Shown here in pieces: positions 1 to 64,000 of a stretch of DNA of 64,000 nt. The position numbers and the translations under genes were made by a program. Every line of letters begins with the position of its first letter. Position 1 is the first letter of the stretch. Location: assembly GCF_021653975.1 (NCBI RefSeq), contig NZ_JAJKFK010000006.1:415789-479788 (forward strand), in the 5' to 3' direction. The DNA is from Amycolatopsis sp. GM8 (GTDB lineage Bacteria > Actinomycetota > Actinomycetes > Mycobacteriales > Pseudonocardiaceae). The notes beneath the pieces were generated by a model. The model had not been told where the DNA came from. It saw only the letters and a list, made by a program, of their open reading frames with translations, and searched no databases.

Positions 1-727
1 GACCCCGGCCGAGTTCGCGTTGTCGGCCAAGGAATACATGGTGCGGTTCAACGTCGACCCGCTCGACGTCGCGCATGTGGCCGCGGTGATCCGGAACAAC
101 GGCGCGCGCAACCCGGAAGCGATCTACCACGGCCGTGGACCCTTTACGGCACAGGACATCCTGGACTCCCGGATGGTCGCCGACCCGTACCACCTGCTCG
201 ACTGCGCGACCACCGCGGAGGGCGGCTCGGCGCTCGTGCTGACCACGGCCGAGCGGGCGCGCGACCTGCCGGGCACGGCGATCCGCGTCCTCGGCGGGGG
301 ATCCGAGAGCTGGGGCCCCGCCTACACCCATCCGCCGACCTACGACCGGGTCGGCATGCTGGGCCGCGCGTCCGGTGACCGGGCGTTCGCGCGTGCCGGG
401 CTCGAACGGTCCGATGTGGACGTGTTCGAGCTGTACGACAATTTTTCCTGGGAGATCATCCGGTACTTCGAGGCGTTGCGGTACTGCCCGGTCGGCGAAG
501 GGGCCGCCTTCGTCGCCGGCGACGCCATCGAGGTCGGCGGCCGGTACCCGATCGTCACCGACGGCGGCACGATGTCGCATTCGCACACCGGGGAGTCGCA
601 GCGCAACCAGCGGGTGGTGCAGGCGGTCCGGCAGTTGCGCGGGTCCAGTGCGGCCAACCAGGTGGCCGGCGCCGAGGTCGCGCTCGTGATGGCGCTCGGA
701 GACATCGTCTTACTCGCCCGAAGTTGA
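1..727 (+). CDS. Thiolase-like acetyl-CoA acetyltransferase / lipid-transfer protein, C-terminal part (5' truncated by window)
   Basis: The reading frame is open from nucleotide 2, so the gene starts outside the window; about 241 C-terminal residues are visible. The segment with ELYDNFS followed by a GxTMSHSHTGES loop and a VVQAVRQLRG helix is the C-terminal lobe of the SCP-x-type thiolase-like family, which condenses or cleaves acyl-CoA chains. The usual GHP-type glycine loop of true SCP-x thiolases is replaced by SHSHTG, so this may be one of the non-degradative thiolase-like proteins that often form complexes with a small OB-fold (DUF35) partner. That partner would lie upstream and is not visible. 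The downstream amidohydrolase is in the same direction 71 nt away. The fold is clear; the substrate is unknown. Confidence 0.75.
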   Translation, partial: TPAEFALSAKEYMVRFNVDPLDVAHVAAVIRNNGARNPEAIYHGRGPFTAQDILDSRMVADPYHLLDCATTAEGGSALVLTTAERARDLPGTAIRVLGGGSESWGPAYTHPPTYDRVGMLGRASGDRAFARAGLERSDVDVFELYDNFSWEIIRYFEALRYCPVGEGAAFVAGDAIEVGGRYPIVTDGGTMSHSHTGESQRNQRVVQAVRQLRGSSAANQVAGAEVALVMALGDIVLLARS

Positions 728-750
728 TACGCTGTACATGAGATATCGGA
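724..750. promoter_or_regulatory. Candidate regulatory element upstream of the amidohydrolase
   Basis: The gap holds GATACGCTGTAC followed by GAGATATCGG. A closely similar string (GATACGGTACC then ATATATCG) lies at 7185-7207 in front of the beta-keto-acid cleavage enzyme. The shared order GATACG..TAC....ATATCG suggests a common operator or promoter, but with only two copies and no clean -35 box here this is tentative. Confidence 0.3.
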
Positions 751-798
751 TATGAGTCCGGCGTTTTCAGTCGGCGTGGTGAAAGGAAGGGACGAACA

Positions 799-2025
799 AT
801 GACCGCTACCGAGACCGCTACCGGCCTCCCGATGATCATCAGCGTGGATGACCACATCATCGAGCCGCCCACGCTGTTCCAGCGCTGGTTGCCCGCCAAG
901 TACGCCGACCGTGCCCCGCGCGTCGAGCGCAAGAAGATCAGCCCCGAGTCGAAGCTGTTCACCGGGCTCGTCGAGGACCCGGACGGCATTCCCGGTGACG
1001 TGTGGCTGTTCGGCAAGTCGGCCTATGTGCTGCGGCGGCCGATCCTGGTGCTCGACGGTGTCGAGACCACCGCCGACATGCGCGGCAACGAACCCGCGAC
1101 CTACGACGAGATGCACCCGGCGTGCTACGACCCGAAGGCGCGGGTCGAGGTGATGGCCTCCCAGCACGTCGAGGCATCACTGTCGTTCCCCACCTTCCCG
1201 CGGTTCTGCGGCCAGGCGCTGAGCGAGCAGACCACCGACGACCGCGAGTTCGGGCTGGCCTGCGTCGAGGCCTACAACAACTTCATGATCGACGAATGGT
1301 GTGGCGACTCGGGCGGCCGGCTCATCCCGCTTCCCGTGGTGCCGTTGTGGGACCCGAAACTGGCCGCGGCGGAGGTCCGGCGCAACGCGGCGCGCGGCGC
1401 TCGCGCGGTGGCGTTCAGCGAGATCATCGGGCACCTCGGCTACCCCTCGATCCACCACGGCAACTGGGACCCGTTCTTCCAGGCGTGTGAGGAGACCGGC
1501 ACGGTCATCTGCATGCACATCGGCTCGTCGTCGAAGATGATGCCGATGCCGCCGGAAGCGCCGGACATCGTCGCGCCGACGCTGCAGTTCACCAACTCCT
1601 ACGCGTCGATGGCCGACTTCATCTTCTCCGGTGTGCTGGACCGTTTCCCGCGGCTCAAGCTCGCCTATTCGGAGGGCCAGGCCGGCTGGATGCCGTACGC
1701 GATCGAGCGGATGGACCACGCGTACCTGCACCACACGTGGGGTCACGGCGAGGAGCCGATGGCCGAGCTGCCCTCGACCTACATTCGCCGCAACATGTTC
1801 GGCTGCATCTTCGCCGACCGGCACGCCATCGAGCAGTCCGCCAAGATCGGGGCGGACAACCTGATGTTCGAGGTCGACTTCCCGCACGCGGACGGGCCGT
1901 ACCCGCACACGCTCGAGCACCTCGCCGGGCAGTTCGAGGGTGTCGACGCCGACACCACGTACCGGATCGTGCGCGGTAACGCGATCCGCCTGTTCGAACT
2001 GGATCTGGACCGCGCCAAAGCCTAG
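799..2025 (+). CDS. Amidohydrolase 2 family metal-dependent hydrolase/decarboxylase (408 aa)
   Basis: This is a TIM-barrel amidohydrolase of the PF04909 type, the family of aminocarboxymuconate-semialdehyde decarboxylase and gamma-resorcylate decarboxylase. The N-terminal metal motif is degenerate, with D17-D18-H19 and E22 in place of a full HxH. A barrel histidine in CMHIGSS is H240, and the late motif FPHAD carries H363 and D365. Mycobacterial and actinomycete homologues often sit in lipid or sterol gene neighbourhoods, which agrees with the thiolase-like gene just upstream. The ATG is preceded by GGAAGG at good spacing. A strong hairpin terminator follows the stop codon. The reaction could be hydrolysis or non-oxidative decarboxylation; the substrate is not readable from sequence. 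Confidence 0.8.
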   Translation: MTATETATGLPMIISVDDHIIEPPTLFQRWLPAKYADRAPRVERKKISPESKLFTGLVEDPDGIPGDVWLFGKSAYVLRRPILVLDGVETTADMRGNEPATYDEMHPACYDPKARVEVMASQHVEASLSFPTFPRFCGQALSEQTTDDREFGLACVEAYNNFMIDEWCGDSGGRLIPLPVVPLWDPKLAAAEVRRNAARGARAVAFSEIIGHLGYPSIHHGNWDPFFQACEETGTVICMHIGSSSKMMPMPPEAPDIVAPTLQFTNSYASMADFIFSGVLDRFPRLKLAYSEGQAGWMPYAIERMDHAYLHHTWGHGEEPMAELPSTYIRRNMFGCIFADRHAIEQSAKIGADNLMFEVDFPHADGPYPHTLEHLAGQFEGVDADTTYRIVRGNAIRLFELDLDRAKA

Positions 2026-2036
2026 GGCAGGCACAG

Positions 2037-2073
2037 AAAAGCGGCTCGCCTCCACCGGGGGCGAGCCGCTTTT
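2037..2073. terminator. Bidirectional rho-independent terminator
   Basis: A 14-bp perfect stem pairs AAAAGCGGCTCGCC (2037-2050) with GGCGAGCCGCTTTT (2060-2073) around a 9-nt loop. A run of T follows on the plus strand and A residues precede the stem, so it can end transcription from both the amidohydrolase and the convergent aminotransferase. Confidence 0.92.
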
Positions 2074-2078
2074 TTCTT

Positions 2079-3380
2079 TCAGCGCAGGACGTTCGAGAAT
2101 TCCTCGACGACATCGGTCATGGCGCCGACGAAATCGTCCAAGTCCTTCTGTTCCAAGGGAAGTGGCAGGGCGAGGTAACCGCGGCGGGCGAAGTAGAACC
2201 CGCGGGCCATCATCTCCAGGTGCAGCAGCGCCCGCTTGGCGTTGGCGGGCACCACGTCGCGGGCCCTGGCGATCGGCGTGGTCTGGAAATGCAGGCCGAT
2301 GATCGACCCGATCCCGGTGGCCTGCATCGTGACGTTCCGCTCGGCGAACATCGCGTTGAGCCGTTCGCGCAGCAGGTCCCCGCGCGCGTTGTGGGCGACC
2401 GCGACCTCCGGGGTGAACACGTCCCGCAACCCGGCGGCGCCGGCCGCCATGCTGAGAGTGTTGTTGTTGAACGTTCCCGGGTGCCCGAGCGAGCCGGCCG
2501 CCGTGGGGTCGAAACGCGCCATGAGCTCACGGCGGCCGCCGAACGCGCCGAAGCTGAACCCACCGCCCACGTACTTGCCGAACGTGGTCAGATCGGGCCG
2601 GAGTTCGTACGGGCCCTGCAGCCCGCTGGGCCCGAGCCGGGACGTCATGACCTCGTCGAGGATGAACAGCGCGCCGTACTCGGCCGCGCCTTCCTGCAGT
2701 GCCGCCAGGAACTCCCGGGTCGCCGGGATGGCGCCGCCACCGCCGAGCATGGGTTCGACGAGCACGGCGGCGATATCGTCGCCGTGCTCCTCGAACAGCC
2801 GGCGCGCCTCGTCCACGTCGTTGTACTCACAGACCACGAACGGATACGGCGCGTTGATCGGTGACGCGCCGCGGAAACTGAGCACGCTGCCGTGATACCC
2901 GTTCTCGAACACCATGATCGCCGGCCGCCCCGTGACGACCCGCGCCGTGGCGATGGCCATCAGGTTGGCCTCGGTGCCGGAATTGGTGAAGCGCACCAGC
3001 TTGAGCGACGGGAACCGCTCGACGAGTAGCGCGGCCAGTTCGGCGTCGTAGGTGTTCGGGCCGCCGAGCGCGATGCCGTGATCGAGTGCCTCCCGGGCCG
3101 CGGCCATGATCACCGGGTGGGAGTGGCCGTACAGCCCGGCCGAGTACTCGCCGAGGAAATCGGTGTAGACGTGCCCGTCGAGGTCCGTCAGGTGCTTCCC
3201 CTGTCCCGACGCGAACGCGACCGGGAACGGGCTGTAGTACAGCGAAGTGCGGGTGTTGCCGCCGGGCAGCGTCTCGGCCGCTTCGTGGAAACGCGTTTCG
3301 CTGATGGGGTTTCGGGTCGTGTAGCGCTGCTGGCTGTCTTCCAGCGCCGCCGCGAGCGCGTCGTCACGGGTGTCGAGCAT
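2079..3380 (-). CDS. Class III PLP-dependent aminotransferase, glutamate-1-semialdehyde aminomutase-like (433 aa)
   Basis: The protein has the class III aminotransferase layout: an early substrate loop (TLPGGNTRT), NSGTEAN for the PLP phosphate, FILDEV with the PLP-binding aspartate, and TFGKYVGGG with Schiff-base lysine K269. Length and the LPGGNTR start are close to glutamate-1-semialdehyde aminomutases, but the location last in a hydantoinase operon argues for amino-acid or amine catabolism rather than haem synthesis. The ATG at 3380 was chosen because it has an AAAGGAG ribosome site 6-7 nt upstream; the frame stays open further upstream inside the hydantoinase gene but without homology. 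The next gene upstream ends 23 nt away, so the three leftward genes are probably one transcript. Confidence 0.85.
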   Translation of the reverse strand: MLDTRDDALAAALEDSQQRYTTRNPISETRFHEAAETLPGGNTRTSLYYSPFPVAFASGQGKHLTDLDGHVYTDFLGEYSAGLYGHSHPVIMAAAREALDHGIALGGPNTYDAELAALLVERFPSLKLVRFTNSGTEANLMAIATARVVTGRPAIMVFENGYHGSVLSFRGASPINAPYPFVVCEYNDVDEARRLFEEHGDDIAAVLVEPMLGGGGAIPATREFLAALQEGAAEYGALFILDEVMTSRLGPSGLQGPYELRPDLTTFGKYVGGGFSFGAFGGRRELMARFDPTAAGSLGHPGTFNNNTLSMAAGAAGLRDVFTPEVAVAHNARGDLLRERLNAMFAERNVTMQATGIGSIIGLHFQTTPIARARDVVPANAKRALLHLEMMARGFYFARRGYLALPLPLEQKDLDDFVGAMTDVVEEFSNVLR

Positions 3381-3403
3381 GCCGGTTTCTCCTTTGCGGA
3401 CGC

Positions 3404-5443
3404 TCAGTCGAGCTCGATGTCGAGCCACCCGTGTGCGGTGACCGTGGCTCGTTCGTTGTCGCGGATGAGCACCGACGTCGTCGGCGAGTCGAAGATCGCG
3501 GCGCCCTCGATCTGGGTCCCGGGCGCGAGCGCGTCGAGCCGGTGCACCGGAACCTCCCGCCACTCGCCGAGGTACACCCGGCGCGACGAGACGGCCGCGC
3601 TCTCGCCACCGCGGCCGGCCAGCGGCTCGGCGCGCAGTTCGGGGAGCTTGCCCACGACCGTGGTGCGGGCGTTGACGATCACCACTTCCTGGCCGGGCGC
3701 GTGGTACGCGTACAGCTCGTCGTGGCGGCGGTGGAAACGCGCGACCATCTGCTCCATCAGATCGGGCGCGGCGAGGTCGACGTCGTCCACGGCCACGGTG
3801 ATCTCGTAGATCTGCTCGCCGTAACGCATGTCGAGCGCGTGCCGCACCTCGATTTCGCCGGTAAACCCGGTCAGCCGCGCGAGCCCCTCCTCGGCCATCC
3901 GCCCGAGCAGCTCGCGCAATCCGTCGGCCGTGGTCGACGACGCTTCGCCGACGTGTGAGCGCACCAGCTCGTAGCGCAGGTCGGTGGCGAGCATGCCCCA
4001 CGCCGACAGCACCGAGGCGACGTTGGGCACGACCACACGCTTGATTTCGAGCAGCCGCGCGACTTCGGTGACGTGCAGGCCCGCCGCGCCGCCGAAGGAC
4101 ACGAGGGTGAAGCGGCGCGGGTCGAGCCCGCGGCGGACCGAGACGATGCGAATGCCCTCGGCCATCGTGGTGTTCACGACCTTCGAGATGCCTTCCGCCG
4201 CCTCGATCGTGCTGGTGCCGAGCTGGTCGCCGATCGCGGCCACGGCGGCCTCCGCGGCGGCGGTGTCGAGCGCCATCCGCCCGCCGAGGAAGTTGCTCGC
4301 GTCGAGGAAGCCGAGGACGACGTTCGCGTCGGTGACCGTGGCCTGGGTGCCGCCGCGCCCGTAGCAGGCCGGGCCCGGGGTCGCCCCGGCGCTTTCCGGC
4401 CCGACGTGCAGGATGCTGCCCGCGACCCGGGCCAGCGAACCGCCGCCGGCGCCGAGGGTGTGGATGTCGAGCGTGGGCAGGGACACCTTCGCGATGCCGA
4501 CCTGTTTCTCGCCGGTGAGCTGCGCGGCGCCGCCTTGCAGCAGGGCGATGTCGGTGCTGGTGCCGCCCATGTCGAAGGTGATCAGGTCGGGCTCGCCGAG
4601 GAGTTTCGCGGCGTGGGTGGCCGCGGCGATCCCGCCCGCCGGGCCGGAAAGCACCGCGCCGGCCGCGAGCCGGCTGGAGTCGGCGATGGTCGCGACGCCG
4701 CCGTGTGAGTGCATGATCATCACTTCGCCCTGGTAGCCGGCGTCGAGCAGTTTCCCGCTCAACCGGGACAGGTACGACGAGAGCACGGGCCCGACATAGG
4801 CGTTCACGACCGTGGTCCAGACCCGTTCGTATTCCTTGATCTGGGGCAGGACGTCCGACGACAGCGAGACATAGGTGTCGGGCAGTGCCGCGGCGAGCGC
4901 CCGGCCCGTTTCGGCTTCGTGCGCGGCATTGCGATAGGAGTGCAGGTAGCAGACCGCGATGGCCTCGACGCCGAGCGCCGCGGCCGCCTCCACCGCTTCG
5001 GTGATCGACTCGGCGGTCAGGGGAGTGGCGACCGTTCCGTCGTAGCGCATGCGTTCCCGCACCGCGATGCGCCGGGAGCGCGGCACGAGCGGCGTGGGTG
5101 GCGCCATCCGCACGTTGTACCGGTCGTCCTTCATGCCCTCGCGCATCTCGATGACATCGCGGTGCCCGTCGGTGGTCAGCAGCGCGACGCTGGCGCCTTT
5201 GCCTTCCAGCAACGCGTTGGTGGCGACCGTGGTGCCGTGCACGATGCGTTCGGTCTGTGCCAGCAGTTCGGCCCGCTCCACGCCGAGTTCGGCGGCGAGC
5301 GCGGTCAGCCCGTGCAGCAGGCCTTCCGACGGGTCGGCCGGGGTGGAGGAGGACTTGGCGATGATCACCCGTCCCGTCTCGTCGACCGCGGCGAGGTCGG
5401 TGAAGGTACCGCCGATGTCGATGCCGATGCGATACACGGTCAT
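3404..5443 (-). CDS. hyuA: Hydantoinase/oxoprolinase subunit A, HyuA-like (679 aa)
   Basis: This is an ATP-dependent N-methylhydantoinase/5-oxoprolinase/acetone-carboxylase-type A subunit. The N-terminal GIDIGGTFTDLA motif (residues 7-18) binds nucleotide phosphate in the actin-like fold, and the central TFDMGGTSTDIALL and HTLGAGGGS motifs are typical of the family. It works as a complex with the B subunit encoded directly upstream. The ATG is the first base triplet of an ATGA overlap with the B subunit (4 nt), so the two are translationally coupled and probably made in equal amounts. The substrate may be a hydantoin, an oxoproline-like lactam or a ketone; the neighbouring aminotransferase and beta-keto-acid cleavage enzyme do not settle it. 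Confidence 0.88.
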   Translation of the reverse strand: MTVYRIGIDIGGTFTDLAAVDETGRVIIAKSSSTPADPSEGLLHGLTALAAELGVERAELLAQTERIVHGTTVATNALLEGKGASVALLTTDGHRDVIEMREGMKDDRYNVRMAPPTPLVPRSRRIAVRERMRYDGTVATPLTAESITEAVEAAAALGVEAIAVCYLHSYRNAAHEAETGRALAAALPDTYVSLSSDVLPQIKEYERVWTTVVNAYVGPVLSSYLSRLSGKLLDAGYQGEVMIMHSHGGVATIADSSRLAAGAVLSGPAGGIAAATHAAKLLGEPDLITFDMGGTSTDIALLQGGAAQLTGEKQVGIAKVSLPTLDIHTLGAGGGSLARVAGSILHVGPESAGATPGPACYGRGGTQATVTDANVVLGFLDASNFLGGRMALDTAAAEAAVAAIGDQLGTSTIEAAEGISKVVNTTMAEGIRIVSVRRGLDPRRFTLVSFGGAAGLHVTEVARLLEIKRVVVPNVASVLSAWGMLATDLRYELVRSHVGEASSTTADGLRELLGRMAEEGLARLTGFTGEIEVRHALDMRYGEQIYEITVAVDDVDLAAPDLMEQMVARFHRRHDELYAYHAPGQEVVIVNARTTVVGKLPELRAEPLAGRGGESAAVSSRRVYLGEWREVPVHRLDALAPGTQIEGAAIFDSPTTSVLIRDNERATVTAHGWLDIELD

Positions 5444-7086
5444 CCCTCCTGTCCGGTCACGAAGCCGTTCGCACGGTCGGCCGCGCGGGTCTGCGGATCA
5501 CGGTCGGCCGGTGGTCCGTACCCGCCGCCGCCGGCGGATTCGATGAGGAACACGTCGCCGGGACCGACCGGGATGTCCACCTCTTTGGTCTTCAGCACCC
5601 GCTCGGTGTCGCCCGAGAGCAGCCGGTACCGATGTGGTTTCCCGTCCTGGCCGCCGAGCGTGCCGAACGAGGGGTGCCGGATCCCGTCGCCGGCGGTGTT
5701 CGCGACCGCGGGCGCGGTCGTTTCCATGCGCAGCCGCAGGACCGAGCCGGCACCGCCGCGATAACGACCGTCGCCGAACGAGTCGGGCCGGAACTCATGG
5801 TGTTCGAAGAACAGCGGGAACCGTGCCTCGGCGACCTCGACCGAACCGAACTTCGACGATCCCATCGCCTGTCCCTCACCCGCGGTCTCCCAGCCGTCGC
5901 CGGCGGGGGAGGCCCCGCCGCCCGGGCGCGCGTGGAACAGGTGCCAGATGAACGACCGCCCGTTGCGCGGATCGGTGCCCTTGATGGCGATCCGGAACCG
6001 GCGGCCCCAGCCCGCGATGACCCGGTCGGGACAGGCCGTGGCGAGCGCCTTGATGACGGACTCGGCGATCTCCTGCGCACAGTGGTTGGTCGCCAGCGTG
6101 ACCGGCGCGGGCGGCTCGGCCCAGACGACCGTGCCGGGTTTCGCGATGACCTCGACGGCGCGGAACGTGCCCGAGTTCTTCGGCGTGCGTGGCTCGATCA
6201 GGAAGGCCAGCGCCATGTACACCGCCGACATCATGTTCGGGTACGAGGAGTTGATGAAGCCGGTGACCTGCGGGTGCGAATCGCTGAGGTCGACGGTCAT
6301 CGAATCGCCGTGAATGGTGACCTCGGCCCGGATGTACACGTCCTCGGTGCCGTGGCCGTCGTCGTCCAGAACGGCCTCGCCGTGGTATGTACCGTCCTGC
6401 CAGCCGGCGATGCAGGCGCGGGTTTCCCGCTCGGCGCTGTCGAGAATCGCGTCGATCGAGTCGAGCACGGTTTCCGCGCCGTACTCGTCGAGCAGCTGGT
6501 GCACGCGCCGCTCACCGACCCGCGACGACCCGATCATCGCCCGCAGGTCGCCGAGGAAGTCGTCGGCGTGCCGGACGTTGGTGGCGATCATCCGCATGAC
6601 GTCCTCGCGCACCTGCCCGGCGTCGTACAGCTTGAGCGGCGTGATCCGCAGGCCCTCCTGCCAGATCTCGGTGGCGCCCGGGTTGTAGGCGCCGTGGGTG
6701 GAACCACCGATATCGCTCTGATGCGACCGGTTGATCGACCAGAAGAGCAGCCGGTCACCGGAGAACACCGGGACGAACACGGTGAGGTCCGGCAGGTGGT
6801 TGCCGCCGTGGTAGGGGTCGTTGAGCAGGTAGACGTCGCCGGGACGTACCTGCCCCTCGAAGAACTCCGCGACCGCCGTGACCGCCCACGAGATGGAGCC
6901 CACATGGATCGGCACGTGCTCGGCCTGGGCGATCAGCCGCGCTTCGCCGTCGGTGATCGCCGTCGAGAAATCGCGGCTGGAGTTGAGGATCTGTGAATAG
7001 GCGGTCCGCAGCATCGCCTCGCCCATTTCCTGGACGATCGCCTCGAGGCGGTGGGTGACGACAGAGACCGTGACTGGATCGACCAC
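5440..7086 (-). CDS. hyuB: Hydantoinase B/oxoprolinase subunit, HyuB-like (548 aa)
   Basis: This is the B subunit of the hydantoinase/oxoprolinase complex. The N-terminal region VTVSVVTHRLEAIVQEMGEA and the later LLNDPYHGGNHLPD, HQSDIGG and SAGGGGYG segments are hallmark stretches. The length (548 aa) is normal for the family. The GTG at 7086 is preferred over an upstream ATG 45 codons earlier because AGGAAG lies 6 nt before it and homology starts there; the extra N-terminus is basic and proline-rich and would use the promoter region. It is the first gene of the leftward operon B-A-aminotransferase and is divergent from the beta-keto-acid cleavage enzyme. Confidence 0.87.
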   Translation of the reverse strand: MVDPVTVSVVTHRLEAIVQEMGEAMLRTAYSQILNSSRDFSTAITDGEARLIAQAEHVPIHVGSISWAVTAVAEFFEGQVRPGDVYLLNDPYHGGNHLPDLTVFVPVFSGDRLLFWSINRSHQSDIGGSTHGAYNPGATEIWQEGLRITPLKLYDAGQVREDVMRMIATNVRHADDFLGDLRAMIGSSRVGERRVHQLLDEYGAETVLDSIDAILDSAERETRACIAGWQDGTYHGEAVLDDDGHGTEDVYIRAEVTIHGDSMTVDLSDSHPQVTGFINSSYPNMMSAVYMALAFLIEPRTPKNSGTFRAVEVIAKPGTVVWAEPPAPVTLATNHCAQEIAESVIKALATACPDRVIAGWGRRFRIAIKGTDPRNGRSFIWHLFHARPGGGASPAGDGWETAGEGQAMGSSKFGSVEVAEARFPLFFEHHEFRPDSFGDGRYRGGAGSVLRLRMETTAPAVANTAGDGIRHPSFGTLGGQDGKPHRYRLLSGDTERVLKTKEVDIPVGPGDVFLIESAGGGGYGPPADRDPQTRAADRANGFVTGQEG

Positions 7087-7160
7087 GTTGAACTTCCTGC
7101 TCGGCTCGGACCGTGGGGGGCGCCTCGGCCGGCCTCTGATGAGGCCGCGGAGCCCGGTCA

Positions 7161-7207
7161 TTGACGATGACGGGCGCTTGGCAAGATACGGTACCTCATA
7201 TATCGTC
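7161..7207 (+). promoter_or_regulatory. Candidate promoter/operator between hyuB and the BKACE gene
   Basis: In the 188-nt divergent gap, TTGACG (7161-7166) could be a -35 box with GATACG (7185-7190) as a weak -10 after 18 nt, reading towards the BKACE gene. The segment GATACGGTACC plus ATATATCG resembles the element at 724-750, so it may also be a regulator site. Confidence 0.35.
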
Positions 7208-7274
7208 GAACTCCCAAGCATCGCCGCGACGCGGATGTGTCACAGCGACCCGACTCTCACCGGAAGGCGTGACG

Positions 7275-8084
7275 ATGAGCGTGATCATCACGGTGGCTCC
7301 GACCGGCCCCATCGCCTCGAAGGCCGACAACCCGGCACTGCCGACCCAGCCCGCCGAAATCGCGGACCAGGTGGCGGCCGCGTACGAGGCCGGCGCGTCG
7401 GTCGCGCACATTCACCTGCGCGACCGCGACGACCTGCCGACCGCGGACCTCGACATCGCCCGCCGGACGGTGGAGCTCATCGGGGAGCGGTGCCCGATCC
7501 TGGTCCAGCTGTCCACCGGCGTCGGCCTCACCGTCCCCTTCGAGGAGCGGGAGAAACTGGTCGAGCTGCGGCCGGCCATGGCGACCCTCAACCCGTGCAC
7601 GATGTCGTTCGGGGCCGGGGAGTTCCGCAACCCGCCCGACGGGGTGCGGCGGCTCGCGGCGCGCATGCGCGAGCTCGGGGTCAAGCCGGAACTGGAGATC
7701 TACGACACCGGCCACCTCGAAGCGTGCCTGCGGCTTCAGGCCGAAGGACTGCTGGCGGACCCGCTGCAGTTCAGCATCGTGCTGGGTGTGCGCGGCGGGA
7801 TGGCGGCGACGGCCGACAACCTGCTGATGATGGTCAACCGGCTGCCCCAGGGCGCGATCTGGCAGGTGATCGCCATCGGCAAGGCGAACCTGGAGCTCAC
7901 CGCGATGGGACTCGCCCTCGGTGGCAACTGCCGCGCGGGTCTGGAGGACACCCTGTACCTGCGCAAGGGCGAACTGGCCGACGGCAACGTCCCGCTCGTC
8001 AGCCGTGCCCGCACGCTGGCACTGGACCTGGACCTCATGGTGGCCGACGTCGCGCAAGCCCGCGCACAGCTGCAGCTGAACTGA
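7275..8084 (+). CDS. Beta-keto acid cleavage enzyme (BKACE, DUF849 family; 269 aa)
   Basis: BKACE proteins are zinc enzymes that condense a beta-keto acid with acetyl-CoA and cleave it to acetoacetate and a new CoA ester; the founding member is 3-keto-5-aminohexanoate cleavage enzyme (Kce) of lysine fermentation. The Zn motif HIHLRD places H45 and H47 where the family has its HxH pair, and QLSTGVG, NPCTMSFG, EIYDTGHL and VLGVRGGM are the expected barrel-loop motifs. The ATG at 7275 has GGAAGG 7 nt upstream; an in-frame ATG at 7161 would overlap the promoter and adds no homology. The specific beta-keto acid is unknown. A repeat array follows immediately after the stop. Confidence 0.85.
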   Translation: MSVIITVAPTGPIASKADNPALPTQPAEIADQVAAAYEAGASVAHIHLRDRDDLPTADLDIARRTVELIGERCPILVQLSTGVGLTVPFEEREKLVELRPAMATLNPCTMSFGAGEFRNPPDGVRRLAARMRELGVKPELEIYDTGHLEACLRLQAEGLLADPLQFSIVLGVRGGMAATADNLLMMVNRLPQGAIWQVIAIGKANLELTAMGLALGGNCRAGLEDTLYLRKGELADGNVPLVSRARTLALDLDLMVADVAQARAQLQLN

Positions 8085-8100
8085 CCCGCCCGCGCGGCGC

Positions 8101-8289
8101 GCCAACGCGCCCGCGCAACGGGCCAACACGCGCGCACGAGGCGCCAACACGCCCGCGTGCCGCGCCAACACACCGGCGCCGCGCGCCAACACGCCCGCGC
8201 AACGGGCCAACACGCCCGCGCAACGGGCCAACACGCCCGCGCAACGGGCCAACACGCCCGCGCAACGGGCCAACACGCCCGCAAGCCCC
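8101..8289. repeat. Tandem array of nine 21-bp repeats
   Basis: Units start at 8101, 8122, 8143, 8164, 8185, 8206, 8227, 8248 and 8269, an exact 21-bp period. Each begins GCCAAC; the consensus opens GCCAACACGCCCGCGCAAC and the five copies from 8185 to 8289 are nearly identical while the first four are diverged. The array starts 16 bp after the BKACE stop. Because 21 is a multiple of three the array stays open in several frames and produces spurious low-complexity ORFs. There are no spacers, so it is not a CRISPR array. Confidence 0.95.
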
Positions 8290-8297
8290 GGCCTGCC

Positions 8298-8360
8298 GGG
8301 CGTGTTTGCCTGCTGCGGCGGCGTGTTGGCTTGCTGCGTCGGCGTGTTTGCCTGCTGCGC
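8298..8360. repeat. Inverted 21-bp repeat copies opposing the tandem array
   Basis: Three units at 8298, 8319 and 8340, again with a 21-bp period, read GGCGTGTTKGCYTGCTGCG. Their GGCGTGTTGGC core is the exact reverse complement of the GCCAACACGCC core of the upstream array. The two blocks could pair into long GC-rich hairpins, which would act as a terminator or 3' end protector for the BKACE transcript. The only part of the 8085-8610 gap not explained by repeats is the promoter region described next. Confidence 0.85.
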
Positions 8361-8386
8361 CCAGGTCGCAGACGTCTGTCCCGAAA

Positions 8387-8431
8387 AAACTATAGATTCT
8401 CTTGCGTGTGCCGCGGCACGGCGGTTAAGCT
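8387..8431 (+). promoter_or_regulatory. Promoter with shared palindromic operator (copy 1) for the LLM-ACAD-ALDH operon
   Basis: The 12-mer AAACTATAGATT (8387-8398) is followed after 3 bp (CTC) by a -35 candidate TTGCGT (8402-8407), an 18-bp spacer and a -10 candidate TAAGCT (8426-8431). The same 12-mer type with the same 3-bp gap to the -35 occurs at 19439-19450 and 22616-22627. Its centre lies near -45 from the expected start point, a position more usual for an activator than a simple repressor. The predicted leader before the first gene is long, about 170 nt. Confidence 0.7.
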
Positions 8432-8610
8432 CCGTTGTGCAGGCGGCACTTTTTCTTGCGGCGACGCGATCCGTCGTCGTACTCGTTGACCTGCGCCCGT
8501 AATCCGTCAGGTCGTGATCGGTCTGCCCGCGCGTCGCACGTACCGCGAGGCAGCGATCCGCCGTGCGCCGAAATCCTGATTGTCGTGCGCCTACCTGGAA
8601 GAGGAACGCC

Positions 8611-9786
8611 GTGAAGGTTGGCTGCTATTTCAATTTCCAGAACTACATGGACTGGGATCGTTATCTCGCGCAGAAACCGGGGCCGCCGGAGATTACGGAC
8701 GCCCAGATCTACGATGAGGACCTGTATCTCGCCGACCTCGTCGAACCGCTCGGTTTCGACTCGTACTGGGCGATCGATCATTACACCTCCCCCTATGCCA
8801 TGACCGGCGGCGCCCTCAATCATCTGACCTATTTCGCCGGGCGGAGTTCGACACTGGATCTGGGCACCATGGTCACGGTGCTGCCCTGGCACGAGCCCAT
8901 TCACGTCGCGCACCAGATCAGCATGATCGACAACATCCTCAAGGACCGCCGGCTGACGCTGGGATTCGGCCGGGGAGCCGCGATCCGTGAGTTCGACGCC
9001 TTCGGGATCCCGATGGGGGAGTCCCGGATCCGGTACAACGAGGGCCTGGAGGTGATCAAGCGGTCCTTACAGGACGAATGGTTCTCGTTCGACGGCGAGA
9101 TCTTCAAGGTCCCCAAGACCACCGTGCGCCCGATGTACCGCAACCCGGAGCGGATCCTGGAGCGCATGCGAGTGGCCTGGACCAGTCCGGAGTCCTTGCC
9201 GCCCGCGGCACACGGCGGTCTGGGCATGTTGATGACCGGTCAGAAGAGTTTCGTCGAGTACGGCGCCGATGTGCGTAACTTCAACGCGATCCGCGCCGAG
9301 CACGGCTGGAAACCCAGCCAGCCCACGGTCATCGTGCGGGTCGCGTGCTTCGAGGACGAGCAGGAGGCGTGGGAGATCATGCGCCGGTACACCCTCGAAG
9401 GCCAGCGCAGCAGCCGCGTGCACTACGAGTTCGCCGATATCGAGCGCTTCCGCAACACCAAGGGCTACGAGCAGTACGCCAAGTTGCGCGAGCACGTGCG
9501 GACCGAGGAAGAAGCCCTGGAGAGCGCGGCAAAGCCGCAGGCATGGGGCACGCCGGATCAGGTTTTCGACCGTCTACTCGAGATTCAGCGCCTGACCAGC
9601 GCCGAGGAGTTCGTGCTGAGTTTCCGGATGACCTCGATGCCGGTGGCCGACGCGGAACGGTCCATGCGGCTCTTCGCCGATCAGGTCCTGCCGCGGCTGC
9701 ACGCGGCGAACGCCGCCTACAACCCGGAGGTCGGGTTGTCCGGTACCAATCCGCAGGCGATCGGTTCGGGCGTCACCCCCGCCTGA
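8611..9786 (+). CDS. LLM-class flavin-dependent oxidoreductase (bacterial luciferase-like, 391 aa)
   Basis: The protein is a luciferase-like monooxygenase or F420-dependent oxidoreductase: the barrel starts KVGCYFNFQ, LGFDSYWAIDHY is the first substrate/cofactor loop, LGTMVTVLPWHEP and RLTLGFGRGAAIREFDAFG are characteristic family segments. Enzymes of this class insert oxygen using FMNH2 from a partner reductase, or transfer hydride with F420. No reductase gene is adjacent. The GTG at 8611 follows GGAAGAGG; it is preferred over an ATG 16 codons upstream that lacks a ribosome site. It is the first gene of an operon with the acyl-CoA dehydrogenase and aldehyde dehydrogenase, and a second, distant family member lies at 15371-16297. 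Confidence 0.82.
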   Translation: MKVGCYFNFQNYMDWDRYLAQKPGPPEITDAQIYDEDLYLADLVEPLGFDSYWAIDHYTSPYAMTGGALNHLTYFAGRSSTLDLGTMVTVLPWHEPIHVAHQISMIDNILKDRRLTLGFGRGAAIREFDAFGIPMGESRIRYNEGLEVIKRSLQDEWFSFDGEIFKVPKTTVRPMYRNPERILERMRVAWTSPESLPPAAHGGLGMLMTGQKSFVEYGADVRNFNAIRAEHGWKPSQPTVIVRVACFEDEQEAWEIMRRYTLEGQRSSRVHYEFADIERFRNTKGYEQYAKLREHVRTEEEALESAAKPQAWGTPDQVFDRLLEIQRLTSAEEFVLSFRMTSMPVADAERSMRLFADQVLPRLHAANAAYNPEVGLSGTNPQAIGSGVTPA

Positions 9787-9822
9787 TTCCTTCATCACTC
9801 CACAAAGGATTCAAGCGAAACC

Positions 9823-12030
9823 ATGACAGCACAAGAGGACGAGAGGACCCTGCGCGCCGAGGTCCGGGCGTTTCTCGCCGAGGAACTCCCGCGGCCGCAG
9901 CGGTACGGAACCGGGCTCGTCGGCGGTCCCGGGTACATGGACTTCGCCCCGGAGTTCAGCCGGAAGCTGGCGGCCAAGGGCTGGGTCGGGATGGCGATCC
10001 CGCCGGAGTACGGCGGACAGGGACGGGGCAATCTCGACCGGTTCGTCGTCATCGAGGAGTTGCTGGCGGCAGGAGCCCCGCTGCTCGCGCATTGGGTGGC
10101 CGACCGCCAGACCGCGCCGATGCTGCTGGCGTTCGGCACCGAGGACCAGCGCCGGCGTTTCCTGCCGGTGATCGCCGCGGGCGAATGCTATATGGCGCTG
10201 GGTTTTTCGGAGTCCGAGGCGGGCTCCGACCTCGCGGCCGTCCGATGCCGGGCGACCAAAGTGGACGGTGGCTGGCAGTTGTCGGGCACCAAGATGTGGA
10301 CCAGCGGCGCGCACACCAACGACTGGATCGCGGTGCTGTGCCGGACCGCCGAGTTGGACGGGGACCGGCATCAGGGCCTGTCCCTGCTGATCGCGGACCT
10401 CCACGCGCCGGGGGTCACGATCCGGCCGATCTACTTCCCGGACGGCGGGCACCGCATCAACGAGGTCTTCCTCGACGACGTGTTCGTGCCGGACGATCTC
10501 GTGCTCGGCGAACCGGGTTCGGGCTGGGACCTGATGAATTCCGAGCTCTCCCACGAGCGGGCCGGACCCGAGCGGTTCCTTGCGGTGTGGCCGTTGTTCG
10601 AGGCCTACCTCTCGCAGAGCCGCAAGAACCTCGCCGGGAACGAATCGCGGATCGGCGGAATCGGCTCCCGGTTCTGGGCGCTGCGGCAGCTGGCCCTCGC
10701 GGTCGCTCGCGGAATCGAGCAGGAGCAAGTGAGCCCGTTGAGTGTGTCGATCCTGAAGGACCTCGGCACCACCTTCCAGCAGGAAACCGTCGCGGAACTC
10801 CAGGTGATCGTCGAGCAGGACCCGGATCCTGCTTCCGGCGACGTGTTCGACGCCCTCTTGGCGCGCGCCCTGGTGATGGGACCGTCCTGGACGATCACGG
10901 GCGGGACCACCGAAGTGCTCCGCTCCGTCGCGGCCCGCGGTTTGCGCTCGGGCAGCGGCCGGGTGGCGCCTGGCCACGGCTCGTTCGAGGAAACGGTCGA
11001 ACGCCTTTTCAGCGAACTCAGCGGCCCGGAGAATCGGGAGCAGGCCGAACAATCCGGCTGGGCGCCCGAGGCCTGGGATGCGGTTTCCGCCGCCGGGTTC
11101 CAATGGGTGGGGGTCTCCGAATCCGCCGGCGGTTCGGGGGGCGAGCTCGCGGACGCCGCTTCGCTCGTCCGCCTCGCGGGCCGGCACGCGGTCGGGCTTC
11201 CGTTGGCGGAGACCACGATGCTGGGCGGCTGGCTGCTCGACAAGGCGGGGCTGCGGGTTCCGGCGGGGCCGGTGACCCTCGCGCCGACGAGTTCGACCGA
11301 CGATCTGGGGATCGGCCCGGGAAACACGGTGACCGGGCGACTCGAACGGGTGCCGTGGGCCGCCCGTGCGGAGCTGGTGATCGGAACGGTGTCCACATCG
11401 GACGGTCCCGCCGTGGTCGTGCTGGATCCGCGGACCGCCACGATCCGCCCCGGCGGCAACGTCGCGGGCGAGCCCAGGGAAACGCTGGTGTTCGAGCAAG
11501 TCGCGCTGTCTGGTGACCAGATAGTGCTGGTCGATCCGGATGTGCTGGCGGAGCTCGAACTGCGCGGCGGCCTCTCCAGAGCGCTGCTGATCGCGGGTGC
11601 GCTGGAGGCGGTCTGCGACCTCACTGTCGCCTATGTGAACCAGCGCGAGCAGTTCGGTCGTGAACTCATCCGGTTCCAGGCCGTGTCACAGCGGCTGGTG
11701 CAACTGGCAGCGGAGGCGGAACTGACGTCGCTCGCCGCGGTCGCTGCCGCGAGACGGCTCGGGGAGGTGGGGACGGCCGCGGCCTTCGAGGTCGCCGCGG
11801 CCAAGACGACCGCCGCCCGCGCGGCATCGGTGGTCGCCGCGCACGCGCACCAGATTCACGCCGCGATGGGGATGACCCGGGAGTACCCGCTGCACCATTT
11901 CACGCGCCGATTGTGGTCCTGGCGGCAGGAATGGGGGACCGGGGAGCACTGGGCACGGCGGGCCGGCGAGATCATGACCGCGACCCCGGTCGATCGGCTC
12001 TACCCGTTGATCACCACGGGATCGATATGA
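9823..12030 (+). CDS. Fused two-domain acyl-CoA dehydrogenase (735 aa)
   Basis: Two complete acyl-CoA dehydrogenase modules are fused. The N-terminal module (about residues 1-375) has the flavin motif LGFSESEAGSDLA, WQLSGTKMWTSGA and the C-terminal GGTTEVLRSVAARG. The C-terminal module (about 385-735) has the weaker AAGFQWVGVSESAGGSGGEL start and the REQFGRELIRFQAVSQRLV and MGMTREYPLHHFTRRLWSWR helices typical of the family. Similar fused FadE proteins occur in mycobacteria, where one half can be the structural partner of a heterodimer-like active site. It likely introduces a double bond into an acyl-CoA made by the fused CoA-transferase at 20235-22553. AAAGGA lies before the ATG; the upstream gene ends 36 nt away. 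Confidence 0.85.
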   Translation: MTAQEDERTLRAEVRAFLAEELPRPQRYGTGLVGGPGYMDFAPEFSRKLAAKGWVGMAIPPEYGGQGRGNLDRFVVIEELLAAGAPLLAHWVADRQTAPMLLAFGTEDQRRRFLPVIAAGECYMALGFSESEAGSDLAAVRCRATKVDGGWQLSGTKMWTSGAHTNDWIAVLCRTAELDGDRHQGLSLLIADLHAPGVTIRPIYFPDGGHRINEVFLDDVFVPDDLVLGEPGSGWDLMNSELSHERAGPERFLAVWPLFEAYLSQSRKNLAGNESRIGGIGSRFWALRQLALAVARGIEQEQVSPLSVSILKDLGTTFQQETVAELQVIVEQDPDPASGDVFDALLARALVMGPSWTITGGTTEVLRSVAARGLRSGSGRVAPGHGSFEETVERLFSELSGPENREQAEQSGWAPEAWDAVSAAGFQWVGVSESAGGSGGELADAASLVRLAGRHAVGLPLAETTMLGGWLLDKAGLRVPAGPVTLAPTSSTDDLGIGPGNTVTGRLERVPWAARAELVIGTVSTSDGPAVVVLDPRTATIRPGGNVAGEPRETLVFEQVALSGDQIVLVDPDVLAELELRGGLSRALLIAGALEAVCDLTVAYVNQREQFGRELIRFQAVSQRLVQLAAEAELTSLAAVAAARRLGEVGTAAAFEVAAAKTTAARAASVVAAHAHQIHAAMGMTREYPLHHFTRRLWSWRQEWGTGEHWARRAGEIMTATPVDRLYPLITTGSI

Positions 12031-12046
12031 CGAGAGAGCGTGCTTC

Positions 12047-13429
12047 GTGAGCGAAATTCGATATCGGGTCCTGAATCCCGCGACGAACGAGCTGGTGCGT
12101 GAGTATCCGACGGCCACCGACGCCGAGATCGAGGACGTGCTGGCCAATGCCCAGGCCGCATTTCTGCGTTGGCGCAAGGGAAAGCTGGCCGATCGCTCGG
12201 CGTTGCTGGGACGGGTCGCCGAATCGTATCGGGAGCGGATCGACGCGCTCGCCGAGATCATCACCCGGGAGATGGGCAAGCCCACCCGGGAGGCGCGGGG
12301 CGAGATCAAGCTTGTCGCCTCGATCTTTCGTTATTACGCCGAGAATGCCGCCGACTTGCTGGCGGACACCCACCTGAGCCCTCGGATGGGCGGATCCGCA
12401 GTGGTGCGCAAGGAGCCGATAGGCGCACTTTTGGGGATCATGCCGTGGAACTACCCGTATTATCAGGTCGCTCGTTTCGTCGCGCCGAACCTGATGGCCG
12501 GCAACCCGGTGATCATCAAGCACGCGCCCCAATGCCCGGAGTCCGCGTTGGCGATGGCGGACATTCTCCGCGACGCCCGCGCGCCCGAAGGCTTGTACGG
12601 CACCGTTTTCGCCACCAACGACCAGGTTGCCGCGATGATCGCCGACCCGCGCGTCGCGGGTGTGTCGGTGACCGGCAGCGAGCGGGCGGGCGCCGCGATC
12701 GCGGAGATCGCGGGCCGGAACCTGAAGAAATGCGTGCTCGAACTCGGCGGGTCGGATCCCTTCATCGTGCTCGACGGGGTGGATCTGGATGCCACCGTCA
12801 AAGCCGCGGTCGCGGCACGGATGGGTAACGCCGGGCAGGCGTGCAATGCGGCGAAGCGGATTATCGTCGTCGGTGATCAGTACGAGCCGTTCGTCGACCG
12901 GTTCACCACCTCGATGAGTTCGCTTCGGCCAGGCGACCCCACCGATCCGGCCGCCGGATTCGGTCCGCTCGCGTCGGAAGCGGCTGCGGAGAGCCTGCTG
13001 GACCAGGTGCGGGATGCCGTCGCCAAGGGCGCGAAGGTCCGCACCGGCGGTGACCGGGTGGACCGGCCGGGTTCGTTCGTCGAGGCGACCGTGCTCACCG
13101 GCGTCACACCGGAGATGCGTGCCTATACCGAGGAACTGTTCGGGCCGGTCGCGGTGGTCTACCGGGCCGGCGACGTGGATGCCGCGGTCGAGCTGGCGAA
13201 CAGCTCGCCGTTCGGGCTCGGCGGCGTCGTCTTCGGCGACGAGGCGGAGGCCGAGGAGGTCGCGGACCGGCTCGACACCGGGATGGTGTGGATCAACAGT
13301 CCACAAGGGTCGGCCGCGGACCTCCCGTTCGGCGGGACCAAACGTTCCGGCATCGGCCGCGAACTCGGCGCGCTGGGGATCGACGAGTTCGTCAACAAGA
13401 AGCTGATCTACAGCCCGAAACCACGCTAG
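12047..13429 (+). CDS. NAD(P)-dependent aldehyde dehydrogenase, succinate-semialdehyde dehydrogenase-like (460 aa)
   Basis: This is a standard aldehyde dehydrogenase: MPWNYPYYQVARF for cofactor binding, general base E232 in LELGGSDPF, catalytic cysteine C266 in GNAGQACNAAKR, and TEELFGPVAVVYR towards the C-terminus. The GQACNAAKR and lack of long N-terminal extension put it with the short GabD/Sad-type succinate semialdehyde dehydrogenases (about 455-460 aa), but family members also oxidise other omega-oxo acids. The GTG is 17 nt after the acyl-CoA dehydrogenase stop. It is the last gene of the operon that starts at 8611, and a hairpin lies after it. Confidence 0.85.
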   Translation: MSEIRYRVLNPATNELVREYPTATDAEIEDVLANAQAAFLRWRKGKLADRSALLGRVAESYRERIDALAEIITREMGKPTREARGEIKLVASIFRYYAENAADLLADTHLSPRMGGSAVVRKEPIGALLGIMPWNYPYYQVARFVAPNLMAGNPVIIKHAPQCPESALAMADILRDARAPEGLYGTVFATNDQVAAMIADPRVAGVSVTGSERAGAAIAEIAGRNLKKCVLELGGSDPFIVLDGVDLDATVKAAVAARMGNAGQACNAAKRIIVVGDQYEPFVDRFTTSMSSLRPGDPTDPAAGFGPLASEAAAESLLDQVRDAVAKGAKVRTGGDRVDRPGSFVEATVLTGVTPEMRAYTEELFGPVAVVYRAGDVDAAVELANSSPFGLGGVVFGDEAEAEEVADRLDTGMVWINSPQGSAADLPFGGTKRSGIGRELGALGIDEFVNKKLIYSPKPR

Positions 13430-13459
13430 TTCCGGGAGCGCCGCGCCGCGTGAAGGTGA

Positions 13460-13537
13460 TTTGAAAGGGGCGGAGCCGCTTGCGGTGGGCCGTCAGCTCA
13501 TACCGCTACCCGCACCGCCACGCAAGCGACCTTCAAA
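13460..13537. terminator. Bidirectional hairpin between convergent genes
   Basis: Two nested arms pair across the gap: TTTGAAAGG (13460-13468) with CCTTCAAA (13530-13537), and CGCTTGCG (13477-13484) with CGCAAGCG (13521-13528). A short T run (ATTTTC) follows on the plus side. It lies between the stops of the aldehyde dehydrogenase and the convergent SDR. Confidence 0.65.
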
Positions 13538-13544
13538 ACATTTT

Positions 13545-14342
13545 CTAGCGGGCGGCGCTCGCGACCGCGCCTGGGTAGGTGGCGAGCGCCCCGCCGTCCA
13601 ACGGCACCAGGGCCGCCGTCATGTACCGGCTCGCGGGCGACGCGAGGAAGGCGACCAGGTCGGCGACATCGGTCACGGTCGCGGGGTCGGCGATCATCCG
13701 GTTGTTCCGCCGTGCTGCGTTCTTCACCGGGTCGTTGAAGGTCGCCGCCGTCTCCTCGCTGAAGATCGACCCGAGGACGATGACGTTCGACCGCACCCCG
13801 GACTCCGCGTAGTCCATCGCGATCTGGCGGCTGAGGCCTTCCAGCGCCGCTTTGGACGTGGCATAGGCGGGCGAGGACCGGTAGACCCGGTGCGCGCTGA
13901 TGCTCGACACGCTGACGATCGCACCGCCGCCCGCCGCGACGAGGTGCGGGATGCCGTACTTGGCAAGGTAGAACGGCCCGTAGACATTGACCTTCATGAT
14001 CCGGTCGAACACTTCGGCGGGTTCCTCGGCCACTGGGCGCTCCCCGGTGCCCCGCAGGATGTCGCTCGCCGCCGCGTTGTTCACGATGATGTCGAGCCGG
14101 CCGTACTCCGCGATGGTCGCCTCGACGGCACGGCGCACGGCCTCCTCCGAGGTCAGGTCGGTCGGCACGAACATCGCGCGGCCCCCGTTGCGGCGGGCCT
14201 CGCGGGCGATGGACTCACCGGACTCACTGCGGCCCAGCCCGACGACCGCCGCACCGTCCGCGGTGAGGCGCCGGACGAGTTCCGCGCCCATGCTCTTCGT
14301 CGCCCCGCTGACGATGGCGACCTTTCCGTCGAACGTCCCCAA
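13545..14342 (-). CDS. Short-chain dehydrogenase/reductase (265 aa)
   Basis: This is a classical SDR: the Rossmann motif VSGATKSMG at the N-terminus, NNAAA, a serine in SVSSISAHR, and the catalytic Tyr-Lys pair in YATSKAAL, followed by a C-terminal PLDGG. The first glycine motif has K-S-M instead of the usual small residues. It probably oxidises or reduces a hydroxy/keto intermediate of the unassigned pathway. It is the last gene of a leftward operon that starts at the cupin (19345); the gene upstream ends 24 nt away. Confidence 0.85.
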   Translation of the reverse strand: MGTFDGKVAIVSGATKSMGAELVRRLTADGAAVVGLGRSESGESIAREARRNGGRAMFVPTDLTSEEAVRRAVEATIAEYGRLDIIVNNAAASDILRGTGERPVAEEPAEVFDRIMKVNVYGPFYLAKYGIPHLVAAGGGAIVSVSSISAHRVYRSSPAYATSKAALEGLSRQIAMDYAESGVRSNVIVLGSIFSEETAATFNDPVKNAARRNNRMIADPATVTDVADLVAFLASPASRYMTAALVPLDGGALATYPGAVASAAR

Positions 14343-14366
14343 CGTTTGATCCTTCCGTATGGTCGT

Positions 14367-15365
14367 TCACGCCACGTCTACGAGGACCTTGCCGATAGCG
14401 CCCTGCTCGACGGCTTCGTGCGCGTCGTTGGTGCGGTGCAAAGGAAAGTGGTGCAGGGGAAGGCCGGCCTCAACGCCGACCGGGAGTATTCCGCCGGCCA
14501 CCGCGGCGGTCACCGCTTCGACGGCCGACGATTTCGCCTTGTCGTTGATGGTGAAGACCGACACGAACTGCCATCGCGCGTTGGCCGCCATCGCGGGCCC
14601 GATCTCCACCGGGACGGGCCCCGACACCCGGCCCGAGTACACGGCGACCGTCCCGCCCGGGGCGAGCACCTCCTGGTCGAGCGCGGCATTGGCGTGCGGC
14701 GCGACCTCGACGATGATGTCGACACCGTGCGGCGCGACGTCCCGGATCAGGTTGCCGGCGTCTTCCGTCGTGTAGTTGACGACAGTGTGTGCGCCGGCCG
14801 CCGACGCCAGCGCCGCCTTGTCGGGCGTGCTGACCGTCGTGATCACGGTCGCACCACTCCAGCGGCCCAGTTGGATCGCCGCGTGGCCGACGGCTCCCGC
14901 CCCGCCCGCGACCAGGATCGTCCGGCCCGCGAGCGCGCCGGGACTCAACAGCGCCGGTCCGTTTTCCGCGCAGGTCAGGCAGCGGTGTGCGGTGATCGCC
15001 GGGACGCCGAGGCAGGCACCGGCGGCCAAGGAGACGCCGTCCGGGATTTCGACGGCGTTCGCTTCCGGCACCGCCACGAATTCCTGGGCGGTGCCACCGC
15101 ATCGCTGGCGCGCGGTCTCCCACAACCAGACGCGCTGCCCGATCCGGCCGGGATCAACGCCTTCTCCCACCGCGTCGATCACCCCGCCACCGTCCTGATG
15201 CGGCACGACGGCTGCGGTTCCCGAGTACCTCTGCCGGTTCTTCCAGTCCGCGGGATTGACGCCGGAGACACCGACTCGCACCCGGACTTCGCCCGCCCGC
15301 GGCTCGGGCGCCGGGAGATCGACCTCGGTGAGGACACCGTCGCGCGTATAGACGATCGCTCGCAT
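14367..15365 (-). CDS. Zinc-independent alcohol dehydrogenase / NADPH:quinone reductase-like (MDR family, 332 aa)
   Basis: The fold is the medium-chain dehydrogenase/reductase type with an N-terminal GroES-like domain (GEVRVRVGVSGVNPADWKNR) and the Rossmann glycine motif AGGAGAVGHAAIQL. The zinc-ligand set of true alcohol dehydrogenases is absent, so a quinone or enone reductase role with NADPH is more likely. The ATG at 15365 was chosen because the MRAIVY start is the usual one for the family; the frame stays open upstream through the neighbouring gene. Only 5 nt separate it from the flavin enzyme upstream. Confidence 0.82.
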   Translation of the reverse strand: MRAIVYTRDGVLTEVDLPAPEPRAGEVRVRVGVSGVNPADWKNRQRYSGTAAVVPHQDGGGVIDAVGEGVDPGRIGQRVWLWETARQRCGGTAQEFVAVPEANAVEIPDGVSLAAGACLGVPAITAHRCLTCAENGPALLSPGALAGRTILVAGGAGAVGHAAIQLGRWSGATVITTVSTPDKAALASAAGAHTVVNYTTEDAGNLIRDVAPHGVDIIVEVAPHANAALDQEVLAPGGTVAVYSGRVSGPVPVEIGPAMAANARWQFVSVFTINDKAKSSAVEAVTAAVAGGILPVGVEAGLPLHHFPLHRTNDAHEAVEQGAIGKVLVDVA

Positions 15366-15370
15366 GCGCC

Positions 15371-16297
15371 TCAGATCTTCGCCAATGCGCGGACCTCGTC
15401 GAGGACTCGCAGCGTCTCGTCGGCTGTGGGAGGCGGCGCGGCATGGCTCGCCGCGGCCACGCGAAGGTAGTCCTCGGCGGAATCGTCGATATGGATCGGC
15501 GTACCCGAGTGGTTGTAGAGGGCGACCACCAGCCGCGACGCGCCCGCGGCTTCGTACGCGTCCTGAATGCGCGGCGTGGCGCCCCGGACGATGGCCGAGA
15601 TCTCGATTTCCGAGGGATCCCGCCCGATCTTCTCGCACTCCACGGCGATCTGGTCCCGGGTCGTCCCGACCTCCGCGGCGGAGATGTTGGACGCGATCCA
15701 GCCGTCGCCCCACTTGGCGACCCGGCGGGCGAGGGCTTCGCCGGGCCTGCCACCGAGGACGACCGGCGGATGTGGCTGCTGCACGGGCCGCGGGTCACAT
15801 CGCACGCTGGGAAAGCTCACCAGCTCACCCTCGTAGCTCGCGACTCCGTCCCGCCAAAGGCTTTTCATCGCCTCGACGGCTTCCCGCGTGTACCGGAACC
15901 GGGTGTCGAAGTCGGTGCCGAAGAGCTCGATCTCCTCTCGTGCCCATCCGGTGCCGACGCCGAAGATGACCCGACCGTGCGAGAAGTTGTCCAGCGTGCT
16001 CACGGATTTGGCCAGCAGGAGCGGATGGTGCTCGGGCACGATGCAGACGCCGAGGCCCAGCTTGATCCGGCTCGTCGCCGCGCCGATGTAGCTCAGCAGC
16101 ACGAAAGGGTCCGCCATCTGGCCGTAGACGTCCGGGACGGCGCCACCGGTCATCCGGTAGGGCGTCCGGAAATCGGTGGGGAGGATGGCGTGCTCGGGGA
16201 CCCAGAACGAGTCGAAGCCGCTGTCCTCCACAGCTTTCGCGATGGTCACCGGGTCGATCGTGTATCCCGTGACGTAGAACAGGACGCCAATCTTCAT
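15371..16297 (-). CDS. LLM-class F420/FMN-dependent oxidoreductase (308 aa)
   Basis: This is a second luciferase-like protein, of the shorter actinomycete subtype often using coenzyme F420. Typical segments are MKIGVLFYVTG at the start, GFDSFWVPEHAILP, LLAKSVSTLDNFSHGRVIFGVGTGW and the FDTRFRYTREAVEAMKSLW helix. The ATG at 16297 starts the recognisable barrel; 55 extra in-frame codons upstream belong to the previous gene's DNA. The start overlaps the stop of the SMP-30 gene by 4 nt (ATGA), so the two are coupled. Together with the enzyme at 8611-9786 this gives the pathway two separate flavin steps. Confidence 0.82.
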   Translation of the reverse strand: MKIGVLFYVTGYTIDPVTIAKAVEDSGFDSFWVPEHAILPTDFRTPYRMTGGAVPDVYGQMADPFVLLSYIGAATSRIKLGLGVCIVPEHHPLLLAKSVSTLDNFSHGRVIFGVGTGWAREEIELFGTDFDTRFRYTREAVEAMKSLWRDGVASYEGELVSFPSVRCDPRPVQQPHPPVVLGGRPGEALARRVAKWGDGWIASNISAAEVGTTRDQIAVECEKIGRDPSEIEISAIVRGATPRIQDAYEAAGASRLVVALYNHSGTPIHIDDSAEDYLRVAAASHAAPPPTADETLRVLDEVRALAKI

Positions 16298-17244
16298 ACC
16301 TCGCCACCTGATCCCGTTGTTGATGTGTCCGCGTGGCAGCCGGGAACCCGCACGCGGACCTTGTCGATTCTCGAATTGCCCGCCATCAGCCGCGCCAGGT
16401 CCCGTACCGGTGGGCCCGGCGCCGGGCGCGACCCGTCGTCGTGGAATTTGCGCCGTGCCCACTGCTGGGCGATCTCGCTGGTGCCGTTGCTGAGCAGGAA
16501 CAGTGTCCGCCCGTCGGCACCGCCGAGGCAGCAGGCCACGGCGCGCCGCCCGGGAATCTTGATGACGTCGGTGACCGCGCCGCCGTCCTCAATGCGCCGG
16601 AAAACCCCGTCGCCTGTAGACGATGTCCACACCGCACCCTCGGCGTCCGCGGAAATTCCGTCCGCCGTGAACGGGCTCAGCTCGGCGAAGACCCGGCGGT
16701 TGTGCAGCGACCCGTCCGGTCCCCGGTCGAACTTGGTGAGTCTGCGTGCCGGGAGTTCGGCGACGACGTAGCACCCGTCGGGCGTGAGGCACGGGCCGTT
16801 CGGGGCGACCATGTCGTCGGCCACCATGCGCGCGGATCCGTCCGGCTCGACCAGGATGACGGCGCCGGTACCGGGTACCGCCGACGCCGTGCGATCGCGC
16901 AGCCCGACGGCGCCCACATACGCCCGCCCCCGCGGGTCCACGACCATGTCGTTGACGACGCCGCGCGCGAAGCGGGACAGGTCGGCGTGGACCACCACCT
17001 GCCCGGGCGCGTCGAGCCGGAGCACATTGGGGTAGTCCAGGTTCGAGATCAGGAGCCGGCCATCGGGCAGGAAACCGAGCCCCACCGGCAGTTCCGTTCC
17101 CGGGAAACGCACGATCTCCTCGGCCGCGCCGTCCTCGGTGACGGCCAGCACCCGCTGGCCGAAGACATCCGAGACCCACAGCCTCCCTTCGTGCCAGCGT
17201 GGACCTTCGGCGAAACAGAGTCCATCCAAGACCAGTCGCGTCAC
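16294..17244 (-). CDS. SMP-30/gluconolactonase/LRE family beta-propeller lactonase (316 aa)
   Basis: SMP-30-type six-bladed propellers are metal-dependent lactonases. FAEGPRW gives the first metal-ligand glutamate (E13), NDMVVDPRGRAYVG the asparagine/aspartate blade, MVAPNGPCLTPDG the next asparagine and DGISADAEGAVW the catalytic aspartate. The likely role is hydrolysis of a lactone made by a Baeyer-Villiger-type flavin enzyme in the same operon, but that is inference. The GTG at 17244 overlaps the stop of the upstream gene by 4 nt (GTGA), and its stop overlaps the following flavin enzyme start. Confidence 0.83.
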   Translation of the reverse strand: MTRLVLDGLCFAEGPRWHEGRLWVSDVFGQRVLAVTEDGAAEEIVRFPGTELPVGLGFLPDGRLLISNLDYPNVLRLDAPGQVVVHADLSRFARGVVNDMVVDPRGRAYVGAVGLRDRTASAVPGTGAVILVEPDGSARMVADDMVAPNGPCLTPDGCYVVAELPARRLTKFDRGPDGSLHNRRVFAELSPFTADGISADAEGAVWTSSTGDGVFRRIEDGGAVTDVIKIPGRRAVACCLGGADGRTLFLLSNGTSEIAQQWARRKFHDDGSRPAPGPPVRDLARLMAGNSRIDKVRVRVPGCHADTSTTGSGGEV

Positions 17245-18569
17245 GCCGTGCCCACTTTCCCGCCCCGGGCCAGTGGCCGGAACAGGGAGAAGGCGCGTGG
17301 ATGGATGTTCGCCCCGATCTCGGGCGCGCCCCGCCAGTAGTAGGTGCACGGGGTCCGCAGCTCCTGGACGTAGGTCAGGTCCTCTTTCGCTTCCAGGTAC
17401 GGAAGCTGGTAGCCGATCGCGTCGAAGAAGCGGCCGCCACGGCTGATCTCCGGGTGTGCGGCGGCCATCGCGACCAGCTCGACGACGTTCCCGCCGATCT
17501 CACCGTCGCCCAGTCCGGCCCGGGCGTCCGCCGGGGAGACCGGCTCGGGAAACCGCCGGCCCCACACCGTGTACCAGGCGGAGTAAAGAATTTCGGGCAT
17601 CCGGCTCCGGTCGTCGACCGGGGCGTAATCCGAGGTACGCGCGACGAATCGGACCCCGGCAAGCGCGGCCTGGCGCGCCCACGGGATGCGGGTCTCGATG
17701 ACGAGCGGGATGTCGAACCGGCCGCGGTAGGCGGCGGGCTGGGGGAGAAGGCGCGGCAGCGAACGGAGATACTCCTCGGCGGACAACCCGAGTTCGGTGT
17801 GGTACCCGAACGTCACGTACAGCGCGGTCAGGCGCTGCCACTCACGATCGAGGTCCAGACCATCGGGCAGGCCGGCGTGCTCCGGCGTCGGACCGAGGGC
17901 GGTGCGTGGCGGCGGCGGATCGCTCAGCACGCGCCGGCCTCGCGCCGCCGTCGTCCGGGCGCCGTGGGTCGGTCCGTGGTCGTCCGCGCCGAGGTCGTAG
18001 CCGACCAGGAGGCTGCCTTCGACCGGATCGCGGTAGGCGGGGCCGCCGGGCGCCTCGGCGGACCCGTCGAACCGGGCGGAGGCGATCCGCCCGTCCACGC
18101 GCGAGTGGGACCGGATCCAGTAGCCGCGCTCGTCGAGCACGTGGCCGGTGCGGACGCGGCTGTCCTGGCTGGCGACGATGTACTGATTGAGGGTGAGCAA
18201 CACCCGGCCCTCGGCGGCGATCCGTGCCATCAGCTCGGCTTCGGTGGTGTCGCAGTACGGGCAGTCCAGGCCGGCTTCGTAGTCGAACCAGCCGTAGGGA
18301 TCGTCGACATTGGTCACGACGTTGTCCGCGCCCAGCGCGTAGCTGTGCATGCCGGGAAAGATCTCCGCCAGGTGGTGCCGCGCACGTTGTGTGGCGAGTT
18401 CCGCGGGCAGGTAGCCGACGCGGAATCCGTTGTCGCGCAACGATTCGAGCTCGGCCGCCGAGTACGGGCACGGCGAGACCTCGTAGCGCGCACCGATCCG
18501 GGCGCCCCGCTCGTCCCAGCTGGCCTGGTGCGCCTCGGTGAGCAGATCCGGGGTCAGGGGTTCGCTCAT
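17241..18569 (-). CDS. Unrecognised conserved-looking protein (442 aa)
   Basis: I do not recognise this family. The protein is soluble-looking, with no signal peptide or membrane segment, and has the codon bias of its neighbours. Visible features are an N-terminal CPYSAAELESLRDNGFR region, a PGMHSYA segment, VDDPYGWFDYEAGLDCPYCD with a CxxC-like pair near residues 110-115, the helix-like LTLNQYIVASQDSR with a following RTGHVLDERGYW, a charged proline-rich middle, and a C-terminal TPCTYYWRGAPEIG. Both ends overlap neighbours by 4 nt, so it is co-translated with the cupin and the lactonase, which argues for a role in the same pathway. It might be an enzyme of a new family or an accessory protein. 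Confidence 0.8.
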   Translation of the reverse strand: MSEPLTPDLLTEAHQASWDERGARIGARYEVSPCPYSAAELESLRDNGFRVGYLPAELATQRARHHLAEIFPGMHSYALGADNVVTNVDDPYGWFDYEAGLDCPYCDTTEAELMARIAAEGRVLLTLNQYIVASQDSRVRTGHVLDERGYWIRSHSRVDGRIASARFDGSAEAPGGPAYRDPVEGSLLVGYDLGADDHGPTHGARTTAARGRRVLSDPPPPRTALGPTPEHAGLPDGLDLDREWQRLTALYVTFGYHTELGLSAEEYLRSLPRLLPQPAAYRGRFDIPLVIETRIPWARQAALAGVRFVARTSDYAPVDDRSRMPEILYSAWYTVWGRRFPEPVSPADARAGLGDGEIGGNVVELVAMAAAHPEISRGGRFFDAIGYQLPYLEAKEDLTYVQELRTPCTYYWRGAPEIGANIHPRAFSLFRPLARGGKVGTA

Positions 18570-19345
18570 TGCTCGCCCTGCCGGGTCGTGTTCCACCGGT
18601 GCAGGCCGGGGAGCCTGGCCGCGAGGATCCGGGTTTCCCGGTGGGCGCGCAGGATGTGCCCCTGTCCGTGCTGGTCCTGGACGAGGCAGACGTCTCCGGG
18701 ACCGAAGCGGCGGACGGCGGAGTCACCGCCGACCTCCAGTTCCAGCGCGCCTGAGGTCACGCACACGAGGTTGATGTTCGTGTCGGTGTGCCAGGTACCG
18801 GCGTGACCTGGCGAGAACACGAGGAAGGACAGGCCGTTGAGCGCCTGCGTCGCGGGCGCGTCGGCGAACAGGCGGTCGAACCGGCGGAAGTGAGCGATGC
18901 CGTCCCGGACGAACATCTCCTCCAGCAGGGGTTCTCGCGGCCCGCCGGTGGGCTCGGTGGCGGGTGGGACGGTGCCGCCGGGGGCCCATGAATCGCTCAC
19001 ACGTATCCCGAGGAGGCGTGTCCCGGGCGGTGTGCTGATGCAGCAGAGCGCGTCCGGGCCGGTTCCGGTGAGGAGCACGTCTCCGGGGTGGAGCCGGGCT
19101 CGTGTGTCCGATGCTTCGAGGTCGAGCCCGCCTGCGACGACGAAGATGAGGAAGCGGGAATCGGCGGCGGGACGCGGTAGGTCGGCCGGGCGGGCGAACG
19201 GGAGAACCTCGATCGCCGCCTTCGAAAGTTCGCCGGCGCGGCGTGCGTCCTCGTCCGTGGCGGCCGGACCCGCGAACGGGAGGGGTAAGGCCTCCAGACG
19301 TATCGTCCCGCGACCGTCCACGACGGTTCGGACTGTTCTCATCAT
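18566..19345 (-). CDS. Cupin-domain protein (259 aa)
   Basis: Two cupin-like halves can be seen. The first has FLIFVVAGGLDLE and ARLHPGDVLLTGTG; the second has GTWHTDTNINLVCVTSGALELE followed by FGPGDVCLVQDQHGQGHILR, where HTDTN and the later histidine are candidate metal ligands. This is the layout of small bicupins that act as dioxygenases, isomerases or ligand sensors. It is the first gene of the leftward operon. Two adjacent ATGs (19345 and 19342) fit the GAAGG ribosome site; I list the first. The stop overlaps the start of the unrecognised protein (ATGA). Confidence 0.75.
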   Translation of the reverse strand: MMRTVRTVVDGRGTIRLEALPLPFAGPAATDEDARRAGELSKAAIEVLPFARPADLPRPAADSRFLIFVVAGGLDLEASDTRARLHPGDVLLTGTGPDALCCISTPPGTRLLGIRVSDSWAPGGTVPPATEPTGGPREPLLEEMFVRDGIAHFRRFDRLFADAPATQALNGLSFLVFSPGHAGTWHTDTNINLVCVTSGALELEVGGDSAVRRFGPGDVCLVQDQHGQGHILRAHRETRILAARLPGLHRWNTTRQGEQ

Positions 19346-19405
19346 GCCCGCCTTCACACTCGAGGACACCGGAATACGGGCTGATCGCCGGCGCCCGACG
19401 GGCCG

Positions 19406-19450
19406 AGTCTAAACGGTGCAAGGCGACCGGATCAAGAGAATCTGTAGATT
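19406..19450 (-). promoter_or_regulatory. Promoter with shared palindromic operator (copy 2) for the cupin operon
   Basis: Reading leftwards, the perfect palindrome AATCT-AC-AGATT (19450-19439) is followed after 3 bp (CTC) by -35 TTGATC (19435-19430), an 18-bp spacer and -10 TAGACT (19411-19406). This is the most symmetric of the three operator copies. On its right side, 77 bp away, the GntR regulator gene starts, so the site may also serve autoregulation. Confidence 0.75.
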
Positions 19451-19526
19451 TTATCGTGCCCGGCCGGTCCGCTCCACGGCACGCCGGTGTCCTCGCCGCG
19501 GCACGTCTTCATGCCATAATCGCCTC

Positions 19527-20225
19527 GTGTCCCAACCTGAATCGCGTGCCGACCGGGTCGCCGACGAGCTGCGTCGCGCGATCATCGCCCGGGTGTACAC
19601 CCCTGGTGAGCGCTTGGCGGCGCAGGCGCTCGCGCAGCGTTTCCAGGTGAGCGAGACGCCGCTGCGCGAGGCCTTCGCCCGGCTGGCCGGAGAGGGCTGG
19701 GTCACCTACCTCCCGCAGCGCGGGGTTCGCGTCGCCGACCTTTCGATGAGTGAACTCGCCGAGGTGTACGAGCTTCGCGAGCAACTCGAACCACTCGCGG
19801 TCCGAAAGGCGACCGAGAAGCGCAGTGACGCCGGTGTGGAGTCGGTCCGGCGCGCTTTCGAGGAAATGACCCGCGCGGCGGCCAGTGAGTCCAGGAAGCC
19901 CACCGACGACACGCATTCCGCGTACGAGGTCGCGCACGATCGCTTTCACCGCACCCTCGTGGCCGAATGCGACTCGGCGATCCTGTTGCGCTTCACCACG
20001 ATTCTCATGGACCAGTCGACCCGCTATCGCAGGCTGTCCCTGCCGGTGCGGAAACGCTCCATCTTGCAGGGCGAGCACCAGCGGATCCGGGACGCCGTGC
20101 TCGCCGGTGACCCGGAGGAGGCGGCCAAGGCGTCGCTGGACCACATGCACAACACGAAATTCGCGATCATCGACTGGCTCGCGACGCCGAGCGCGCAGGA
20201 ACTCGCTCCCGAGAACGACGGCTGA
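19527..20225 (+). CDS. GntR family transcriptional regulator, FadR/FCD subfamily (232 aa)
   Basis: The N-terminal winged helix-turn-helix (about residues 5-75) has the GntR pattern LRRAIIARVYTPGERL, then FQVSETPLREAFARLAGEG and a wing PQRGVRVAD. The all-helical FCD ligand domain (about 85-215) has FHRTLVAECDS, GEHQRIRDAVLAGDPEEA and a late H-H pair that can bind metal plus a carboxylate effector. The GTG start is 7 nt after a CATAAT -10 candidate (19515-19520), so the mRNA is probably leaderless. It lies in the middle of the cluster beside operator copy 2 and is the best candidate to bind the shared palindrome. It converges with the CoA-transferase gene, 9 nt away. Confidence 0.88.
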   Translation: MSQPESRADRVADELRRAIIARVYTPGERLAAQALAQRFQVSETPLREAFARLAGEGWVTYLPQRGVRVADLSMSELAEVYELREQLEPLAVRKATEKRSDAGVESVRRAFEEMTRAAASESRKPTDDTHSAYEVAHDRFHRTLVAECDSAILLRFTTILMDQSTRYRRLSLPVRKRSILQGEHQRIRDAVLAGDPEEAAKASLDHMHNTKFAIIDWLATPSAQELAPENDG

Positions 20226-20234
20226 CCGGCGGTC

Positions 20235-22553
20235 CTAGCGGTATGCGGTGAGGGTGCGGTACCGCATAGGGATGCCTTGGCGCACGACGTTGGCGTCGAG
20301 GAGCGCCGTGATCTCCTCCTCGCTGAAGCCCGCTTCGCGGAGGACGTCCGTGCTGTGTTCGCCGACTCCGGGTGGCGTGAGGACACGATCGTGCTGTGAG
20401 CGCGAAAAACGTGTGTAGCGTCCGGGCACGAAGATGTGCTTGCCATCCGCTGTGTCCATCGGATCGAAAACGTTCAGCGCCTTGTACTCCGGGTCCTCGA
20501 TCAGTTCCCGCTGGCGCCTCGCCGGCACAGCGGGTATCCCGGCCGCGTCGAGCTTGCTGATGGCCTCGTCGCGGGTGAGGGCAAGGAAGCTCGCCGTCAG
20601 TCGAATTCCGAGGTCGTCATTGCTCGCGTGATTCCCGTCGAGGATTCCCGCGCCGATGAGCGCGTCCTCTCTTGTCTGGATGCGGATCCAGCCGTCCTTC
20701 GTCTCGTAGAAACAATCGGCCGGGCCGGGGCCACGGAAGTCGCGACCACCGACACCGGCCGGAGTCCTGCCTTCCATCCGGATGATTTCCTCGCACTGGG
20801 AATAGGTCGACGTCCCGGCGAGGCTCAGCCACACGCGCTGCCCGCGTCCGCCCCGGAGGCGGTGGAAGAGAGCGAGCAGCGACCCGAGCACGGACAGCGC
20901 GGCCGATTCGACGTCGTTGATCCCGACGATCCCCATCACCGGCTCGCTGTCGCCGCCCTGCGCGGTCATCATTCCGCTCAATGCCTGCAGCAGTGGATCG
21001 AACGCGGGCTGCGCGGAAAACGCGTGACCCTCGCCGTAGCCGGTGATCGACAGGGAAATGATGTCGGGATTGACCTCGCGCAAATGCTCGTAGTCGATCT
21101 TCAACCGGGCGAGCACCCCGGCGCGATAGTTGTCGACCACGACATCCGCCGTCTCGGCGAGCCGCAGGAAGGCCGCGTGACCATCCGGCGACTTCAGATC
21201 GATGGCGATACAGCGCTGACCACGGATATAGGGCATGCCGCGGTGGCGGAAGTCGTCGCCCGCGGGAATCTCCACCTTGATCACATCGGCGCCGAGGTCG
21301 GCGAGCAGGGTGCCGGTGAACGGGCCGGCGAGGACCGTGCCGAGATCCAGCACGCGGACACCGGCGAGCGGGCCTGAGCCCGAAACGGCGTCGAGGCGCC
21401 GGGCAGGCTCCGGACGCGGGGCCCAATGCTCGACGGACTCGGTGTGCTCGCCCAATCTCGGCGCGGGGCGGCGAATGTCGGCCGGGGTCCCGGTCAGGTT
21501 CACCGGGCTCGCCGGCATCACGACTCGCCCTCGTTCGGGATCGTCGATCTCGAGGCGCGCGCCGATCGGGCCCAGCAACGGGGAGTCGAACCAGTCGTCG
21601 CGTTCGAGCAGCGGGCCGACCGGAACATCGGCTTTTCCCAGTGCGTCAAGCCATTCCGCGCTCGTGCGGGTCGCGAACCGATTGGCGAGGCGCCGGCGGA
21701 TCCAGGTCCGGTTGACCGGGAGCCGGAAGGTTTCCAGATCGTCGCCGACCCGCTCGTCGGCCAGGATGTCCGTGAGGCCAAGGACTTCGAGCGCCTGCCG
21801 CTGGAATTTCGAGGTGAGGGTGGCGAGGAGGATCCAGCGGCCGTCCGCGCATTGATAGCGCGTGTACATCGGGTTCAGTCCGCCCGGCCCGTAATTCGCG
21901 GGGACTTCGGGGACCGACGGGTCGATCAGATAGGCATAGGCCACCATCGTCGCGTGCAGCCCGCCCGCCGTGACGAGCTGGCCCTCGCCGGACGTGTGCC
22001 GCTCGATGAGGGCCGCTGTCGCCGCCGCGGCGGCCCACGCGCCCTGAAGATAAAGCACCCAGGGAAACGCGTTGTCCACCGGAGTGCCGTCGAATGAGCT
22101 TTGCCGGAAGCACATTCCGGACAGTGCCCAGACGAGTCCCGCCGATTCGCCGTCCCCGGCCCAGCGATGATCGCGGAGAAAGGCCGGAAGATGCAGGTGG
22201 ACCAAACCCGGGTTGCCGGCGCGCGCCCGCTCGGGCGCCCTGATCCGGGCGAACGGCCCTTCCGTCCCGGAGGTCACGAGAACATCCGCGCACCCGATGA
22301 ACTCTTCGAGACGGGCGCGATCCTCTGCGTCGGCCGGGTCGATCACCACGCTGCGCTTGTTGCGGTTCCACATGGCGAAGCCGGGCCTGCTCCGGTCCGG
22401 GTCGCCCGCGGGAGGCTCGATCTTGAGGACGTCCGCGCCGAAGTCGGCCAGGTGCATCGCCGCGATCGGGCCGGCGATGCCGGAAGTCAGGTCGAGGACG
22501 CGGATACCGTCGAGTGGCCGGGACTGTCGCGGGTTGCCGGCCGGGTCGCTCAT
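20235..22553 (-). CDS. Fused class III CoA-transferase (CaiB/BaiF type, two domains, 772 aa)
   Basis: Two family III CoA-transferase domains are fused (about residues 10-385 and 395-770). Each starts with the family pattern GIRVLDLTSGIAGPIAAMHL or GVRVLDLGTVLAGPFTGTLL and continues with GADVLKIE or GADVIKVE. The catalytic aspartate expected before LLQALSG is present in the second domain (QPAFDPLLQALSGMM) but not in the first (ESAGLVWALSGM), so only the C-terminal half should transfer CoA. The protein probably activates the pathway acid to its CoA ester for the fused acyl-CoA dehydrogenase. GGAGGGG precedes the ATG. It is divergent from the SDR at 22704. Confidence 0.87.
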   Translation of the reverse strand: MSDPAGNPRQSRPLDGIRVLDLTSGIAGPIAAMHLADFGADVLKIEPPAGDPDRSRPGFAMWNRNKRSVVIDPADAEDRARLEEFIGCADVLVTSGTEGPFARIRAPERARAGNPGLVHLHLPAFLRDHRWAGDGESAGLVWALSGMCFRQSSFDGTPVDNAFPWVLYLQGAWAAAAATAALIERHTSGEGQLVTAGGLHATMVAYAYLIDPSVPEVPANYGPGGLNPMYTRYQCADGRWILLATLTSKFQRQALEVLGLTDILADERVGDDLETFRLPVNRTWIRRRLANRFATRTSAEWLDALGKADVPVGPLLERDDWFDSPLLGPIGARLEIDDPERGRVVMPASPVNLTGTPADIRRPAPRLGEHTESVEHWAPRPEPARRLDAVSGSGPLAGVRVLDLGTVLAGPFTGTLLADLGADVIKVEIPAGDDFRHRGMPYIRGQRCIAIDLKSPDGHAAFLRLAETADVVVDNYRAGVLARLKIDYEHLREVNPDIISLSITGYGEGHAFSAQPAFDPLLQALSGMMTAQGGDSEPVMGIVGINDVESAALSVLGSLLALFHRLRGGRGQRVWLSLAGTSTYSQCEEIIRMEGRTPAGVGGRDFRGPGPADCFYETKDGWIRIQTREDALIGAGILDGNHASNDDLGIRLTASFLALTRDEAISKLDAAGIPAVPARRQRELIEDPEYKALNVFDPMDTADGKHIFVPGRYTRFSRSQHDRVLTPPGVGEHSTDVLREAGFSEEEITALLDANVVRQGIPMRYRTLTAYR

Positions 22554-22615
22554 GGGTCGTACCCCTCCCTCGGTTGCCGCTCGTGTGAGGCGACGCTAAC
22601 AGCGACCGTGGCGAA

Positions 22616-22659
22616 AGTCTATAGATTTTGTTGCGGGCTGGACCGAGGGCCGATACGCT
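22616..22659 (+). promoter_or_regulatory. Promoter with shared palindromic operator (copy 3) for the SDR gene
   Basis: AGTCTATAGATT (22616-22627) is followed after 3 bp (TTG) by -35 TTGCGG (22631-22636), a 17-bp spacer and -10 TACGCT (22654-22659). The expected start point is about 38 nt before the SDR GTG. The site also lies 63 bp from the divergent CoA-transferase start and may control both. Confidence 0.72.
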
Positions 22660-22703
22660 CCGATCCGGTGCCGCTTCGGGAATGTTTCGGAGGATTGAGC
22701 AAA

Positions 22704-23504
22704 GTGACTCTCGACTATGGGCTCGCGGGCAAGCACGCAGTGGTTGTAGGTGCGGGACTGGGCATCGGACGGGACTGCGCGATGACGCTCGCGTCGGCGG
22801 GTGCCGCCGTGATGTGTGTGGACATCGACGAGCAGCGGGCGGCCGAGGTCGCGCGGGCTGTCACCGAGTCCGGCGGGAAGGCCGCGAGTTTCGTCGGCGA
22901 CGTGACGGTACGGGCCAATGTCGAGGCCTTGCGGGACGAAACCGATTCGGTCTTCGGTGGTGCGGACGTGGTGATCGACATCGTCGGGCTTGCCTTCAAT
23001 TTCGGCATCCTGGAGATCTCCGACGAGGACTGGGACCGTAACTTCCGGCTCAACCTGGTGCAGAACTTTCTGGTGACGCAGGTGTTCGCGAGGTACCTGC
23101 GTGAGCGGGAAATCGCGGGGTCCATTGTGCACATCGGCTCCGCCACGGGATTCCTGCCGCATATCGGAAGCGTGGCTTACAGCGCCGCGAAAGCGGGGCT
23201 CAACTCCCTTATCCAGTCCAGCGCGGTCGAGCTCGCGCCCTACTCGATCCGCGTGAACGGCGTGGCTCCCGGTGTGGTCGACACCCCTCGGCGGCGTGCG
23301 GAGTTCACGGATGCCAGCGTCACCGCGTCACTGAAGAACGTGCCGATGCGGCGATTCGCGACGACGCAGGAGATCGCCAATACGGCGGTGTTCCTCTCGT
23401 CGGGGCTCGCGAGCTACATCAGTGGCCAGATCTATCTCGTCGACGGCGGCGCGATGGCGGTCGGCCCGTTTCCCAGCGCGTTGCCGGAAACACGCGCGGT
23501 GTGA
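22704..23504 (+). CDS. Short-chain dehydrogenase/reductase (266 aa)
   Basis: This is a classical SDR with VVVGAGLGIGRDCAM as the nucleotide motif, an aspartate in CVDIDEQ that favours NAD(H), HIGSATG carrying the active-site serine, and YSAAKAGL with the catalytic Tyr-Lys pair. The C-terminal YLVDGGAM is typical. It is similar to 3-hydroxyacyl-CoA or cyclic alcohol dehydrogenases. The GTG at 22704 has GGAGG 9 nt upstream; an open frame continues far upstream through the divergent gene without homology. It ends directly against the stop of the degraded MFS gene on the other strand. Confidence 0.85.
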   Translation: MTLDYGLAGKHAVVVGAGLGIGRDCAMTLASAGAAVMCVDIDEQRAAEVARAVTESGGKAASFVGDVTVRANVEALRDETDSVFGGADVVIDIVGLAFNFGILEISDEDWDRNFRLNLVQNFLVTQVFARYLREREIAGSIVHIGSATGFLPHIGSVAYSAAKAGLNSLIQSSAVELAPYSIRVNGVAPGVVDTPRRRAEFTDASVTASLKNVPMRRFATTQEIANTAVFLSSGLASYISGQIYLVDGGAMAVGPFPSALPETRAV

Positions 23505-24566
23505 TCACGCGTTTCCCGTTTGGTAGCGCGGCGATTGGATCGGCACGACGTATTTCCCGCCCGCTTCCTGCCCGATCTCCGGAACCTTCGTCACGGCGAT
23601 CATGCCGGGCACGCCGAACGGGACCAGGGACTGGGGGAGTGTGTTCGCGATGTTGATGATCGCGAGGTCCTTCCCGGCGTTCTCGCCCGATGGCAGGACT
23701 CGGACACACATCGCCAGGTCGGTGGCCAGGAACAGGCCGGAGGCGATACCCAGCAGGCCGGCTGCCGCGAACACGATCGCCACCGACGGCGCGAGCGCCT
23801 GGACGACGAGTCCCAGTGTGAAGATCCCGCCTGCGGCCATGATGAACGGCTTCTGCCGGCGGACCGTGTCCGAGATGTAGCCGAACACCACCGCGACCAG
23901 CGCGGTGAGGCTGATGGTGATGTTGTAGGTGCTGCTGGCCAGCGCGCAGGTGAGGAGGAACCGGGCCAGCCAGGCCCAGCCGAACGCCGGATACTTGCGC
24001 GGATTGAGCCAGAACGTCTGGGCAATCCCCTTCAAGCCGAGTTTCTCCTGGCGGCGCACCGCAGGCCGGTCGCGCAGCAGGGCGATGGCGATCAGGGCCA
24101 GCACGACCGAGACCGCGGCGATGACGAACCATTGCGCCGACCCGCCAGCGGGGAGGGTATTGGCCAGCGCGATCCCGCCCAGAGGTCCCACGGTGATCCC
24201 GATGCCGACCAGGCCGGAGACGCCACCACGCCGGTGCGCGGGCACCTGGTCCGCGATCGTGGCTTGCGTTGCCGCGTACTGGAAGTTGAACACCGCGGCG
24301 ACGAGGCACCAGACCACCGCCACCTGCCACACCGAGGTGGCGAAGCCGATGACGACAAGACCCGCCGCGCCTCCCAGGGCACCAGTGAGGATCCACGTCC
24401 GCCTGCGACCGAAACGCGCGCGGGTGAGGTCGCTCAGGCGTCCCGCGATCGGATTCGCGACCAGACCGAAGAGAGCGCCGGCGCCGGAGATCAGGCCGAA
24501 GGTCGTGGTGGCCTCGGCCGGGGTCGTCGCCATCGCGCTCAGCTGATGGGTGGTCGCGGTCCGCAC
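23505..24566 (-). pseudogene. Degraded MFS transporter
   Basis: The frame matches a sugar/drug-type MFS transporter (ANPIAGRLSDLTRARFGRRR for loop 2-3, LPSGENAGKDLAIINIANTLPQSLVP for the TM10 region) but is only 353 codons against a usual 420-450. The first membrane helix is missing: the protein starts at helix 2 directly after the PucR stop. The stretch between FGWAWLARFLL and DTVRRQKPF is some 20-25 residues short, removing the helix 7-8 loop. After NTLPQSLVPFG the sequence turns polar and helices 11-12 are absent. No ribosome site is evident at the GTG. I infer deletions and a frameshift rather than a working transporter, though a frame with no stop leaves some doubt. Confidence 0.6.
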
Positions 24567-24577
24567 GCGATGGTTGT

Positions 24578-26221
24578 CTACTTAGGACTTTCGAGGCGTG
24601 GCAGTAAACGCAGCTGCACCATGGCCGCGAAGCGGTCGCTGGGGTCGTCGAGATCGATGCCGCCTACCTCGGCGACCCGGCGCAAGCGGTAGCGGAAGGT
24701 GCTCGGGTGCACGTAGGCGGCGGCTGACGCGGCACCGATGTCGCCGAATGAATCGAGCCAGCAGCGCAGCGTGTGGACGAGCTGGGAGTGGTGTTTGGTG
24801 TCGTAGGCCAGCAATCGCGCGATCGGCCCGGTCGCGACGTCGCCACGCGCCGCGGAAAGGTCGGCCAGTTCGAGCATCAACGCGTCGGTGTGCGCGTCTT
24901 CGGCGGTGATCACCCGCTTCGCGCCATGGTTGGTGCGCAACACACGCAGCGCCCGGTCGGCCCCGTCGCGGGACGCGCGCAGGCCCGAGCCGTCGACGGC
25001 CAGCGGGCCGACGCCGATCGCGGCGGTGACCCGGCTGCCGGTGCGTTCCAGGAAGGCCGACGCGACCCGCACCGAGCGTTCGCGGTCATCGCCGTGGTTC
25101 CCCGGCATCGGGACGATCCCGTACGCGACATCGCCGACGAGCGCGACCGCCGACCGGGGCTGGACGGCGCTCAGGTGCATGGCCAATGCGTCGGCGACGC
25201 GCTGGCGTTCCGCGGCGAGCCGCAGGTCGTCGTCGGGGGCCTCCAGCAACCCCATGGCGAGCACGACGGTGGGCTGCCCCAGCAGGCCGAGGCGCGCGAT
25301 GGCTTCCGGTGCGCCGGAGCCGCCTTCGAGCGCGGTGCTCACCAGATCGGCCCGTAACCGGCGTTCGACATCCGCCCCCGCGCGCAGCCGGAGCATGTGC
25401 AGCGCAACGATCTTCGCGGCGTCCACGAGCGCCGCGGTGCGTTCTTCGCTGAGCTCGTGCCCGACCGCGGCCCAGATCGAGCCGAGCACCTCATCGCCGG
25501 CGCGGACCGCGACCGCCACGCGCGGTACGGCGAAGTTCTCGTCGTCGCCGTCCGGGTGGACGTAAACCAGCCCCTGGCCCCGGTAAAGGCGCTCGAAGAC
25601 ACCTTGCTTCCCCAGCCGGCGGGTGAACCGTTCGGGCACCTGGCGGCCGAGAACTGTTTCGACCCGCGACGGATCGGCCTCGTCCTGGCGGCCGGAGAAC
25701 GCGAGCACGTGCGAGTCGCGGTCCTCGATGGTGACCGGCGCGTCCAGCAGCGCGGCGACCGCGTTGGCGAGCGCGAACAGGTCGCCGGACGGTATCCCGC
25801 CGAGCGTCTGCGGCGAGACGTCGCCGACGTCGCCCTCGGCGAGCAGCGTGCGGAGCATGGCCGCCAGCTGCGCCCACGACGCCCCGTTGGCCAGCCCGAT
25901 CAGCGCGACACCGGTGGAGTTGGCCGCTCGCACCAATTGCGCCGACGCGGAAACCGGCGAGCGCACGACGAGCGCGGCGGCCCCGCGTTCGCCCACGGTG
26001 CGCAGCAGCGCGACGATCTCGCCGGGTTCGCGCACGCCGACCCCGAGGACCACCGCGTTGGCCGGGAACTCGGCGTCGTCGTGCGGGTCGTGGATCACCA
26101 CACCGCCGAGCCGCCGCCGCGTGTCCGGCCCCATGACGACCGGCTCGAGGAGCACGTCCCCGAGGGCTTCGAGGACGCGGCCCAGGCTCGTGTGCGGCTT
26201 GCTCGGCACCGGTGTCAGCAC
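24578..26221 (-). CDS. PucR family transcriptional regulator (547 aa)
   Basis: The layout is the PucR one: an N-terminal sensing domain (about 1-130, with LGVGVREPGEIVALLRTV), a central GAF/GGDEF-like part, and the C-terminal helix-turn-helix (about 485-540) with LVHTLRCWLDSFGDIGAAS and HPSTFRYRLRRVAEVGGIDL. PucR proteins usually activate nitrogen-source or amino-acid catabolism genes. It is codirectional with and 77 nt downstream of the racemase operon, so it may be its regulator, either read through from it or from its own promoter. The GTG start follows GGGAA. The downstream gene starts within 12 nt of the stop. Confidence 0.87.
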   Translation of the reverse strand: MLTPVPSKPHTSLGRVLEALGDVLLEPVVMGPDTRRRLGGVVIHDPHDDAEFPANAVVLGVGVREPGEIVALLRTVGERGAAALVVRSPVSASAQLVRAANSTGVALIGLANGASWAQLAAMLRTLLAEGDVGDVSPQTLGGIPSGDLFALANAVAALLDAPVTIEDRDSHVLAFSGRQDEADPSRVETVLGRQVPERFTRRLGKQGVFERLYRGQGLVYVHPDGDDENFAVPRVAVAVRAGDEVLGSIWAAVGHELSEERTAALVDAAKIVALHMLRLRAGADVERRLRADLVSTALEGGSGAPEAIARLGLLGQPTVVLAMGLLEAPDDDLRLAAERQRVADALAMHLSAVQPRSAVALVGDVAYGIVPMPGNHGDDRERSVRVASAFLERTGSRVTAAIGVGPLAVDGSGLRASRDGADRALRVLRTNHGAKRVITAEDAHTDALMLELADLSAARGDVATGPIARLLAYDTKHHSQLVHTLRCWLDSFGDIGAASAAAYVHPSTFRYRLRRVAEVGGIDLDDPSDRFAAMVQLRLLPRLESPK

Positions 26222-26298
26222 TTCCCGAAGGTAGATCCGGCCTCCCTCGAACCAGCTGGTTCGATCCGACCAAATCTACCCCCGGAATTCGCACCGAG

Positions 26299-27405
26299 CT
26301 ACGAACCGAGCCACACCTTCGCGGTGGTCACCTCGTCGAGCAGTTCCGGAATCGGCGCCACGCCGAGGCCCGGCCCGGTGGGCACCGGCAGGTGCCCGCC
26401 GGACAGGACGAACGGCTCAGTGATGTCGGTCCGGTAGAACCGGTCCGACGCTGACGTGTCCCCGGGGAGCGTGAAGCCCGGCAGCGAGGCCAGCGCGACG
26501 TTCGCCGCGCGGCCGAGGCCGGTCTCGATCATCCCGCCGCACCACACCGGGATCGCGTGCGCCGCGCACACGTCGTGCACCCGCCGCGCTTCCAGGTAGC
26601 CGCCGACGCGCCCCGGTTTGATGTTCACGATCCCGACCGCGCCGAGCTTGATGGCGTCCGCCGCCGCGCGCGCCGACACGATCGACTCGTCGAGGCAGAT
26701 CGGCGTCCGGATCCGGCGCGCCAGTTCGGCGTGGCCGAGGACGTCTTCCTCTTCCAGCGGCTGTTCGATCAGCAGCAGGCCGAACGGGTCGAGGCGCGCC
26801 AGGTGCGGCGCGTCGCCCAGGGTGTAGGCGGTGTTGGCGTCCACCTGCAGCAGCACGCCGTCGCCGAAACGCTCGCGGACCGCGCGCACCGGCTCGACGT
26901 CCCAGCCCGGTTCGATCTTCAGCTTGATCCGCACGTAGCCCTCGTCGAGGTACCCGCCGACGACGTCGAGCAGCTGCGGGATCGTGTCCATGATCCCGAC
27001 CGAGACGCCGCACGGAACGGTGTCCCGCACCGACCCCAGCTCGGCCGCGAACGAGCGGTCGCTCGCCCGAAGCTCGGCGTCGAGCACCGCCATCTCCAGT
27101 GCGCCCTTGGCCATCCGGTGGCCCTTGAACCTGGCCAGCAACGACGTCACCTTTGCCGCTGTCACGTCCTGCGCGGCCAGCAGCGCGGGTATCAGGTAGT
27201 GGCGCAGGATGTGCTCGGCGCCGTCGTTGTACTCCGACGAGTACAGCGGGCCGGGCATCGTCACGCACTCGCCCCAGCCCTCGCCCGCGGGCGTGACGGC
27301 CCGCAGCAGCAGGAGTTCGCGCTCGGCCTGCGTGCCGAACGAAGTCCGGAACGGGGCGACGAGCGGCATCCGCACCCGCCGCAGTTCCACACCGCTGAGT
27401 TTCAC
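26299..27405 (-). CDS. N-succinylamino acid / N-acylamino acid racemase, o-succinylbenzoate synthase family (368 aa)
   Basis: This enolase-superfamily enzyme interconverts the D and L forms of N-succinyl or other N-acyl amino acids through an enolate. The acid-base lysines are K161/K163 (RIKLKIEP) and K263 (NIKPGRVGG); metal ligands are D189 (QVDAN), E214 (LIEQP) and D239 (CLDES). These numbers and the 368-aa length match what I recall of the Amycolatopsis N-acylamino acid racemase. Some homologues also make o-succinylbenzoate for menaquinone, but no men genes are near. The GTG has AGGAGG upstream and overlaps the acetyltransferase stop by 4 nt. It is the fourth gene of a coupled operon. Confidence 0.92.
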   Translation of the reverse strand: MKLSGVELRRVRMPLVAPFRTSFGTQAERELLLLRAVTPAGEGWGECVTMPGPLYSSEYNDGAEHILRHYLIPALLAAQDVTAAKVTSLLARFKGHRMAKGALEMAVLDAELRASDRSFAAELGSVRDTVPCGVSVGIMDTIPQLLDVVGGYLDEGYVRIKLKIEPGWDVEPVRAVRERFGDGVLLQVDANTAYTLGDAPHLARLDPFGLLLIEQPLEEEDVLGHAELARRIRTPICLDESIVSARAAADAIKLGAVGIVNIKPGRVGGYLEARRVHDVCAAHAIPVWCGGMIETGLGRAANVALASLPGFTLPGDTSASDRFYRTDITEPFVLSGGHLPVPTGPGLGVAPIPELLDEVTTAKVWLGS

Positions 27406-28265
27406 TGCTCCTCCTGGGAAATCACGTAGAAACCGGCCCGGTCGAAACCGGTCACCCGGCCCCCGGCGGCCATCAGCCCGCCGAGTGCTTCGCGCAGCGC
27501 GGCCCGCCACGCGGCGGCCTTGCCGGGGTCGGTGCCGCGCAGGCTTTCGATGTCCGGCGGGACGGCGACGAGCACCACCGGGGCGGCCGCCGGGCCCGTC
27601 GCCGGACCGCCGTCGGCGGCCACCGAGAGCGCCAGCGCGGCTCCTTGCCCGAGCAGGGCCTTCGCGTCGGTCGGGACGGGCTCGCCGGACGCGGCGGTCC
27701 GCACCGCCGCACTGGTCAGGTCCCACGACATCAGCAGCCGGTCGGTGTCGTCCGAACCGTTGATGCCGTCCTCGATCCGCCCGTAGAAGTCGCGCTGGTA
27801 TCCCACGGGGAGCGCACCGAGTTTGCCGAGATTGAAATAGGCGTTGCGGCACACCAGCGGGTCGAACGTCCAGTCGATCGCCGGCACGTCCCGCGCCAAG
27901 GTCCAGCCGCGCTGGTGCAGTTTCATGGCGTACCCGATTCCGCGGCCCGCGCCGGCCTCGGCGACGCCGGCGATGTGACTGTGCAGACCGCCTTTTCCGG
28001 GGTCGCCGAAAAAGCCGACGCACGCACCGAGGATTTCGCCGCCGGCAAACGCGCCGGCGACGTAGTTCCCGGCCATCGACAGCGCGCGCAGCAGCTCCGT
28101 GGTGATCGGCCGGGTGCCCGGCGCCGCCCGCCAGACCGTCCCGAAGAGCCCACTGACCGCGCCCAGTTCGTCGATCTCGGTGATCTCTCGTACTTCGACC
28201 CCCGACGCCGCGGCCGCCGCCCGCGCCGCGGCGATCGCCTCGTCGCGGGTCTCCAGATTCGTCAC
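27402..28265 (-). CDS. GNAT family N-acyltransferase, probable succinyl-CoA:D-amino acid N-succinyltransferase (287 aa)
   Basis: The N-terminal half is a GNAT domain: GNYVAGAFAGGEILGACVGFFG, then HSHIAGVAEAGAGRGIGYAMKLHQR, where the A-G-x-G-x-G-x-A segment is the acyl-CoA pyrophosphate loop. WTFDPLVCRNAYFNLGKLGA is typical of the longer amino-acid N-succinyltransferase subgroup. The C-terminal 110 residues are an extra domain. In Geobacillus the pathway of GNAT succinyltransferase, N-succinylamino acid racemase and M20 desuccinylase turns D- into L-amino acids, and all three genes are consecutive here. Both ends overlap neighbours by 4 nt (GTGA). The function is well supported by context, less by motifs. 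Confidence 0.82.
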   Translation of the reverse strand: MTNLETRDEAIAAARAAAAASGVEVREITEIDELGAVSGLFGTVWRAAPGTRPITTELLRALSMAGNYVAGAFAGGEILGACVGFFGDPGKGGLHSHIAGVAEAGAGRGIGYAMKLHQRGWTLARDVPAIDWTFDPLVCRNAYFNLGKLGALPVGYQRDFYGRIEDGINGSDDTDRLLMSWDLTSAAVRTAASGEPVPTDAKALLGQGAALALSVAADGGPATGPAAAPVVLVAVPPDIESLRGTDPGKAAAWRAALREALGGLMAAGGRVTGFDRAGFYVISQEEQ

Positions 28266-29389
28266 GGAACGATCCCTTCCCGGTTTCCCTTCGTCAGCAC
28301 GTTTTCCACCAGCGCGGCCAGCAATGCGGTCCGGCGCGGCAGTTCTTCGACGAGGACATGTTCGTGATCCGCGTGGGCGCCGTCGCCGACCGCGCCCAGA
28401 CCGTCGAGTGTCGGCACGCCCAGGCCGGCGGTGAAATTGCCGTCCGACGCGCCGCCGACGGCCGCCTCGATCAACTCCGGCAACCCCAGTTCCGCGGCCA
28501 ATTCCCGCGCCAGCCCGAACAAGCCCGCCGAGGAACTGGCTTCCAGCGGCGGACGGTTGATCCCGCCGCCGACCGTCACCCGCGCGTCCGCGAGCACCGG
28601 CCGCAACGCGCGGACTGCCCGATCGACGCGGAGCTGTTCTTCTTCGTCCCAGACCCGCACGTCGACCTCGACGACACCCGCCGCGGGCACGGTATTGACC
28701 GTGGTGCCGGCGGAAAGCACCGCCGGCACCACGCTGGTCCCGCGGCCGGGATCGGCCAGTGCGGCGAGCGCGAGCACCTGGTGCGCGATGTCGATCCCCG
28801 CGTTGATCCCCTTCTCCGGTTCGAGCCCGGCGTGCGCGGCGCGGCCGGTCACCTCGATCCGGTACCGGGAAACGCCTTTGCGCCGCGTCTTGAGCGCGCC
28901 ACCGTCCCCCGACGCCTCCAGCACGAACGCCGCCGCGCAACCGCGCGCCTCGTCCTCGATCAGCCCTCGCGACGACGGCGAGCCGATCTCCTCGTCACCA
29001 GTGACCAAAATGGACACTCCGGTCCGGTCCGGCAGCGAAGCCGCGACGTGCAGCGCCATCACGACGCCGGCCTTCATGTCGAAGCAACCCGGCCCGCGCA
29101 GGACGCCGTCCCGCACCGAAAACGGGTGCGTCGCAAGGGAACCCAGCGGCCAGACGGTGTCGTGATGGCCGAGCAGCAGCACCCGCGGCGGGCCGTCGCC
29201 GAACCGCCAGCGCAGATGCGTCCGGCCGTCGAGGACGATTCGCTCCGGTGCCACGCCGAGCAACGCCGTGCCGACGCCGGTCAGCACGTCGGCGCTGTGC
29301 GCCACCGCGTCGAGGTCGGACGACGGGGATTCGCAGCACACCAGCGTTTCGATGTCGGCGAGCAGAGCGCCCAGGCTGAATCCGGTCAT
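28262..29389 (-). CDS. M20 family metallopeptidase, probable N-succinyl-L-amino acid desuccinylase (375 aa)
   Basis: This is a di-zinc M20 peptidase of the ArgE/carboxypeptidase G2 group. H75 and D77 (GHHDTV), the bridging D104 (FDMKAG), the general base E133 with E134 (GDEEIGS) and a late DHEHV histidine are all in place; the dimerisation lid contains TGRAAHAG. In this operon the likely substrate is the N-succinyl-L-amino acid made by the racemase, giving the free L-amino acid and succinate. The ATG overlaps the deacylase stop by 4 nt. Confidence 0.87.
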   Translation of the reverse strand: MTGFSLGALLADIETLVCCESPSSDLDAVAHSADVLTGVGTALLGVAPERIVLDGRTHLRWRFGDGPPRVLLLGHHDTVWPLGSLATHPFSVRDGVLRGPGCFDMKAGVVMALHVAASLPDRTGVSILVTGDEEIGSPSSRGLIEDEARGCAAAFVLEASGDGGALKTRRKGVSRYRIEVTGRAAHAGLEPEKGINAGIDIAHQVLALAALADPGRGTSVVPAVLSAGTTVNTVPAAGVVEVDVRVWDEEEQLRVDRAVRALRPVLADARVTVGGGINRPPLEASSSAGLFGLARELAAELGLPELIEAAVGGASDGNFTAGLGVPTLDGLGAVGDGAHADHEHVLVEELPRRTALLAALVENVLTKGNREGIVP

Positions 29390-30861
29390 CGCGGCTCACC
29401 GCGCAGCGGCCGGCCGGGGAACGCGTCGGTGAGCAGCCCGCCGTCGCGGACCACCGGGGTGCCCGCGACGAACAGGTGCCGGACGCCGACTGCGGGCCGG
29501 ACCGGATCGAAGTACGTGGCGGCGTCGGTGATGGTGGCCGGGTCGAGGACGACGATGTCCGCATCCGCGCCGACATCGAGCCGGCCCTTTGTCCGCGCGC
29601 CCGGCGCGACTTCGTCGAGCACCCGCGCCGGCAGGTAGGAGCAGCGCCGGAACGCCTCCAGCCAGGTCCAAACCCCGGTCTCGCGCACCATCAGCCGCAG
29701 CGATTTGGAGAACGTGCCCGCCGTGCGCGGGTGTGTCGCGCCGCCCGGGGGCAGCGGCCATTCGGTCGACTCGATGCCGTTGTCGCGCCAGTAAACCGGC
29801 ATGGCGTCGCTCGCGACGATCGAGTCCGGGAAGGCGAGCGACCGGTGCAGCATCGCGCGTTCCGCCGGGTTGTCCTCGTCGAGGAATTCGAGGATGCAGG
29901 GCGCGCCAGGGTTCTCGGCGCGGACCTGCAGCAGCCGCGCCTCGTCGGCGATCCGTTCGCCGGTCTCCAGCATCAGCACGCTGCTCGGGCCGAGCCCCTT
30001 CAGCCTCAGCCGCTCGGGAGACAGGAAGGCCGCGCCGATGCCGGTGCTGCCCGCGCCGTACGGATACGCCTCCACCGTCACCCGCGACCCGTCGGCACGA
30101 CTCCGCTCCAGCGCGGTGAGCACGCGGTCGATGTGGTGCCCGGACGTGCTGTTGACGTGACAGTGGTGCATCGCGGCCCCGGTCTCGGCCGCGACGATCG
30201 CGATCTCCCGCGACCCGTCGACCGGGGTCGCCGGATCCATCTCGACCAGCTCGCGGACGTGCGTGTAGGTGGGCGCTCCGGCCTGCTTGGCGAGCTTCGC
30301 CAGCGCCAGGAACTCGGCCGGATCCGTGGCCGGGGCGTACCCGAGCAGCACGCCGACGCCGAGCGCACCCGCCGCCAGCTCACCCTCCACAAGGGACAGC
30401 CAGGCGGCCAGTTCGGCCTTCGACGAGGACCGCTGCCAAGCCGGATTGCCCAGCACCGCGAGTCCGGTGTGGATGTTCGCGTCCGGCTCGATCCCGGCGA
30501 GCACCTTGGCCCGCGCGGAACCCCACGATGCCGAGAAGCCGTAGTGCAGCGGGCGTCCCGCCGCGGCCGCCTCGGCGTAGGCCCGTTCGATGGGCATCAG
30601 CCCGGCTTCCAGATCGAGCGCCGTCGTGACGCCGTCCATCGCCTGCAGCCGCTGGCCCGCGATGGAGTGCACGTGGCTGTGCAGATCGATGAACCCGGGC
30701 CCCACGACGCACCCGGTGACATCGATTTCGACCTGGTCATCGGCGGTCGGCAGCCCCGGTCCGACGGCGGCCACCTCGCCGCCGGACACCAGCACGTCCG
30801 CCGTGCCGTCGAAACCCGTGGCCGGGTCGATGACGCGACCGCCCCGCAACAGTGTTCGCAT
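29386..30861 (-). CDS. N-acyl-D-amino-acid deacylase-like amidohydrolase (491 aa)
   Basis: The protein has the D-aminoacylase fold: a small N-terminal beta domain (GGRVIDPATG), metal motif FIDLHSHVHS with H61 and H63, MDGVTTALDLEAG, a HHCHVNSTSGHH barrel loop, IVASDAMP with the catalytic aspartate, and a C-terminal strand GRLDVGADADIVVLDP. It would release D-amino acids or related amides that feed the following N-succinylation route. The ATG at 30861 starts the conserved domain; an ATG 27 codons upstream lies in the divergent promoter region. It is the first gene of the leftward four-gene operon. Confidence 0.83.
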   Translation of the reverse strand: MRTLLRGGRVIDPATGFDGTADVLVSGGEVAAVGPGLPTADDQVEIDVTGCVVGPGFIDLHSHVHSIAGQRLQAMDGVTTALDLEAGLMPIERAYAEAAAAGRPLHYGFSASWGSARAKVLAGIEPDANIHTGLAVLGNPAWQRSSSKAELAAWLSLVEGELAAGALGVGVLLGYAPATDPAEFLALAKLAKQAGAPTYTHVRELVEMDPATPVDGSREIAIVAAETGAAMHHCHVNSTSGHHIDRVLTALERSRADGSRVTVEAYPYGAGSTGIGAAFLSPERLRLKGLGPSSVLMLETGERIADEARLLQVRAENPGAPCILEFLDEDNPAERAMLHRSLAFPDSIVASDAMPVYWRDNGIESTEWPLPPGGATHPRTAGTFSKSLRLMVRETGVWTWLEAFRRCSYLPARVLDEVAPGARTKGRLDVGADADIVVLDPATITDAATYFDPVRPAVGVRHLFVAGTPVVRDGGLLTDAFPGRPLRGEPR

Positions 30862-30977
30862 GCTGGCGACCCTAGGAGGTTTGCCGGCCGGTTCGTTCGT
30901 CCCGCCTGACGAATCCGGGGCGGAAGATCCATGCGAGCACACGAAACGGCGTGAACTAGAAATTCCAGGGATGGCTC

Positions 30978-31008
30978 TTGACAGCGAACTTGAAATACGT
31001 CTTACTTT
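30978..31008 (+). promoter_or_regulatory. Candidate sigma-70-type promoter for the APC permease
   Basis: A perfect TTGACA (30978-30983) is followed after 19 bp by TACTTT (31003-31008). The start point would be near 31015, upstream of the chosen ATG at 31046 and downstream of an in-frame ATG at 30971, which supports the later start. Confidence 0.5.
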
Positions 31009-31045
31009 TCTGAACGCCGGCCCGGAGAACTTCAGGGAGCACGAG

Positions 31046-32500
31046 ATGGTGCAACGAGAGTCGCGGAAGGATCAGCAGCGGGGGCGGAAGGGGCAGCAGC
31101 GAGGGCTGCAACGCAACTTGTCCGTATGGGCCGCGCTCGGGCTCTCGGTCGCACTCCTGGGGCCGAGCATGGCCGTCAACATCAACCCGCAGGCGCCCGC
31201 GGGCAAGGTGGGCCCCGCGGTCCCGCTCGTGTTCGTGCTGTCGATGGTCGGTGTGCTCCTGGTCGCGCACGCGTTCGCGCGGCTGTCGCAGCACATCGCC
31301 AACGCGGGTTCCGTGTACGGCTTCATCGGCGCGACGATCGGACCCCGCAGCGGCTTCGTCGGAGGGTGGCTGCTGCTCGGGACCTACGTGGCGTTCGCGA
31401 TGTGCACGGCCTCCGGTGCCGCCCTGTTCTTCGGAGATTTCCTGAAGACGGCCCTGAACTTCGATATTCGCTGGGAGTTCGTGATCATCCCGGTGCTCTT
31501 GGTCGTGGGCTTCCTCGCGTTGCGACCGGCGAGAGCCGCGACCAAAGTGCTCCTCGTCGTCGAGTTCGTGACGATCGGCCTCATCCTGACCGTCGCCATC
31601 GTCGTTTTCGCGAAGGTGATCGGCGGGAGTGGGCCCGCTAGCGGGGCTCACGTCAGTGCGTTGTTCACGCTTCCCGACGGCGTGGGCGGGTCGGCGCTCT
31701 TCGCCGCGATGATCTTCGGATTCCTTTCCTTCGCCGGTTTCGAAGCCGCCTCCACCTTGGGCGAAGAGACCCGGAACCCGAAGCGGGACATCCCGGTCGC
31801 GATCGTCGGAACGGTGATCGTCGCCGGCATCTTCTTCGCCGTCGTCACCAGCGCGGAGGTCCTGGGATTCGGGACCGGCCCGGACGGAACCGCGGCGTTC
31901 ACCGCGTCGCCATCGCTGGTCGGGGATCTGGCCAGCCGGTACCTGGGCGGTCCCGTGGGCGACCTGGTGACCCTCGGGGCCGCGTTCAGTGCGTTCGGCT
32001 CGTCGATCGCGTGCACCGTCGGCGCGTCGCGGCTCCTGTTCGCCATGGGGCGGGACGGTTTCATCACCGAAAAACTGGGCAGCGCCGACAAGTCGGGTGT
32101 GCCACGGGTCGCCGTGGGAAGCATCCTCGCGGTCGTGGTGCTGGCGCTCGTCGCAATGCGGCTTTTCGCCACCTCCGCTGTGGTCGACGTGTTCTTCTGG
32201 ACCGCGACCATCGGAGCGCTGCTGCTTCTCGTCGCCTATCTGCTGTGCCTGGCGGGCGCTTCGGCTTTCATCGGCCGGAGGAGGTCCGGCTCGATTTCCC
32301 GGGCCGAGATCGCGATCCCGATCGCCGGCATCGCCGTCGTGGGCTACGTGCTCTACCGCAATGTGTGGCCGGTGCCGGACCCCCCGTACAACACTTTCCC
32401 GTACCTCGTCGCGGCCTGGCTGGCGATCGGAGTCGCGCTGGTGGTGGCGACTCCCGGACTGGCCCAGCGCATCGGCGCGCGGCTGTCCGCCGAACGCTGA
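31046..32500 (+). CDS. APC superfamily amino acid/amine permease (484 aa)
   Basis: This inner-membrane transporter shows about 12 hydrophobic segments after a strongly basic N-terminus (residues 1-20, many R, K and Q). The first helix SVWAALGLSVALLGPSMAV and the TM6 region FLSFAGFEAASTLGEETRNP are classic APC motifs that line the substrate site. It faces away from the D-amino acid operon across a shared 184-nt gap and is a good candidate to import its substrate. The ATG at 31046 is preferred because GGGAG precedes it and a promoter lies before it. It converges with the next gene 6 nt away. Confidence 0.87.
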   Translation: MVQRESRKDQQRGRKGQQRGLQRNLSVWAALGLSVALLGPSMAVNINPQAPAGKVGPAVPLVFVLSMVGVLLVAHAFARLSQHIANAGSVYGFIGATIGPRSGFVGGWLLLGTYVAFAMCTASGAALFFGDFLKTALNFDIRWEFVIIPVLLVVGFLALRPARAATKVLLVVEFVTIGLILTVAIVVFAKVIGGSGPASGAHVSALFTLPDGVGGSALFAAMIFGFLSFAGFEAASTLGEETRNPKRDIPVAIVGTVIVAGIFFAVVTSAEVLGFGTGPDGTAAFTASPSLVGDLASRYLGGPVGDLVTLGAAFSAFGSSIACTVGASRLLFAMGRDGFITEKLGSADKSGVPRVAVGSILAVVVLALVAMRLFATSAVVDVFFWTATIGALLLLVAYLLCLAGASAFIGRRRSGSISRAEIAIPIAGIAVVGYVLYRNVWPVPDPPYNTFPYLVAAWLAIGVALVVATPGLAQRIGARLSAER

Positions 32501-32506
32501 CCCGCG

Positions 32507-33655
32507 TCAGGACGTGGCGGCGATCAACGCGTGCATCATGGTCTCCGCCACGCGGCGGACGTCGGCGTCGGTGGGCAGGAACGTCGGCGTGTGCAGGCTC
32601 GATCGCGCTTCGGTGCCGATGAACAGCATGGACGACGGCATCGACTCGACGTAGTGCGAGAAGTCGTCCGACCCGGCCGACCGGAAGCGGGTCGTGGTCG
32701 CGATGCCGTTGTCCCGCAAGTGATCGGCGATCTTCGTGGTCAGATCCTCGTCGTTGACGAGCACCGGATCACCGCGGTGGATCTCGACGTTCGCCTCGCA
32801 CCCGTGCGCGTGCGCGATGTCGACCGAGATGTCGTTCAGCCGCTCGAGCACCGTCTCACGCGCGGTGGGGGACAGGGCCCGCACGGTTCCGCGCGCTTCG
32901 GCGGTACCTGGAACCGTGTTGGCCGCATGACCGGCCTGCAGCATGGAAACGCCCAGCACGACCGGCTCCATGGGGTCGACGGAGCGCGACGCGATCGACT
33001 GCAGCGCCATGACAACGTTGGCGAGGGTGACGACCGGGTCGTGGGTGCGATGTGGGTACGCCGAGTGCCCTGATTTGCCACTCACCACGATGCTGAACTC
33101 GTCGGAGGAGGCGTTGACCGGTCCCGGCACGCACGCCACCACACCAGAATCGACGACCGGCTGGACGTGTACGCCGATCATGCTCGGACAGTCCAGCTGC
33201 CGCAGGAGTCCCGAGCTGATGATGTCGCGGGCGCCGGACGGGTAGGTCTCCTCGCGCGGCTGGAACACGGCGAGCAGCGGCGGGCCCGACGGCGTCGCGG
33301 CGACTGCGCGGAGCACGGCCCACAATGCCGCGCTGTGCACGTCGTGCCCGCACGCGTGCATGACACCCGGGCGCTGGGACGCCCACGGGCTGCCGGTGTC
33401 CTCTTCGACCGGCAACGCGTCCAGCTCGGCCCGGATACCGACCGGCGATCCCGGGCCACCGGCCCGGATTAGCGCGCCCGCGTCGGCGACGGGGTGGATC
33501 TCGACGTGGTCGGGTAGCAGGCTCGTGATGAGCTTCATCGTCGTGTGCTCGTCGCCCGCCACGCGCGGATCGGCGTGGATCTGGCGCCGCAGCTCCAGCG
33601 CACGGGGCAGTTCGACGGCGAGAGCTGCGAACAGCGCCGTCCGGAGACCGCTCAT
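32507..33655 (-). CDS. M20D family amidohydrolase, hippurate hydrolase/aminoacylase-like (382 aa)
   Basis: The motif HACGHDVHSA, followed by FQPREE and a later HVQP, identifies the M20D branch (hippurate hydrolase, IAA-amino acid hydrolase, N-acetyl-diaminopimelate deacetylase). These cleave N-acyl amino acids to the amino acid and a carboxylate. The lid domain has GKSGHSAYPH. The ATG at 33655 overlaps the stop of the amidohydrolase upstream by 4 nt, so it is the third gene of the leftward group with the FluG-like pair. The substrate could be an N-acyl or gamma-glutamyl-type amide. Confidence 0.85.
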   Translation of the reverse strand: MSGLRTALFAALAVELPRALELRRQIHADPRVAGDEHTTMKLITSLLPDHVEIHPVADAGALIRAGGPGSPVGIRAELDALPVEEDTGSPWASQRPGVMHACGHDVHSAALWAVLRAVAATPSGPPLLAVFQPREETYPSGARDIISSGLLRQLDCPSMIGVHVQPVVDSGVVACVPGPVNASSDEFSIVVSGKSGHSAYPHRTHDPVVTLANVVMALQSIASRSVDPMEPVVLGVSMLQAGHAANTVPGTAEARGTVRALSPTARETVLERLNDISVDIAHAHGCEANVEIHRGDPVLVNDEDLTTKIADHLRDNGIATTTRFRSAGSDDFSHYVESMPSSMLFIGTEARSSLHTPTFLPTDADVRRVAETMMHALIAATS

Positions 33656-34794
33656 GACGTGAGTCCGTAGACACGTATGGCGTTCTCGCGCCCGATCATG
33701 GTCGCGACGCGGATGGCGTCGGCGGATGACCACTCACCCTCGTCGACCCACGCACCCAGGACCTTCGCCATGCCGCGCCGCCACAGCCGTGCGCCCAGCA
33801 GGTGCAACTCCGCGGGGCCCCAGGCATCGGACGAGAACAGGGTCTTGGCGAACGGCGCGAGTTCGAGGCTCTCCGCGATCACGGCGTCGGATCGGGCGCC
33901 CGTGTAGTTGATCCCCAATCCGACGTCGAAGTACACGTGCGGGAACACCTGGGCGAGATAGCCGGCGTTGCGGTGGAAGGGATAGCAGTGCAACAGCATG
34001 ATGGGCGTGCCGCTGCTCTCGACCAGCTTCAGCCACCGGGTCAGGAGCAGGGGGTCGCAGCGATCCAGGTCGACGTCGGGGTCGCCATAGCCGACATGCA
34101 GCTGCAGCGGCAGCCCCCGGTCCACGCCCTCCCAGAGCAGGAAACGCAGCAGCACCGGCGAGGAGACCCGGACGGGGCCCCCGCGATCGATCTGCGCCAG
34201 CCAGGTCTCGGCGGCCTTCGTGACCTCGGCTGGGCCAGGCCGCTCGGGGTCGAACGCGAAGCCGTGCCGGTAGGCGATGATGCTCTTCGTCCCGACCGCG
34301 TTGGCCGTGGCGGTGGCGAGCTCGTCGCGGAAGGCCGCGACGAGCTCCCCGGCACCGGGTCTCCGGGCGGCGACCGCTTCGAGGACCGACTCGAGCCGCA
34401 CGATCTCATGGGTGCTCGATCCCGAGGCCGCGGCCATGCCCGGGACGTCGAGGATCGCGTCCCCGCGGTAACCGGTGTCGAGCAGATAGGCGCCGACCCC
34501 ACTGGCACCCAACAGAATGCGGTTGACCTCGGTCTCGCCCAGCTCCGCGCGACGAGCGAAGTAGCCGGCCGGGGCGGCGAACGCGGGCAGGCCCAGCAAC
34601 GGCGCGCAGTGCCGGCGGATCGCGAAGCCCACCTGGGAGTCCAGCTGAGTCATGAACGGGGGGATGGGCCGGTCGGACTCGGTGATGAGCTCCTCGAACG
34701 CGGCACGGTCCACAGTGGACGCCAGCGCGCCGTGCACGTGGTGGTCGACGAGCCGCAGGGTGTCGAGCTCGGCCGCGAGCTGTTCAGTAGACAT
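33652..34794 (-). CDS. Amidohydrolase family protein, FluG N-terminal-like (380 aa)
   Basis: This is a TIM-barrel amidohydrolase with VDHHVHG near the N-terminus (H19 and H21) and barrel histidines in LQLHVGYGD and MLLHCYPFHRN, then LFSSDAWGPAE with the catalytic aspartate. The same domain is fused to a glutamine-synthetase-like domain in fungal and bacterial FluG proteins; here the two are separate but adjacent, and overlap by 11 nt. It probably hydrolyses the gamma-glutamyl or amide product that the partner makes, or works on a related amide. Confidence 0.82.
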   Translation of the reverse strand: MSTEQLAAELDTLRLVDHHVHGALASTVDRAAFEELITESDRPIPPFMTQLDSQVGFAIRRHCAPLLGLPAFAAPAGYFARRAELGETEVNRILLGASGVGAYLLDTGYRGDAILDVPGMAAASGSSTHEIVRLESVLEAVAARRPGAGELVAAFRDELATATANAVGTKSIIAYRHGFAFDPERPGPAEVTKAAETWLAQIDRGGPVRVSSPVLLRFLLWEGVDRGLPLQLHVGYGDPDVDLDRCDPLLLTRWLKLVESSGTPIMLLHCYPFHRNAGYLAQVFPHVYFDVGLGINYTGARSDAVIAESLELAPFAKTLFSSDAWGPAELHLLGARLWRRGMAKVLGAWVDEGEWSSADAIRVATMIGRENAIRVYGLTS

Positions 34795-36091
34795 CGCTCA
34801 ACCGCCGGCACAGCGCGTCGGCGTCGAGCTCGGCGACCTGCGCGAGTTCGGACCGCTTGACCGACAGATAAGTGCGCAGCAGCACCGGATCGAACCATTT
34901 GCACGCCGTGGCGTCGGCCTCCAGCGCCGCCAGAGCGTCGGGGAGCGAGGCGGGCAGCGCCGGAAGCGTGGCGAGATCGGACTCCGACAGATCACCGGAC
35001 CAGACACGGGCCGGCGGCTCCTGCTCGATCCCGCGCAGGCCCGCGAGGATCAGCATGCCGAGCACGAGATGCGGATTGGCGGTGGCGTCCGCGGCCCGGA
35101 ACTCCAGGTGGAATCCGTCCGCGGCCCGGTCGGGGCGAGAGGCGTCGACCGGGCAGACGCGCACGAACGCCTCGCGATTGCGCTCGCCGAGGAAGATCCC
35201 GCCAGTGCTCCAATGATGCGGGCCCAGCCGCAGGTACGACACGGGACTGGGCGCGGAGATCGCGGTGAGGGCCGCGCCGTGGGCCAGGATCCCCGCCGCG
35301 AACCGGCCGCCCACCTCGGACAGCAGGCCCGGCCGGGCCGGATCGAACAGCACCGGCTTGCCGGTGGTGACGTCGACGAGGCTGAGGTGGACGTGCACAC
35401 CGTTGCCGATGCCCTCGGGCTCGACCACGGGCGAGAACGTCACCCGGCGCCCGTGCCGGGTCGCCAGATCGCGCACGGCGGCGCGCAGCAGCACCGCACG
35501 GTCGGCGGCCGTCATGCCGCTGGCGGGTGCGACGGTGATCTCGTACTGACCGTCGCCGTACTCGGCGAGCCACGTCTCCGGCGCGAAGCCGTTGGCCTCC
35601 AGCGTGTTTACGAGCGCCGACCCGAATGGCTCGGCGTCGCGGAGCGCGGCCAGTGAGAACGGCGGGCGCGAGGGGCTGTCGTGCAAGTGGAACTCGTGCT
35701 CGAATGCGGCGACGATCCGCAGCCCCGCCCGGCTCTCCAATTCCGCCAGCGCCGACCGAAGGAACGTGCGCGGACAGCACTCCCAGGCCGACCCGTCGAG
35801 GCGCGTCTGGTCGGCGAGATGGATGACCGTGCCGGGAATGCCTTCAGTGGCGGCCAGTTCCAGCCGCGCCGTTTCCGAGGGCAGCAGACGCAGGTCGCCG
35901 CTCGCGCCGAATTCGTTGGGCTCGACGAGATGCCCGAAGGCGTCGATGGCGAGGTTGGCCGGGACCCAGCCGACACCGCTGGCCATGACCTTGTCCCGGG
36001 CCGAGGCCGGGACGGAGCGTCCGCGCAAGTGGCCCGCGAGATCGCAGGTGGCGACGAAGTGGATCGGCGGGGAGTCGTGGGTGGACGTCAT
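34784..36091 (-). CDS. Glutamine synthetase-like gamma-glutamyl ligase (435 aa)
   Basis: The protein has the glutamine synthetase C-terminal catalytic domain: AAFEHEFHLHD supplies the metal glutamate and histidine, YGDGQYEITVAP the next glutamate, NGVHVHLSL the nucleotide histidine pair and FHLEFRAADATANPHL the substrate arginine. It is shorter and more diverged than housekeeping GlnA, so it is more like the PuuA/GlnA3-type enzymes that attach glutamate to amines, polyamines or aromatic amines. Its 3' end overlaps the amidohydrolase by 11 nt. A palindromic site lies about 100 nt upstream. The substrate is unknown. Confidence 0.82.
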   Translation of the reverse strand: MTSTHDSPPIHFVATCDLAGHLRGRSVPASARDKVMASGVGWVPANLAIDAFGHLVEPNEFGASGDLRLLPSETARLELAATEGIPGTVIHLADQTRLDGSAWECCPRTFLRSALAELESRAGLRIVAAFEHEFHLHDSPSRPPFSLAALRDAEPFGSALVNTLEANGFAPETWLAEYGDGQYEITVAPASGMTAADRAVLLRAAVRDLATRHGRRVTFSPVVEPEGIGNGVHVHLSLVDVTTGKPVLFDPARPGLLSEVGGRFAAGILAHGAALTAISAPSPVSYLRLGPHHWSTGGIFLGERNREAFVRVCPVDASRPDRAADGFHLEFRAADATANPHLVLGMLILAGLRGIEQEPPARVWSGDLSESDLATLPALPASLPDALAALEADATACKWFDPVLLRTYLSVKRSELAQVAELDADALCRRLSDVY

Positions 36092-36187
36092 GGCTCAGCA
36101 ACCCGCGGATTGGTTGTCGCGGGCGAAGAGACCAGATGAGTCCATGGTGTGTTTCTCCCATCGCGAAGTGATGGCAGAAACATACCA

Positions 36188-36199
36188 TTCAACATTGAA
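36188..36199. promoter_or_regulatory. Candidate operator upstream of the GS-like gene
   Basis: TTCAA-CA-TTGAA is a palindrome (5+2+5) in an unusually AT-rich 135-nt gap. It continues as TTGAAGTT, an 8-mer that also occurs in the operator candidate at 52621-52636. It is a plausible site for one of the two RpiR regulators. Confidence 0.45.
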
Positions 36200-36226
36200 G
36201 TTCTCAACGCATGTGAAACAAGTAAT

Positions 36227-37132
36227 TCATGGTAGTGAGATGTCGCCGGCCAGCTTGTCGGTCCGGCGGATGCGCTCGGCCGCGGACGCGCCGAGCTTGG
36301 CGTGCACACCCGCGACCAGGACCTCGACCAGGGCGGTGGCCGAGACGAGGCTGTCGAACGGGCTGGGTCCCTGCACGCGCGCGGGCAGGACCACGGTGGC
36401 GACCTCCGCCACCGGCGAAAGCCAGGGATCGGTGACGAGCAGGATCTGCGCGCCCTTGTCATTGAGCGTGCGGGCCAGATCGACCACGTCGCGCTGGTAG
36501 CGCCGGAAGTCGAAGATCACGAACACATCCCGCCGCGACGCGTCGAGCACGAGGGGCCCGTCGCGATGGGGCGAGGGCGCGTGGGTGCGGGTGTCCGGCC
36601 GCATGACGCGCAGGTGCAGATCGAGGTATTCGGCCAGCAGATGGGAGAAGCGGCCGCCGATACCGGTGATGCGGTGCTGCTTGGCCGCCAGCAGATCGAC
36701 CGCGGCGCCGAGTTCGCTGAGGGGGAGCGCGGCGAGCGTATTGGAGATCTCGTGCTCGAACACCTCGATGCTCACCGCCTGCAGGTCACTGCTGGGCGAC
36801 TCGACGTCGAGCCGGGGCAGCTGGGTGAGCGGTGAGGCCCGGCGCTGCTGGACCTCCTCGCGCAGCAGTTGCTGGAAGTCGCGGTAACCCCCGACCCCGA
36901 GGCGCGCGATGAAACGGACCACCGTCGGCGGGCTCGCCCCGGCTCGCTCGGCGAGAGCCGCGGTCGACTCGAGGCCCGCGGTCGGATACTTCGACAGCAA
37001 CGCGCGCGCCACCCGTTTCTCGGTGGGCGAGACATCGGCCATCGCGGCTCGGATCCGTTCGGCTACGGAGACACTCTCGACGGCGCCGGGCTTGAACTCC
37101 GCCGCGGCGGGCTGGCGGTCATCTTCAGGCAC
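36227..37132 (-). CDS. MurR/RpiR family transcriptional regulator (301 aa)
   Basis: The N-terminal RpiR helix-turn-helix (about residues 20-95) has SPTEKRVARALLSKYPTAG, then AERAGASPPTVVRFIARLG. The C-terminal SIS domain (about 130-280) has ITGIGGRFSHLLAEYL and VFVIFDFRRYQRDVVDLA, normally a phosphosugar-binding fold. The SIS part is strikingly similar to the regulator at 51712-52605, including a shared SPFDSLV segment, so the two are paralogues. The GTG at 37132 is the best start I can find but its ribosome site is weak. It lies between the FluG-like group and the ABC importer, and probably controls one or both. Confidence 0.83.
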   Translation of the reverse strand: MPEDDRQPAAAEFKPGAVESVSVAERIRAAMADVSPTEKRVARALLSKYPTAGLESTAALAERAGASPPTVVRFIARLGVGGYRDFQQLLREEVQQRRASPLTQLPRLDVESPSSDLQAVSIEVFEHEISNTLAALPLSELGAAVDLLAAKQHRITGIGGRFSHLLAEYLDLHLRVMRPDTRTHAPSPHRDGPLVLDASRRDVFVIFDFRRYQRDVVDLARTLNDKGAQILLVTDPWLSPVAEVATVVLPARVQGPSPFDSLVSATALVEVLVAGVHAKLGASAAERIRRTDKLAGDISLP

Positions 37133-37266
37133 TGTGCTGGCTCTTTCAGGAGTGGTGAGGTCGGGCAAGAGTCTAGGCGCACCGCCGAAATGAACGTTCC
37201 GACACGGCGGAGACCCCGGAAGTCTGGAACGGCACGAGCCCCGCATGGGGCAAGACGTCCATCCTT

Positions 37267-37346
37267 CAGAAGTCGCCGGAGCGACGGTTTCAGTTAAGTA
37301 AACTTCTGAAATTCTAGTGCCAAACTCGCGCAGACTGCTAGTCTGC
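37267..37346. promoter_or_regulatory. Divergent promoter region with two inverted repeats
   Basis: Between the RpiR gene and the ABC importer, TTTCAG (37288-37293) pairs with CTGAAA (37306-37311), and CAGAAGT (37267-37273) with ACTTCTG (37302-37308). Further on, GCAGACT-GCT-AGTCTGC (37330-37346) is a perfect 17-bp palindrome 36 nt before the importer start. These are likely regulator sites, with RpiR the nearest candidate. Confidence 0.6.
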
Positions 37347-37381
37347 GAAACATCCATTTCGTGACGGTGGAAGGTCAGGAC

Positions 37382-38884
37382 GTGACCGACAACGAACAGC
37401 CGGACATCGCCCTCGCCGGGGTTTCCAGGACCTACGGGTCGACCCGGGCACTGATCGACGCCGACCTTCCGCTGCACCGCGGGCGGGTCGCCGCGCTGCT
37501 CGGCGAGAACGGCGCCGGCAAGTCCACCGCGGCCAAGATCCTGTGCGGGCTCGAGACCCCCGACACCGGCCAGGTGCTGATCGACGGGGCGCCGGTGACC
37601 ATCGCGGGGCCGCGCGGCGCGCACGCCCTGGGCATCTACCTGATCCCGCAGGAGCTCGCCTTCGTCCCGGACCTGACCGTCGCCGAGAACATCACGCTGG
37701 GCTGGGCGCCGCACCGGCACGGCCTCACCAGCCGGCGATCGGTCATCGCGGCGGCGCAGGCCCAGGCCGACCGGTTCGGTTTCGACCTCTCGATGCGGCA
37801 GAAGATGCGGGACCTCGCGCTGGCCGACGTGCAGATGGTCGAAATCCTCAAGGCACTGAGGATCGGCGCCCGGGCGATCGTGCTCGACGAGCCGACGTCC
37901 TCGCTGACCGAGGACGAGAGCGCGCGGCTGTTCGCGGCCGTCCGGCGGCTCGCGGCGGACGGAACCTCCGTAACGTTCGTTTCACACCGGCTCGACGAGG
38001 TGCTCGACGGCAGCGACCAGGTGCACGTCTTCCGCGACGGGCGCATCGTCGAGACCGTCCAGACCGCCGAGACGACCCGCGAGGAACTCCTCGAGTCGAT
38101 GCTGGGCCGGCCGTTCCAGGTGAGTGTGGGGCAGCGCAAGGCCGGCGCCGACCGCGCGGTCGGGCTCGGGATCCAGGGGTGGCGATCCGGGACGAGCCTG
38201 ATCGAGGACACGTCGCTCGACTTCCTGGCCGGCGAGGTCACGGTGCTGTACGGCCTCCGCGGCAGCGGCAGCGACCTCCTCGCGGAGGGACTGGCGGGCG
38301 CCCGGCCGGCCGAGCACGGCTCGATGAGTGTCGACGGCACGGTCGTCGGCCGGCCACGCGGGCCCAAGCAGGCCCGGCGCTCGGGCATCGCCTATGTCCC
38401 GCCGGACCGGCGCCGCCAGGGCCTCATGATGCACCTGTCCGTGGAAGAAAACCTCGTCCTGCACGTGCGCGGGCGGACGTCGGCGGGGATGTGGCGCCGC
38501 CCGCGCGCGGAGGCACGGCTGGCGCGCGAGGCGATCGCGGCCTACCGGATCCGGGTGGCCTCCCCGCGTCAGCTGGTGTCCGAGCTCAGCGGTGGCAACC
38601 AGCAGAAGGTCCTCCTCGCCGGACGGCTCGGCCTCCAGCCGCGGGTTCTGGTGCTTCAGGAGCCGACGCGAGGCGTCGACATCGGTGCCCGCGACGAGAT
38701 CCACCGGATCCTGCGTGACTACGCCCAGCAGGGCGCGACCGCCATCGTGTCGACCTCCGACTTCGAGGAGGCGCTGCAGCTCGCCGACCGGATGCTCGTG
38801 TTCCGGCACGGGCGCGTGGTGGGCGATCTGCGGGGCGACGCGATGACAACGGCACTCAATCTCGCGAAAGGGAGTTCGACATGA
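37382..38884 (+). CDS. Sugar-type ABC transporter ATPase, RbsA/MglA-like (two nucleotide domains, 500 aa)
   Basis: This is the cytoplasmic ATPase of a CUT2-type importer. The first domain has Walker A GENGAGKST (residues 41-49), the VQMVEIL region and Walker B VLDEPTSSL. The second has a degenerate Walker A (GLRGSGSDLL), the full signature ELSGGNQQK and QEPTRGVDIGAR, as is normal for RbsA proteins. The GTG at 37382 has GGAAGG 7 nt before it; a GTG 7 codons earlier has no ribosome site. The stop overlaps the permease ATG by 4 nt. Although the family is called sugar-type, the neighbours suggest an amino-acid-like or amide substrate. Confidence 0.87.
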   Translation: MTDNEQPDIALAGVSRTYGSTRALIDADLPLHRGRVAALLGENGAGKSTAAKILCGLETPDTGQVLIDGAPVTIAGPRGAHALGIYLIPQELAFVPDLTVAENITLGWAPHRHGLTSRRSVIAAAQAQADRFGFDLSMRQKMRDLALADVQMVEILKALRIGARAIVLDEPTSSLTEDESARLFAAVRRLAADGTSVTFVSHRLDEVLDGSDQVHVFRDGRIVETVQTAETTREELLESMLGRPFQVSVGQRKAGADRAVGLGIQGWRSGTSLIEDTSLDFLAGEVTVLYGLRGSGSDLLAEGLAGARPAEHGSMSVDGTVVGRPRGPKQARRSGIAYVPPDRRRQGLMMHLSVEENLVLHVRGRTSAGMWRRPRAEARLAREAIAAYRIRVASPRQLVSELSGGNQQKVLLAGRLGLQPRVLVLQEPTRGVDIGARDEIHRILRDYAQQGATAIVSTSDFEEALQLADRMLVFRHGRVVGDLRGDAMTTALNLAKGSST

Positions 38885-39918
38885 GCGGTGCGGCGGATTC
38901 CGGCGGCATCACCGTGGGCAACCTCGGCCGGGCCCTGGCCGAACGAGCCAGGCCCTCGCCGGTGATGGTCGGCGCGGGGACGTTGTGCGTCTTGCTCATC
39001 GTCTACTTCGCTGCGAGCACCGACCGGTTCCTGACCGCGGGCAACGCCGGAGTGGTGGCGACCCAGGTCGCCGTCCTCGGTCTCGTCACGCTCGGTCAGA
39101 TGATCGTGCTGCTGGCCGGCGGTTTCGACATCTCGATCAGCGGGGTCGTGCCGCTGTCGGCCGTGATCTTCGTGTCCCTGGCCAACACGGGCATGTCGAC
39201 GTTCCTCGTGTGCGTCGTCGTCCTCGTGGCCGGCGCGCTCATCGGCACGGTGAACGGCCTGATCGTCACGAAGCTCAAGGTGAACCCGTTGATCGCAACG
39301 CTCGGCACGATGTCGATCTGCCAGGGCTTCGCGTTCGTCGTCACGGACGGCAACACGGTGCCCCTCGAGTCGGCGGGCGCCGGCTTCCTGGCCGACTCGA
39401 CACCGTTCGGGGTCCCGGTGTTCGTGCTCGTGTTCATCGGCATCGCGGCGGCACTGTTCGTCTATCTCAAGTGGACGATCCCGGGGCGCGCGCTGTACGC
39501 GGTCGGCGGTGGCCCCGAAGCCGCCCGCCTGGCCGGCATGCGGGCCGATCTGACGAAGACCAGCGCGTTCGCGATCTCGGCGACGCTGGCCGCGCTCGCG
39601 GGCATCGTGCTGTCGAGCCAGCTCCTGGCCGGGTCGCCGTCGATCGGCGCCGACATGACGCTGACCTCGATCACGGCCGCCGTGCTCGGGGGAGCGTCGC
39701 TGCACGGCGGGATCGGCGGGGTGCCCGGCACGCTGCTCGGCATCGTCATCATCGGCACCCTGCGCAACGGTCTCGCGCTGCTCGAGGTGTCCGCCTTCTA
39801 CCAGCTCGTCGCGACGGGGTTCGTGCTGCTGATCGCCGTCTCGATGGCCCAGATGAAGCTCCCCGGCAGGCGGAAGAAATCAGAACGTCCACCACGAGTC
39901 GAAAGGACAGCGGTATGA
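38881..39918 (+). CDS. ABC transporter permease, RbsC-like (345 aa)
   Basis: This integral membrane permease of the BPD_transp_2 family has about nine hydrophobic segments. The central VNGLIVTKLKVNPLIATLGTM segment is the cytoplasmic coupling loop of RbsC/XylH proteins, and VLGGASLHGGIGG is the second conserved loop. It is coupled to the ATPase upstream and the binding protein downstream by 4-nt ATGA overlaps, so the three form one importer. Confidence 0.88.
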   Translation: MSGAADSGGITVGNLGRALAERARPSPVMVGAGTLCVLLIVYFAASTDRFLTAGNAGVVATQVAVLGLVTLGQMIVLLAGGFDISISGVVPLSAVIFVSLANTGMSTFLVCVVVLVAGALIGTVNGLIVTKLKVNPLIATLGTMSICQGFAFVVTDGNTVPLESAGAGFLADSTPFGVPVFVLVFIGIAAALFVYLKWTIPGRALYAVGGGPEAARLAGMRADLTKTSAFAISATLAALAGIVLSSQLLAGSPSIGADMTLTSITAAVLGGASLHGGIGGVPGTLLGIVIIGTLRNGLALLEVSAFYQLVATGFVLLIAVSMAQMKLPGRRKKSERPPRVERTAV

Positions 39919-41036
39919 ACAGGAACGGACGGCGTTGGGGGGCGCTGACGGCGTCCACGGCGTTGCTGCTGGTGACAGCGGCGTGTGGCGGATCGGGCAC
40001 CGGAGCCCAGACCGAAGGCGGTGGCGCGAAGAAGGACCTGAAAATCGCCTACGCGAACTACGCCGACAGCTCCCCGCTGTTCGCCCCGATCACCACGGCG
40101 GTCAAGAAATCGGCCGCGGCGGCGGGGATCGACGCGAAGCTGTACGACAACAAGGGTGCCGCGGAGACGACGCTGCAGAACGCGCAGCTAATGGTCCAGG
40201 ACAAGCCCGACGTCGCCATCGAGTACAGCCCCGACAAGGCGATCGGCAAGTCGTTGTTCACCGTGTTCGACCGTGCCGGAGCGAAGTGCATCGCCCTGAA
40301 CGTCCCCGTCGACGGCTGCCCGTGGCTCAACGTCATCAACAAGAACCTGGGCACGGCGGCCGGGCAGCTCGCCGCCGACTACGCGACCAAGAACGGCTGG
40401 AACGGTTCCAACACGACCATCCTGCTGGCCAACTCCGCTCGTGGCGGGGTCGAGGTCAACGACACCGTCCGCTACACCTATCTGACGGTCGCCGACAAGG
40501 TCCCCGGTTTCACGAAGATCTCGGCGGACGACTTCAAGGAGAGCACCACCCGCATCGCCGCGAACGCGATCGTCGTGGACGGCGGTAACACCCTGGACAG
40601 TTCGTTCGCGGCCGTGCAGGCGGCGCTGCAGAACATCCCGAAGGACCAGAACATCATCTTCTCGTCGGTCAACGACGACACCGCGAGCGGCGGATGGCGG
40701 GCGATCGCCGAGGCCGGTCGTGACAAGACCTCGGTGGTCATCGGGGAGGGCGGTAGCGAGACGGCCCTGAAGCAGTTGCGCGACAATCCACAGTGGATCG
40801 GTGAGATCGATGCACTGGTGTCCGTGTGGGGTTACTACGCCGTCGCGATGGCGGACGCCGTGGCCGCCGGCGTGAAGCCGCCGGAGCTCACGGAGCTGCC
40901 GTTCGTCGCCCTCACAAAGAGCACTATCGGCGACTACTACACCGACGACCTGTCGTCGCCGAAGGCGCTGCCGCAGCCGGTGGAGTCGAACAAGTACCTG
41001 TTCGGCCGTGGGATTCTCGAGTCGTACGGCAAGTAG
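39915..41036 (+). CDS. ABC transporter substrate-binding lipoprotein, RbsB-like (373 aa)
   Basis: The N-terminus is a lipoprotein signal peptide: basic start, hydrophobic stretch to residue 20 and a TAAC lipobox with C24 as the lipid anchor, so the mature protein sits on the outer face of the membrane. The rest is a periplasmic-binding-protein type I fold (Peripla_BP_4): LKIAYANYADSSPLF, QDKPDVAIEYSPD, and a hinge KDQNIIFSSVNDDTASGG. It captures the ligand for the importer. In the RbsB family the ligand is usually a sugar, but related members bind amino-acid derivatives. The N-acyl-D-amino-acid deacylase starts 11 nt after it. Confidence 0.85.
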   Translation: MNRNGRRWGALTASTALLLVTAACGGSGTGAQTEGGGAKKDLKIAYANYADSSPLFAPITTAVKKSAAAAGIDAKLYDNKGAAETTLQNAQLMVQDKPDVAIEYSPDKAIGKSLFTVFDRAGAKCIALNVPVDGCPWLNVINKNLGTAAGQLAADYATKNGWNGSNTTILLANSARGGVEVNDTVRYTYLTVADKVPGFTKISADDFKESTTRIAANAIVVDGGNTLDSSFAAVQAALQNIPKDQNIIFSSVNDDTASGGWRAIAEAGRDKTSVVIGEGGSETALKQLRDNPQWIGEIDALVSVWGYYAVAMADAVAAGVKPPELTELPFVALTKSTIGDYYTDDLSSPKALPQPVESNKYLFGRGILESYGK

Positions 41037-41047
41037 GAGCTGCTGAT

Positions 41048-42658
41048 ATGAACGACGTGGTCCTGAAAAACGCCTCGATCGCCGATGGCACGGGCACTTC
41101 CGCCTTCCGCGGGCACCTCGCGATCAAGGACGGCCGCATCAGCGAGCTGTCCCTCGACGTCAAGCGGGTCCCGCCGGGCGCCGAGGTCGTCGACGTCGAC
41201 GGGCTGACGGTCTGTCCTGGCTTCATCGACATGCATCCGCACTCGGACATGACCGTCATCCAGCCCGGTGACCACTCCGCGAAGCTCGCCCAAGGTGTGA
41301 CCACCGAGCTGGCGGGCCAGGACGGGCTCTCCCTCGCGCCCATGCGGCGCGAGGGGGAGTTCCGGCTCCCGTTGATGGTCGAGTCGATCTACGGCCCGGT
41401 CGACGACACCGACAGCTCGTGGGAGACGGTCGGGGAGTACCTCGACGTGATCGACCGGGGTGTGCAGGCCAACCAGGCGTACGTGGTGCCGCTGAGCAAC
41501 GTGCGGGGCCTCGTCATGGGCTACGACCAGCGGAAGCCCACTCCCGGGGAACTCCAGGCGATGCGGGACCTGGTGCGCACCGGGATGGCCGAAGGCGCCG
41601 TGGGCGTGTCGACCGGGCTCACCTATCCGCCCGGTTCGTTCGCCGACAAGGCCGAGCTCATCGCGATCTGCGAGGTCGTGGCGGAACTCGGCGGGTTCCA
41701 CGACACGCACCAGCGCAGTTATGGCCACCTCGCGTACGAGGCGTACCAGGAGGTCGTCGAGATCTCCGAGGCCAGTGGCTGCGCGCTGCATCTGGCGCAC
41801 GCCGAGATCGACTTCCCGGAGAACTTCGGCCGTGACCGCGATCTGATCCGGTTGATCGACGACGCCGGGCGGCGCGGGGTCGAGATTTCGTTCGACATCC
41901 TTCCCTATGACCAGGCCAACACCATGCTGGCGGCGATGCTGCCCAGCTGGGTGCACGCCGGTGGTCCCGAGGAAACCCTGCGTCTCCTGCGCGATCCGGA
42001 CGCGAGGCGCAAGATCACGCACGAAATGGAGGTCACCGGTTCCGACGGTGCCTACGGCGTGCCGATGGGCTGGCACCTGTTCGAAATAGGGTCGAGCAAG
42101 ACCGGGCAGCAGTGGGTCGGGATGCGCGTGGACGACGCGGCGGCGTCGGCCGGGCGGCCCACCGCGGAGTTCTACTTCGACCTGCTGATCGCCGACGAGC
42201 TCGACACCATGACCCTGATCCACATGGGCCATGAGCAGCATGTCGCGAACATGATGCAGCACGCGGCGTTCACGGCCGGCTCGGACGGCGCGCTGCGCGG
42301 TCAGAAGCCGCACCCTCGTGGCTGGGGCACGTTCCCGCGCTATCTGGGTCACTACGTGCGTGAGCGCGGCATCCTGCGGCTAGAGGAATGCATCGCCCAC
42401 ATGACCTCGGTGCCGGCGCGGGTGCTCAAGCTCAAGGACCGGGGTCTCGTCGCCGAGGGCTACGCCGCCGACCTCGTCGCGTTCGACGCCGGCACTGTCA
42501 TCGACACCGCCACCTATGACAACCCGCGCACGACACCGATCGGCATCCCGCATGTCCTCGTCAACGGGGTCTTCACCGTGCGCGACGGCGTCACCTCGGA
42601 AGTCCGCGCGGGGCACGCGCTCCGGCGCGGCCGGGACACCTATCACCGGGCGGTCTGA
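41048..42658 (+). CDS. N-acyl-D-amino-acid deacylase family protein (536 aa)
   Basis: This is a D-aminoacylase-type amidohydrolase: GFIDMHPHSD gives H63 and H65, AQGVTTELAGQDG, LHLAHAEIDFPE and TAGSDGALRGQKPHPRGWG (catalytic aspartate and late histidine) are in the family order. It cleaves N-acyl-D-amino acids to the free D-amino acid. GGAG precedes the ATG. It is cotranscribed with the ABC importer, so imported ligand is plausibly an N-acyl-D-amino acid or a D-residue-containing amide. It is a distant relative of the enzyme at 29386-30861. Its 3' end overlaps the convergent LysR gene by 16 nt. Confidence 0.87.
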   Translation: MNDVVLKNASIADGTGTSAFRGHLAIKDGRISELSLDVKRVPPGAEVVDVDGLTVCPGFIDMHPHSDMTVIQPGDHSAKLAQGVTTELAGQDGLSLAPMRREGEFRLPLMVESIYGPVDDTDSSWETVGEYLDVIDRGVQANQAYVVPLSNVRGLVMGYDQRKPTPGELQAMRDLVRTGMAEGAVGVSTGLTYPPGSFADKAELIAICEVVAELGGFHDTHQRSYGHLAYEAYQEVVEISEASGCALHLAHAEIDFPENFGRDRDLIRLIDDAGRRGVEISFDILPYDQANTMLAAMLPSWVHAGGPEETLRLLRDPDARRKITHEMEVTGSDGAYGVPMGWHLFEIGSSKTGQQWVGMRVDDAAASAGRPTAEFYFDLLIADELDTMTLIHMGHEQHVANMMQHAAFTAGSDGALRGQKPHPRGWGTFPRYLGHYVRERGILRLEECIAHMTSVPARVLKLKDRGLVAEGYAADLVAFDAGTVIDTATYDNPRTTPIGIPHVLVNGVFTVRDGVTSEVRAGHALRRGRDTYHRAV

Positions 42659-43563
42659 CCCACCGGCCGGCGCTCCAGTTCGCGGAGGATCGCCTGCACG
42701 ACCGGACGGTCGCGGGTGGTCGTGCGGCAGATCGTGAGGATGCGGCGGTGCAGCGCGGGGTTGTCGAGGGATCGCACCGTGACGGGCGCCGCGCTGTCCG
42801 CCACCGCGAGCCGGGGCAGCAGCGTGACCCCTTGACGACGTGACACGGCTTCCACGAGCAGGAGCAGATCATCGGTCTCCCAGCGCACCCGAGGATCGAA
42901 ACCGACCGCCCGGCACGCGTAGCGCACAGCGGCGCCGCAGGCCGCGGCCGACGACGGCATCACCCAGTCGGCGTCCTGCAGGTCGGTGAGCCCGAGGCGC
43001 TTGCGAGCCAGGAATCCCTTGGGGGTCACCAAAACGAGCGGCTCGGAAAGGATCTCGCGCACGTGCAGGAAGTCCGGAAAGGGGACCGGCACGTGGTCGT
43101 AGAGGTCGATCACGGCGAGGTCGTACGTGCCGTCGACGACCTTCTCGATACTCGCCACGGGCTCCTCGGCCGTGACGGACAGCTTGATCTGCGGGTGCGC
43201 GGCCCGCAGCCGTTCGGCGGCGGGCAGGACGATCGAGACCGCGGCCGACGCGATCGACGCCATCCGGACGTTGCCCGCCAGGTCGCCGCCCAGCTGGTCC
43301 ATCGTGGTCCGCGTTTCCTCCAGGAGCGACAGGATCGCGCGGGCTCGCTCAACGAGGGCGTCGCCGGCGCCGGTCAGCGTGACACCCCGCGGGCCCCGGT
43401 CCAGCAGGCTCGCCCCCGTCTCGCGCTCCAGGATGCTGATCTGCTGGGACACCGCGGAAGCGGTGATCCCCATGGCACGGGCCGCGCCCGCGAGCGATCC
43501 CCGGCGGGCCACCTGGTCCAGCAGCCGGAGCCGGGTGACGTCGGGCAGTGGGCGTGGCGGCAT
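42643..43563 (-). CDS. LysR family transcriptional regulator (306 aa)
   Basis: The N-terminal helix-turn-helix (about residues 10-65) has LLDQVARRGSLAGAARAMG and SAVSQQISILERETG, typical for LysR. The C-terminal effector domain (about 85-300) starts GNVRMASIASAAVSIVLPAA and includes DLAVIDLYDH. The ATG at 43563 is preferred because GGAG lies 5 nt upstream; a GTG two codons earlier is also possible. It is divergent from the lysine-6-dehydrogenase-like gene, the usual LysR arrangement, so it probably controls the lysine genes. Confidence 0.86.
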   Translation of the reverse strand: MPPRPLPDVTRLRLLDQVARRGSLAGAARAMGITASAVSQQISILERETGASLLDRGPRGVTLTGAGDALVERARAILSLLEETRTTMDQLGGDLAGNVRMASIASAAVSIVLPAAERLRAAHPQIKLSVTAEEPVASIEKVVDGTYDLAVIDLYDHVPVPFPDFLHVREILSEPLVLVTPKGFLARKRLGLTDLQDADWVMPSSAAACGAAVRYACRAVGFDPRVRWETDDLLLLVEAVSRRQGVTLLPRLAVADSAAPVTVRSLDNPALHRRILTICRTTTRDRPVVQAILRELERRPVGQTAR

Positions 43564-43587
43564 CGGCACTCCAGACGTTAGACCAAC

Positions 43588-43602
43588 TTATGTCAATCAT
43601 AG
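43588..43602. promoter_or_regulatory. Candidate LysR binding site in the divergent gap
   Basis: TTATG-TCAAT-CATAG is an imperfect inverted repeat (TATG/CATA arms) in the 66-nt gap between the LysR gene and the dehydrogenase. Its spacing suits a T-N11-A box. No clear -10 box serves either gene, so the call is weak. Confidence 0.3.
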
Positions 43603-43629
43603 CTACGCTATAAGCAGGAGGTTGTACGC

Positions 43630-44712
43630 GTGGAACGCACCATCAAGCAGGTCGCGGTGTTCGGGCTCGGCAAGGTCGGCGAGCTGGTCGCCGTCATGCT
43701 GGGCGAGTCGGGATTCAAGGTCGTCGGTTACGACGCGGCGCCCCGTGACGACCTCGGGTTCGCGGTCAAACCGCTCGACGTGCACGACGGGCAGGGGCTG
43801 CGTGCGGCCCTACGCGATGTCGACGCCGTCGTGTGCTGCCTGCCGTTCAACCTCAACATCGAGGTCGCCGAGGCCGCCTCCGACTCGGAAGTGCACTACT
43901 TCGACCTGACCGAGGACGTCCCGACGACCAACCGGGTCATCGAGCTCGCCGCCGCCAAGCCGTCTTCGGCCTTCGTGCCCCAGTGCGGTCTCGCGCCCGG
44001 CCTGATCGGCATCATCGGCGCCTCGATCGCCAGGACCTTCGACGAGATCCGCTCGATCGAGCTCACGGTCGGCGCATTGCCACAGAACCCGACGGGAATG
44101 CTCGGGTACGCGATCAACTGGTCGGCCGAGGGTGTCGTCAACGAGTACCTCAACGACTGCGAGGTCCTTCGCTCCGGCCGCCGCCAGATGGTGCCGGCCA
44201 TGACCGAGCAGGAGCGCGTGCTGATCGGCGGTGTCGAGCTGGAGGCCGCGCTGACCTCCGGCGGACTCGGCACGATGTGCCAGACCTACGAGGGCTCGGT
44301 GCAGCGCCTCGACTACAAGACGCTGCGCTACCCCGGGCATTTCGACCAGATGCGGTTCCTGTTCGACGAGCTCAATCTTCGCGACCGGCGCGAGCTGGTG
44401 GGCAAGCTGCTGGTCGACGCGAAGCCCCCGGTCAGCGACGACATCGTCTACATCCATGCCGCCGTCGAGGGCGTCAAGCAGGGCGCCCCGGTGCGCGAGA
44501 ACTACGTCCGCGGCTACAAGCCGCTCGAAATCTCCGGGCGCGCGTGGCGGGCGATCTCGTGGACCACCGCGGCCTCGGCCGTCAGCGTCGTGGAACTGGT
44601 CGCCGGGGGCGTGCTTCCCAGGACCGGCTTCATCCGGCAAGAGGACATCACGCTCGAACAGCTTTTCTCCACCCAGGCAGGACGCCATTTCGTTGAACAG
44701 GGACGGATCTGA
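43630..44712 (+). CDS. Saccharopine dehydrogenase-family protein, probable L-lysine 6-dehydrogenase (360 aa)
   Basis: The Rossmann motif FGLGKVGELVAVML (residues 11-24) starts a saccharopine-dehydrogenase/lysine-6-dehydrogenase fold; CCLPFNLNIEVAEAA, YFDLTED and PQCGLAPGLIGIIG are characteristic of the lysine dehydrogenase group. The reaction would be NAD-dependent oxidation of the lysine epsilon-amino group to aminoadipate semialdehyde, which cyclises to piperideine-6-carboxylate. The aminoadipate semialdehyde dehydrogenase gene starts 1 nt after the stop, a strong functional link. AGGAGG precedes the GTG. The name saccharopine reductase is an alternative, but no lysine-2-oxoglutarate reductase gene is present. 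Confidence 0.82.
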   Translation: MERTIKQVAVFGLGKVGELVAVMLGESGFKVVGYDAAPRDDLGFAVKPLDVHDGQGLRAALRDVDAVVCCLPFNLNIEVAEAASDSEVHYFDLTEDVPTTNRVIELAAAKPSSAFVPQCGLAPGLIGIIGASIARTFDEIRSIELTVGALPQNPTGMLGYAINWSAEGVVNEYLNDCEVLRSGRRQMVPAMTEQERVLIGGVELEAALTSGGLGTMCQTYEGSVQRLDYKTLRYPGHFDQMRFLFDELNLRDRRELVGKLLVDAKPPVSDDIVYIHAAVEGVKQGAPVRENYVRGYKPLEISGRAWRAISWTTAASAVSVVELVAGGVLPRTGFIRQEDITLEQLFSTQAGRHFVEQGRI

Positions 44713-44713
44713 C

Positions 44714-46219
44714 ATGACCGGTATCGCCACCCGCACCCAGGAAATCCTCCGGCGCCTCGGCGCCGGCGACCCCTTCGCCGACGACGGCGACCTGGTGTGC
44801 CGGTCGCCGATCGACGGCGGCGAGCTGGGCAGGCTCCGCTCACACACAGCGGAGCAGGCCGCCGACGTCATCGGCAGCGCCCACGCGGCGTTCCAGCAGT
44901 GGCGCACCGTGCCGGCGCCCGTGCGGGGGCGATTCGTCCGCGAATTGGGTGAGCTGTTGCGCGAGCACAAGGACGATCTCGGCGCCCTGGTCTCGATCGA
45001 GGCGGGCAAGATCGTCTCCGAGGGTCTCGGCGAGGTCCAGGAGATGATCGACATCTGCGATCTGGCGGTCGGGCTGTCGCGCCAGCTGCACGGCCTGACG
45101 ATCGCCACCGAGCGCCCCGGCCACCGGATGATGGAGCAGTGGCACCCGCTCGGTGTCGTCGGCGTGATCTCGGCGTTCAACTTCCCCGTCGCGGTGTGGT
45201 CGTGGAATGCCGCGCTGGCGTTCGTGTGCGGCGACGCCGTGGTGTGGAAGCCCTCGGAGAAGACGATCCTCACGGCGCTCGGCTGCCAGGCGCTGCTGCT
45301 GGAGGCCGGCCGGCGCGCCGGGGTGCCGGCCGGCCTTTCCGCCGTCCTGGTCGGTGACCGCGCGATCGGTGAAGTGCTGGTCGACGACCCGCGCGTGCCG
45401 CTCGTCTCGGCGACCGGCTCGACCCGGATGGGCAAGCAGGTCGCGCCCCGGGTGGCCGCGCGGCTGGGCCGCACCCTGCTCGAATTGGGCGGCAACAACG
45501 CCGCGATCGTCGCCCCGTCGGCCGACCTCGATCTCGCGGTGCGCGGCATCGTGTTCTCCGCGGTCGGCACGGCCGGCCAGCGGTGCACGTCGCTGCGCCG
45601 GATCATCGTGCACGAGTCGATCAAGGACGACCTCGTGGCACGACTCAAGGCGGCGTACGAGACGCTGCCGATCGGCTCACCGCTGGAGTCCTCGACCCTC
45701 GTCGGGCCGCTGATCGACGAGACGGCGTTCCGCGCGTTCGGCGACGCCATCGCTGCCGCCCGGCGTGACGGTGGCGAACTCGTCCTGGGCGGCGCCCGGG
45801 CGGAGGTCGAGGGTGGCGGCTACTACGTCCACCCCGCGATCGTCGACATGCCCAAGCAGACCGAGATCGTCAAGGCCGAGACGTTCGCGCCGCTGCTCTA
45901 TGTCCTGGCCTACAACGACTTCGACGAGGCGCTGCGCCTGCACAACGAGGTGCTGCAAGGCCTGTCGTCGTCGATCTTCACGCTCGATGTCCGCGAGGCC
46001 GAGACGTTCCTGTCGGTCGTGGGTTCGGACTGCGGCATCGCCAACGTCAACATCGGGCCCTCGGGTGCCGAGATCGGCGGCGCCTTCGGCGGCGAGAAGG
46101 AGACCGGCGGCGGACGCGAGTCCGGGTCGGACGCCTGGCGCGCGTACATGCGGCGGGCGACCAACACCGTCAACTACTCGACGGAACTGCCGCTCGCGCA
46201 AGGGGTCGAGTTCGGCTGA
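44714..46219 (+). CDS. L-aminoadipate-semialdehyde / piperideine-6-carboxylate dehydrogenase (ALDH7-like, 501 aa)
   Basis: This aldehyde dehydrogenase belongs to the antiquitin/PcD group: VVGVISAFNFPVAVWSWN, base E257 in LELGGNNAA, nucleophile C291 in TAGQRCTSLRR, and the late SGAEIGGAFGGEKETGGG stretch, which is diagnostic of antiquitin-type enzymes. It oxidises aminoadipate semialdehyde, made by lysine 6-dehydrogenase or lysine 6-aminotransferase, to L-2-aminoadipate with NAD. Both possible suppliers of the substrate are in this cluster. Its 3' end overlaps the convergent racemase gene by 46 nt. Confidence 0.9.
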   Translation: MTGIATRTQEILRRLGAGDPFADDGDLVCRSPIDGGELGRLRSHTAEQAADVIGSAHAAFQQWRTVPAPVRGRFVRELGELLREHKDDLGALVSIEAGKIVSEGLGEVQEMIDICDLAVGLSRQLHGLTIATERPGHRMMEQWHPLGVVGVISAFNFPVAVWSWNAALAFVCGDAVVWKPSEKTILTALGCQALLLEAGRRAGVPAGLSAVLVGDRAIGEVLVDDPRVPLVSATGSTRMGKQVAPRVAARLGRTLLELGGNNAAIVAPSADLDLAVRGIVFSAVGTAGQRCTSLRRIIVHESIKDDLVARLKAAYETLPIGSPLESSTLVGPLIDETAFRAFGDAIAAARRDGGELVLGGARAEVEGGGYYVHPAIVDMPKQTEIVKAETFAPLLYVLAYNDFDEALRLHNEVLQGLSSSIFTLDVREAETFLSVVGSDCGIANVNIGPSGAEIGGAFGGEKETGGGRESGSDAWRAYMRRATNTVNYSTELPLAQGVEFG

Positions 46220-46917
46220 GCCAGCCCCCAGGTGACCACACGATGCGCCAGCGCCTTCGTGGCGTCGACGACGGGCAGCACCCGCGCGGCGCCACGGGCG
46301 GCCGGCGGGATCTCGGTGCAGCCTGCTATCACGGCTTCCGCCCCGTCGTCACTCAATACGCGAGCGGCCTTGGCGATGAGTGATTCGGCGACGTCGAAGT
46401 CGCGGCCGCTCTTGACCATCGCGATCGCCGTGTCGACGTAGTCGCTCTGCTGGTCGTCGCGCAGGTGCACGAGTTCGATTCCCCGGGCGGCGGCCGCGCG
46501 GTCGTACATGCCCGAGGCGTGGGTGCCGCGCGTCGCCAGGACCCCGATTCGCGTGACGGCCGGGTTCGTTTCCCGCGTGCGTGCCACCGCCAGATCGATC
46601 ATGTCGAGAATGGGCGTACTGCTCGCCGCGCGGAGTTCCGCGAGATAGGCGTGCGCGGTGTTGCAGGGGATGGCGATGACCTGGGCACCGCACGCTTCGA
46701 GGGACAGCAATCCCCGGATCAGGCCGGAGACGGGGGAGGGGCCGCCTCGCAGCAGCGCCGTCGTGCGGTCCGGTGTGGTGGGATCGGCCCAGATCGCCAG
46801 GCGGACATGGTCCTGGTCCCGCGTCGCGGGGGTCAGCTCGATGACCTTCTGATAGAAATCCGCCGTCGCCAAGGGGCCCATGCCACCCAACACCCCGACC
46901 AGGGGTCGCTCGGTCAT
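46174..46917 (-). CDS. Aspartate/glutamate racemase family protein (247 aa)
   Basis: This cofactor-independent racemase has the two-cysteine active site: C85 in IPCNTAH and C200 in AGCTEIPP, and a GGMGPLATADFY start. Members racemise aspartate, glutamate or other amino acids, and some are broad-specificity enzymes. In this context it could link D-amino acids from the deacylases or D-lysine/D-aminoadipate to the L-specific lysine pathway. It is the last gene of a leftward pair with the amino acid dehydrogenase and overlaps the convergent aldehyde dehydrogenase by 46 nt. Confidence 0.83.
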   Translation of the reverse strand: MTERPLVGVLGGMGPLATADFYQKVIELTPATRDQDHVRLAIWADPTTPDRTTALLRGGPSPVSGLIRGLLSLEACGAQVIAIPCNTAHAYLAELRAASSTPILDMIDLAVARTRETNPAVTRIGVLATRGTHASGMYDRAAAARGIELVHLRDDQQSDYVDTAIAMVKSGRDFDVAESLIAKAARVLSDDGAEAVIAGCTEIPPAARGAARVLPVVDATKALAHRVVTWGLAQPNSTPCASGSSVE

Positions 46918-46927
46918 TTCGCTTTCC

Positions 46928-48076
46928 TCAGCTCCGGGCGATCTGGCCCCGGGCGGCCATGGCTGCGCGCACCCGTTCCTTCGCCATCTCCTGGGCGGCG
47001 TCGTGCGGCGGCAGCCGCCGGGCCAAGCTCTCGCGTACGACTGTGGCCGAGTTGTCGCGCATCTTCTTCGACACCATCGCCATCACGGTCGCGGGGTCGA
47101 CGGTGAAGGGGGAGTGGCGGGCGTCCATCGAGTGCGCCGCGGCCACGACCCCGCCCGCATTGGCGATGAAATCCGGGACGAGGACGACGCCGCGTTCGAA
47201 GAGGACCTGCTTGGCGACCGGAGTAGTCGGGAGGTTGGCGCCCTCGACGATCAGCCGTGCGGTCGTGCGGGTCGCGACGTCCTTGTCGATGACGTCCTCA
47301 CGCGCGGCCGGGATCAGGATGTCGGTGTCGACGCCGAGGACGACAGACGGATCGGGCTGGCCCCCGTACTCGATGACGCAGTCGTCGCCATGTGTGGCAC
47401 GCAGCTGGGAGAGCTTCGCGATGTCGAGTCCGTCCGGGTCCACCACGGCCCCCCGCGCGGTCGAGACCGCGGTAACGACCGCGCCCAGCTCGGCGAGCCG
47501 CTCGGCACCCGCCTGGCCCACCGCGCCGAAGCCCTGGAGGGCGACGCGCGCGCCACGCAGTTCGAGGCCGATCTCCTGGGCGGCCGCGTCGGTGGCCTCG
47601 GCGACCCCGAATCCGGTGACGCCCAGCTGGTCATAGGGGAGACCGCCAAGGCTCGCCGGCAGCCCGACGGCGGCCCCTCGGTCGCCGAGCTCGTCGACGA
47701 AGATCGCGGCGTCCTGTTCGCTGAGACCCATGTCGAGCCCGAAGACGTACTCCGACGGGACCTCGTTCGACAGGGCACGCGCGAACGCGCGCAGGAAGGC
47801 CTCCTTGTCGGGTGCGCCGGGATCGCCGAGGATGCCGGCCTTCGCGCCGCCGTGGAACAGGTCGCAGGCGGCCCATTTCCACGTCATCGTCCGGGCGAGC
47901 CGCGCCACTTCCTGCACATCGAGGGTCGGGCTCATGCGGGTGCCGCCCTTGCCCATGCCGCGCGCGGTGTTGTCGATGACGAGGACTCCCCGCATCCCGC
48001 TACGGCGGTCGGAGACGCACACGACCTTCTCGGGTCCCCACTCGTCCATCAGTTCGAAGGTGTCCAGGGCGATCAC
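46928..48076 (-). CDS. Glu/Leu/Phe/Val dehydrogenase family protein (382 aa)
   Basis: This is an NAD(P)-dependent amino acid dehydrogenase. Substrate lysine K67 and catalytic K79 (FHGGAKAGI) are close to the positions in leucine dehydrogenase (K68 and K80), and GFGAVGQAGAERL is the Rossmann motif. The length fits leucine/phenylalanine dehydrogenase rather than hexameric glutamate dehydrogenase. In the cluster it is the only candidate for converting 2-aminoadipate to 2-oxoadipate, the step between the aldehyde dehydrogenase and the E1 protein; recycling glutamate from the lysine aminotransferase is an alternative. The specificity needs direct test. It is divergent from the E1 gene. Confidence 0.84.
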   Translation of the reverse strand: MIALDTFELMDEWGPEKVVCVSDRRSGMRGVLVIDNTARGMGKGGTRMSPTLDVQEVARLARTMTWKWAACDLFHGGAKAGILGDPGAPDKEAFLRAFARALSNEVPSEYVFGLDMGLSEQDAAIFVDELGDRGAAVGLPASLGGLPYDQLGVTGFGVAEATDAAAQEIGLELRGARVALQGFGAVGQAGAERLAELGAVVTAVSTARGAVVDPDGLDIAKLSQLRATHGDDCVIEYGGQPDPSVVLGVDTDILIPAAREDVIDKDVATRTTARLIVEGANLPTTPVAKQVLFERGVVLVPDFIANAGGVVAAAHSMDARHSPFTVDPATVMAMVSKKMRDNSATVVRESLARRLPPHDAAQEMAKERVRAAMAARGQIARS

Positions 48077-48246
48077 AGGCTTTCGCTCGACGGGATCTCT
48101 TCATCCAGCCTCGGCCACCCGCGAAAGCCGGTCGAGCGCCTGAGGTCGACGGTTTGTCACGGTAGGAAAAGGATCACTGTCGCTGGGGTCGTCGCCCTCG
48201 GCCCGGTCGTGCACCAGACTGGACCGGACCAAGGAAAGGCTGAGCC

Positions 48247-50433
48247 ATGGAAGCGATCGACGCTCACTTCGTGCGCCGGGCCGGCGAGTTGTGCAGCGGA
48301 GATACCCCCCTCGTCCTGGCGCCCCACCAGGGCAGGGAGCTGCTCGCGTACTTCGACGCGCAGGCGCTGAGCCGCCACACCGACTTCGCCGCCCGCCAGC
48401 TGCAGCCTGCCGGCCAGGCCTTCTACACGATCTCCTCCGCCGGTCACGAGTCGAACGCCGCGGTCGCCCTCGCGCTCCGGCCGACCGATCCCGCGCTCCT
48501 GCACTACCGCTCCGGTGGTTTCTACGCGGCGCGCGCGAGCCAGGTTCCCGGGGTGTCCGCCGCGGACGACATCCTCCGCGGCGCGATGTCCTCGACGGCC
48601 GACGGGATTTCCGGTGGCCGCCACAAGGTGTTCGGCAGCGTCGCGCTGAACGTGATCCCGCAGACGTCGACGATCGCCTCCCACCTGCCGAGAGCCTTCG
48701 GCGTGGCGCTGGCCATGGACAAACCCGCCCGGCGCGACTTCGAGTCCGCGTGGCCGGCGGACAGCATTGTCGTGTGCAGCTTCGGCGACGCCTCGGCCAA
48801 TCACTCGACCGCCTTGGGCGCGCTCAATGCCACCGCGTACTGCGCCCATCGGCGGCTGCCGCTGCCGCTGCTGTTCGTCTGCGAGGACAACGGGATCGGC
48901 ATCAGCACGCGGTCGCCGGCCGGCTGGGTCGAAAACCTGCTGCGGTCCTTCCCCGGCGTGGACTACTACCACGCTCGCGGGACGGCGCCGATCGAGTTGA
49001 TGCGCACAGCCGGAGACGCCGCCGCGTACGTCCGCCAGGAGCGGCGACCCGCGATCCTGCACCTGGAGACGGTCCGTTTCATGGGCCACGCCGGGTCGGA
49101 CGCCGAGATCGCCTATCGCTCGGTTCGGGACATCGAGGGCGAGTACGCGCGCGATCCCTTGCTGGCGACCGCGCAGGCATTGCTGGACGCCCGCGTCCTG
49201 ACGATTCCGGAGATCATCGAGCGCTACGAGACGGCTCGCGCCACGGTGGCCGCGAGTGCCGACCGGGTGCCAAGGGAGTACCTGCGCGGCGCGGAGGAAG
49301 TCGTCGCGCCCATCGTGCACCGGGACCCGGTCGCGGTCGCGCGGCACGCCGCGCGGTCGTCCGAGGTCCGGTCCCGTGGCTTCCGGGACAAGATGCCCGA
49401 GGACGGCGGGCCACTGACGCTGGCGCAGTCGATCAATGCCGCCCTCAAGGACGTGATGGCGGCGTATCCGCAGTCGCTCGTCTTCGGCGAGGATGTAGGA
49501 CGCAAGGGGGGCGTGTACGGCGTCACCCGCGGGCTGCTGAAGGCCTTCGGCCCCGATCGCGTCTTCGACACCGTGCTCGACGAGCAGACCATTCTCGGCA
49601 CGGCCCTCGGAGCGTCCCTCGCGGGTTTCCTGCCCATCCCGGAGATCCAGTACCTCGCCTACCTGCACAACGCCGAGGACCAGCTCCGCGGTGAGGGCGC
49701 CACGCTCCGCTTCTTCTCGGACGGGCAGTACGAAAACGGCATGGTCGTCCGGGTGGCGGGACTCGCTTACCAGCGCGGATTCGGGGGTCACTTCCACAAC
49801 GACAACTCGCTGGCGGTGCTGCGCGACATCCCCGGTCTGATCGTCGCCGTGCCGAGTCATCCGTCGTCGGCTCCGGGGTTGCTCCGGCAGTGTGCGGGCC
49901 TGGCCATGGCGGAGGGCAGGGTGTGCGTCTTCGTCGAGCCGATCGCGCTGTACCACCAGCGAGACCTGCACGACGGCGATGCGGCGTGGACTGCGTCGTA
50001 CGCGCCACCGATGCAGTGGCCCGCGGACTCGTCGTCCGAGTTGGGGCATGTGAGGACCGTGCGCGACGGCGGCGATCTGCTTATCCTGACGTTCGGGAAC
50101 GGGGTGCGGATGAGCCTCCTGGCCGCCGAACGCCTTGCCCGGTCGGGAATCGAGACCACGATCGTCGATCTCCAATGGCTCTCGCCGCTGCCGGTCGGCG
50201 AAATCGTCCGCATCGCCACACGCCATCCGAAGGTCCTGGTCGTCGACGAGACCCGCAAGAGCGGAGGCGTCGCGGAGTCGGTCGTGGCCACCCTGATCGA
50301 CGAAGGGTACGAAGGGCGTGTCGGCCGGGTGAACAGCGTGGACAGCTTCGTCCCCTTAGGACCGTCCGCACAGCACGTCCTGCTGTCCGAGAATGACATC
50401 GTCCGGGCGGCCACCGAGCTAGGAGAAAAATGA
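48247..50433 (+). CDS. Fused alpha/beta 2-oxoacid dehydrogenase E1 component (728 aa)
   Basis: The thiamine-diphosphate E1 alpha half (about residues 1-365) has YHYRSGGF-like chemistry loops and the TPP motif FGDASANHS (residues 179-187); the E1 beta half (about 395-728) has FGEDVGRKGGVYGVTRGL and QYLAYLHNAEDQLRGE. Fusion of both halves occurs in branched-chain-type enzymes. Because the stop overlaps the glutaryl-CoA dehydrogenase ATG by 4 nt, the natural substrate is plausibly 2-oxoadipate, giving glutaryl-CoA. The E2 and E3 partners are not in the window. AAGGAAAGG lies before the ATG. Confidence 0.85.
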   Translation: MEAIDAHFVRRAGELCSGDTPLVLAPHQGRELLAYFDAQALSRHTDFAARQLQPAGQAFYTISSAGHESNAAVALALRPTDPALLHYRSGGFYAARASQVPGVSAADDILRGAMSSTADGISGGRHKVFGSVALNVIPQTSTIASHLPRAFGVALAMDKPARRDFESAWPADSIVVCSFGDASANHSTALGALNATAYCAHRRLPLPLLFVCEDNGIGISTRSPAGWVENLLRSFPGVDYYHARGTAPIELMRTAGDAAAYVRQERRPAILHLETVRFMGHAGSDAEIAYRSVRDIEGEYARDPLLATAQALLDARVLTIPEIIERYETARATVAASADRVPREYLRGAEEVVAPIVHRDPVAVARHAARSSEVRSRGFRDKMPEDGGPLTLAQSINAALKDVMAAYPQSLVFGEDVGRKGGVYGVTRGLLKAFGPDRVFDTVLDEQTILGTALGASLAGFLPIPEIQYLAYLHNAEDQLRGEGATLRFFSDGQYENGMVVRVAGLAYQRGFGGHFHNDNSLAVLRDIPGLIVAVPSHPSSAPGLLRQCAGLAMAEGRVCVFVEPIALYHQRDLHDGDAAWTASYAPPMQWPADSSSELGHVRTVRDGGDLLILTFGNGVRMSLLAAERLARSGIETTIVDLQWLSPLPVGEIVRIATRHPKVLVVDETRKSGGVAESVVATLIDEGYEGRVGRVNSVDSFVPLGPSAQHVLLSENDIVRAATELGEK

Positions 50434-51617
50434 ACGCGACCAAGGCCACAGCTCCCCGTCCCCTCGATCTCGCCGGGATCGATGATCTTCTGACCCCCGA
50501 GGAGAAGGAGGTCCGCGCCTCCGTCCGCGCGATGTGCCAGGCCGAGATCCAGCCCCATGTCGCCGAATGGTTCGAGTCGGGCGAGATCCCGGATATCCGT
50601 GGCCTGGCCAAGGATCTGGGCAAGCTGGGCGTGCTCGGGATGCACCTGGAGGGCTACGGGTGCGCCGGGATGAGCGCCACCAGCTACGGATTGACCTGCG
50701 TCGAACTCGAAGCGGTCGACTCGGGCATCCGCTCGCTCGTCTCGGTCCAGGGCTCGCTCGCGATGTTCGCCATCTGGAAGTGGGCCAATGAGGAGACCAA
50801 GCAGCGCTGGCTCCCCGGGATGGCCGCCGGCGACCTGATCGGCTGTTTCGGCCTCACCGAGCCCGACCGCGGATCGGACCCCGGCAGCATGCTGACCCGC
50901 GCCCGGCGCGACGGTGGTGACTGGGTGCTCGACGGTCGCAAGATGTGGATCACCAACGGTTCGGTCGCCGACGTGGCCGTCGTGTGGGCGCAGACGGACG
51001 AGGGCATCCGGGGGTTCGCCGTCCCCACCGACAGCCCCGGATTCTCCGCGCCGATGATCAAGCACAAGCTGTCGCTGCGGGCCTCGGTCACCAGCGAACT
51101 GGTGCTCGACGGCGTCCGCGTTCCCGGCGAGTGCGCGTTCCCCGAGGTCCGGGGCCTCCGTGGGCCGCTGAGCTGCCTCAACGAGGCGCGCTACGGGATC
51201 GTGTGGGGCGCTCTCGGCGCCGCTCGTTCGTGTCTGGAGGCGGCGCTGTCCTACGCGACGGAGCGGGAGCAGTTCGGGCGGCCGATCGGGGCGTTCCAGC
51301 TGACCCAGCAGAAGCTGGCGGACATGAACCTGGAGTACGTCAAGGGCATGCTGCTCGCGCTGCACCTCGGCCGGCGCAAGGACGCCGGCACGCTGCACCC
51401 GACGCAGGTGAGCCTCGGCAAGCTCAACAACGTGCGCGAGGCGCTCGAGATCTGCCGGACGGCCCGCACCATCCTCGGCGCGAACGGGATCTCGCTGGAG
51501 TATCCCGTCATCCGCCACATGAACAACCTCGAATCCGTCCTCACCTACGAAGGGACGGTCGAGATGCACACCCTCGTCATCGGCGAGGCCATGACCGGCC
51601 TGCCGGCGTTCCGGTGA
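50430..51617 (+). CDS. gcdH: Glutaryl-CoA dehydrogenase (395 aa)
   Basis: This acyl-CoA dehydrogenase converts glutaryl-CoA to crotonyl-CoA and CO2. Typical segments are SLVSVQGSLAMFAIWKWA, CFGLTEPDRGSDPGSM for flavin and substrate, WITNGSVADVAVVWA and LTYEGTVEMHTL with the catalytic base E374, equivalent to the TYEGT glutamate of known glutaryl-CoA dehydrogenases. The 395-aa length fits. It is translationally coupled to the E1 gene (ATGA overlap), which places it at the end of the lysine to glutaryl-CoA route. Confidence 0.9.
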   Translation: MNATKATAPRPLDLAGIDDLLTPEEKEVRASVRAMCQAEIQPHVAEWFESGEIPDIRGLAKDLGKLGVLGMHLEGYGCAGMSATSYGLTCVELEAVDSGIRSLVSVQGSLAMFAIWKWANEETKQRWLPGMAAGDLIGCFGLTEPDRGSDPGSMLTRARRDGGDWVLDGRKMWITNGSVADVAVVWAQTDEGIRGFAVPTDSPGFSAPMIKHKLSLRASVTSELVLDGVRVPGECAFPEVRGLRGPLSCLNEARYGIVWGALGAARSCLEAALSYATEREQFGRPIGAFQLTQQKLADMNLEYVKGMLLALHLGRRKDAGTLHPTQVSLGKLNNVREALEICRTARTILGANGISLEYPVIRHMNNLESVLTYEGTVEMHTLVIGEAMTGLPAFR

Positions 51618-51632
51618 CGAGCGGGCGCGAGA

Positions 51633-51648
51633 TGTAATGAAAACTACA
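51633..51648. promoter_or_regulatory. Operator-like site upstream of the second RpiR gene
   Basis: TGTAATGAAAACTACA has TGTA/TACA arms and matches TGTAGTTGAAGTTACG at 52621-52636 in most positions. A -10 candidate TAGGAT lies at 51656-51661, so the site would overlap the -35 region and could repress the regulator gene. Confidence 0.6.
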
Positions 51649-51711
51649 GCGGGAGTAGGATCTGCTACGGACACGCCCTAGACCGGGCGACGACTGGGGG
51701 GAGGGGGCCAG

Positions 51712-52605
51712 GTGGCCAGCGCAGACGATCTGCAGCGTCCCAGCGGCCGCGGATCGCGAACCGCTGTGCTGCCGTCGGTCGCGGACCAGGTGCGCGACCA
51801 GCTCAGTGAGCTGCGCGGCGCGGAGCTCAAGGTCGCGCGCGTACTACTCGCGGAGTACCCGGGCGCGGGCCTGGAGGCCGCCACGGAGCTCGCGGCCAAG
51901 GCGGGTGTGAGCGCTCCGACGGTGCTGCGCTTCGCGGCGCGGATCGGCTACCCCAGCTACCCCTTGCTGCAGCAGGCGATCATCCGCGAGGTGCAGGAGC
52001 AGCTGGGATCCCCGCTACGACAGCTCTCGCGCCCGGCCCAGGCCCCGGCAGGCGAAGACGTCGTCGCCGCGGCCAGTGCCGCATTGAGCGCGATCGTCGG
52101 CACGACCCTGGACCGGTTGCCGCGCGCCGAGCTGGACCGGGCCGTCGAACTCATCGTCGACCCGAGACTGTCCGTGCACACGATCGGCGGACGGTTCAGC
52201 CGCACTATGGCCACCTATCTGGCCACCCACCTGGTGCTGCTCCGGCAGAAGGTCAGCCAGTTCCCCGAAGCCGAGCTCGAACGCAAGGCCGCGCGCGTCG
52301 ATCTCGGCCGCCGCGATGTCCTTGTGGTGTTCGATTTCCGGCGCTACGACGCCGATATCGTCGAGATCGCGCGAGACGCCAGTGCCCGCGGCGCGCAGGT
52401 CATCCTGTTCACCGACACCTGGATGTCACCGGCCGCCGATGTCGCCAAGGTCGTCCTGCCGGCCCAGGTCGAGGTCACCAGCCCCTTCGACTCACTGGTC
52501 GCGGCGACCGCGCTCGTCGAGCTGCTCGTGGAGGCCGTGGTGGAACGCCTCGGCAACCGCGTTCCGCAGCGCCTGTCCGACATCGAGTCCGTCGACGAGC
52601 CGTGA
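51712..52605 (+). CDS. MurR/RpiR family transcriptional regulator (297 aa)
   Basis: The helix-turn-helix (about residues 22-95) has RGAELKVARVLLAEYPGAG and AAKAGVSAPTVLRFAARIG; the SIS domain (about 130-275) has HTIGGRFSRTMATYLATH and VLVVFDFRRYDADIVEIA. It is a close paralogue of the regulator at 36227-37132 in both halves. It stands between glutaryl-CoA dehydrogenase and lysine 6-aminotransferase, with a matching operator-like site on each side, and is the likely local regulator of the lysine genes. The GTG follows a G-rich ribosome site (GGGGGGAGGGGG). Confidence 0.86.
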   Translation: MASADDLQRPSGRGSRTAVLPSVADQVRDQLSELRGAELKVARVLLAEYPGAGLEAATELAAKAGVSAPTVLRFAARIGYPSYPLLQQAIIREVQEQLGSPLRQLSRPAQAPAGEDVVAAASAALSAIVGTTLDRLPRAELDRAVELIVDPRLSVHTIGGRFSRTMATYLATHLVLLRQKVSQFPEAELERKAARVDLGRRDVLVVFDFRRYDADIVEIARDASARGAQVILFTDTWMSPAADVAKVVLPAQVEVTSPFDSLVAATALVELLVEAVVERLGNRVPQRLSDIESVDEP

Positions 52606-52620
52606 GCGCGCCCGCCACCC

Positions 52621-52636
52621 TGTAGTTGAAGTTACG
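52621..52636. promoter_or_regulatory. Operator-like site upstream of the lysine aminotransferase
   Basis: TGTAGTTGAAGTTACG shares its arms with the site at 51633-51648. A possible -10 TATGTT lies at 52663-52668, and the aminotransferase ATG is at 52709, so the site lies upstream of or over the promoter. Confidence 0.58.
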
Positions 52637-52708
52637 GCTGGACCGATGTGCGGTCAGCTTGTTATGTTTGCATCAGCTTCGAAAGCGGATTCTCGACAGG
52701 AGAAGCGA

Positions 52709-54028
52709 ATGCGAACTCTCAATGCTGCCGATATCGCACCCGCGGATGTGCGCGCGACCATCGCGACCCACATGCTCGCCGACGGGTACGACCTCGTTCT
52801 CGATCTCGAAGCGTCCCACGGGTCGACCCTCGTCGACGCGCGCGACGGTCGCGAGTATCTCGACCTCTTCACGTTCTTCGCCTCCTCGGCGCTTGGTATG
52901 AACCACCCGTCGCTGGTCTCGGCCGAGGCCCGGCGTGAGCTGGCCGCTGCCGCGGTGAACAAGCCGTCGAATTCCGATCTCTACACGGTGCCGATGGCCC
53001 GGTTCGTCGAGACTTTTGCCCGTGTGCTCGGTGATCCGGCGTTGCCGCACTTGTTCTTCGTCGACGGCGGCGCGCTCGCGGTGGAGAACGCCCTCAAGGT
53101 GGCGTTCGACTGGAAATCGCGGTGGAACGAGGAACACGGCCTCGACCCGGCGCTCGGCGCGAAGGTGCTGCATCTCGAGCACGCGTTCCACGGCCGGAGC
53201 GGCTACACGATGACCCTGACCAATACCGACCCGATCAAGGTGGCCCGGTTCCCGAAGTTCGACTGGCCGCGGATCCCGTCGCCGTCGATCAACGGCAATG
53301 CCGACGTCGCCGCCGCCGAGCGGGTTTCCCTTGCCGCCGCACGGGAAGCGTTCGAGGCGTCCCCGCACGACATCGCCTGTTTCATCGCCGAGCCGATCCA
53401 GGGTGAGGGCGGCGACAACCATTTCCGTCCGGAGTTCCTGCAAGCGATGCAGGCCCTGTGTCACGAATTCGACGCGCTGTTCGTCATGGACGAGGTGCAG
53501 ACGGGTGTCGGCATGACCGGGACCGCCTGGGCCTACCAGCAAATGGGTATTCAGCCTGACGTCGTGGCCTTCGGCAAGAAGGCGCAGGTGTGCGGTGTCA
53601 TGGCCGGCGGGCGTGTCGACGAGGTCGCGGACAACGTTTTCCACGTGTCGTCCCGCATCAATTCGACGTGGGGCGGCAACCTGACCGACATGGTTCGCGC
53701 GCGGCGCATTCTTGAGGTCATCGAGGCCGAGGGCCTGATCGCACGAGCCGCGACGCTCGGCGAGAACCTGCTACTGGAGCTCCGCGAATTGGCGCGGCGC
53801 CATTCCGTGATCACCGAGCCCCGCGGGCGCGGCCTCATGTGCGCCATCACGCTGCCCATCGCCGAACTCCGGGACGAGATCGTCCGCCGGATGCGCGACG
53901 ACGAGAACACCCTGGTTCTTGCCTGCGGCGCCAGCAGTCTGCGCTTGCGGCCCGCCCTGACCGTCACCGAGGATGAACTACGCCGGGGGATCGCCGCCCT
54001 CGACCGTGTGGTGACGTCACTGGTGTAG
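52709..54028 (+). CDS. lat: L-lysine 6-aminotransferase (439 aa)
   Basis: This class III PLP enzyme moves the epsilon-amino group of lysine to 2-oxoglutarate, giving aminoadipate semialdehyde. TFFASSALGMNHPS, NKPSNSDLYTVPMARFVETF, FMDEVQTG, FGKKAQVCGVMAG with K290 as the likely Schiff-base lysine, and INSTWGGNLTDMVRARRI are the special motifs of this subgroup, also seen in the mycobacterial Rv3290c protein. AGGAG precedes the ATG. It has its own operator-like site and provides a second entry to the same aldehyde dehydrogenase step as the lysine-6-dehydrogenase-like gene. In beta-lactam producers it starts aminoadipate supply, but no such genes are here. Confidence 0.92.
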   Translation: MRTLNAADIAPADVRATIATHMLADGYDLVLDLEASHGSTLVDARDGREYLDLFTFFASSALGMNHPSLVSAEARRELAAAAVNKPSNSDLYTVPMARFVETFARVLGDPALPHLFFVDGGALAVENALKVAFDWKSRWNEEHGLDPALGAKVLHLEHAFHGRSGYTMTLTNTDPIKVARFPKFDWPRIPSPSINGNADVAAAERVSLAAAREAFEASPHDIACFIAEPIQGEGGDNHFRPEFLQAMQALCHEFDALFVMDEVQTGVGMTGTAWAYQQMGIQPDVVAFGKKAQVCGVMAGGRVDEVADNVFHVSSRINSTWGGNLTDMVRARRILEVIEAEGLIARAATLGENLLLELRELARRHSVITEPRGRGLMCAITLPIAELRDEIVRRMRDDENTLVLACGASSLRLRPALTVTEDELRRGIAALDRVVTSLV

Positions 54029-54153
54029 TTGCGAGTCTTAATCTGGTGAGGTTCTTGGCTGGTGGCGCCACGCCTTGTCCGCATGCAGTTTCGTCAGCCC
54101 GCTGCGGCGCGGCCCGCGTCGAGAGCCGCAGATGCCCCGACCCCAAGCGAATG

Positions 54154-54175
54154 CCCCGCGAACACGATCGCGGGG
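54154..54175. terminator. GC-rich hairpin between convergent genes
   Basis: CCCCGCGA (54154-54161) pairs perfectly with TCGCGGGG (54168-54175) around a 6-nt loop, without a T run. It lies in the 178-nt gap between the stops of the lysine aminotransferase and the convergent aminotransferase, where no gene is evident. Confidence 0.5.
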
Positions 54176-54206
54176 AACACCACGTGGGGGTGAGTGCACG
54201 CCCCGC

Positions 54207-55511
54207 TCACCAGCCTTGAAAACGGCTCACTGTTTCGTCGGAAACCGCGCCCATCTCGACATCCGTCAGGGCCTGCGCGAGCAGTGCCAATGCTTGGTCG
54301 ACTTCGGCCGGGGAGATGATGAGCGGCGGCGTCATTTCCAGGATGTCCGCGTCCGGTCCCACCGGGTACAGCACCAAGCCGAGTTCCCAGGCCCGGTAGC
54401 AGACTTTCGCCGCGGTGGAGCTTGGCGAGTTGCGCCCGTCGCAGGTTGTGCCCAGTTGCATACCGAGCGACAGCCCGCGACCTCGGATGTCTTCAATGGC
54501 GGGATGCTCGCTTTTCAGCTGGGTGAGGCCGGCCCTGAGCTGGGCGCCTCGTGCCGCGGCTTCGGCCGGCAGGTTTTCGTCGATGACCGTCCGGAGAACG
54601 GCATGGGCGGCGGCCGCGGTGACGGGGTTGCCCGCGGTACCCAGCATGGTGAACGCCTCGGCGGTATCGAAGACGTGCGCCGGACCCACGACCGCCGACA
54701 CCGGCAGGCCACCGCCCAGCGATTTCCCGAAGGTCACGACGTCCGGGGTGATGCCATCGTGTTCGAAGGCGTGCAGCGTACCCGTCCTGCCGAGACCTAC
54801 CTTGACCTCATCGCAAATGAGGAGCACACCGGCTGACGACAGTCGCTTGTGGACATCCGCCAGAAAGCCGGGTGGGGGCACGATGACACCCCCGTCGGAC
54901 ATCAGCGGTTCGCAGATCAACGCGGCGATGTTCTCGCCTTGCTGGTCGAGCAAGGTGTCCAGTTGGTCGAGAGCCGCTCGCGCCGTCTCGGCCGCCGACG
55001 GACCGCTCGGGTAGGGCAGCAGCGACAAGTCACTGTCGGGGTGACCGCCCGCATCCACGATGAGCCCGGAGAACTGGCTGGATCCCGCGAGACCTCCGTG
55101 GTATGAGCCGTGAAAGGCGATCACCCCGGACCGGCCCGTGCTGTGCCGGATCGTGCGGACGGCGGCCTCGTTGGCATCGGAACCGCTGTGCCCCAGGTAA
55201 ACGCGGCGCTCACCGGTGCCGGGTGTACAGGCCAGCAACGCCTCGGCGAGCTGCACGGCTTCGACATTGCACGTCGACACCAGGCCGACCCCGGCCATCT
55301 GTGACATCGCCCGCGCGACCGCGGCTTGGATCGCCGGATGGCCGTAACCCAGTGACGCGATGGCCCACGAGGCGGACAGATCGAGGAGTCTGCGCCCGCC
55401 TTCTTCGACGAGCCAGCAACCCTCGCCGGCGACAACGGTGAGCGGGAAAAAACGCAGCCGTTGCGTAGCCGCCAGCACGGCTTGCTCGCGTTCGTACAGC
55501 GGCGACACCAT
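54207..55511 (-). CDS. Class III PLP-dependent aminotransferase (434 aa)
   Basis: The fold is that of omega-amino acid/GABA aminotransferases: SASWAIASLGYGHPAIQAAV, GHSGSDANEAAVR for PLP phosphate, LLICDEVKVGLGRTG and VTFGKSLGGGLP with the Schiff-base lysine. The substrate is not clear; it differs clearly from the lysine enzyme. GAGGAG lies just before the ATG at 55511, and the frame extension upstream has no homology. A RidA-like gene lies 32 nt upstream on the same strand, a pairing that usually deals with reactive enamine/imine products of PLP enzymes. Confidence 0.85.
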   Translation of the reverse strand: MVSPLYEREQAVLAATQRLRFFPLTVVAGEGCWLVEEGGRRLLDLSASWAIASLGYGHPAIQAAVARAMSQMAGVGLVSTCNVEAVQLAEALLACTPGTGERRVYLGHSGSDANEAAVRTIRHSTGRSGVIAFHGSYHGGLAGSSQFSGLIVDAGGHPDSDLSLLPYPSGPSAAETARAALDQLDTLLDQQGENIAALICEPLMSDGGVIVPPPGFLADVHKRLSSAGVLLICDEVKVGLGRTGTLHAFEHDGITPDVVTFGKSLGGGLPVSAVVGPAHVFDTAEAFTMLGTAGNPVTAAAAHAVLRTVIDENLPAEAAARGAQLRAGLTQLKSEHPAIEDIRGRGLSLGMQLGTTCDGRNSPSSTAAKVCYRAWELGLVLYPVGPDADILEMTPPLIISPAEVDQALALLAQALTDVEMGAVSDETVSRFQGW

Positions 55512-55543
55512 CAACTCCTCAGATCGGCACAATAGCGCGGTTT

Positions 55544-55936
55544 TCAGGCCCCGAGAGCGAGAATCGCGTTGATTTCCACGAGCTGGCCCGGGAAGGCGAG
55601 CGCGGCCACTCCGCAGATCGTGCTGGCCGGCCGGTGTTCTCCGTAGTAAGCGGCGTGCAGTGCGGAAAAGTCGTTGAACCAGACCGGCAGGTCGACGACC
55701 ACCGTGAAGTCCTGCACGATGTGCTGCCTTCCCGCGCCGTAATGCGCCAAAACGCGGTCGATATTCGCGAAGGTGCGCTCGACCTGATCGGCGAAGCTGC
55801 CCTCGACGAAATTCCCGTCGTCGTCCCACGCCAGCTGGCCCGACACGTAAACAGTGTCACCCACTCGGCGACTTTGACAATATCCGTAGGCACTTTCGGC
55901 CTCGAAACCGAAAGTGTGTGCACTGGCGTCGGTCAT
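55544..55936 (-). CDS. RidA/YjgF family protein (130 aa)
   Basis: The small trimeric Rid fold is evident: YCQSRRVGDTVYVSGQLAWD near the start, FADQVERTFANIDRVLAHYG, and the C-terminal PGQLVEINAILA. RidA enzymes hydrolyse 2-aminoacrylate and related imines using an arginine shortly before the VEI motif; here that region reads VAALAFPGQLVEI and the arginine seems to be missing, so the protein may belong to a Rid subfamily without imine deaminase activity. GGAGAG precedes the ATG at 55936. It is the first gene of a pair with the aminotransferase. Confidence 0.82.
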   Translation of the reverse strand: MTDASAHTFGFEAESAYGYCQSRRVGDTVYVSGQLAWDDDGNFVEGSFADQVERTFANIDRVLAHYGAGRQHIVQDFTVVVDLPVWFNDFSALHAAYYGEHRPASTICGVAALAFPGQLVEINAILALGA

Positions 55937-56007
55937 TACTCTCTCCTGAAGTTGTCGCGAGCCTAGACCATGGACTGTTTTGTACGCTACACTATTCCGG
56001 TCCAACA

Positions 56008-56021
56008 CGTTAGATGTAACG
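56008..56021. promoter_or_regulatory. Candidate operator in the RidA/aminotransferase divergent gap
   Basis: CGTTA-GATG-TAACG is a perfect 5+4+5 inverted repeat in the 120-nt gap between the RidA gene and the divergent aminotransferase, 36 nt before the latter's start. A further TAACG follows within 10 nt. Confidence 0.45.
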
Positions 56022-56056
56022 ATAACGTCATCAGTCGTCCGACCCCGGGGTGCCCT

Positions 56057-57361
56057 ATGACCGTTCCTGTCAGCTCGTCACCGGCCACGACCTGGGATCG
56101 CGCGCGGCGCGTGATGCCGGGCGGCGCGTCGTCCGGTCATCGCGTCGGCTGGGACCAGGTTTTCGTCAGATCCTCCGGTGCCCATCTGTGGGACGAAACC
56201 GGCCGCGAGTATCTCGACTTCCTGTGCGCCTGGGGACCCATCGTCTTGGGGCACTCGGATCGCAGGGTGAACGAAGCGGTACTCGCGGCGACCAATACCT
56301 GCGACCTCACCGGGGTGGGTCCGCAACTGGGCGAGGTCCAGCTCGCCGAAACGGTGTGCTCGTTGCTGCCGTCCGCGCAGAAGGTGGCTTTCTGCACGTC
56401 CGGGACCGACGCGGCGATGCACGCCGCGCACGTTGCCCGGGCCTTGACCGGCCGGCGGAAGCTGCTCAAGTTCCACGGCTCCTACCACGGCTGGAGCGAT
56501 CATCTGGCGGTCGGCTGCGCCCGCAACGGCGTCACCGCCGACACCCCGCTCGGCAGCCCGAACGGGGGCGGGCTGCACCCGCAGATGCTCGCGGACATCG
56601 TCGTCGTGGAATGGAATGATTTCGCCGGCCTCGAAGCCGCTTTCGCCGAGCATGGTGACAGCTTGGCCGCAGTGTTCGCCGAAGGTTACATTCACAGCTT
56701 CGGCTGCGTGCCGGCGGCGCCGGGATTCCTCGAACGGATTCGCGCGCTGTGCGATCGTCAGGGAACCGTCTTCGTCATGGATGAGGTCAAGACGGGATTC
56801 CGGTCCGCATTGGGTGGTTATCAATCGATCTGCGGCGTGACGCCCGATTTGACGATCTTCGGGAAATCCATTGCCAATGGTTACTCCCTGGCCGGTATGG
56901 CGGGAAGCGACGAGGCAATGCGGTACGTCGGCGCTTACGATACGCAGCACGCAACGGTGGATGGCACCTACAACGCCTCGCCGTACGCGATCGCGGCGGC
57001 CAACAAGACGCTGGAGATCATGCGGACCGAGGACGTCGTCAACCGGCTGTACGCGCTCGGGGACCGGCTGCGATCGAAGATCCAAGCCGCGATCGACGAC
57101 ACGGGTGCCCAGGCGGTGGTCACCGGCCTCGGGTCGCAATGGGCCGTGTACTTCACCGACGAGGCGCCGCGGAACTTCCGGCAGGCATTGCGTTCCGACA
57201 CTCGCAGGTATTCGGCCTACCAATCGACCCTGCTGGCCGGTGGGGTCCTTGAGACTGTGGCCACCGCATCGGATCGACGCCTGTGTGCGGCGACGACGGA
57301 GGAGGACATCGATCGCGTCGCGGAGGTGTACCACGCCGCGATGGCCGCGACGGTGTCCTGA
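56057..57361 (+). CDS. Glutamate-1-semialdehyde aminomutase-like class III aminotransferase (434 aa)
   Basis: The RARRVMPGGASSGHR start, FCTSGTDAAMHAAH, VFVMDEVKTGFR and LTIFGKSIANGYSLAG with the PLP lysine give the GSA-type branch of class III aminotransferases. Compared with the enzyme at 2079-3380 it is a distant paralogue. It lacks haem pathway neighbours and is divergent from an aminotransferase/RidA pair, so a role in catabolism of a beta- or gamma-amino acid is likelier. The ATG at 56057 starts just before the conserved region. It converges with a LysR gene 33 nt away. Confidence 0.83.
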   Translation: MTVPVSSSPATTWDRARRVMPGGASSGHRVGWDQVFVRSSGAHLWDETGREYLDFLCAWGPIVLGHSDRRVNEAVLAATNTCDLTGVGPQLGEVQLAETVCSLLPSAQKVAFCTSGTDAAMHAAHVARALTGRRKLLKFHGSYHGWSDHLAVGCARNGVTADTPLGSPNGGGLHPQMLADIVVVEWNDFAGLEAAFAEHGDSLAAVFAEGYIHSFGCVPAAPGFLERIRALCDRQGTVFVMDEVKTGFRSALGGYQSICGVTPDLTIFGKSIANGYSLAGMAGSDEAMRYVGAYDTQHATVDGTYNASPYAIAAANKTLEIMRTEDVVNRLYALGDRLRSKIQAAIDDTGAQAVVTGLGSQWAVYFTDEAPRNFRQALRSDTRRYSAYQSTLLAGGVLETVATASDRRLCAATTEEDIDRVAEVYHAAMAATVS

Positions 57362-57394
57362 TGTGGTGGCCCCTGAGTGGCCTTCCGGTAAGGG

Positions 57395-58318
57395 CTACCG
57401 GTCGAGTAGCCGGACGCCGCGGCGATCGCGGGCGAACGTCTCCGCGGACTTCCGCATTGCGGTCTCGAAGACGTCGACGAGTTCGTCCGGTGTGGACGGA
57501 GCCGATGCCACCAGTACCTCGCGAGCGGCCGGTGTACCGCTCAGGAGTGCCGCTGACAGGCCGCGTTGTGGCTGGTACGCCATCGCCGGGATCAGGGCGG
57601 TGCCCAGCCCGCTGGCGACCAGCCCCTGGATCACCGCGTAGTTGTTGCTGCGGTAGCTCACCATCGGGTCGAACCCGGCCGCGCGGCAGAGCTGGCGCAG
57701 CGTCGCGGCGCCCGAGGTGTCTTCCCTGGTCGAAATCCAGGTCGCCTCCAGTAGGCTGGTCAGCTCGACCGGTTCGCACGGTTCGGTGTGGGCCCGGATC
57801 AGCAGCAGGTCCTCGACCAGCAGCGGACGGAGCCTGATGGTCCGCGGCCAGCGCGACGCCACGCCCCGGTACCGGTAGAGCAGTGCCACGTCGATCTCGC
57901 GACGTTCCAGCATGGGCACCAGGGACGCCGGTTCGTCCTCGTCGAGATGAACGTCCAGCCGCGGGCTCACTCGCCGCAGCCGGGTGAGCCCGGCCGGAAG
58001 CAACTGTTCGCTCGCGGTCGGGAAACTGCCGATGCGAAGCCGGCCGAGGCGACCTGTTGTGATCCGCTCGATGTCGTCCGCCAAACCCTGGAGGGCGCCG
58101 AGCGCGCCGGCCGAGCGGTTCACGATCTCGACCGCCGCTGGCGTCGGGCGGACGCTGTGAGCGTCCCGTTCGAACAGGGTGACCTTCAGCTGGCGCTCCA
58201 GGGCGGACATCTGTTGCGACACCGCGGAACCGGTGTAGCCGAGCTGGCGAGCGGCATCGGCGAACGAGCCGAACCGCAGCACGGTCGTCAAGGTCTGGAG
58301 GTGGACCGGGTTCAGCAT
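57395..58318 (-). CDS. LysR family transcriptional regulator (307 aa)
   Basis: HLQTLTTVLRFGSFADAA and GYTGSAVSQQMSALERQL form the N-terminal helix-turn-helix; GRLRIGSFPTASEQLLPAGL starts the effector domain and GLVASGLGTALIP is a typical late segment. AGGAG lies 5 nt before the ATG. It is 8 nt after the Lrp gene, so both regulators are one transcript. The target could be the adjacent aminotransferase or the peptide importer. Confidence 0.86.
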   Translation of the reverse strand: MLNPVHLQTLTTVLRFGSFADAARQLGYTGSAVSQQMSALERQLKVTLFERDAHSVRPTPAAVEIVNRSAGALGALQGLADDIERITTGRLGRLRIGSFPTASEQLLPAGLTRLRRVSPRLDVHLDEDEPASLVPMLERREIDVALLYRYRGVASRWPRTIRLRPLLVEDLLLIRAHTEPCEPVELTSLLEATWISTREDTSGAATLRQLCRAAGFDPMVSYRSNNYAVIQGLVASGLGTALIPAMAYQPQRGLSAALLSGTPAAREVLVASAPSTPDELVDVFETAMRKSAETFARDRRGVRLLDR

Positions 58319-58326
58319 GAACGCTC

Positions 58327-59388
58327 CTAGCCGAGGTGCCAAGGATTGATGGTGACGGCGCCCGTGCTGGCGCCGTGGGCATTGAGCAGGCGTCCGTAGA
58401 GTTTGTACTGCCGCAGCACGATCCGCCGGTCGAGTATCCGCACGGCGGGGAATCTGGTGAGGATCCGGGTGGCGATCTCGTGGCTGTCTTCGGCCGAATG
58501 AAGTCCGACCGAGACCGTGAGATTGGCGGTCCCGGAGACGCCGACGCAGGTGCGGGTTTCCCGCCAGGTGGCCAGTTTGGCGCCGATGGCGTCGACGTCG
58601 TGGTCGGGGACGCTGAGGTAGAAGATCGCGCCGGAATGCCAGCCGGCTCGCCCGCGGGCGAGGTCACAGCGGATGGTCATGTAGCCGGCGTTGATGAGCC
58701 GGGTGATGCGGCGTTGCACGGTGCGCGGACTGAGATCGAGGTCCCGGGCCAGGGTCGTGACCTCGGCGCGGCCGTCGTGGCTCAGCAGCGTGAAAAGGGT
58801 TTTGTCGGTCTGGTCGAAAGGGCGGTGGGACTCGGGTTCGGCATGAGTGTCCACAATGGCCGCCGCGTCGTCCCGGGCGAGGGCTTGCAGGCGCCACTGC
58901 AGCGCGGTGGCGAACGCGCTCGTGGCCAGCTGGGTTCGCACGGACCGGATACCCGGGGCGACCGGAAGTTCTTGGAGCAGATAGGTCGACAGGGCCGCGG
59001 CGGTGGGAGACCAGATGAGTGCGCGGAGATTGTGCGAGCCGGTGACGTGTTCGAGCGTCATGATGTGGGGCTGTTGCTGCAGCCAGGCAATGGCTTCCTG
59101 GGCGCGACCGGGTTCGCAGTCGAGTTCGAGGAACCCCAGGCGAATGATCTCCAGCAGCCGCGGCCCGAGTGCGGCGGTGGTCCAGGCGAGACCGGCGTCC
59201 TGCAGGTGCTGCCAGCGGCGCGCCACAGTGGTCGCGCTGACGCCGAGGACGGTGCTCAGCCGGGACCAGCTGGCGCGCGGATTGATCTGGATCGCGTTGA
59301 TCAGCGCGAGGTCGGCCTCGCTGAGGAGCTGGTCGTCGCTGCTGCCGGTTTCCTGCAACCTGATGCCCTTCATGCTTGAATCGTGCAT
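58327..59388 (-). CDS. Lrp/AsnC family regulator with two HTH/RAM units (353 aa)
   Basis: Two AsnC-type helix-turn-helix domains can be seen: the first near residues 25-70 (LALINAIQINPRASWSRLSTVLG, then SATTVARRWQHLQDAG) and the second near 190-240 (KTLFTLLSHDGRAEVTTLARDLD, then SPRTVQRRITRLINAG), each followed by a ligand-sensing region. This double layout occurs in actinomycetes. Such proteins respond to amino acids. The start may be the ATG at 59388 or 59373; neither has a clear ribosome site. It is divergent from the CapA-peptide importer operon by 68 nt and is its most likely regulator. Confidence 0.83.
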   Translation of the reverse strand: MHDSSMKGIRLQETGSSDDQLLSEADLALINAIQINPRASWSRLSTVLGVSATTVARRWQHLQDAGLAWTTAALGPRLLEIIRLGFLELDCEPGRAQEAIAWLQQQPHIMTLEHVTGSHNLRALIWSPTAAALSTYLLQELPVAPGIRSVRTQLATSAFATALQWRLQALARDDAAAIVDTHAEPESHRPFDQTDKTLFTLLSHDGRAEVTTLARDLDLSPRTVQRRITRLINAGYMTIRCDLARGRAGWHSGAIFYLSVPDHDVDAIGAKLATWRETRTCVGVSGTANLTVSVGLHSAEDSHEIATRILTRFPAVRILDRRIVLRQYKLYGRLLNAHGASTGAVTINPWHLG

Positions 59389-59456
59389 CTTCGGCCAGAG
59401 TAATACACCGACCCAATACTGGCGGGAACAAAATCTCGCCGGCGGAAAGGCCGAAT

Positions 59457-60812
59457 ATGGCGTCCCGGAGAATCACCGTCACAGCAACGGGAGACAGCTT
59501 CATCACCCGTCGATTGGTGCGCACCGTTCCGTCCACCGTCGAGCTGTCGCGCCTGATCAGTGCCGCGGACGTCAGGTTCACCAACTTCGAAGTGACCGCG
59601 CACGACGGGGCGGGTTATCCCGCCGCGGTCAGCGGCGGCACCTGGGCGATGGCGGCACCGGAGGTGATCGGCGATTTGCAGGTGCTCGGATTCAATCTGG
59701 TCTCGACCGCGAACAATCACGCCCTGGACTACTCCACGGGCGGGCTGCTCGCGACGGACGACAATTTGTCCCGGGCGGGCCTGGCTCATGCCGGGGCCGG
59801 GGCGAACCTGGCTGCCGCTTGTGCACCGGTGTTCGTCGAGACCGAGCGCGGGCGCGTCGGGATGGTCGCGGCGACCAGCACGTTCGACAAGTCGTGGGTC
59901 GCCGGCGATCAGCGCCCGGATCTGCAAGGGCGCCCGGGCCTGAACGTGCTGCATCACAAGGTGGCGCACAAGGTGTCTTCGGCGCAGCTGGCCACCTTGC
60001 GGCAGATCCTCGAGGACACGAGCATCAATGCCACGTACGACCGTTCGGTCGCAACGGGGTTCGTCGTGCCCGTGGAGGATCCGAACGCAGTTCTGGTCGG
60101 TGGCCACCTGTTCGTCGATGACACCGACCCGCGGCCCACCTCGACCGCCGATACCAAGGATGTCGCCCGGATCGTGCGGTCGATCGAACGAGCCCGTGGC
60201 GAAGCCGACTACGTGCTGGTGAGTTTGCACAATCACGAAATGCTCGGGTCCGATCTGGAGCGGCCCGCCGAGTTCGCGGAGAAGTTCGCCCGGGACTGCA
60301 TCGACGCCGGCGCGGACGCGGTGATCGGGCACGGCCCGCACATCCTGCGGGGCATCGAGATCTACCGGGGCAAGCCGATCTTCTACAGCCTCGGCAACTT
60401 CATCTTCGAAAGCGATTCCGTGGCCCACCTGCCGGCGGATTTCTTCGCCGCCTACGGTCTGACCCACCACGACGACACGTTCCAGGCGTTGCGCGAGCGA
60501 AGCCGGAACTGGACCCGGGGATTCTCGGCCCAGCCCGAGATCTGGTCCTCGGTCGTCGCGAAGTGGACGGTCGAGGACGACGGCGCGATCGAGATCCGGC
60601 TGCACCCGATCGACCTCGGCCACACCGAGCCGCACTATCGCCGTGGCGAACCCCGGCTGACCGGCGACACCACCGCAATCGAGAAGCTGCAAGAACTCTC
60701 CGCACCGTATGGCACCCGCATCGACATCGAGGCCGGTGTGGGCGTGATCCGCATCGGCCCGCGGGATCAGGCGCCCGCGGGGGAACGTGCCGCGCTGCGC
60801 GCGAGCGTGTGA
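59457..60812 (+). CDS. CapA/PgsA-like metallophosphatase-fold protein (451 aa)
   Basis: CapA proteins of the poly-gamma-glutamate system have a calcineurin-like fold: TATGDSFITRRL is the first metal motif, LVSTANNHALDYSTGG the central NH pair, and GHGPHILRGIEIY with FYSLGNFIF the last. This protein lacks the N-terminal membrane helix of true CapA/PgsA, so it is probably cytoplasmic and enzymatic rather than a capsule exporter. No capB/capC genes are near; instead a dipeptide-type importer follows 37 nt later, suggesting processing of an imported peptide. GGAAAGG lies 6 nt before the ATG at 59457. Confidence 0.8.
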   Translation: MASRRITVTATGDSFITRRLVRTVPSTVELSRLISAADVRFTNFEVTAHDGAGYPAAVSGGTWAMAAPEVIGDLQVLGFNLVSTANNHALDYSTGGLLATDDNLSRAGLAHAGAGANLAAACAPVFVETERGRVGMVAATSTFDKSWVAGDQRPDLQGRPGLNVLHHKVAHKVSSAQLATLRQILEDTSINATYDRSVATGFVVPVEDPNAVLVGGHLFVDDTDPRPTSTADTKDVARIVRSIERARGEADYVLVSLHNHEMLGSDLERPAEFAEKFARDCIDAGADAVIGHGPHILRGIEIYRGKPIFYSLGNFIFESDSVAHLPADFFAAYGLTHHDDTFQALRERSRNWTRGFSAQPEIWSSVVAKWTVEDDGAIEIRLHPIDLGHTEPHYRRGEPRLTGDTTAIEKLQELSAPYGTRIDIEAGVGVIRIGPRDQAPAGERAALRASV

Positions 60813-60849
60813 GACGACCAGAAAAACCCCGAGCTGAAAGGAGGACCGA

Positions 60850-62409
60850 GTGATCAGATGGCAACGATGGGTCGCGACGTCGGCCGCGATCGTGCTGGCC
60901 GTGGCGCTGAGTGGGTGCGGGGCGCTGGCCGCGCGCACCCATTCCGATCAGGAACTGCACGTGGCACTGGGAGCCCAGCCGACGACGCTGGACGAGCAGA
61001 TGACCACCGCCGAACCGACGAAGTACGTCATGCGTAACGTGTTCGAAACCCTCGTCACCACCGACGCGGACAACAAGGTCGTCCCGATGCTGGCCAGCGC
61101 GATCACCGAGAGCGCGGACCGCACGAGCTACCGTTTCGACCTGCGCCGCGGCGTCCACTTTCACAACGGCGCCGAGATGACCTCGGCGGACGTCGTGGCA
61201 TCGATGACCCGGTGGCTGAAACTGAGTCCCGCCGCCAAAAGCGTTCTGGGCAAGGATGCGACCTTCGTCGCCGACGGCCCATACGCCGTCGTGTTGAAGA
61301 TGAAAGCGCCGGCGGTCGGCGCGCTCGGGGTGATGGCCACCCACAAACAGTTCCCCGCGATCATGCCGGCGGCCATCGCCCAGAACGCCGCACCGACCGG
61401 CGTCACCTCGTTCATCGGGACCGGGCCCTACAAGCTCGTGGAGTGGAAGAAGGACGCCTCCATCCACCTGACCAAGTTCGACGGCTACTCGGCGCGTTCC
61501 GAAGCTCCCTCTGGTTTCGCGGGGCGGCGGGACGCGCTGATCCGAGACGTCTACTTCGACATCGTCACCGACCCGTCCACCCAACTGGCCGGGTTGCAGA
61601 CCGGGAAGTACGACATCCTGGCCAGCGCCAGCTACGACACGTACGACTGGCTGAAGAACGGCAAGGATTTCACCGTCACCAGCTACAACGACGGTGATGT
61701 CGTCTTCGCCTTCAATATCAAGAACGGCGTCTTCGACACCCCGCAGAAACGGCAGGCGGTCCAACTCGGCGTGAACTCCAGCGACATCATGAACGTCGCG
61801 TTCGCCGACAAGGACGTGTACGACCTGAAAGCCGGCTACATGTCGGTCGACCAACCCGACTGGTACACCAACGACGGTGCCGATACCTACAACCAGGGCG
61901 ACACGGCCCGGGCGGGGAAGATGCTGCGGGAAGCCGGCTATCACGGCGAGCCGGTCACGTTGCTGACGGTGAACGACGACCCGTTCCAGTACAAGTCAGC
62001 GGTCGTTCTGCAGCAGCAGCTGAAGGAAATGGGCGTGAACGTCACGCTGCGCACCGGGGATTGGGCCACCTACAGTGCTCTGTCCCTCGACCCGAAGGGC
62101 TACGACATCACGACCGCCGGGATCACGACGGTGTCCGACCCCACTCAGCTGTCCTACCTCGGCGACAGCTGGCCGGTCTACGCGCAATCCCCGGTCGTCG
62201 CGGATGCCTTCACGAAGATCCAGCGCTCGGCGGACCTCAAGGACGCGCGGGATATCTGGGTGAACACCCAGAAGTACCTGCGTGAGGACTATGTGCCGGT
62301 GATCATGGCCGGTGAGTTCAAGGGCGTCTCGGCAGCCAACAAAGACGTCCACGGTTTCACCACCAAGGACGGACCGATCATCTGGAACACCACGCTCGGA
62401 GATCACTGA
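60850..62409 (+). CDS. Peptide/nickel-type ABC transporter substrate-binding lipoprotein (SBP family 5, 519 aa)
   Basis: The N-terminus is a lipoprotein signal peptide with lipobox ALSGC and anchor C23. The mature part is the large DppA/OppA fold: LHVALGAQPTTLDEQ, YRFDLRRGVHFHNGAEMTSADV and FIGTGPYKLVEW are family motifs. It binds a peptide or similar ligand outside the cell. GAAAGGAGG precedes the GTG. The stop and the next ATG share one base (TGATG), so translation is coupled to the permease. Confidence 0.88.
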   Translation: MIRWQRWVATSAAIVLAVALSGCGALAARTHSDQELHVALGAQPTTLDEQMTTAEPTKYVMRNVFETLVTTDADNKVVPMLASAITESADRTSYRFDLRRGVHFHNGAEMTSADVVASMTRWLKLSPAAKSVLGKDATFVADGPYAVVLKMKAPAVGALGVMATHKQFPAIMPAAIAQNAAPTGVTSFIGTGPYKLVEWKKDASIHLTKFDGYSARSEAPSGFAGRRDALIRDVYFDIVTDPSTQLAGLQTGKYDILASASYDTYDWLKNGKDFTVTSYNDGDVVFAFNIKNGVFDTPQKRQAVQLGVNSSDIMNVAFADKDVYDLKAGYMSVDQPDWYTNDGADTYNQGDTARAGKMLREAGYHGEPVTLLTVNDDPFQYKSAVVLQQQLKEMGVNVTLRTGDWATYSALSLDPKGYDITTAGITTVSDPTQLSYLGDSWPVYAQSPVVADAFTKIQRSADLKDARDIWVNTQKYLREDYVPVIMAGEFKGVSAANKDVHGFTTKDGPIIWNTTLGDH

Positions 62410-63362
62410 TGCCGGCTTATATTCTTCGGCGCTTCGCCGCGCTCATCCCGGTGCTGTTGACCGTGTTCACCGCCGTCTTCCTGGTCGTGCACCTGGCGCC
62501 GGGCTCGCCGGCGTCGGTCATCCTCGGCCAGGAAGCGACGCCTCAGCAGATCACTCAATTGAACAGCGACCTCGGGCTCGATCAGCCGCTGTGGCAGCAA
62601 TACGCGACCTGGATCGGCCATGCCGTCACCGGTGATCTGGGCCAGTCGTATTTCCTGGACGCGCCTGTCCTGTCGACCATCGTGGACCACGTGCCGCCCA
62701 CCCTGTCGCTGGCCCTGATCGCGGAGATCATCGGTATCGGCGTCGCGATCCCACTGGGGATCATCGCCGCCACCCGCCGTGGATCGCTGCTGGACCGGGT
62801 GATCCTGAACGGCTCACTGGTCGGGATCTCGGTGCCGAGTTTCCTGCTCGCGCTGTTCCTGCTGCTGGTCTTCGGGGTGTGGCTGCGGGTGCTCCCGGTC
62901 GGCGGCTACGAGCCGTTGTCATCGGGATTCTTCACCTGGTTGTCCTACCTGATTCTTCCCGGTATCGCGCTGGGCGGGATGCAGGCCGCACTGATCACCC
63001 GCATGGCCCGGTCCTCGGTCCTCGAAGTCCTGGGCCAGGAATACATCAAGGTCGCCAAGGCCAAAGGCCTGCGCACGCGGGTGGTGGTGCTCAAACACGC
63101 GCTGCGCAACGCTTTCCTGCCCGTGCTCACCATCCTCGGGCAAGGGCTGGGTTCCCTGATCACCGGGGCGGTGGTGACCGAGACGATCTTCACCATCCCC
63201 GGGATCGGCACGCTCGTGGTCAACTCCGTGCTGCACCGTGACTTTCCCGTCGTGCAGGGCACGGTGCTGTTCACGACCGTGATCTTCGTGCTGGTGAACC
63301 TGATCGTCGACCTCCTCTACGGCGTGTTCGACCCCCGCGTGAAATTGCCGAGCAAACGATGA
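62409..63362 (+). CDS. Peptide ABC transporter permease, DppB-like (317 aa)
   Basis: This integral membrane permease has a first helix (FAALIPVLLTVFTAVFLVVH), LAPGSPASVILG in the periplasmic loop, and the cytoplasmic EAA-type loop YIKVAKAKGLRTRVVVLKHA that meets the ATPase. The end VNLIVDLLYGVFDPRVK is diagnostic of DppB proteins. Together with the next gene it makes the membrane pore. It overlaps both neighbours (1 nt and 4 nt). Confidence 0.9.
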   Translation: MPAYILRRFAALIPVLLTVFTAVFLVVHLAPGSPASVILGQEATPQQITQLNSDLGLDQPLWQQYATWIGHAVTGDLGQSYFLDAPVLSTIVDHVPPTLSLALIAEIIGIGVAIPLGIIAATRRGSLLDRVILNGSLVGISVPSFLLALFLLLVFGVWLRVLPVGGYEPLSSGFFTWLSYLILPGIALGGMQAALITRMARSSVLEVLGQEYIKVAKAKGLRTRVVVLKHALRNAFLPVLTILGQGLGSLITGAVVTETIFTIPGIGTLVVNSVLHRDFPVVQGTVLFTTVIFVLVNLIVDLLYGVFDPRVKLPSKR

Positions 63363-64000
63363 GGCAACAGATGCAGAACAATCAACAGCCCCCACCCACT
63401 CCAGCCGCGGCCACCCCGGCAGCGGAAACATCGATTTCGCGTGGCATCGATCGTGGCCGCACATTGAAGCGGGAAAGCCGCCGCCGCAACCTCCGCCGGC
63501 TCGTCTCGAACCGGTTGTTCGTGGTGGGTGCGGTGGCGGTGGTTTTCCTGGTCGCGGCAGCGATCCTGATCCCGTGGTTCTCGCCGTACGGGCAGTTCGA
63601 CATGGTGCCGGCCGACAAGCTCCGGGGCCCCAGCGCGTCGCATTGGCTGGGGACCGACGACTACGGACGTGACCTCGCGACCCGGCTCGCCTACGGAGTG
63701 CGGACTTCGCTGGGGATCGGCGTCGCGGTCGCGGTGAGCACCACCGTCCTCGGTGCGGTGATCGGCCTCGCGTCGGCGTGGTTCCGGCGCCTCGACGGGG
63801 TGCTGATGCGGATCATGGACGGGCTGATGGCGTTTCCGAGCATCCTGCTGGCCATCTGCATGATGGCCGCGTTCGGGGCCAAGATCAGCAACGTGATCAT
63901 CGCGCTCACGATCGTTTTCACGCCGCAGGTGGCCCGGATCGTCCGCTCCAGCGCGCTGAGTGTGAAGGAAGAGGTCTACGTGCTGGCGATGGTCGCGCAG
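63359..64000 (+). CDS. Peptide ABC transporter permease, DppC-like (3' truncated by window)
   Basis: The ATG at 63359 overlaps the DppB stop (ATGA) and the frame stays open for 214 codons to the window end. After a polar, proline/glutamine-rich N-terminus (about 45 residues, longer than usual) come LFVVGAVAVVFLVAAAILIP as the first helix, HWLGTDDYGRDLATRLAYG as the DppC-specific segment, RIMDGLMAFPSILLAI, and the EAA loop beginning ALSVKEEVYVLAMVAQ at the very end. A second ATG at 63371 is an alternative start. ATPase genes are expected beyond the window. Confidence 0.88.
   Translation, partial: MRQQMQNNQQPPPTPAAATPAAETSISRGIDRGRTLKRESRRRNLRRLVSNRLFVVGAVAVVFLVAAAILIPWFSPYGQFDMVPADKLRGPSASHWLGTDDYGRDLATRLAYGVRTSLGIGVAVAVSTTVLGAVIGLASAWFRRLDGVLMRIMDGLMAFPSILLAICMMAAFGAKISNVIIALTIVFTPQVARIVRSSALSVKEEVYVLAMVAQ

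What the first reader, a model, noticed from the sequence alone, without database searches (positions are those of the whole stretch)
8387..22659. Three promoters share a palindrome at an identical 3-bp distance from the -35 box
AAACTATAGATT (8387-8398), AATCTGTAGATT (19439-19450, reading leftwards) and AGTCTATAGATT (22616-22627) each lie exactly 3 bp before a -35 candidate (TTGCGT, TTGATC, TTGCGG), followed by 17-18 bp and a -10 (TAAGCT, TAGACT, TACGCT). Copy 1 and copy 2 even share the run AGATTCTCTTG. The three promoters drive the three units of the unassigned catabolic cluster, and the GntR gene sits beside the most perfect copy. The centre near -45 suggests activation rather than plain repression.
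Basis: partly seen in the sequence, partly recalled or inferred. Interest (0 to 1): 0.85.

Follow-up and report, generated by a model that had tools for sequence, protein, structure and literature searches.

The report
Local GntR operator regulon, two positions

Summary
In detail: three 12-bp palindromes, each 3 bp before a TTG (-35) box, then 17-18 bp and TAnnnT. They are part of a larger set. In the 8.16-Mb genome all six places with at most one mismatch, and two of the six with two, lie in 56 kb of one contig: three sites in the window, five 19-33 kb before it. GntR1 (19527-20225) is the probable binder: its four closest homologues found in 390 family genomes each have one perfect AATCTATAGATT in the genome as held, 0.2-5.8 kb from gntR. 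Activation there is possible (FadR is a precedent) but unproven. Promoters, binding and sign are predictions.

The parts
8387..8398 (+). operator copy 1 (class I), AAACTATAGATT
   Evidence: centre -45.5 of TTGCGT-N18-TAAGCT
8402..8431 (+). predicted promoter of the LLM/acyl-CoA dehydrogenase/aldehyde dehydrogenase unit (TTGCGT-N18-TAAGCT)
   Evidence: top-scoring candidate; leader about 173 nt to GTG 8611
8611..13429 (+). luciferase-like oxidoreductase, fused acyl-CoA dehydrogenase, aldehyde dehydrogenase (presumed unit of copy 1)
13545..19345 (-). presumed unit of copy 2: cupin, unknown 451 aa, SMP-30/gluconolactonase, LLM, zinc-binding dehydrogenase, SDR
19439..19450 (-). operator copy 2 (class I), AATCTACAGATT on the minus strand
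   Evidence: centre -45.5 of TTGATC-N18-TAGACT
19406..19435 (-). predicted promoter of the cupin unit (TTGATC-N18-TAGACT)
   Evidence: top-scoring candidate
19527..20225 (+). GntR1: GntR winged helix + FCD domain regulator, the proposed binder
   Evidence: PF00392, PF07729; homologues carry the same operator
20235..22553 (-). double-domain class III CoA-transferase, divergent from the SDR
   Evidence: predicted promoter TAGACT-N17-TAGCGT whose -35 is the operator's half (centre -35.5)
22616..22627 (+). operator copy 3, AGTCTATAGATT; class I for the SDR (centre -44.5), over -35 for the CoA-transferase (centre -35.5)
22631..22659 (+). predicted promoter of the SDR gene (TTGCGG-N17-TACGCT)
   Evidence: top-scoring candidate
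22593..22621 (-). predicted promoter of the CoA-transferase (TAGACT-N17-TAGCGT), -35 inside the operator
   Evidence: top-scoring candidate
22704..23504 (+). SDR family dehydrogenase (presumed target of copy 3)

Best explanation
The palindrome is the operator (16 bp, AA-AATCTATAGATT-TT) of GntR1, the FCD-type GntR regulator encoded at 19527-20225. GntR1 governs a compact regulon of eight operators over 56 kb (C19:382776-438415). The presumed targets are a branched-chain-type ABC importer, a dienelactone hydrolase, an aldehyde dehydrogenase/SDR/LLM unit, two double CoA-transferases, a ChsH2-like OB-fold/thiolase/acyl-CoA dehydrogenase unit, and the three units in the window. At class II promoters the dimer sits on the -10 box, and at three more promoters it covers -10, the start or -35, so it blocks RNA polymerase; a pathway acid or CoA ester bound by the FCD domain would release it. 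There it more likely hinders -35 recognition too; activation by contact with sigma region 4 is the rival. Shown by sequence: sites, clustering, linkage to GntR1 homologues, the two registers. Inferred: binding, promoters, sign of regulation, ligand. (The dual-regulator rival shares the regulon and differs only at class I, so the two confidences overlap.)
For: Clustering: 6 of 6 places with up to 1 mismatch, and 8 of 12 with up to 2, lie in 56 kb of 8.16 Mb. Linkage: the four best GntR1 homologues (44-51% identity) in 390 family genomes each have one perfect site in the genome as held, 0.2-5.8 kb from gntR. More distant homologues G563 and G546 have variants near their gntR. Registers: only TTG offsets +15 and -17 stand out, 4 each of 24 oriented sequences; no shuffle of 3000 had two such offsets. 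Mean best promoter score near the 12 sites is 13.65, against 9.36 (sd 0.60) in 60 shuffled sets. Repressor layout: six of nine assigned promoters in G000 have the operator centre between -35.5 and +4.5; G340 and G297, upstream of the same gene, have TTGnnn-N17-TAGATT. Symmetric information ends 2 bp outside the 12-mer, so the class I TTG is not part of the operator. Specificity: the residue aligned with Arg45 of Atu1419/FadR is Glu/Ala/Pro in 10 of 29 homologues; 7 of these 10 have a site with up to 2 mismatches within 700 bp of gntR, 0 of the 19 others do (grouping and limits chosen after seeing the data).
Against: No binding or expression data. GntR1's own promoter, the tenth examined, is not convincingly predicted; the site ends 76 bp before its start codon. 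The -35 for the aldehyde dehydrogenase is weak (TAGCGG). The leader before the LLM gene would be 173 nt. In G386 the class I promoter points into the 3' end of gntR, with no clear target gene; in G086 the MFS gene starts about 600 bp downstream. G340 and G297 share an orthologous promoter and copies 1 and 2 may be duplicates, so the register counts are not independent. Five homologues at E <= 1e-40 (G881, G628, G779, G529, G924) showed no site with up to 2 mismatches in the stretches read; of the 17 lower-identity loci (about 3.6 kb each, L007 and L014-L029) only two, near-copies L015 and L020, have one. A second GntR-like gene lies at C19:414204-414827, though with a different repeat beside it.
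Confidence: 0.74

Rival explanations
1. GntR1 is a dual regulator: repressor at class II sites, true activator at the -45 class I sites through contact with sigma region 4 or alpha-CTD, so one ligand moves the two sets of promoters in opposite directions or hands over between steps.
For: The class I register is exact in 3 G000 sites and G086, near-exact in G386. The operator core stops 1 bp short of -35, so simple occlusion is less obvious there. FadR does this (PMC9329746, passages), and a VanR-like GntR activator is described in Mycobacterium smegmatis (PMC4609117, abstract and passages).
Against: Both classes drive what look like parts of one catabolic route, for which opposite control makes little sense. 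Copy 3 also covers -35 of the divergent CoA-transferase. GntR regulators of catabolism are mostly repressors (general knowledge, not tested).
Confidence: 0.28
2. Another regulator of the neighbourhood (the TetR-like gene at C19:382164-382784, the TetR- and IclR-like genes near 401 kb, PucR-type proteins, or the second GntR-like gene at C19:414204-414827) binds the palindrome.
For: Several regulator genes lie in the same 70 kb (TetR and IclR named by eye).
Against: In G386, G086, G340 and G297 the only perfect site of the genome as held is near a GntR1 homologue. The second GntR-like gene has a different exact 26-bp repeat at its 5' end, shared with the BKACE gene.
Confidence: 0.06
3. Class I sites are not regulatory for the downstream promoter at all: the shared 3-bp gap is inherited from one ancestral promoter copied within the cluster.
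For: Copies 1 and 2 and G086 share AGATTCTCTTG.
Against: Copy 3 has a different linker (TTG) with the same gap; sequence downstream of the -35 differs among them; the gap is kept in G086, another genus.
Confidence: 0.08
4. Chance: an A+T-rich palindrome in a 68% G+C region happening near TTG boxes.
For: Within the 64-kb window alone a search with up to 3 mismatches is not significant (12 matches against 8.3 expected); with up to 2 mismatches the genome total (12) is not far above the backward-read control (7).
Against: Genome-wide clustering, homologue linkage and register statistics.
Confidence: 0.01

Closest known systems
Atu1419 of Agrobacterium fabrum (VanR-type FCD GntR; PMC7797058, passages; PDB 6z74 with 6za3 and others)
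   Same: GntR winged helix + FCD; short 10-bp palindrome; a palindrome overlaps the -10 box of its target promoters; represses a hydroxycinnamic acid catabolic cluster
   Different: Its operator ATGTATACAT has G3/C8 read by Arg45, and changing G3 to A (with C8 to T) abolishes binding. Here the 10-mer is ATCTATAGAT (G3 to C, C8 to G) and the aligned residue is Glu43 (Ala or Pro in the four closest homologues).
FadR of Escherichia coli (PMC9329746, passages; PMC4494728, passages and two sections)
   Same: GntR family; one operator sequence used at core positions (repression) and upstream of -35 (activation)
   Different: FadR activates biosynthesis and represses breakdown; here both classes serve breakdown genes and the sign at class I is unknown. 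FadR's operator belongs to the TKGT/ACMA type with 3 nt between GT and AC.
CsiR (closest NCBIfam model NF008576, 101.9 bits against cut-off 218; Pseudomonas putida CsiR in PMC6667623, passages)
   Same: GntR repressor of a catabolic operon; one protected region holds -10 and -35; released by pathway acids (glutarate, L-2-hydroxyglutarate)
   Different: Far below the family cut-off; different targets. Its operator sequence was not seen in the passages, so not compared.

Membership tests
GntR family, FCD (FadR/VanR) subfamily | N-terminal GntR winged helix | tested here: met
   PF00392, 65.1 bits, cut-off 27
GntR family, FCD (FadR/VanR) subfamily | C-terminal FCD domain | tested here: met
   PF07729, 79.4 bits, cut-off 24.3
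GntR family, FCD (FadR/VanR) subfamily | Operator fits NyGT-Nx-ACNy / TKGT..ACMA (PMC4494728) | tested here: not met
   Operator is ATCT-AT-AGAT: CT/AG instead of GT/AC, 2-nt spacing. The paper lists accepted exceptions (NanR, BioR), so this marks a variant, not a non-member. That GntR1 binds it is inferred.
GntR family, FCD (FadR/VanR) subfamily | Recognition-helix Arg (FadR/Atu1419 Arg45) reading the G of GT | tested here: not met
   Aligned residue is Glu43 (profile alignment with 6z74); Ala or Pro in the four closest homologues
Dual FadR-like regulator | Same operator over core promoter and upstream of -35 | tested here: met
   Predicted positions only
Dual FadR-like regulator | Activation from the upstream position | not testable with these tools
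   Needs expression data
CsiR | NCBIfam equivalog score above 218 bits | tested here: not met
   101.9 bits

The most novel reading that the evidence does not exclude
A GntR lineage that lost the family's recognition arginine and switched its operator from GT/AC to CT/AG. It uses one operator in two fixed registers on sigma-70-type promoters inside a single catabolic regulon: the operator's half as the -10 box (blocked) and the operator just upstream of -35 (activated). One ligand-responsive protein would thereby both shut and drive parts of one pathway.
Probability: 0.25. Interest if true: 0.65.

Novelty: new variant of a known kind. Interest (0 to 1): 0.46.

Why it matters
It turns an unassigned 56-kb catabolic block into one proposed regulon with a named binder, eight sites and defined promoter geometry, all open to direct test. 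It offers a natural example of a GntR specificity change, where loss of the conserved Arg goes with loss of the G it reads. It also offers a within-regulon comparison of repressor-position and -45-position sites for the same protein, useful for the question of when a GntR repressor becomes an activator.

Tried and rejected
The single-protein scan of genome contigs found one distant locus only (28%); plasmids gave 53 records, all below 60% identity, not followed. Class I core with linker (WCTATAGATTYTNTTG, no mismatch) in 19 genomes of the genus, G000 included: only G000 matched. Paper search for ATCTATAGAT: 22 papers hold it, the 15 listed are unrelated by title. TCTATAGA with GntR: one paper, on Staphylococcus sulfide stress, seen in the listing only. 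I know of no report of this operator; only these two searches back that. Assigning copies 1-3 to class II (palindrome as -10) was tried and rejected: no TTG 17 bp upstream. In one search I looked at offset -16 by a counting slip (0 found there); the correct class II offset is -17, used. In one search, with 13 sites and 2000 shuffles, 3.75% of shuffles reached 4 at some offset. The promoter matrix uses frequencies recalled approximately, not fitted. Rows dropped: G563 and G546 are left out of the 12-site statistic because their sites carry 1-2 mismatches; with them (15 sites) the counts are 5 at -17 and 4 at +15, and 1 of 3000 shuffles reached both values.
Full report
What was checked. Within the window alone a search with up to 3 mismatches is not significant (12 matches against 8.3 expected), so the case rests on the genome. 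There the motif with up to 1 mismatch occurs at six places in 8,157,730 bases, all on contig C19 between 382776 and 438415. With up to 2 mismatches there are 12 places; 8 are in that stretch and 4 are elsewhere, against 7 for the backward-read control. The window begins at C19:415789, so five of the eight sites lie before it, at C19:382776, 388711, 388765, 396851 and 396917. In the 110 kb read, the core CTATAG occurs six times, only at six of these eight sites.

The regulon. Genes next to the sites, by Pfam: a branched-chain-type ABC importer (site 382776); a dienelactone hydrolase and, divergently, an aldehyde dehydrogenase followed by SDR and LLM genes (388711, 388765); a double class III CoA-transferase and, divergently, a ChsH2-like OB-fold protein with thiolase and acyl-CoA dehydrogenase (396851, 396917); LLM, fused acyl-CoA dehydrogenase and aldehyde dehydrogenase (window 8387); a cupin-led unit and gntR1 (19439); a second double CoA-transferase and an SDR (22616). 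Between sites 396917 and 424175 lies what looks by eye like a ring-hydroxylating dioxygenase module with its own regulators and no copy of the motif. The substrate is not identified.

Who binds. Among 390 genomes of the family, 21 (G000 included) have a GntR1 match at E <= 1e-25. The four closest apart from G000 are G386 (51%), G086 (44%), G340 (45%) and G297 (44%). Each of these four genomes, as held, has exactly one perfect AATCTATAGATT, and it lies 165 bp, 394 bp, 5.7 kb and 5.8 kb from gntR; the only other match with up to 1 mismatch is one in G297. In broader profile searches at E <= 1e-40 (396 phylum genomes, 6 with a match, G000 included; 397 order genomes, 4 with a match, G000 and G086 included), G563 has a 1-mismatch site about 40 bp before gntR and G546 has two 2-mismatch sites within about 2.1 kb of it. 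G881, G628, G779, G529 and G924 have none with up to 2 mismatches in the stretches read. Of the 17 remaining, lower-identity loci (about 3.6 kb each) two have a site with up to 2 mismatches, L015 and L020; the 17.7- and 20-kb stretches of G014 and G131 have none. This ties the operator to GntR1 and its nearer kin rather than to the other regulators of the neighbourhood. The second GntR-like gene (tblastn match C19:414204-414827, 28%) has a different, exact 26-bp repeat at its 5' end, shared with the 5' end of the BKACE gene.

A shifted specificity. The family consensus has GT and AC boxes (PMC4494728, passages and two sections). In Atu1419 the 10-mer ATGTATACAT is read at G3 by Arg45, and changing G3 and its partner abolishes binding (PMC7797058, passages). 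Here the 10-mer is ATCTATAGAT. The residue aligned with Arg45 is Glu43 in GntR1 and Ala or Pro in the four close homologues. Across 29 homologues, 10 have Glu, Ala or Pro there; 7 of these 10 have a site with up to 2 mismatches within 700 bp of gntR, against 0 of 19 with any other residue. G340 and G297 count as misses in that test because their perfect sites are farther away; the third miss is L050. The grouping and limits were chosen after seeing the data, the loci are related, and the aligned residue of L054, a fragment, is unsure, so this is an association, not a proof.

Two registers. Counting TTG at every offset in both orientations around 12 sites, only +15 and -17 reach 4; no other offset exceeds 2. 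At neither offset did any of 3000 dinucleotide shuffles reach 4; 93 reached 4 at some offset and none at two. Offset -17 places TTG 17 bp before TAGATT/TAGACT, the second half of the palindrome, as -10: sites 382776 and 396917, G340 and G297 (G546 also, in the 15-site set). G340 and G297 share one orthologous promoter. The best promoter near the 12 sites scores 13.65 on average, against 9.36 (sd 0.60) in 60 shuffled sets. Symmetric sequence information ends 2 bp outside the 12-mer, so the class I TTG is a separate element.

Where the operator sits. Ten promoters of G000 were examined; top-scoring candidate for each gene, operator centre relative to the start: ABC importer -12.5; dienelactone hydrolase -10.5; aldehyde dehydrogenase -12.5; first CoA-transferase +4.5; OB-fold/thiolase unit -12.5 (leaderless); second CoA-transferase -35.5; LLM unit -45.5; cupin unit -45.5; SDR -44.5. 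The tenth, gntR1 itself, has no convincing promoter. Six of the nine assigned are thus at repressor positions and three at -45.

Mechanism. Most likely GntR1 is a ligand-released repressor of the whole block, blocking -10, start or -35 at six promoters and hindering -35 recognition at three. It is not excluded: FadR represses from core sites and activates from upstream of -35 (PMC9329746, passages). I put repression at both classes ahead because the two classes seem to serve one route. Binding, starts, sign and ligand are all untested.

Limits. Promoters are consensus predictions with recalled weights. Close homologues are few. In G386 the class I promoter faces the end of gntR with no evident target; in G086 the next gene starts about 600 bp away. 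No structure model was obtained (last asked).

Noticed in passing
window 7183-7205 and C19:414031-414053 (1.76 kb before the window): An exact 23-bp repeat (26 bp with its flanks), AAGATACGGTACCTCATATATCG, ahead of the BKACE start at 7275 and at the 5' end of a second GntR-like gene's longest frame (C19:414027-414920; the true start is probably further on): perhaps the operator of that second GntR.
   Followed up: partly
window 8087-8359: Two tandem arrays of 21-bp units (9.3 and 2.9 copies) in the intergenic stretch between the BKACE gene and copy 1; function unknown.
   Followed up: no
window 7275-8084 and G386 (L031:1208-1945): The BKACE protein is 82.5% identical to one encoded beside the GntR1 homologue of G386, although in the window its gene carries the other repeat.
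   Followed up: no
window 17241-18596: 451-aa protein of the copy-2 unit has no Pfam or NCBIfam match at E <= 0.001.
   Followed up: no
C19:400830-413997 (before the window): What looks by eye like an aromatic ring-hydroxylation/ring-cleavage module with its own TetR- and IclR-like genes sits inside the GntR1 regulon and has no copy of the operator.
   Followed up: no
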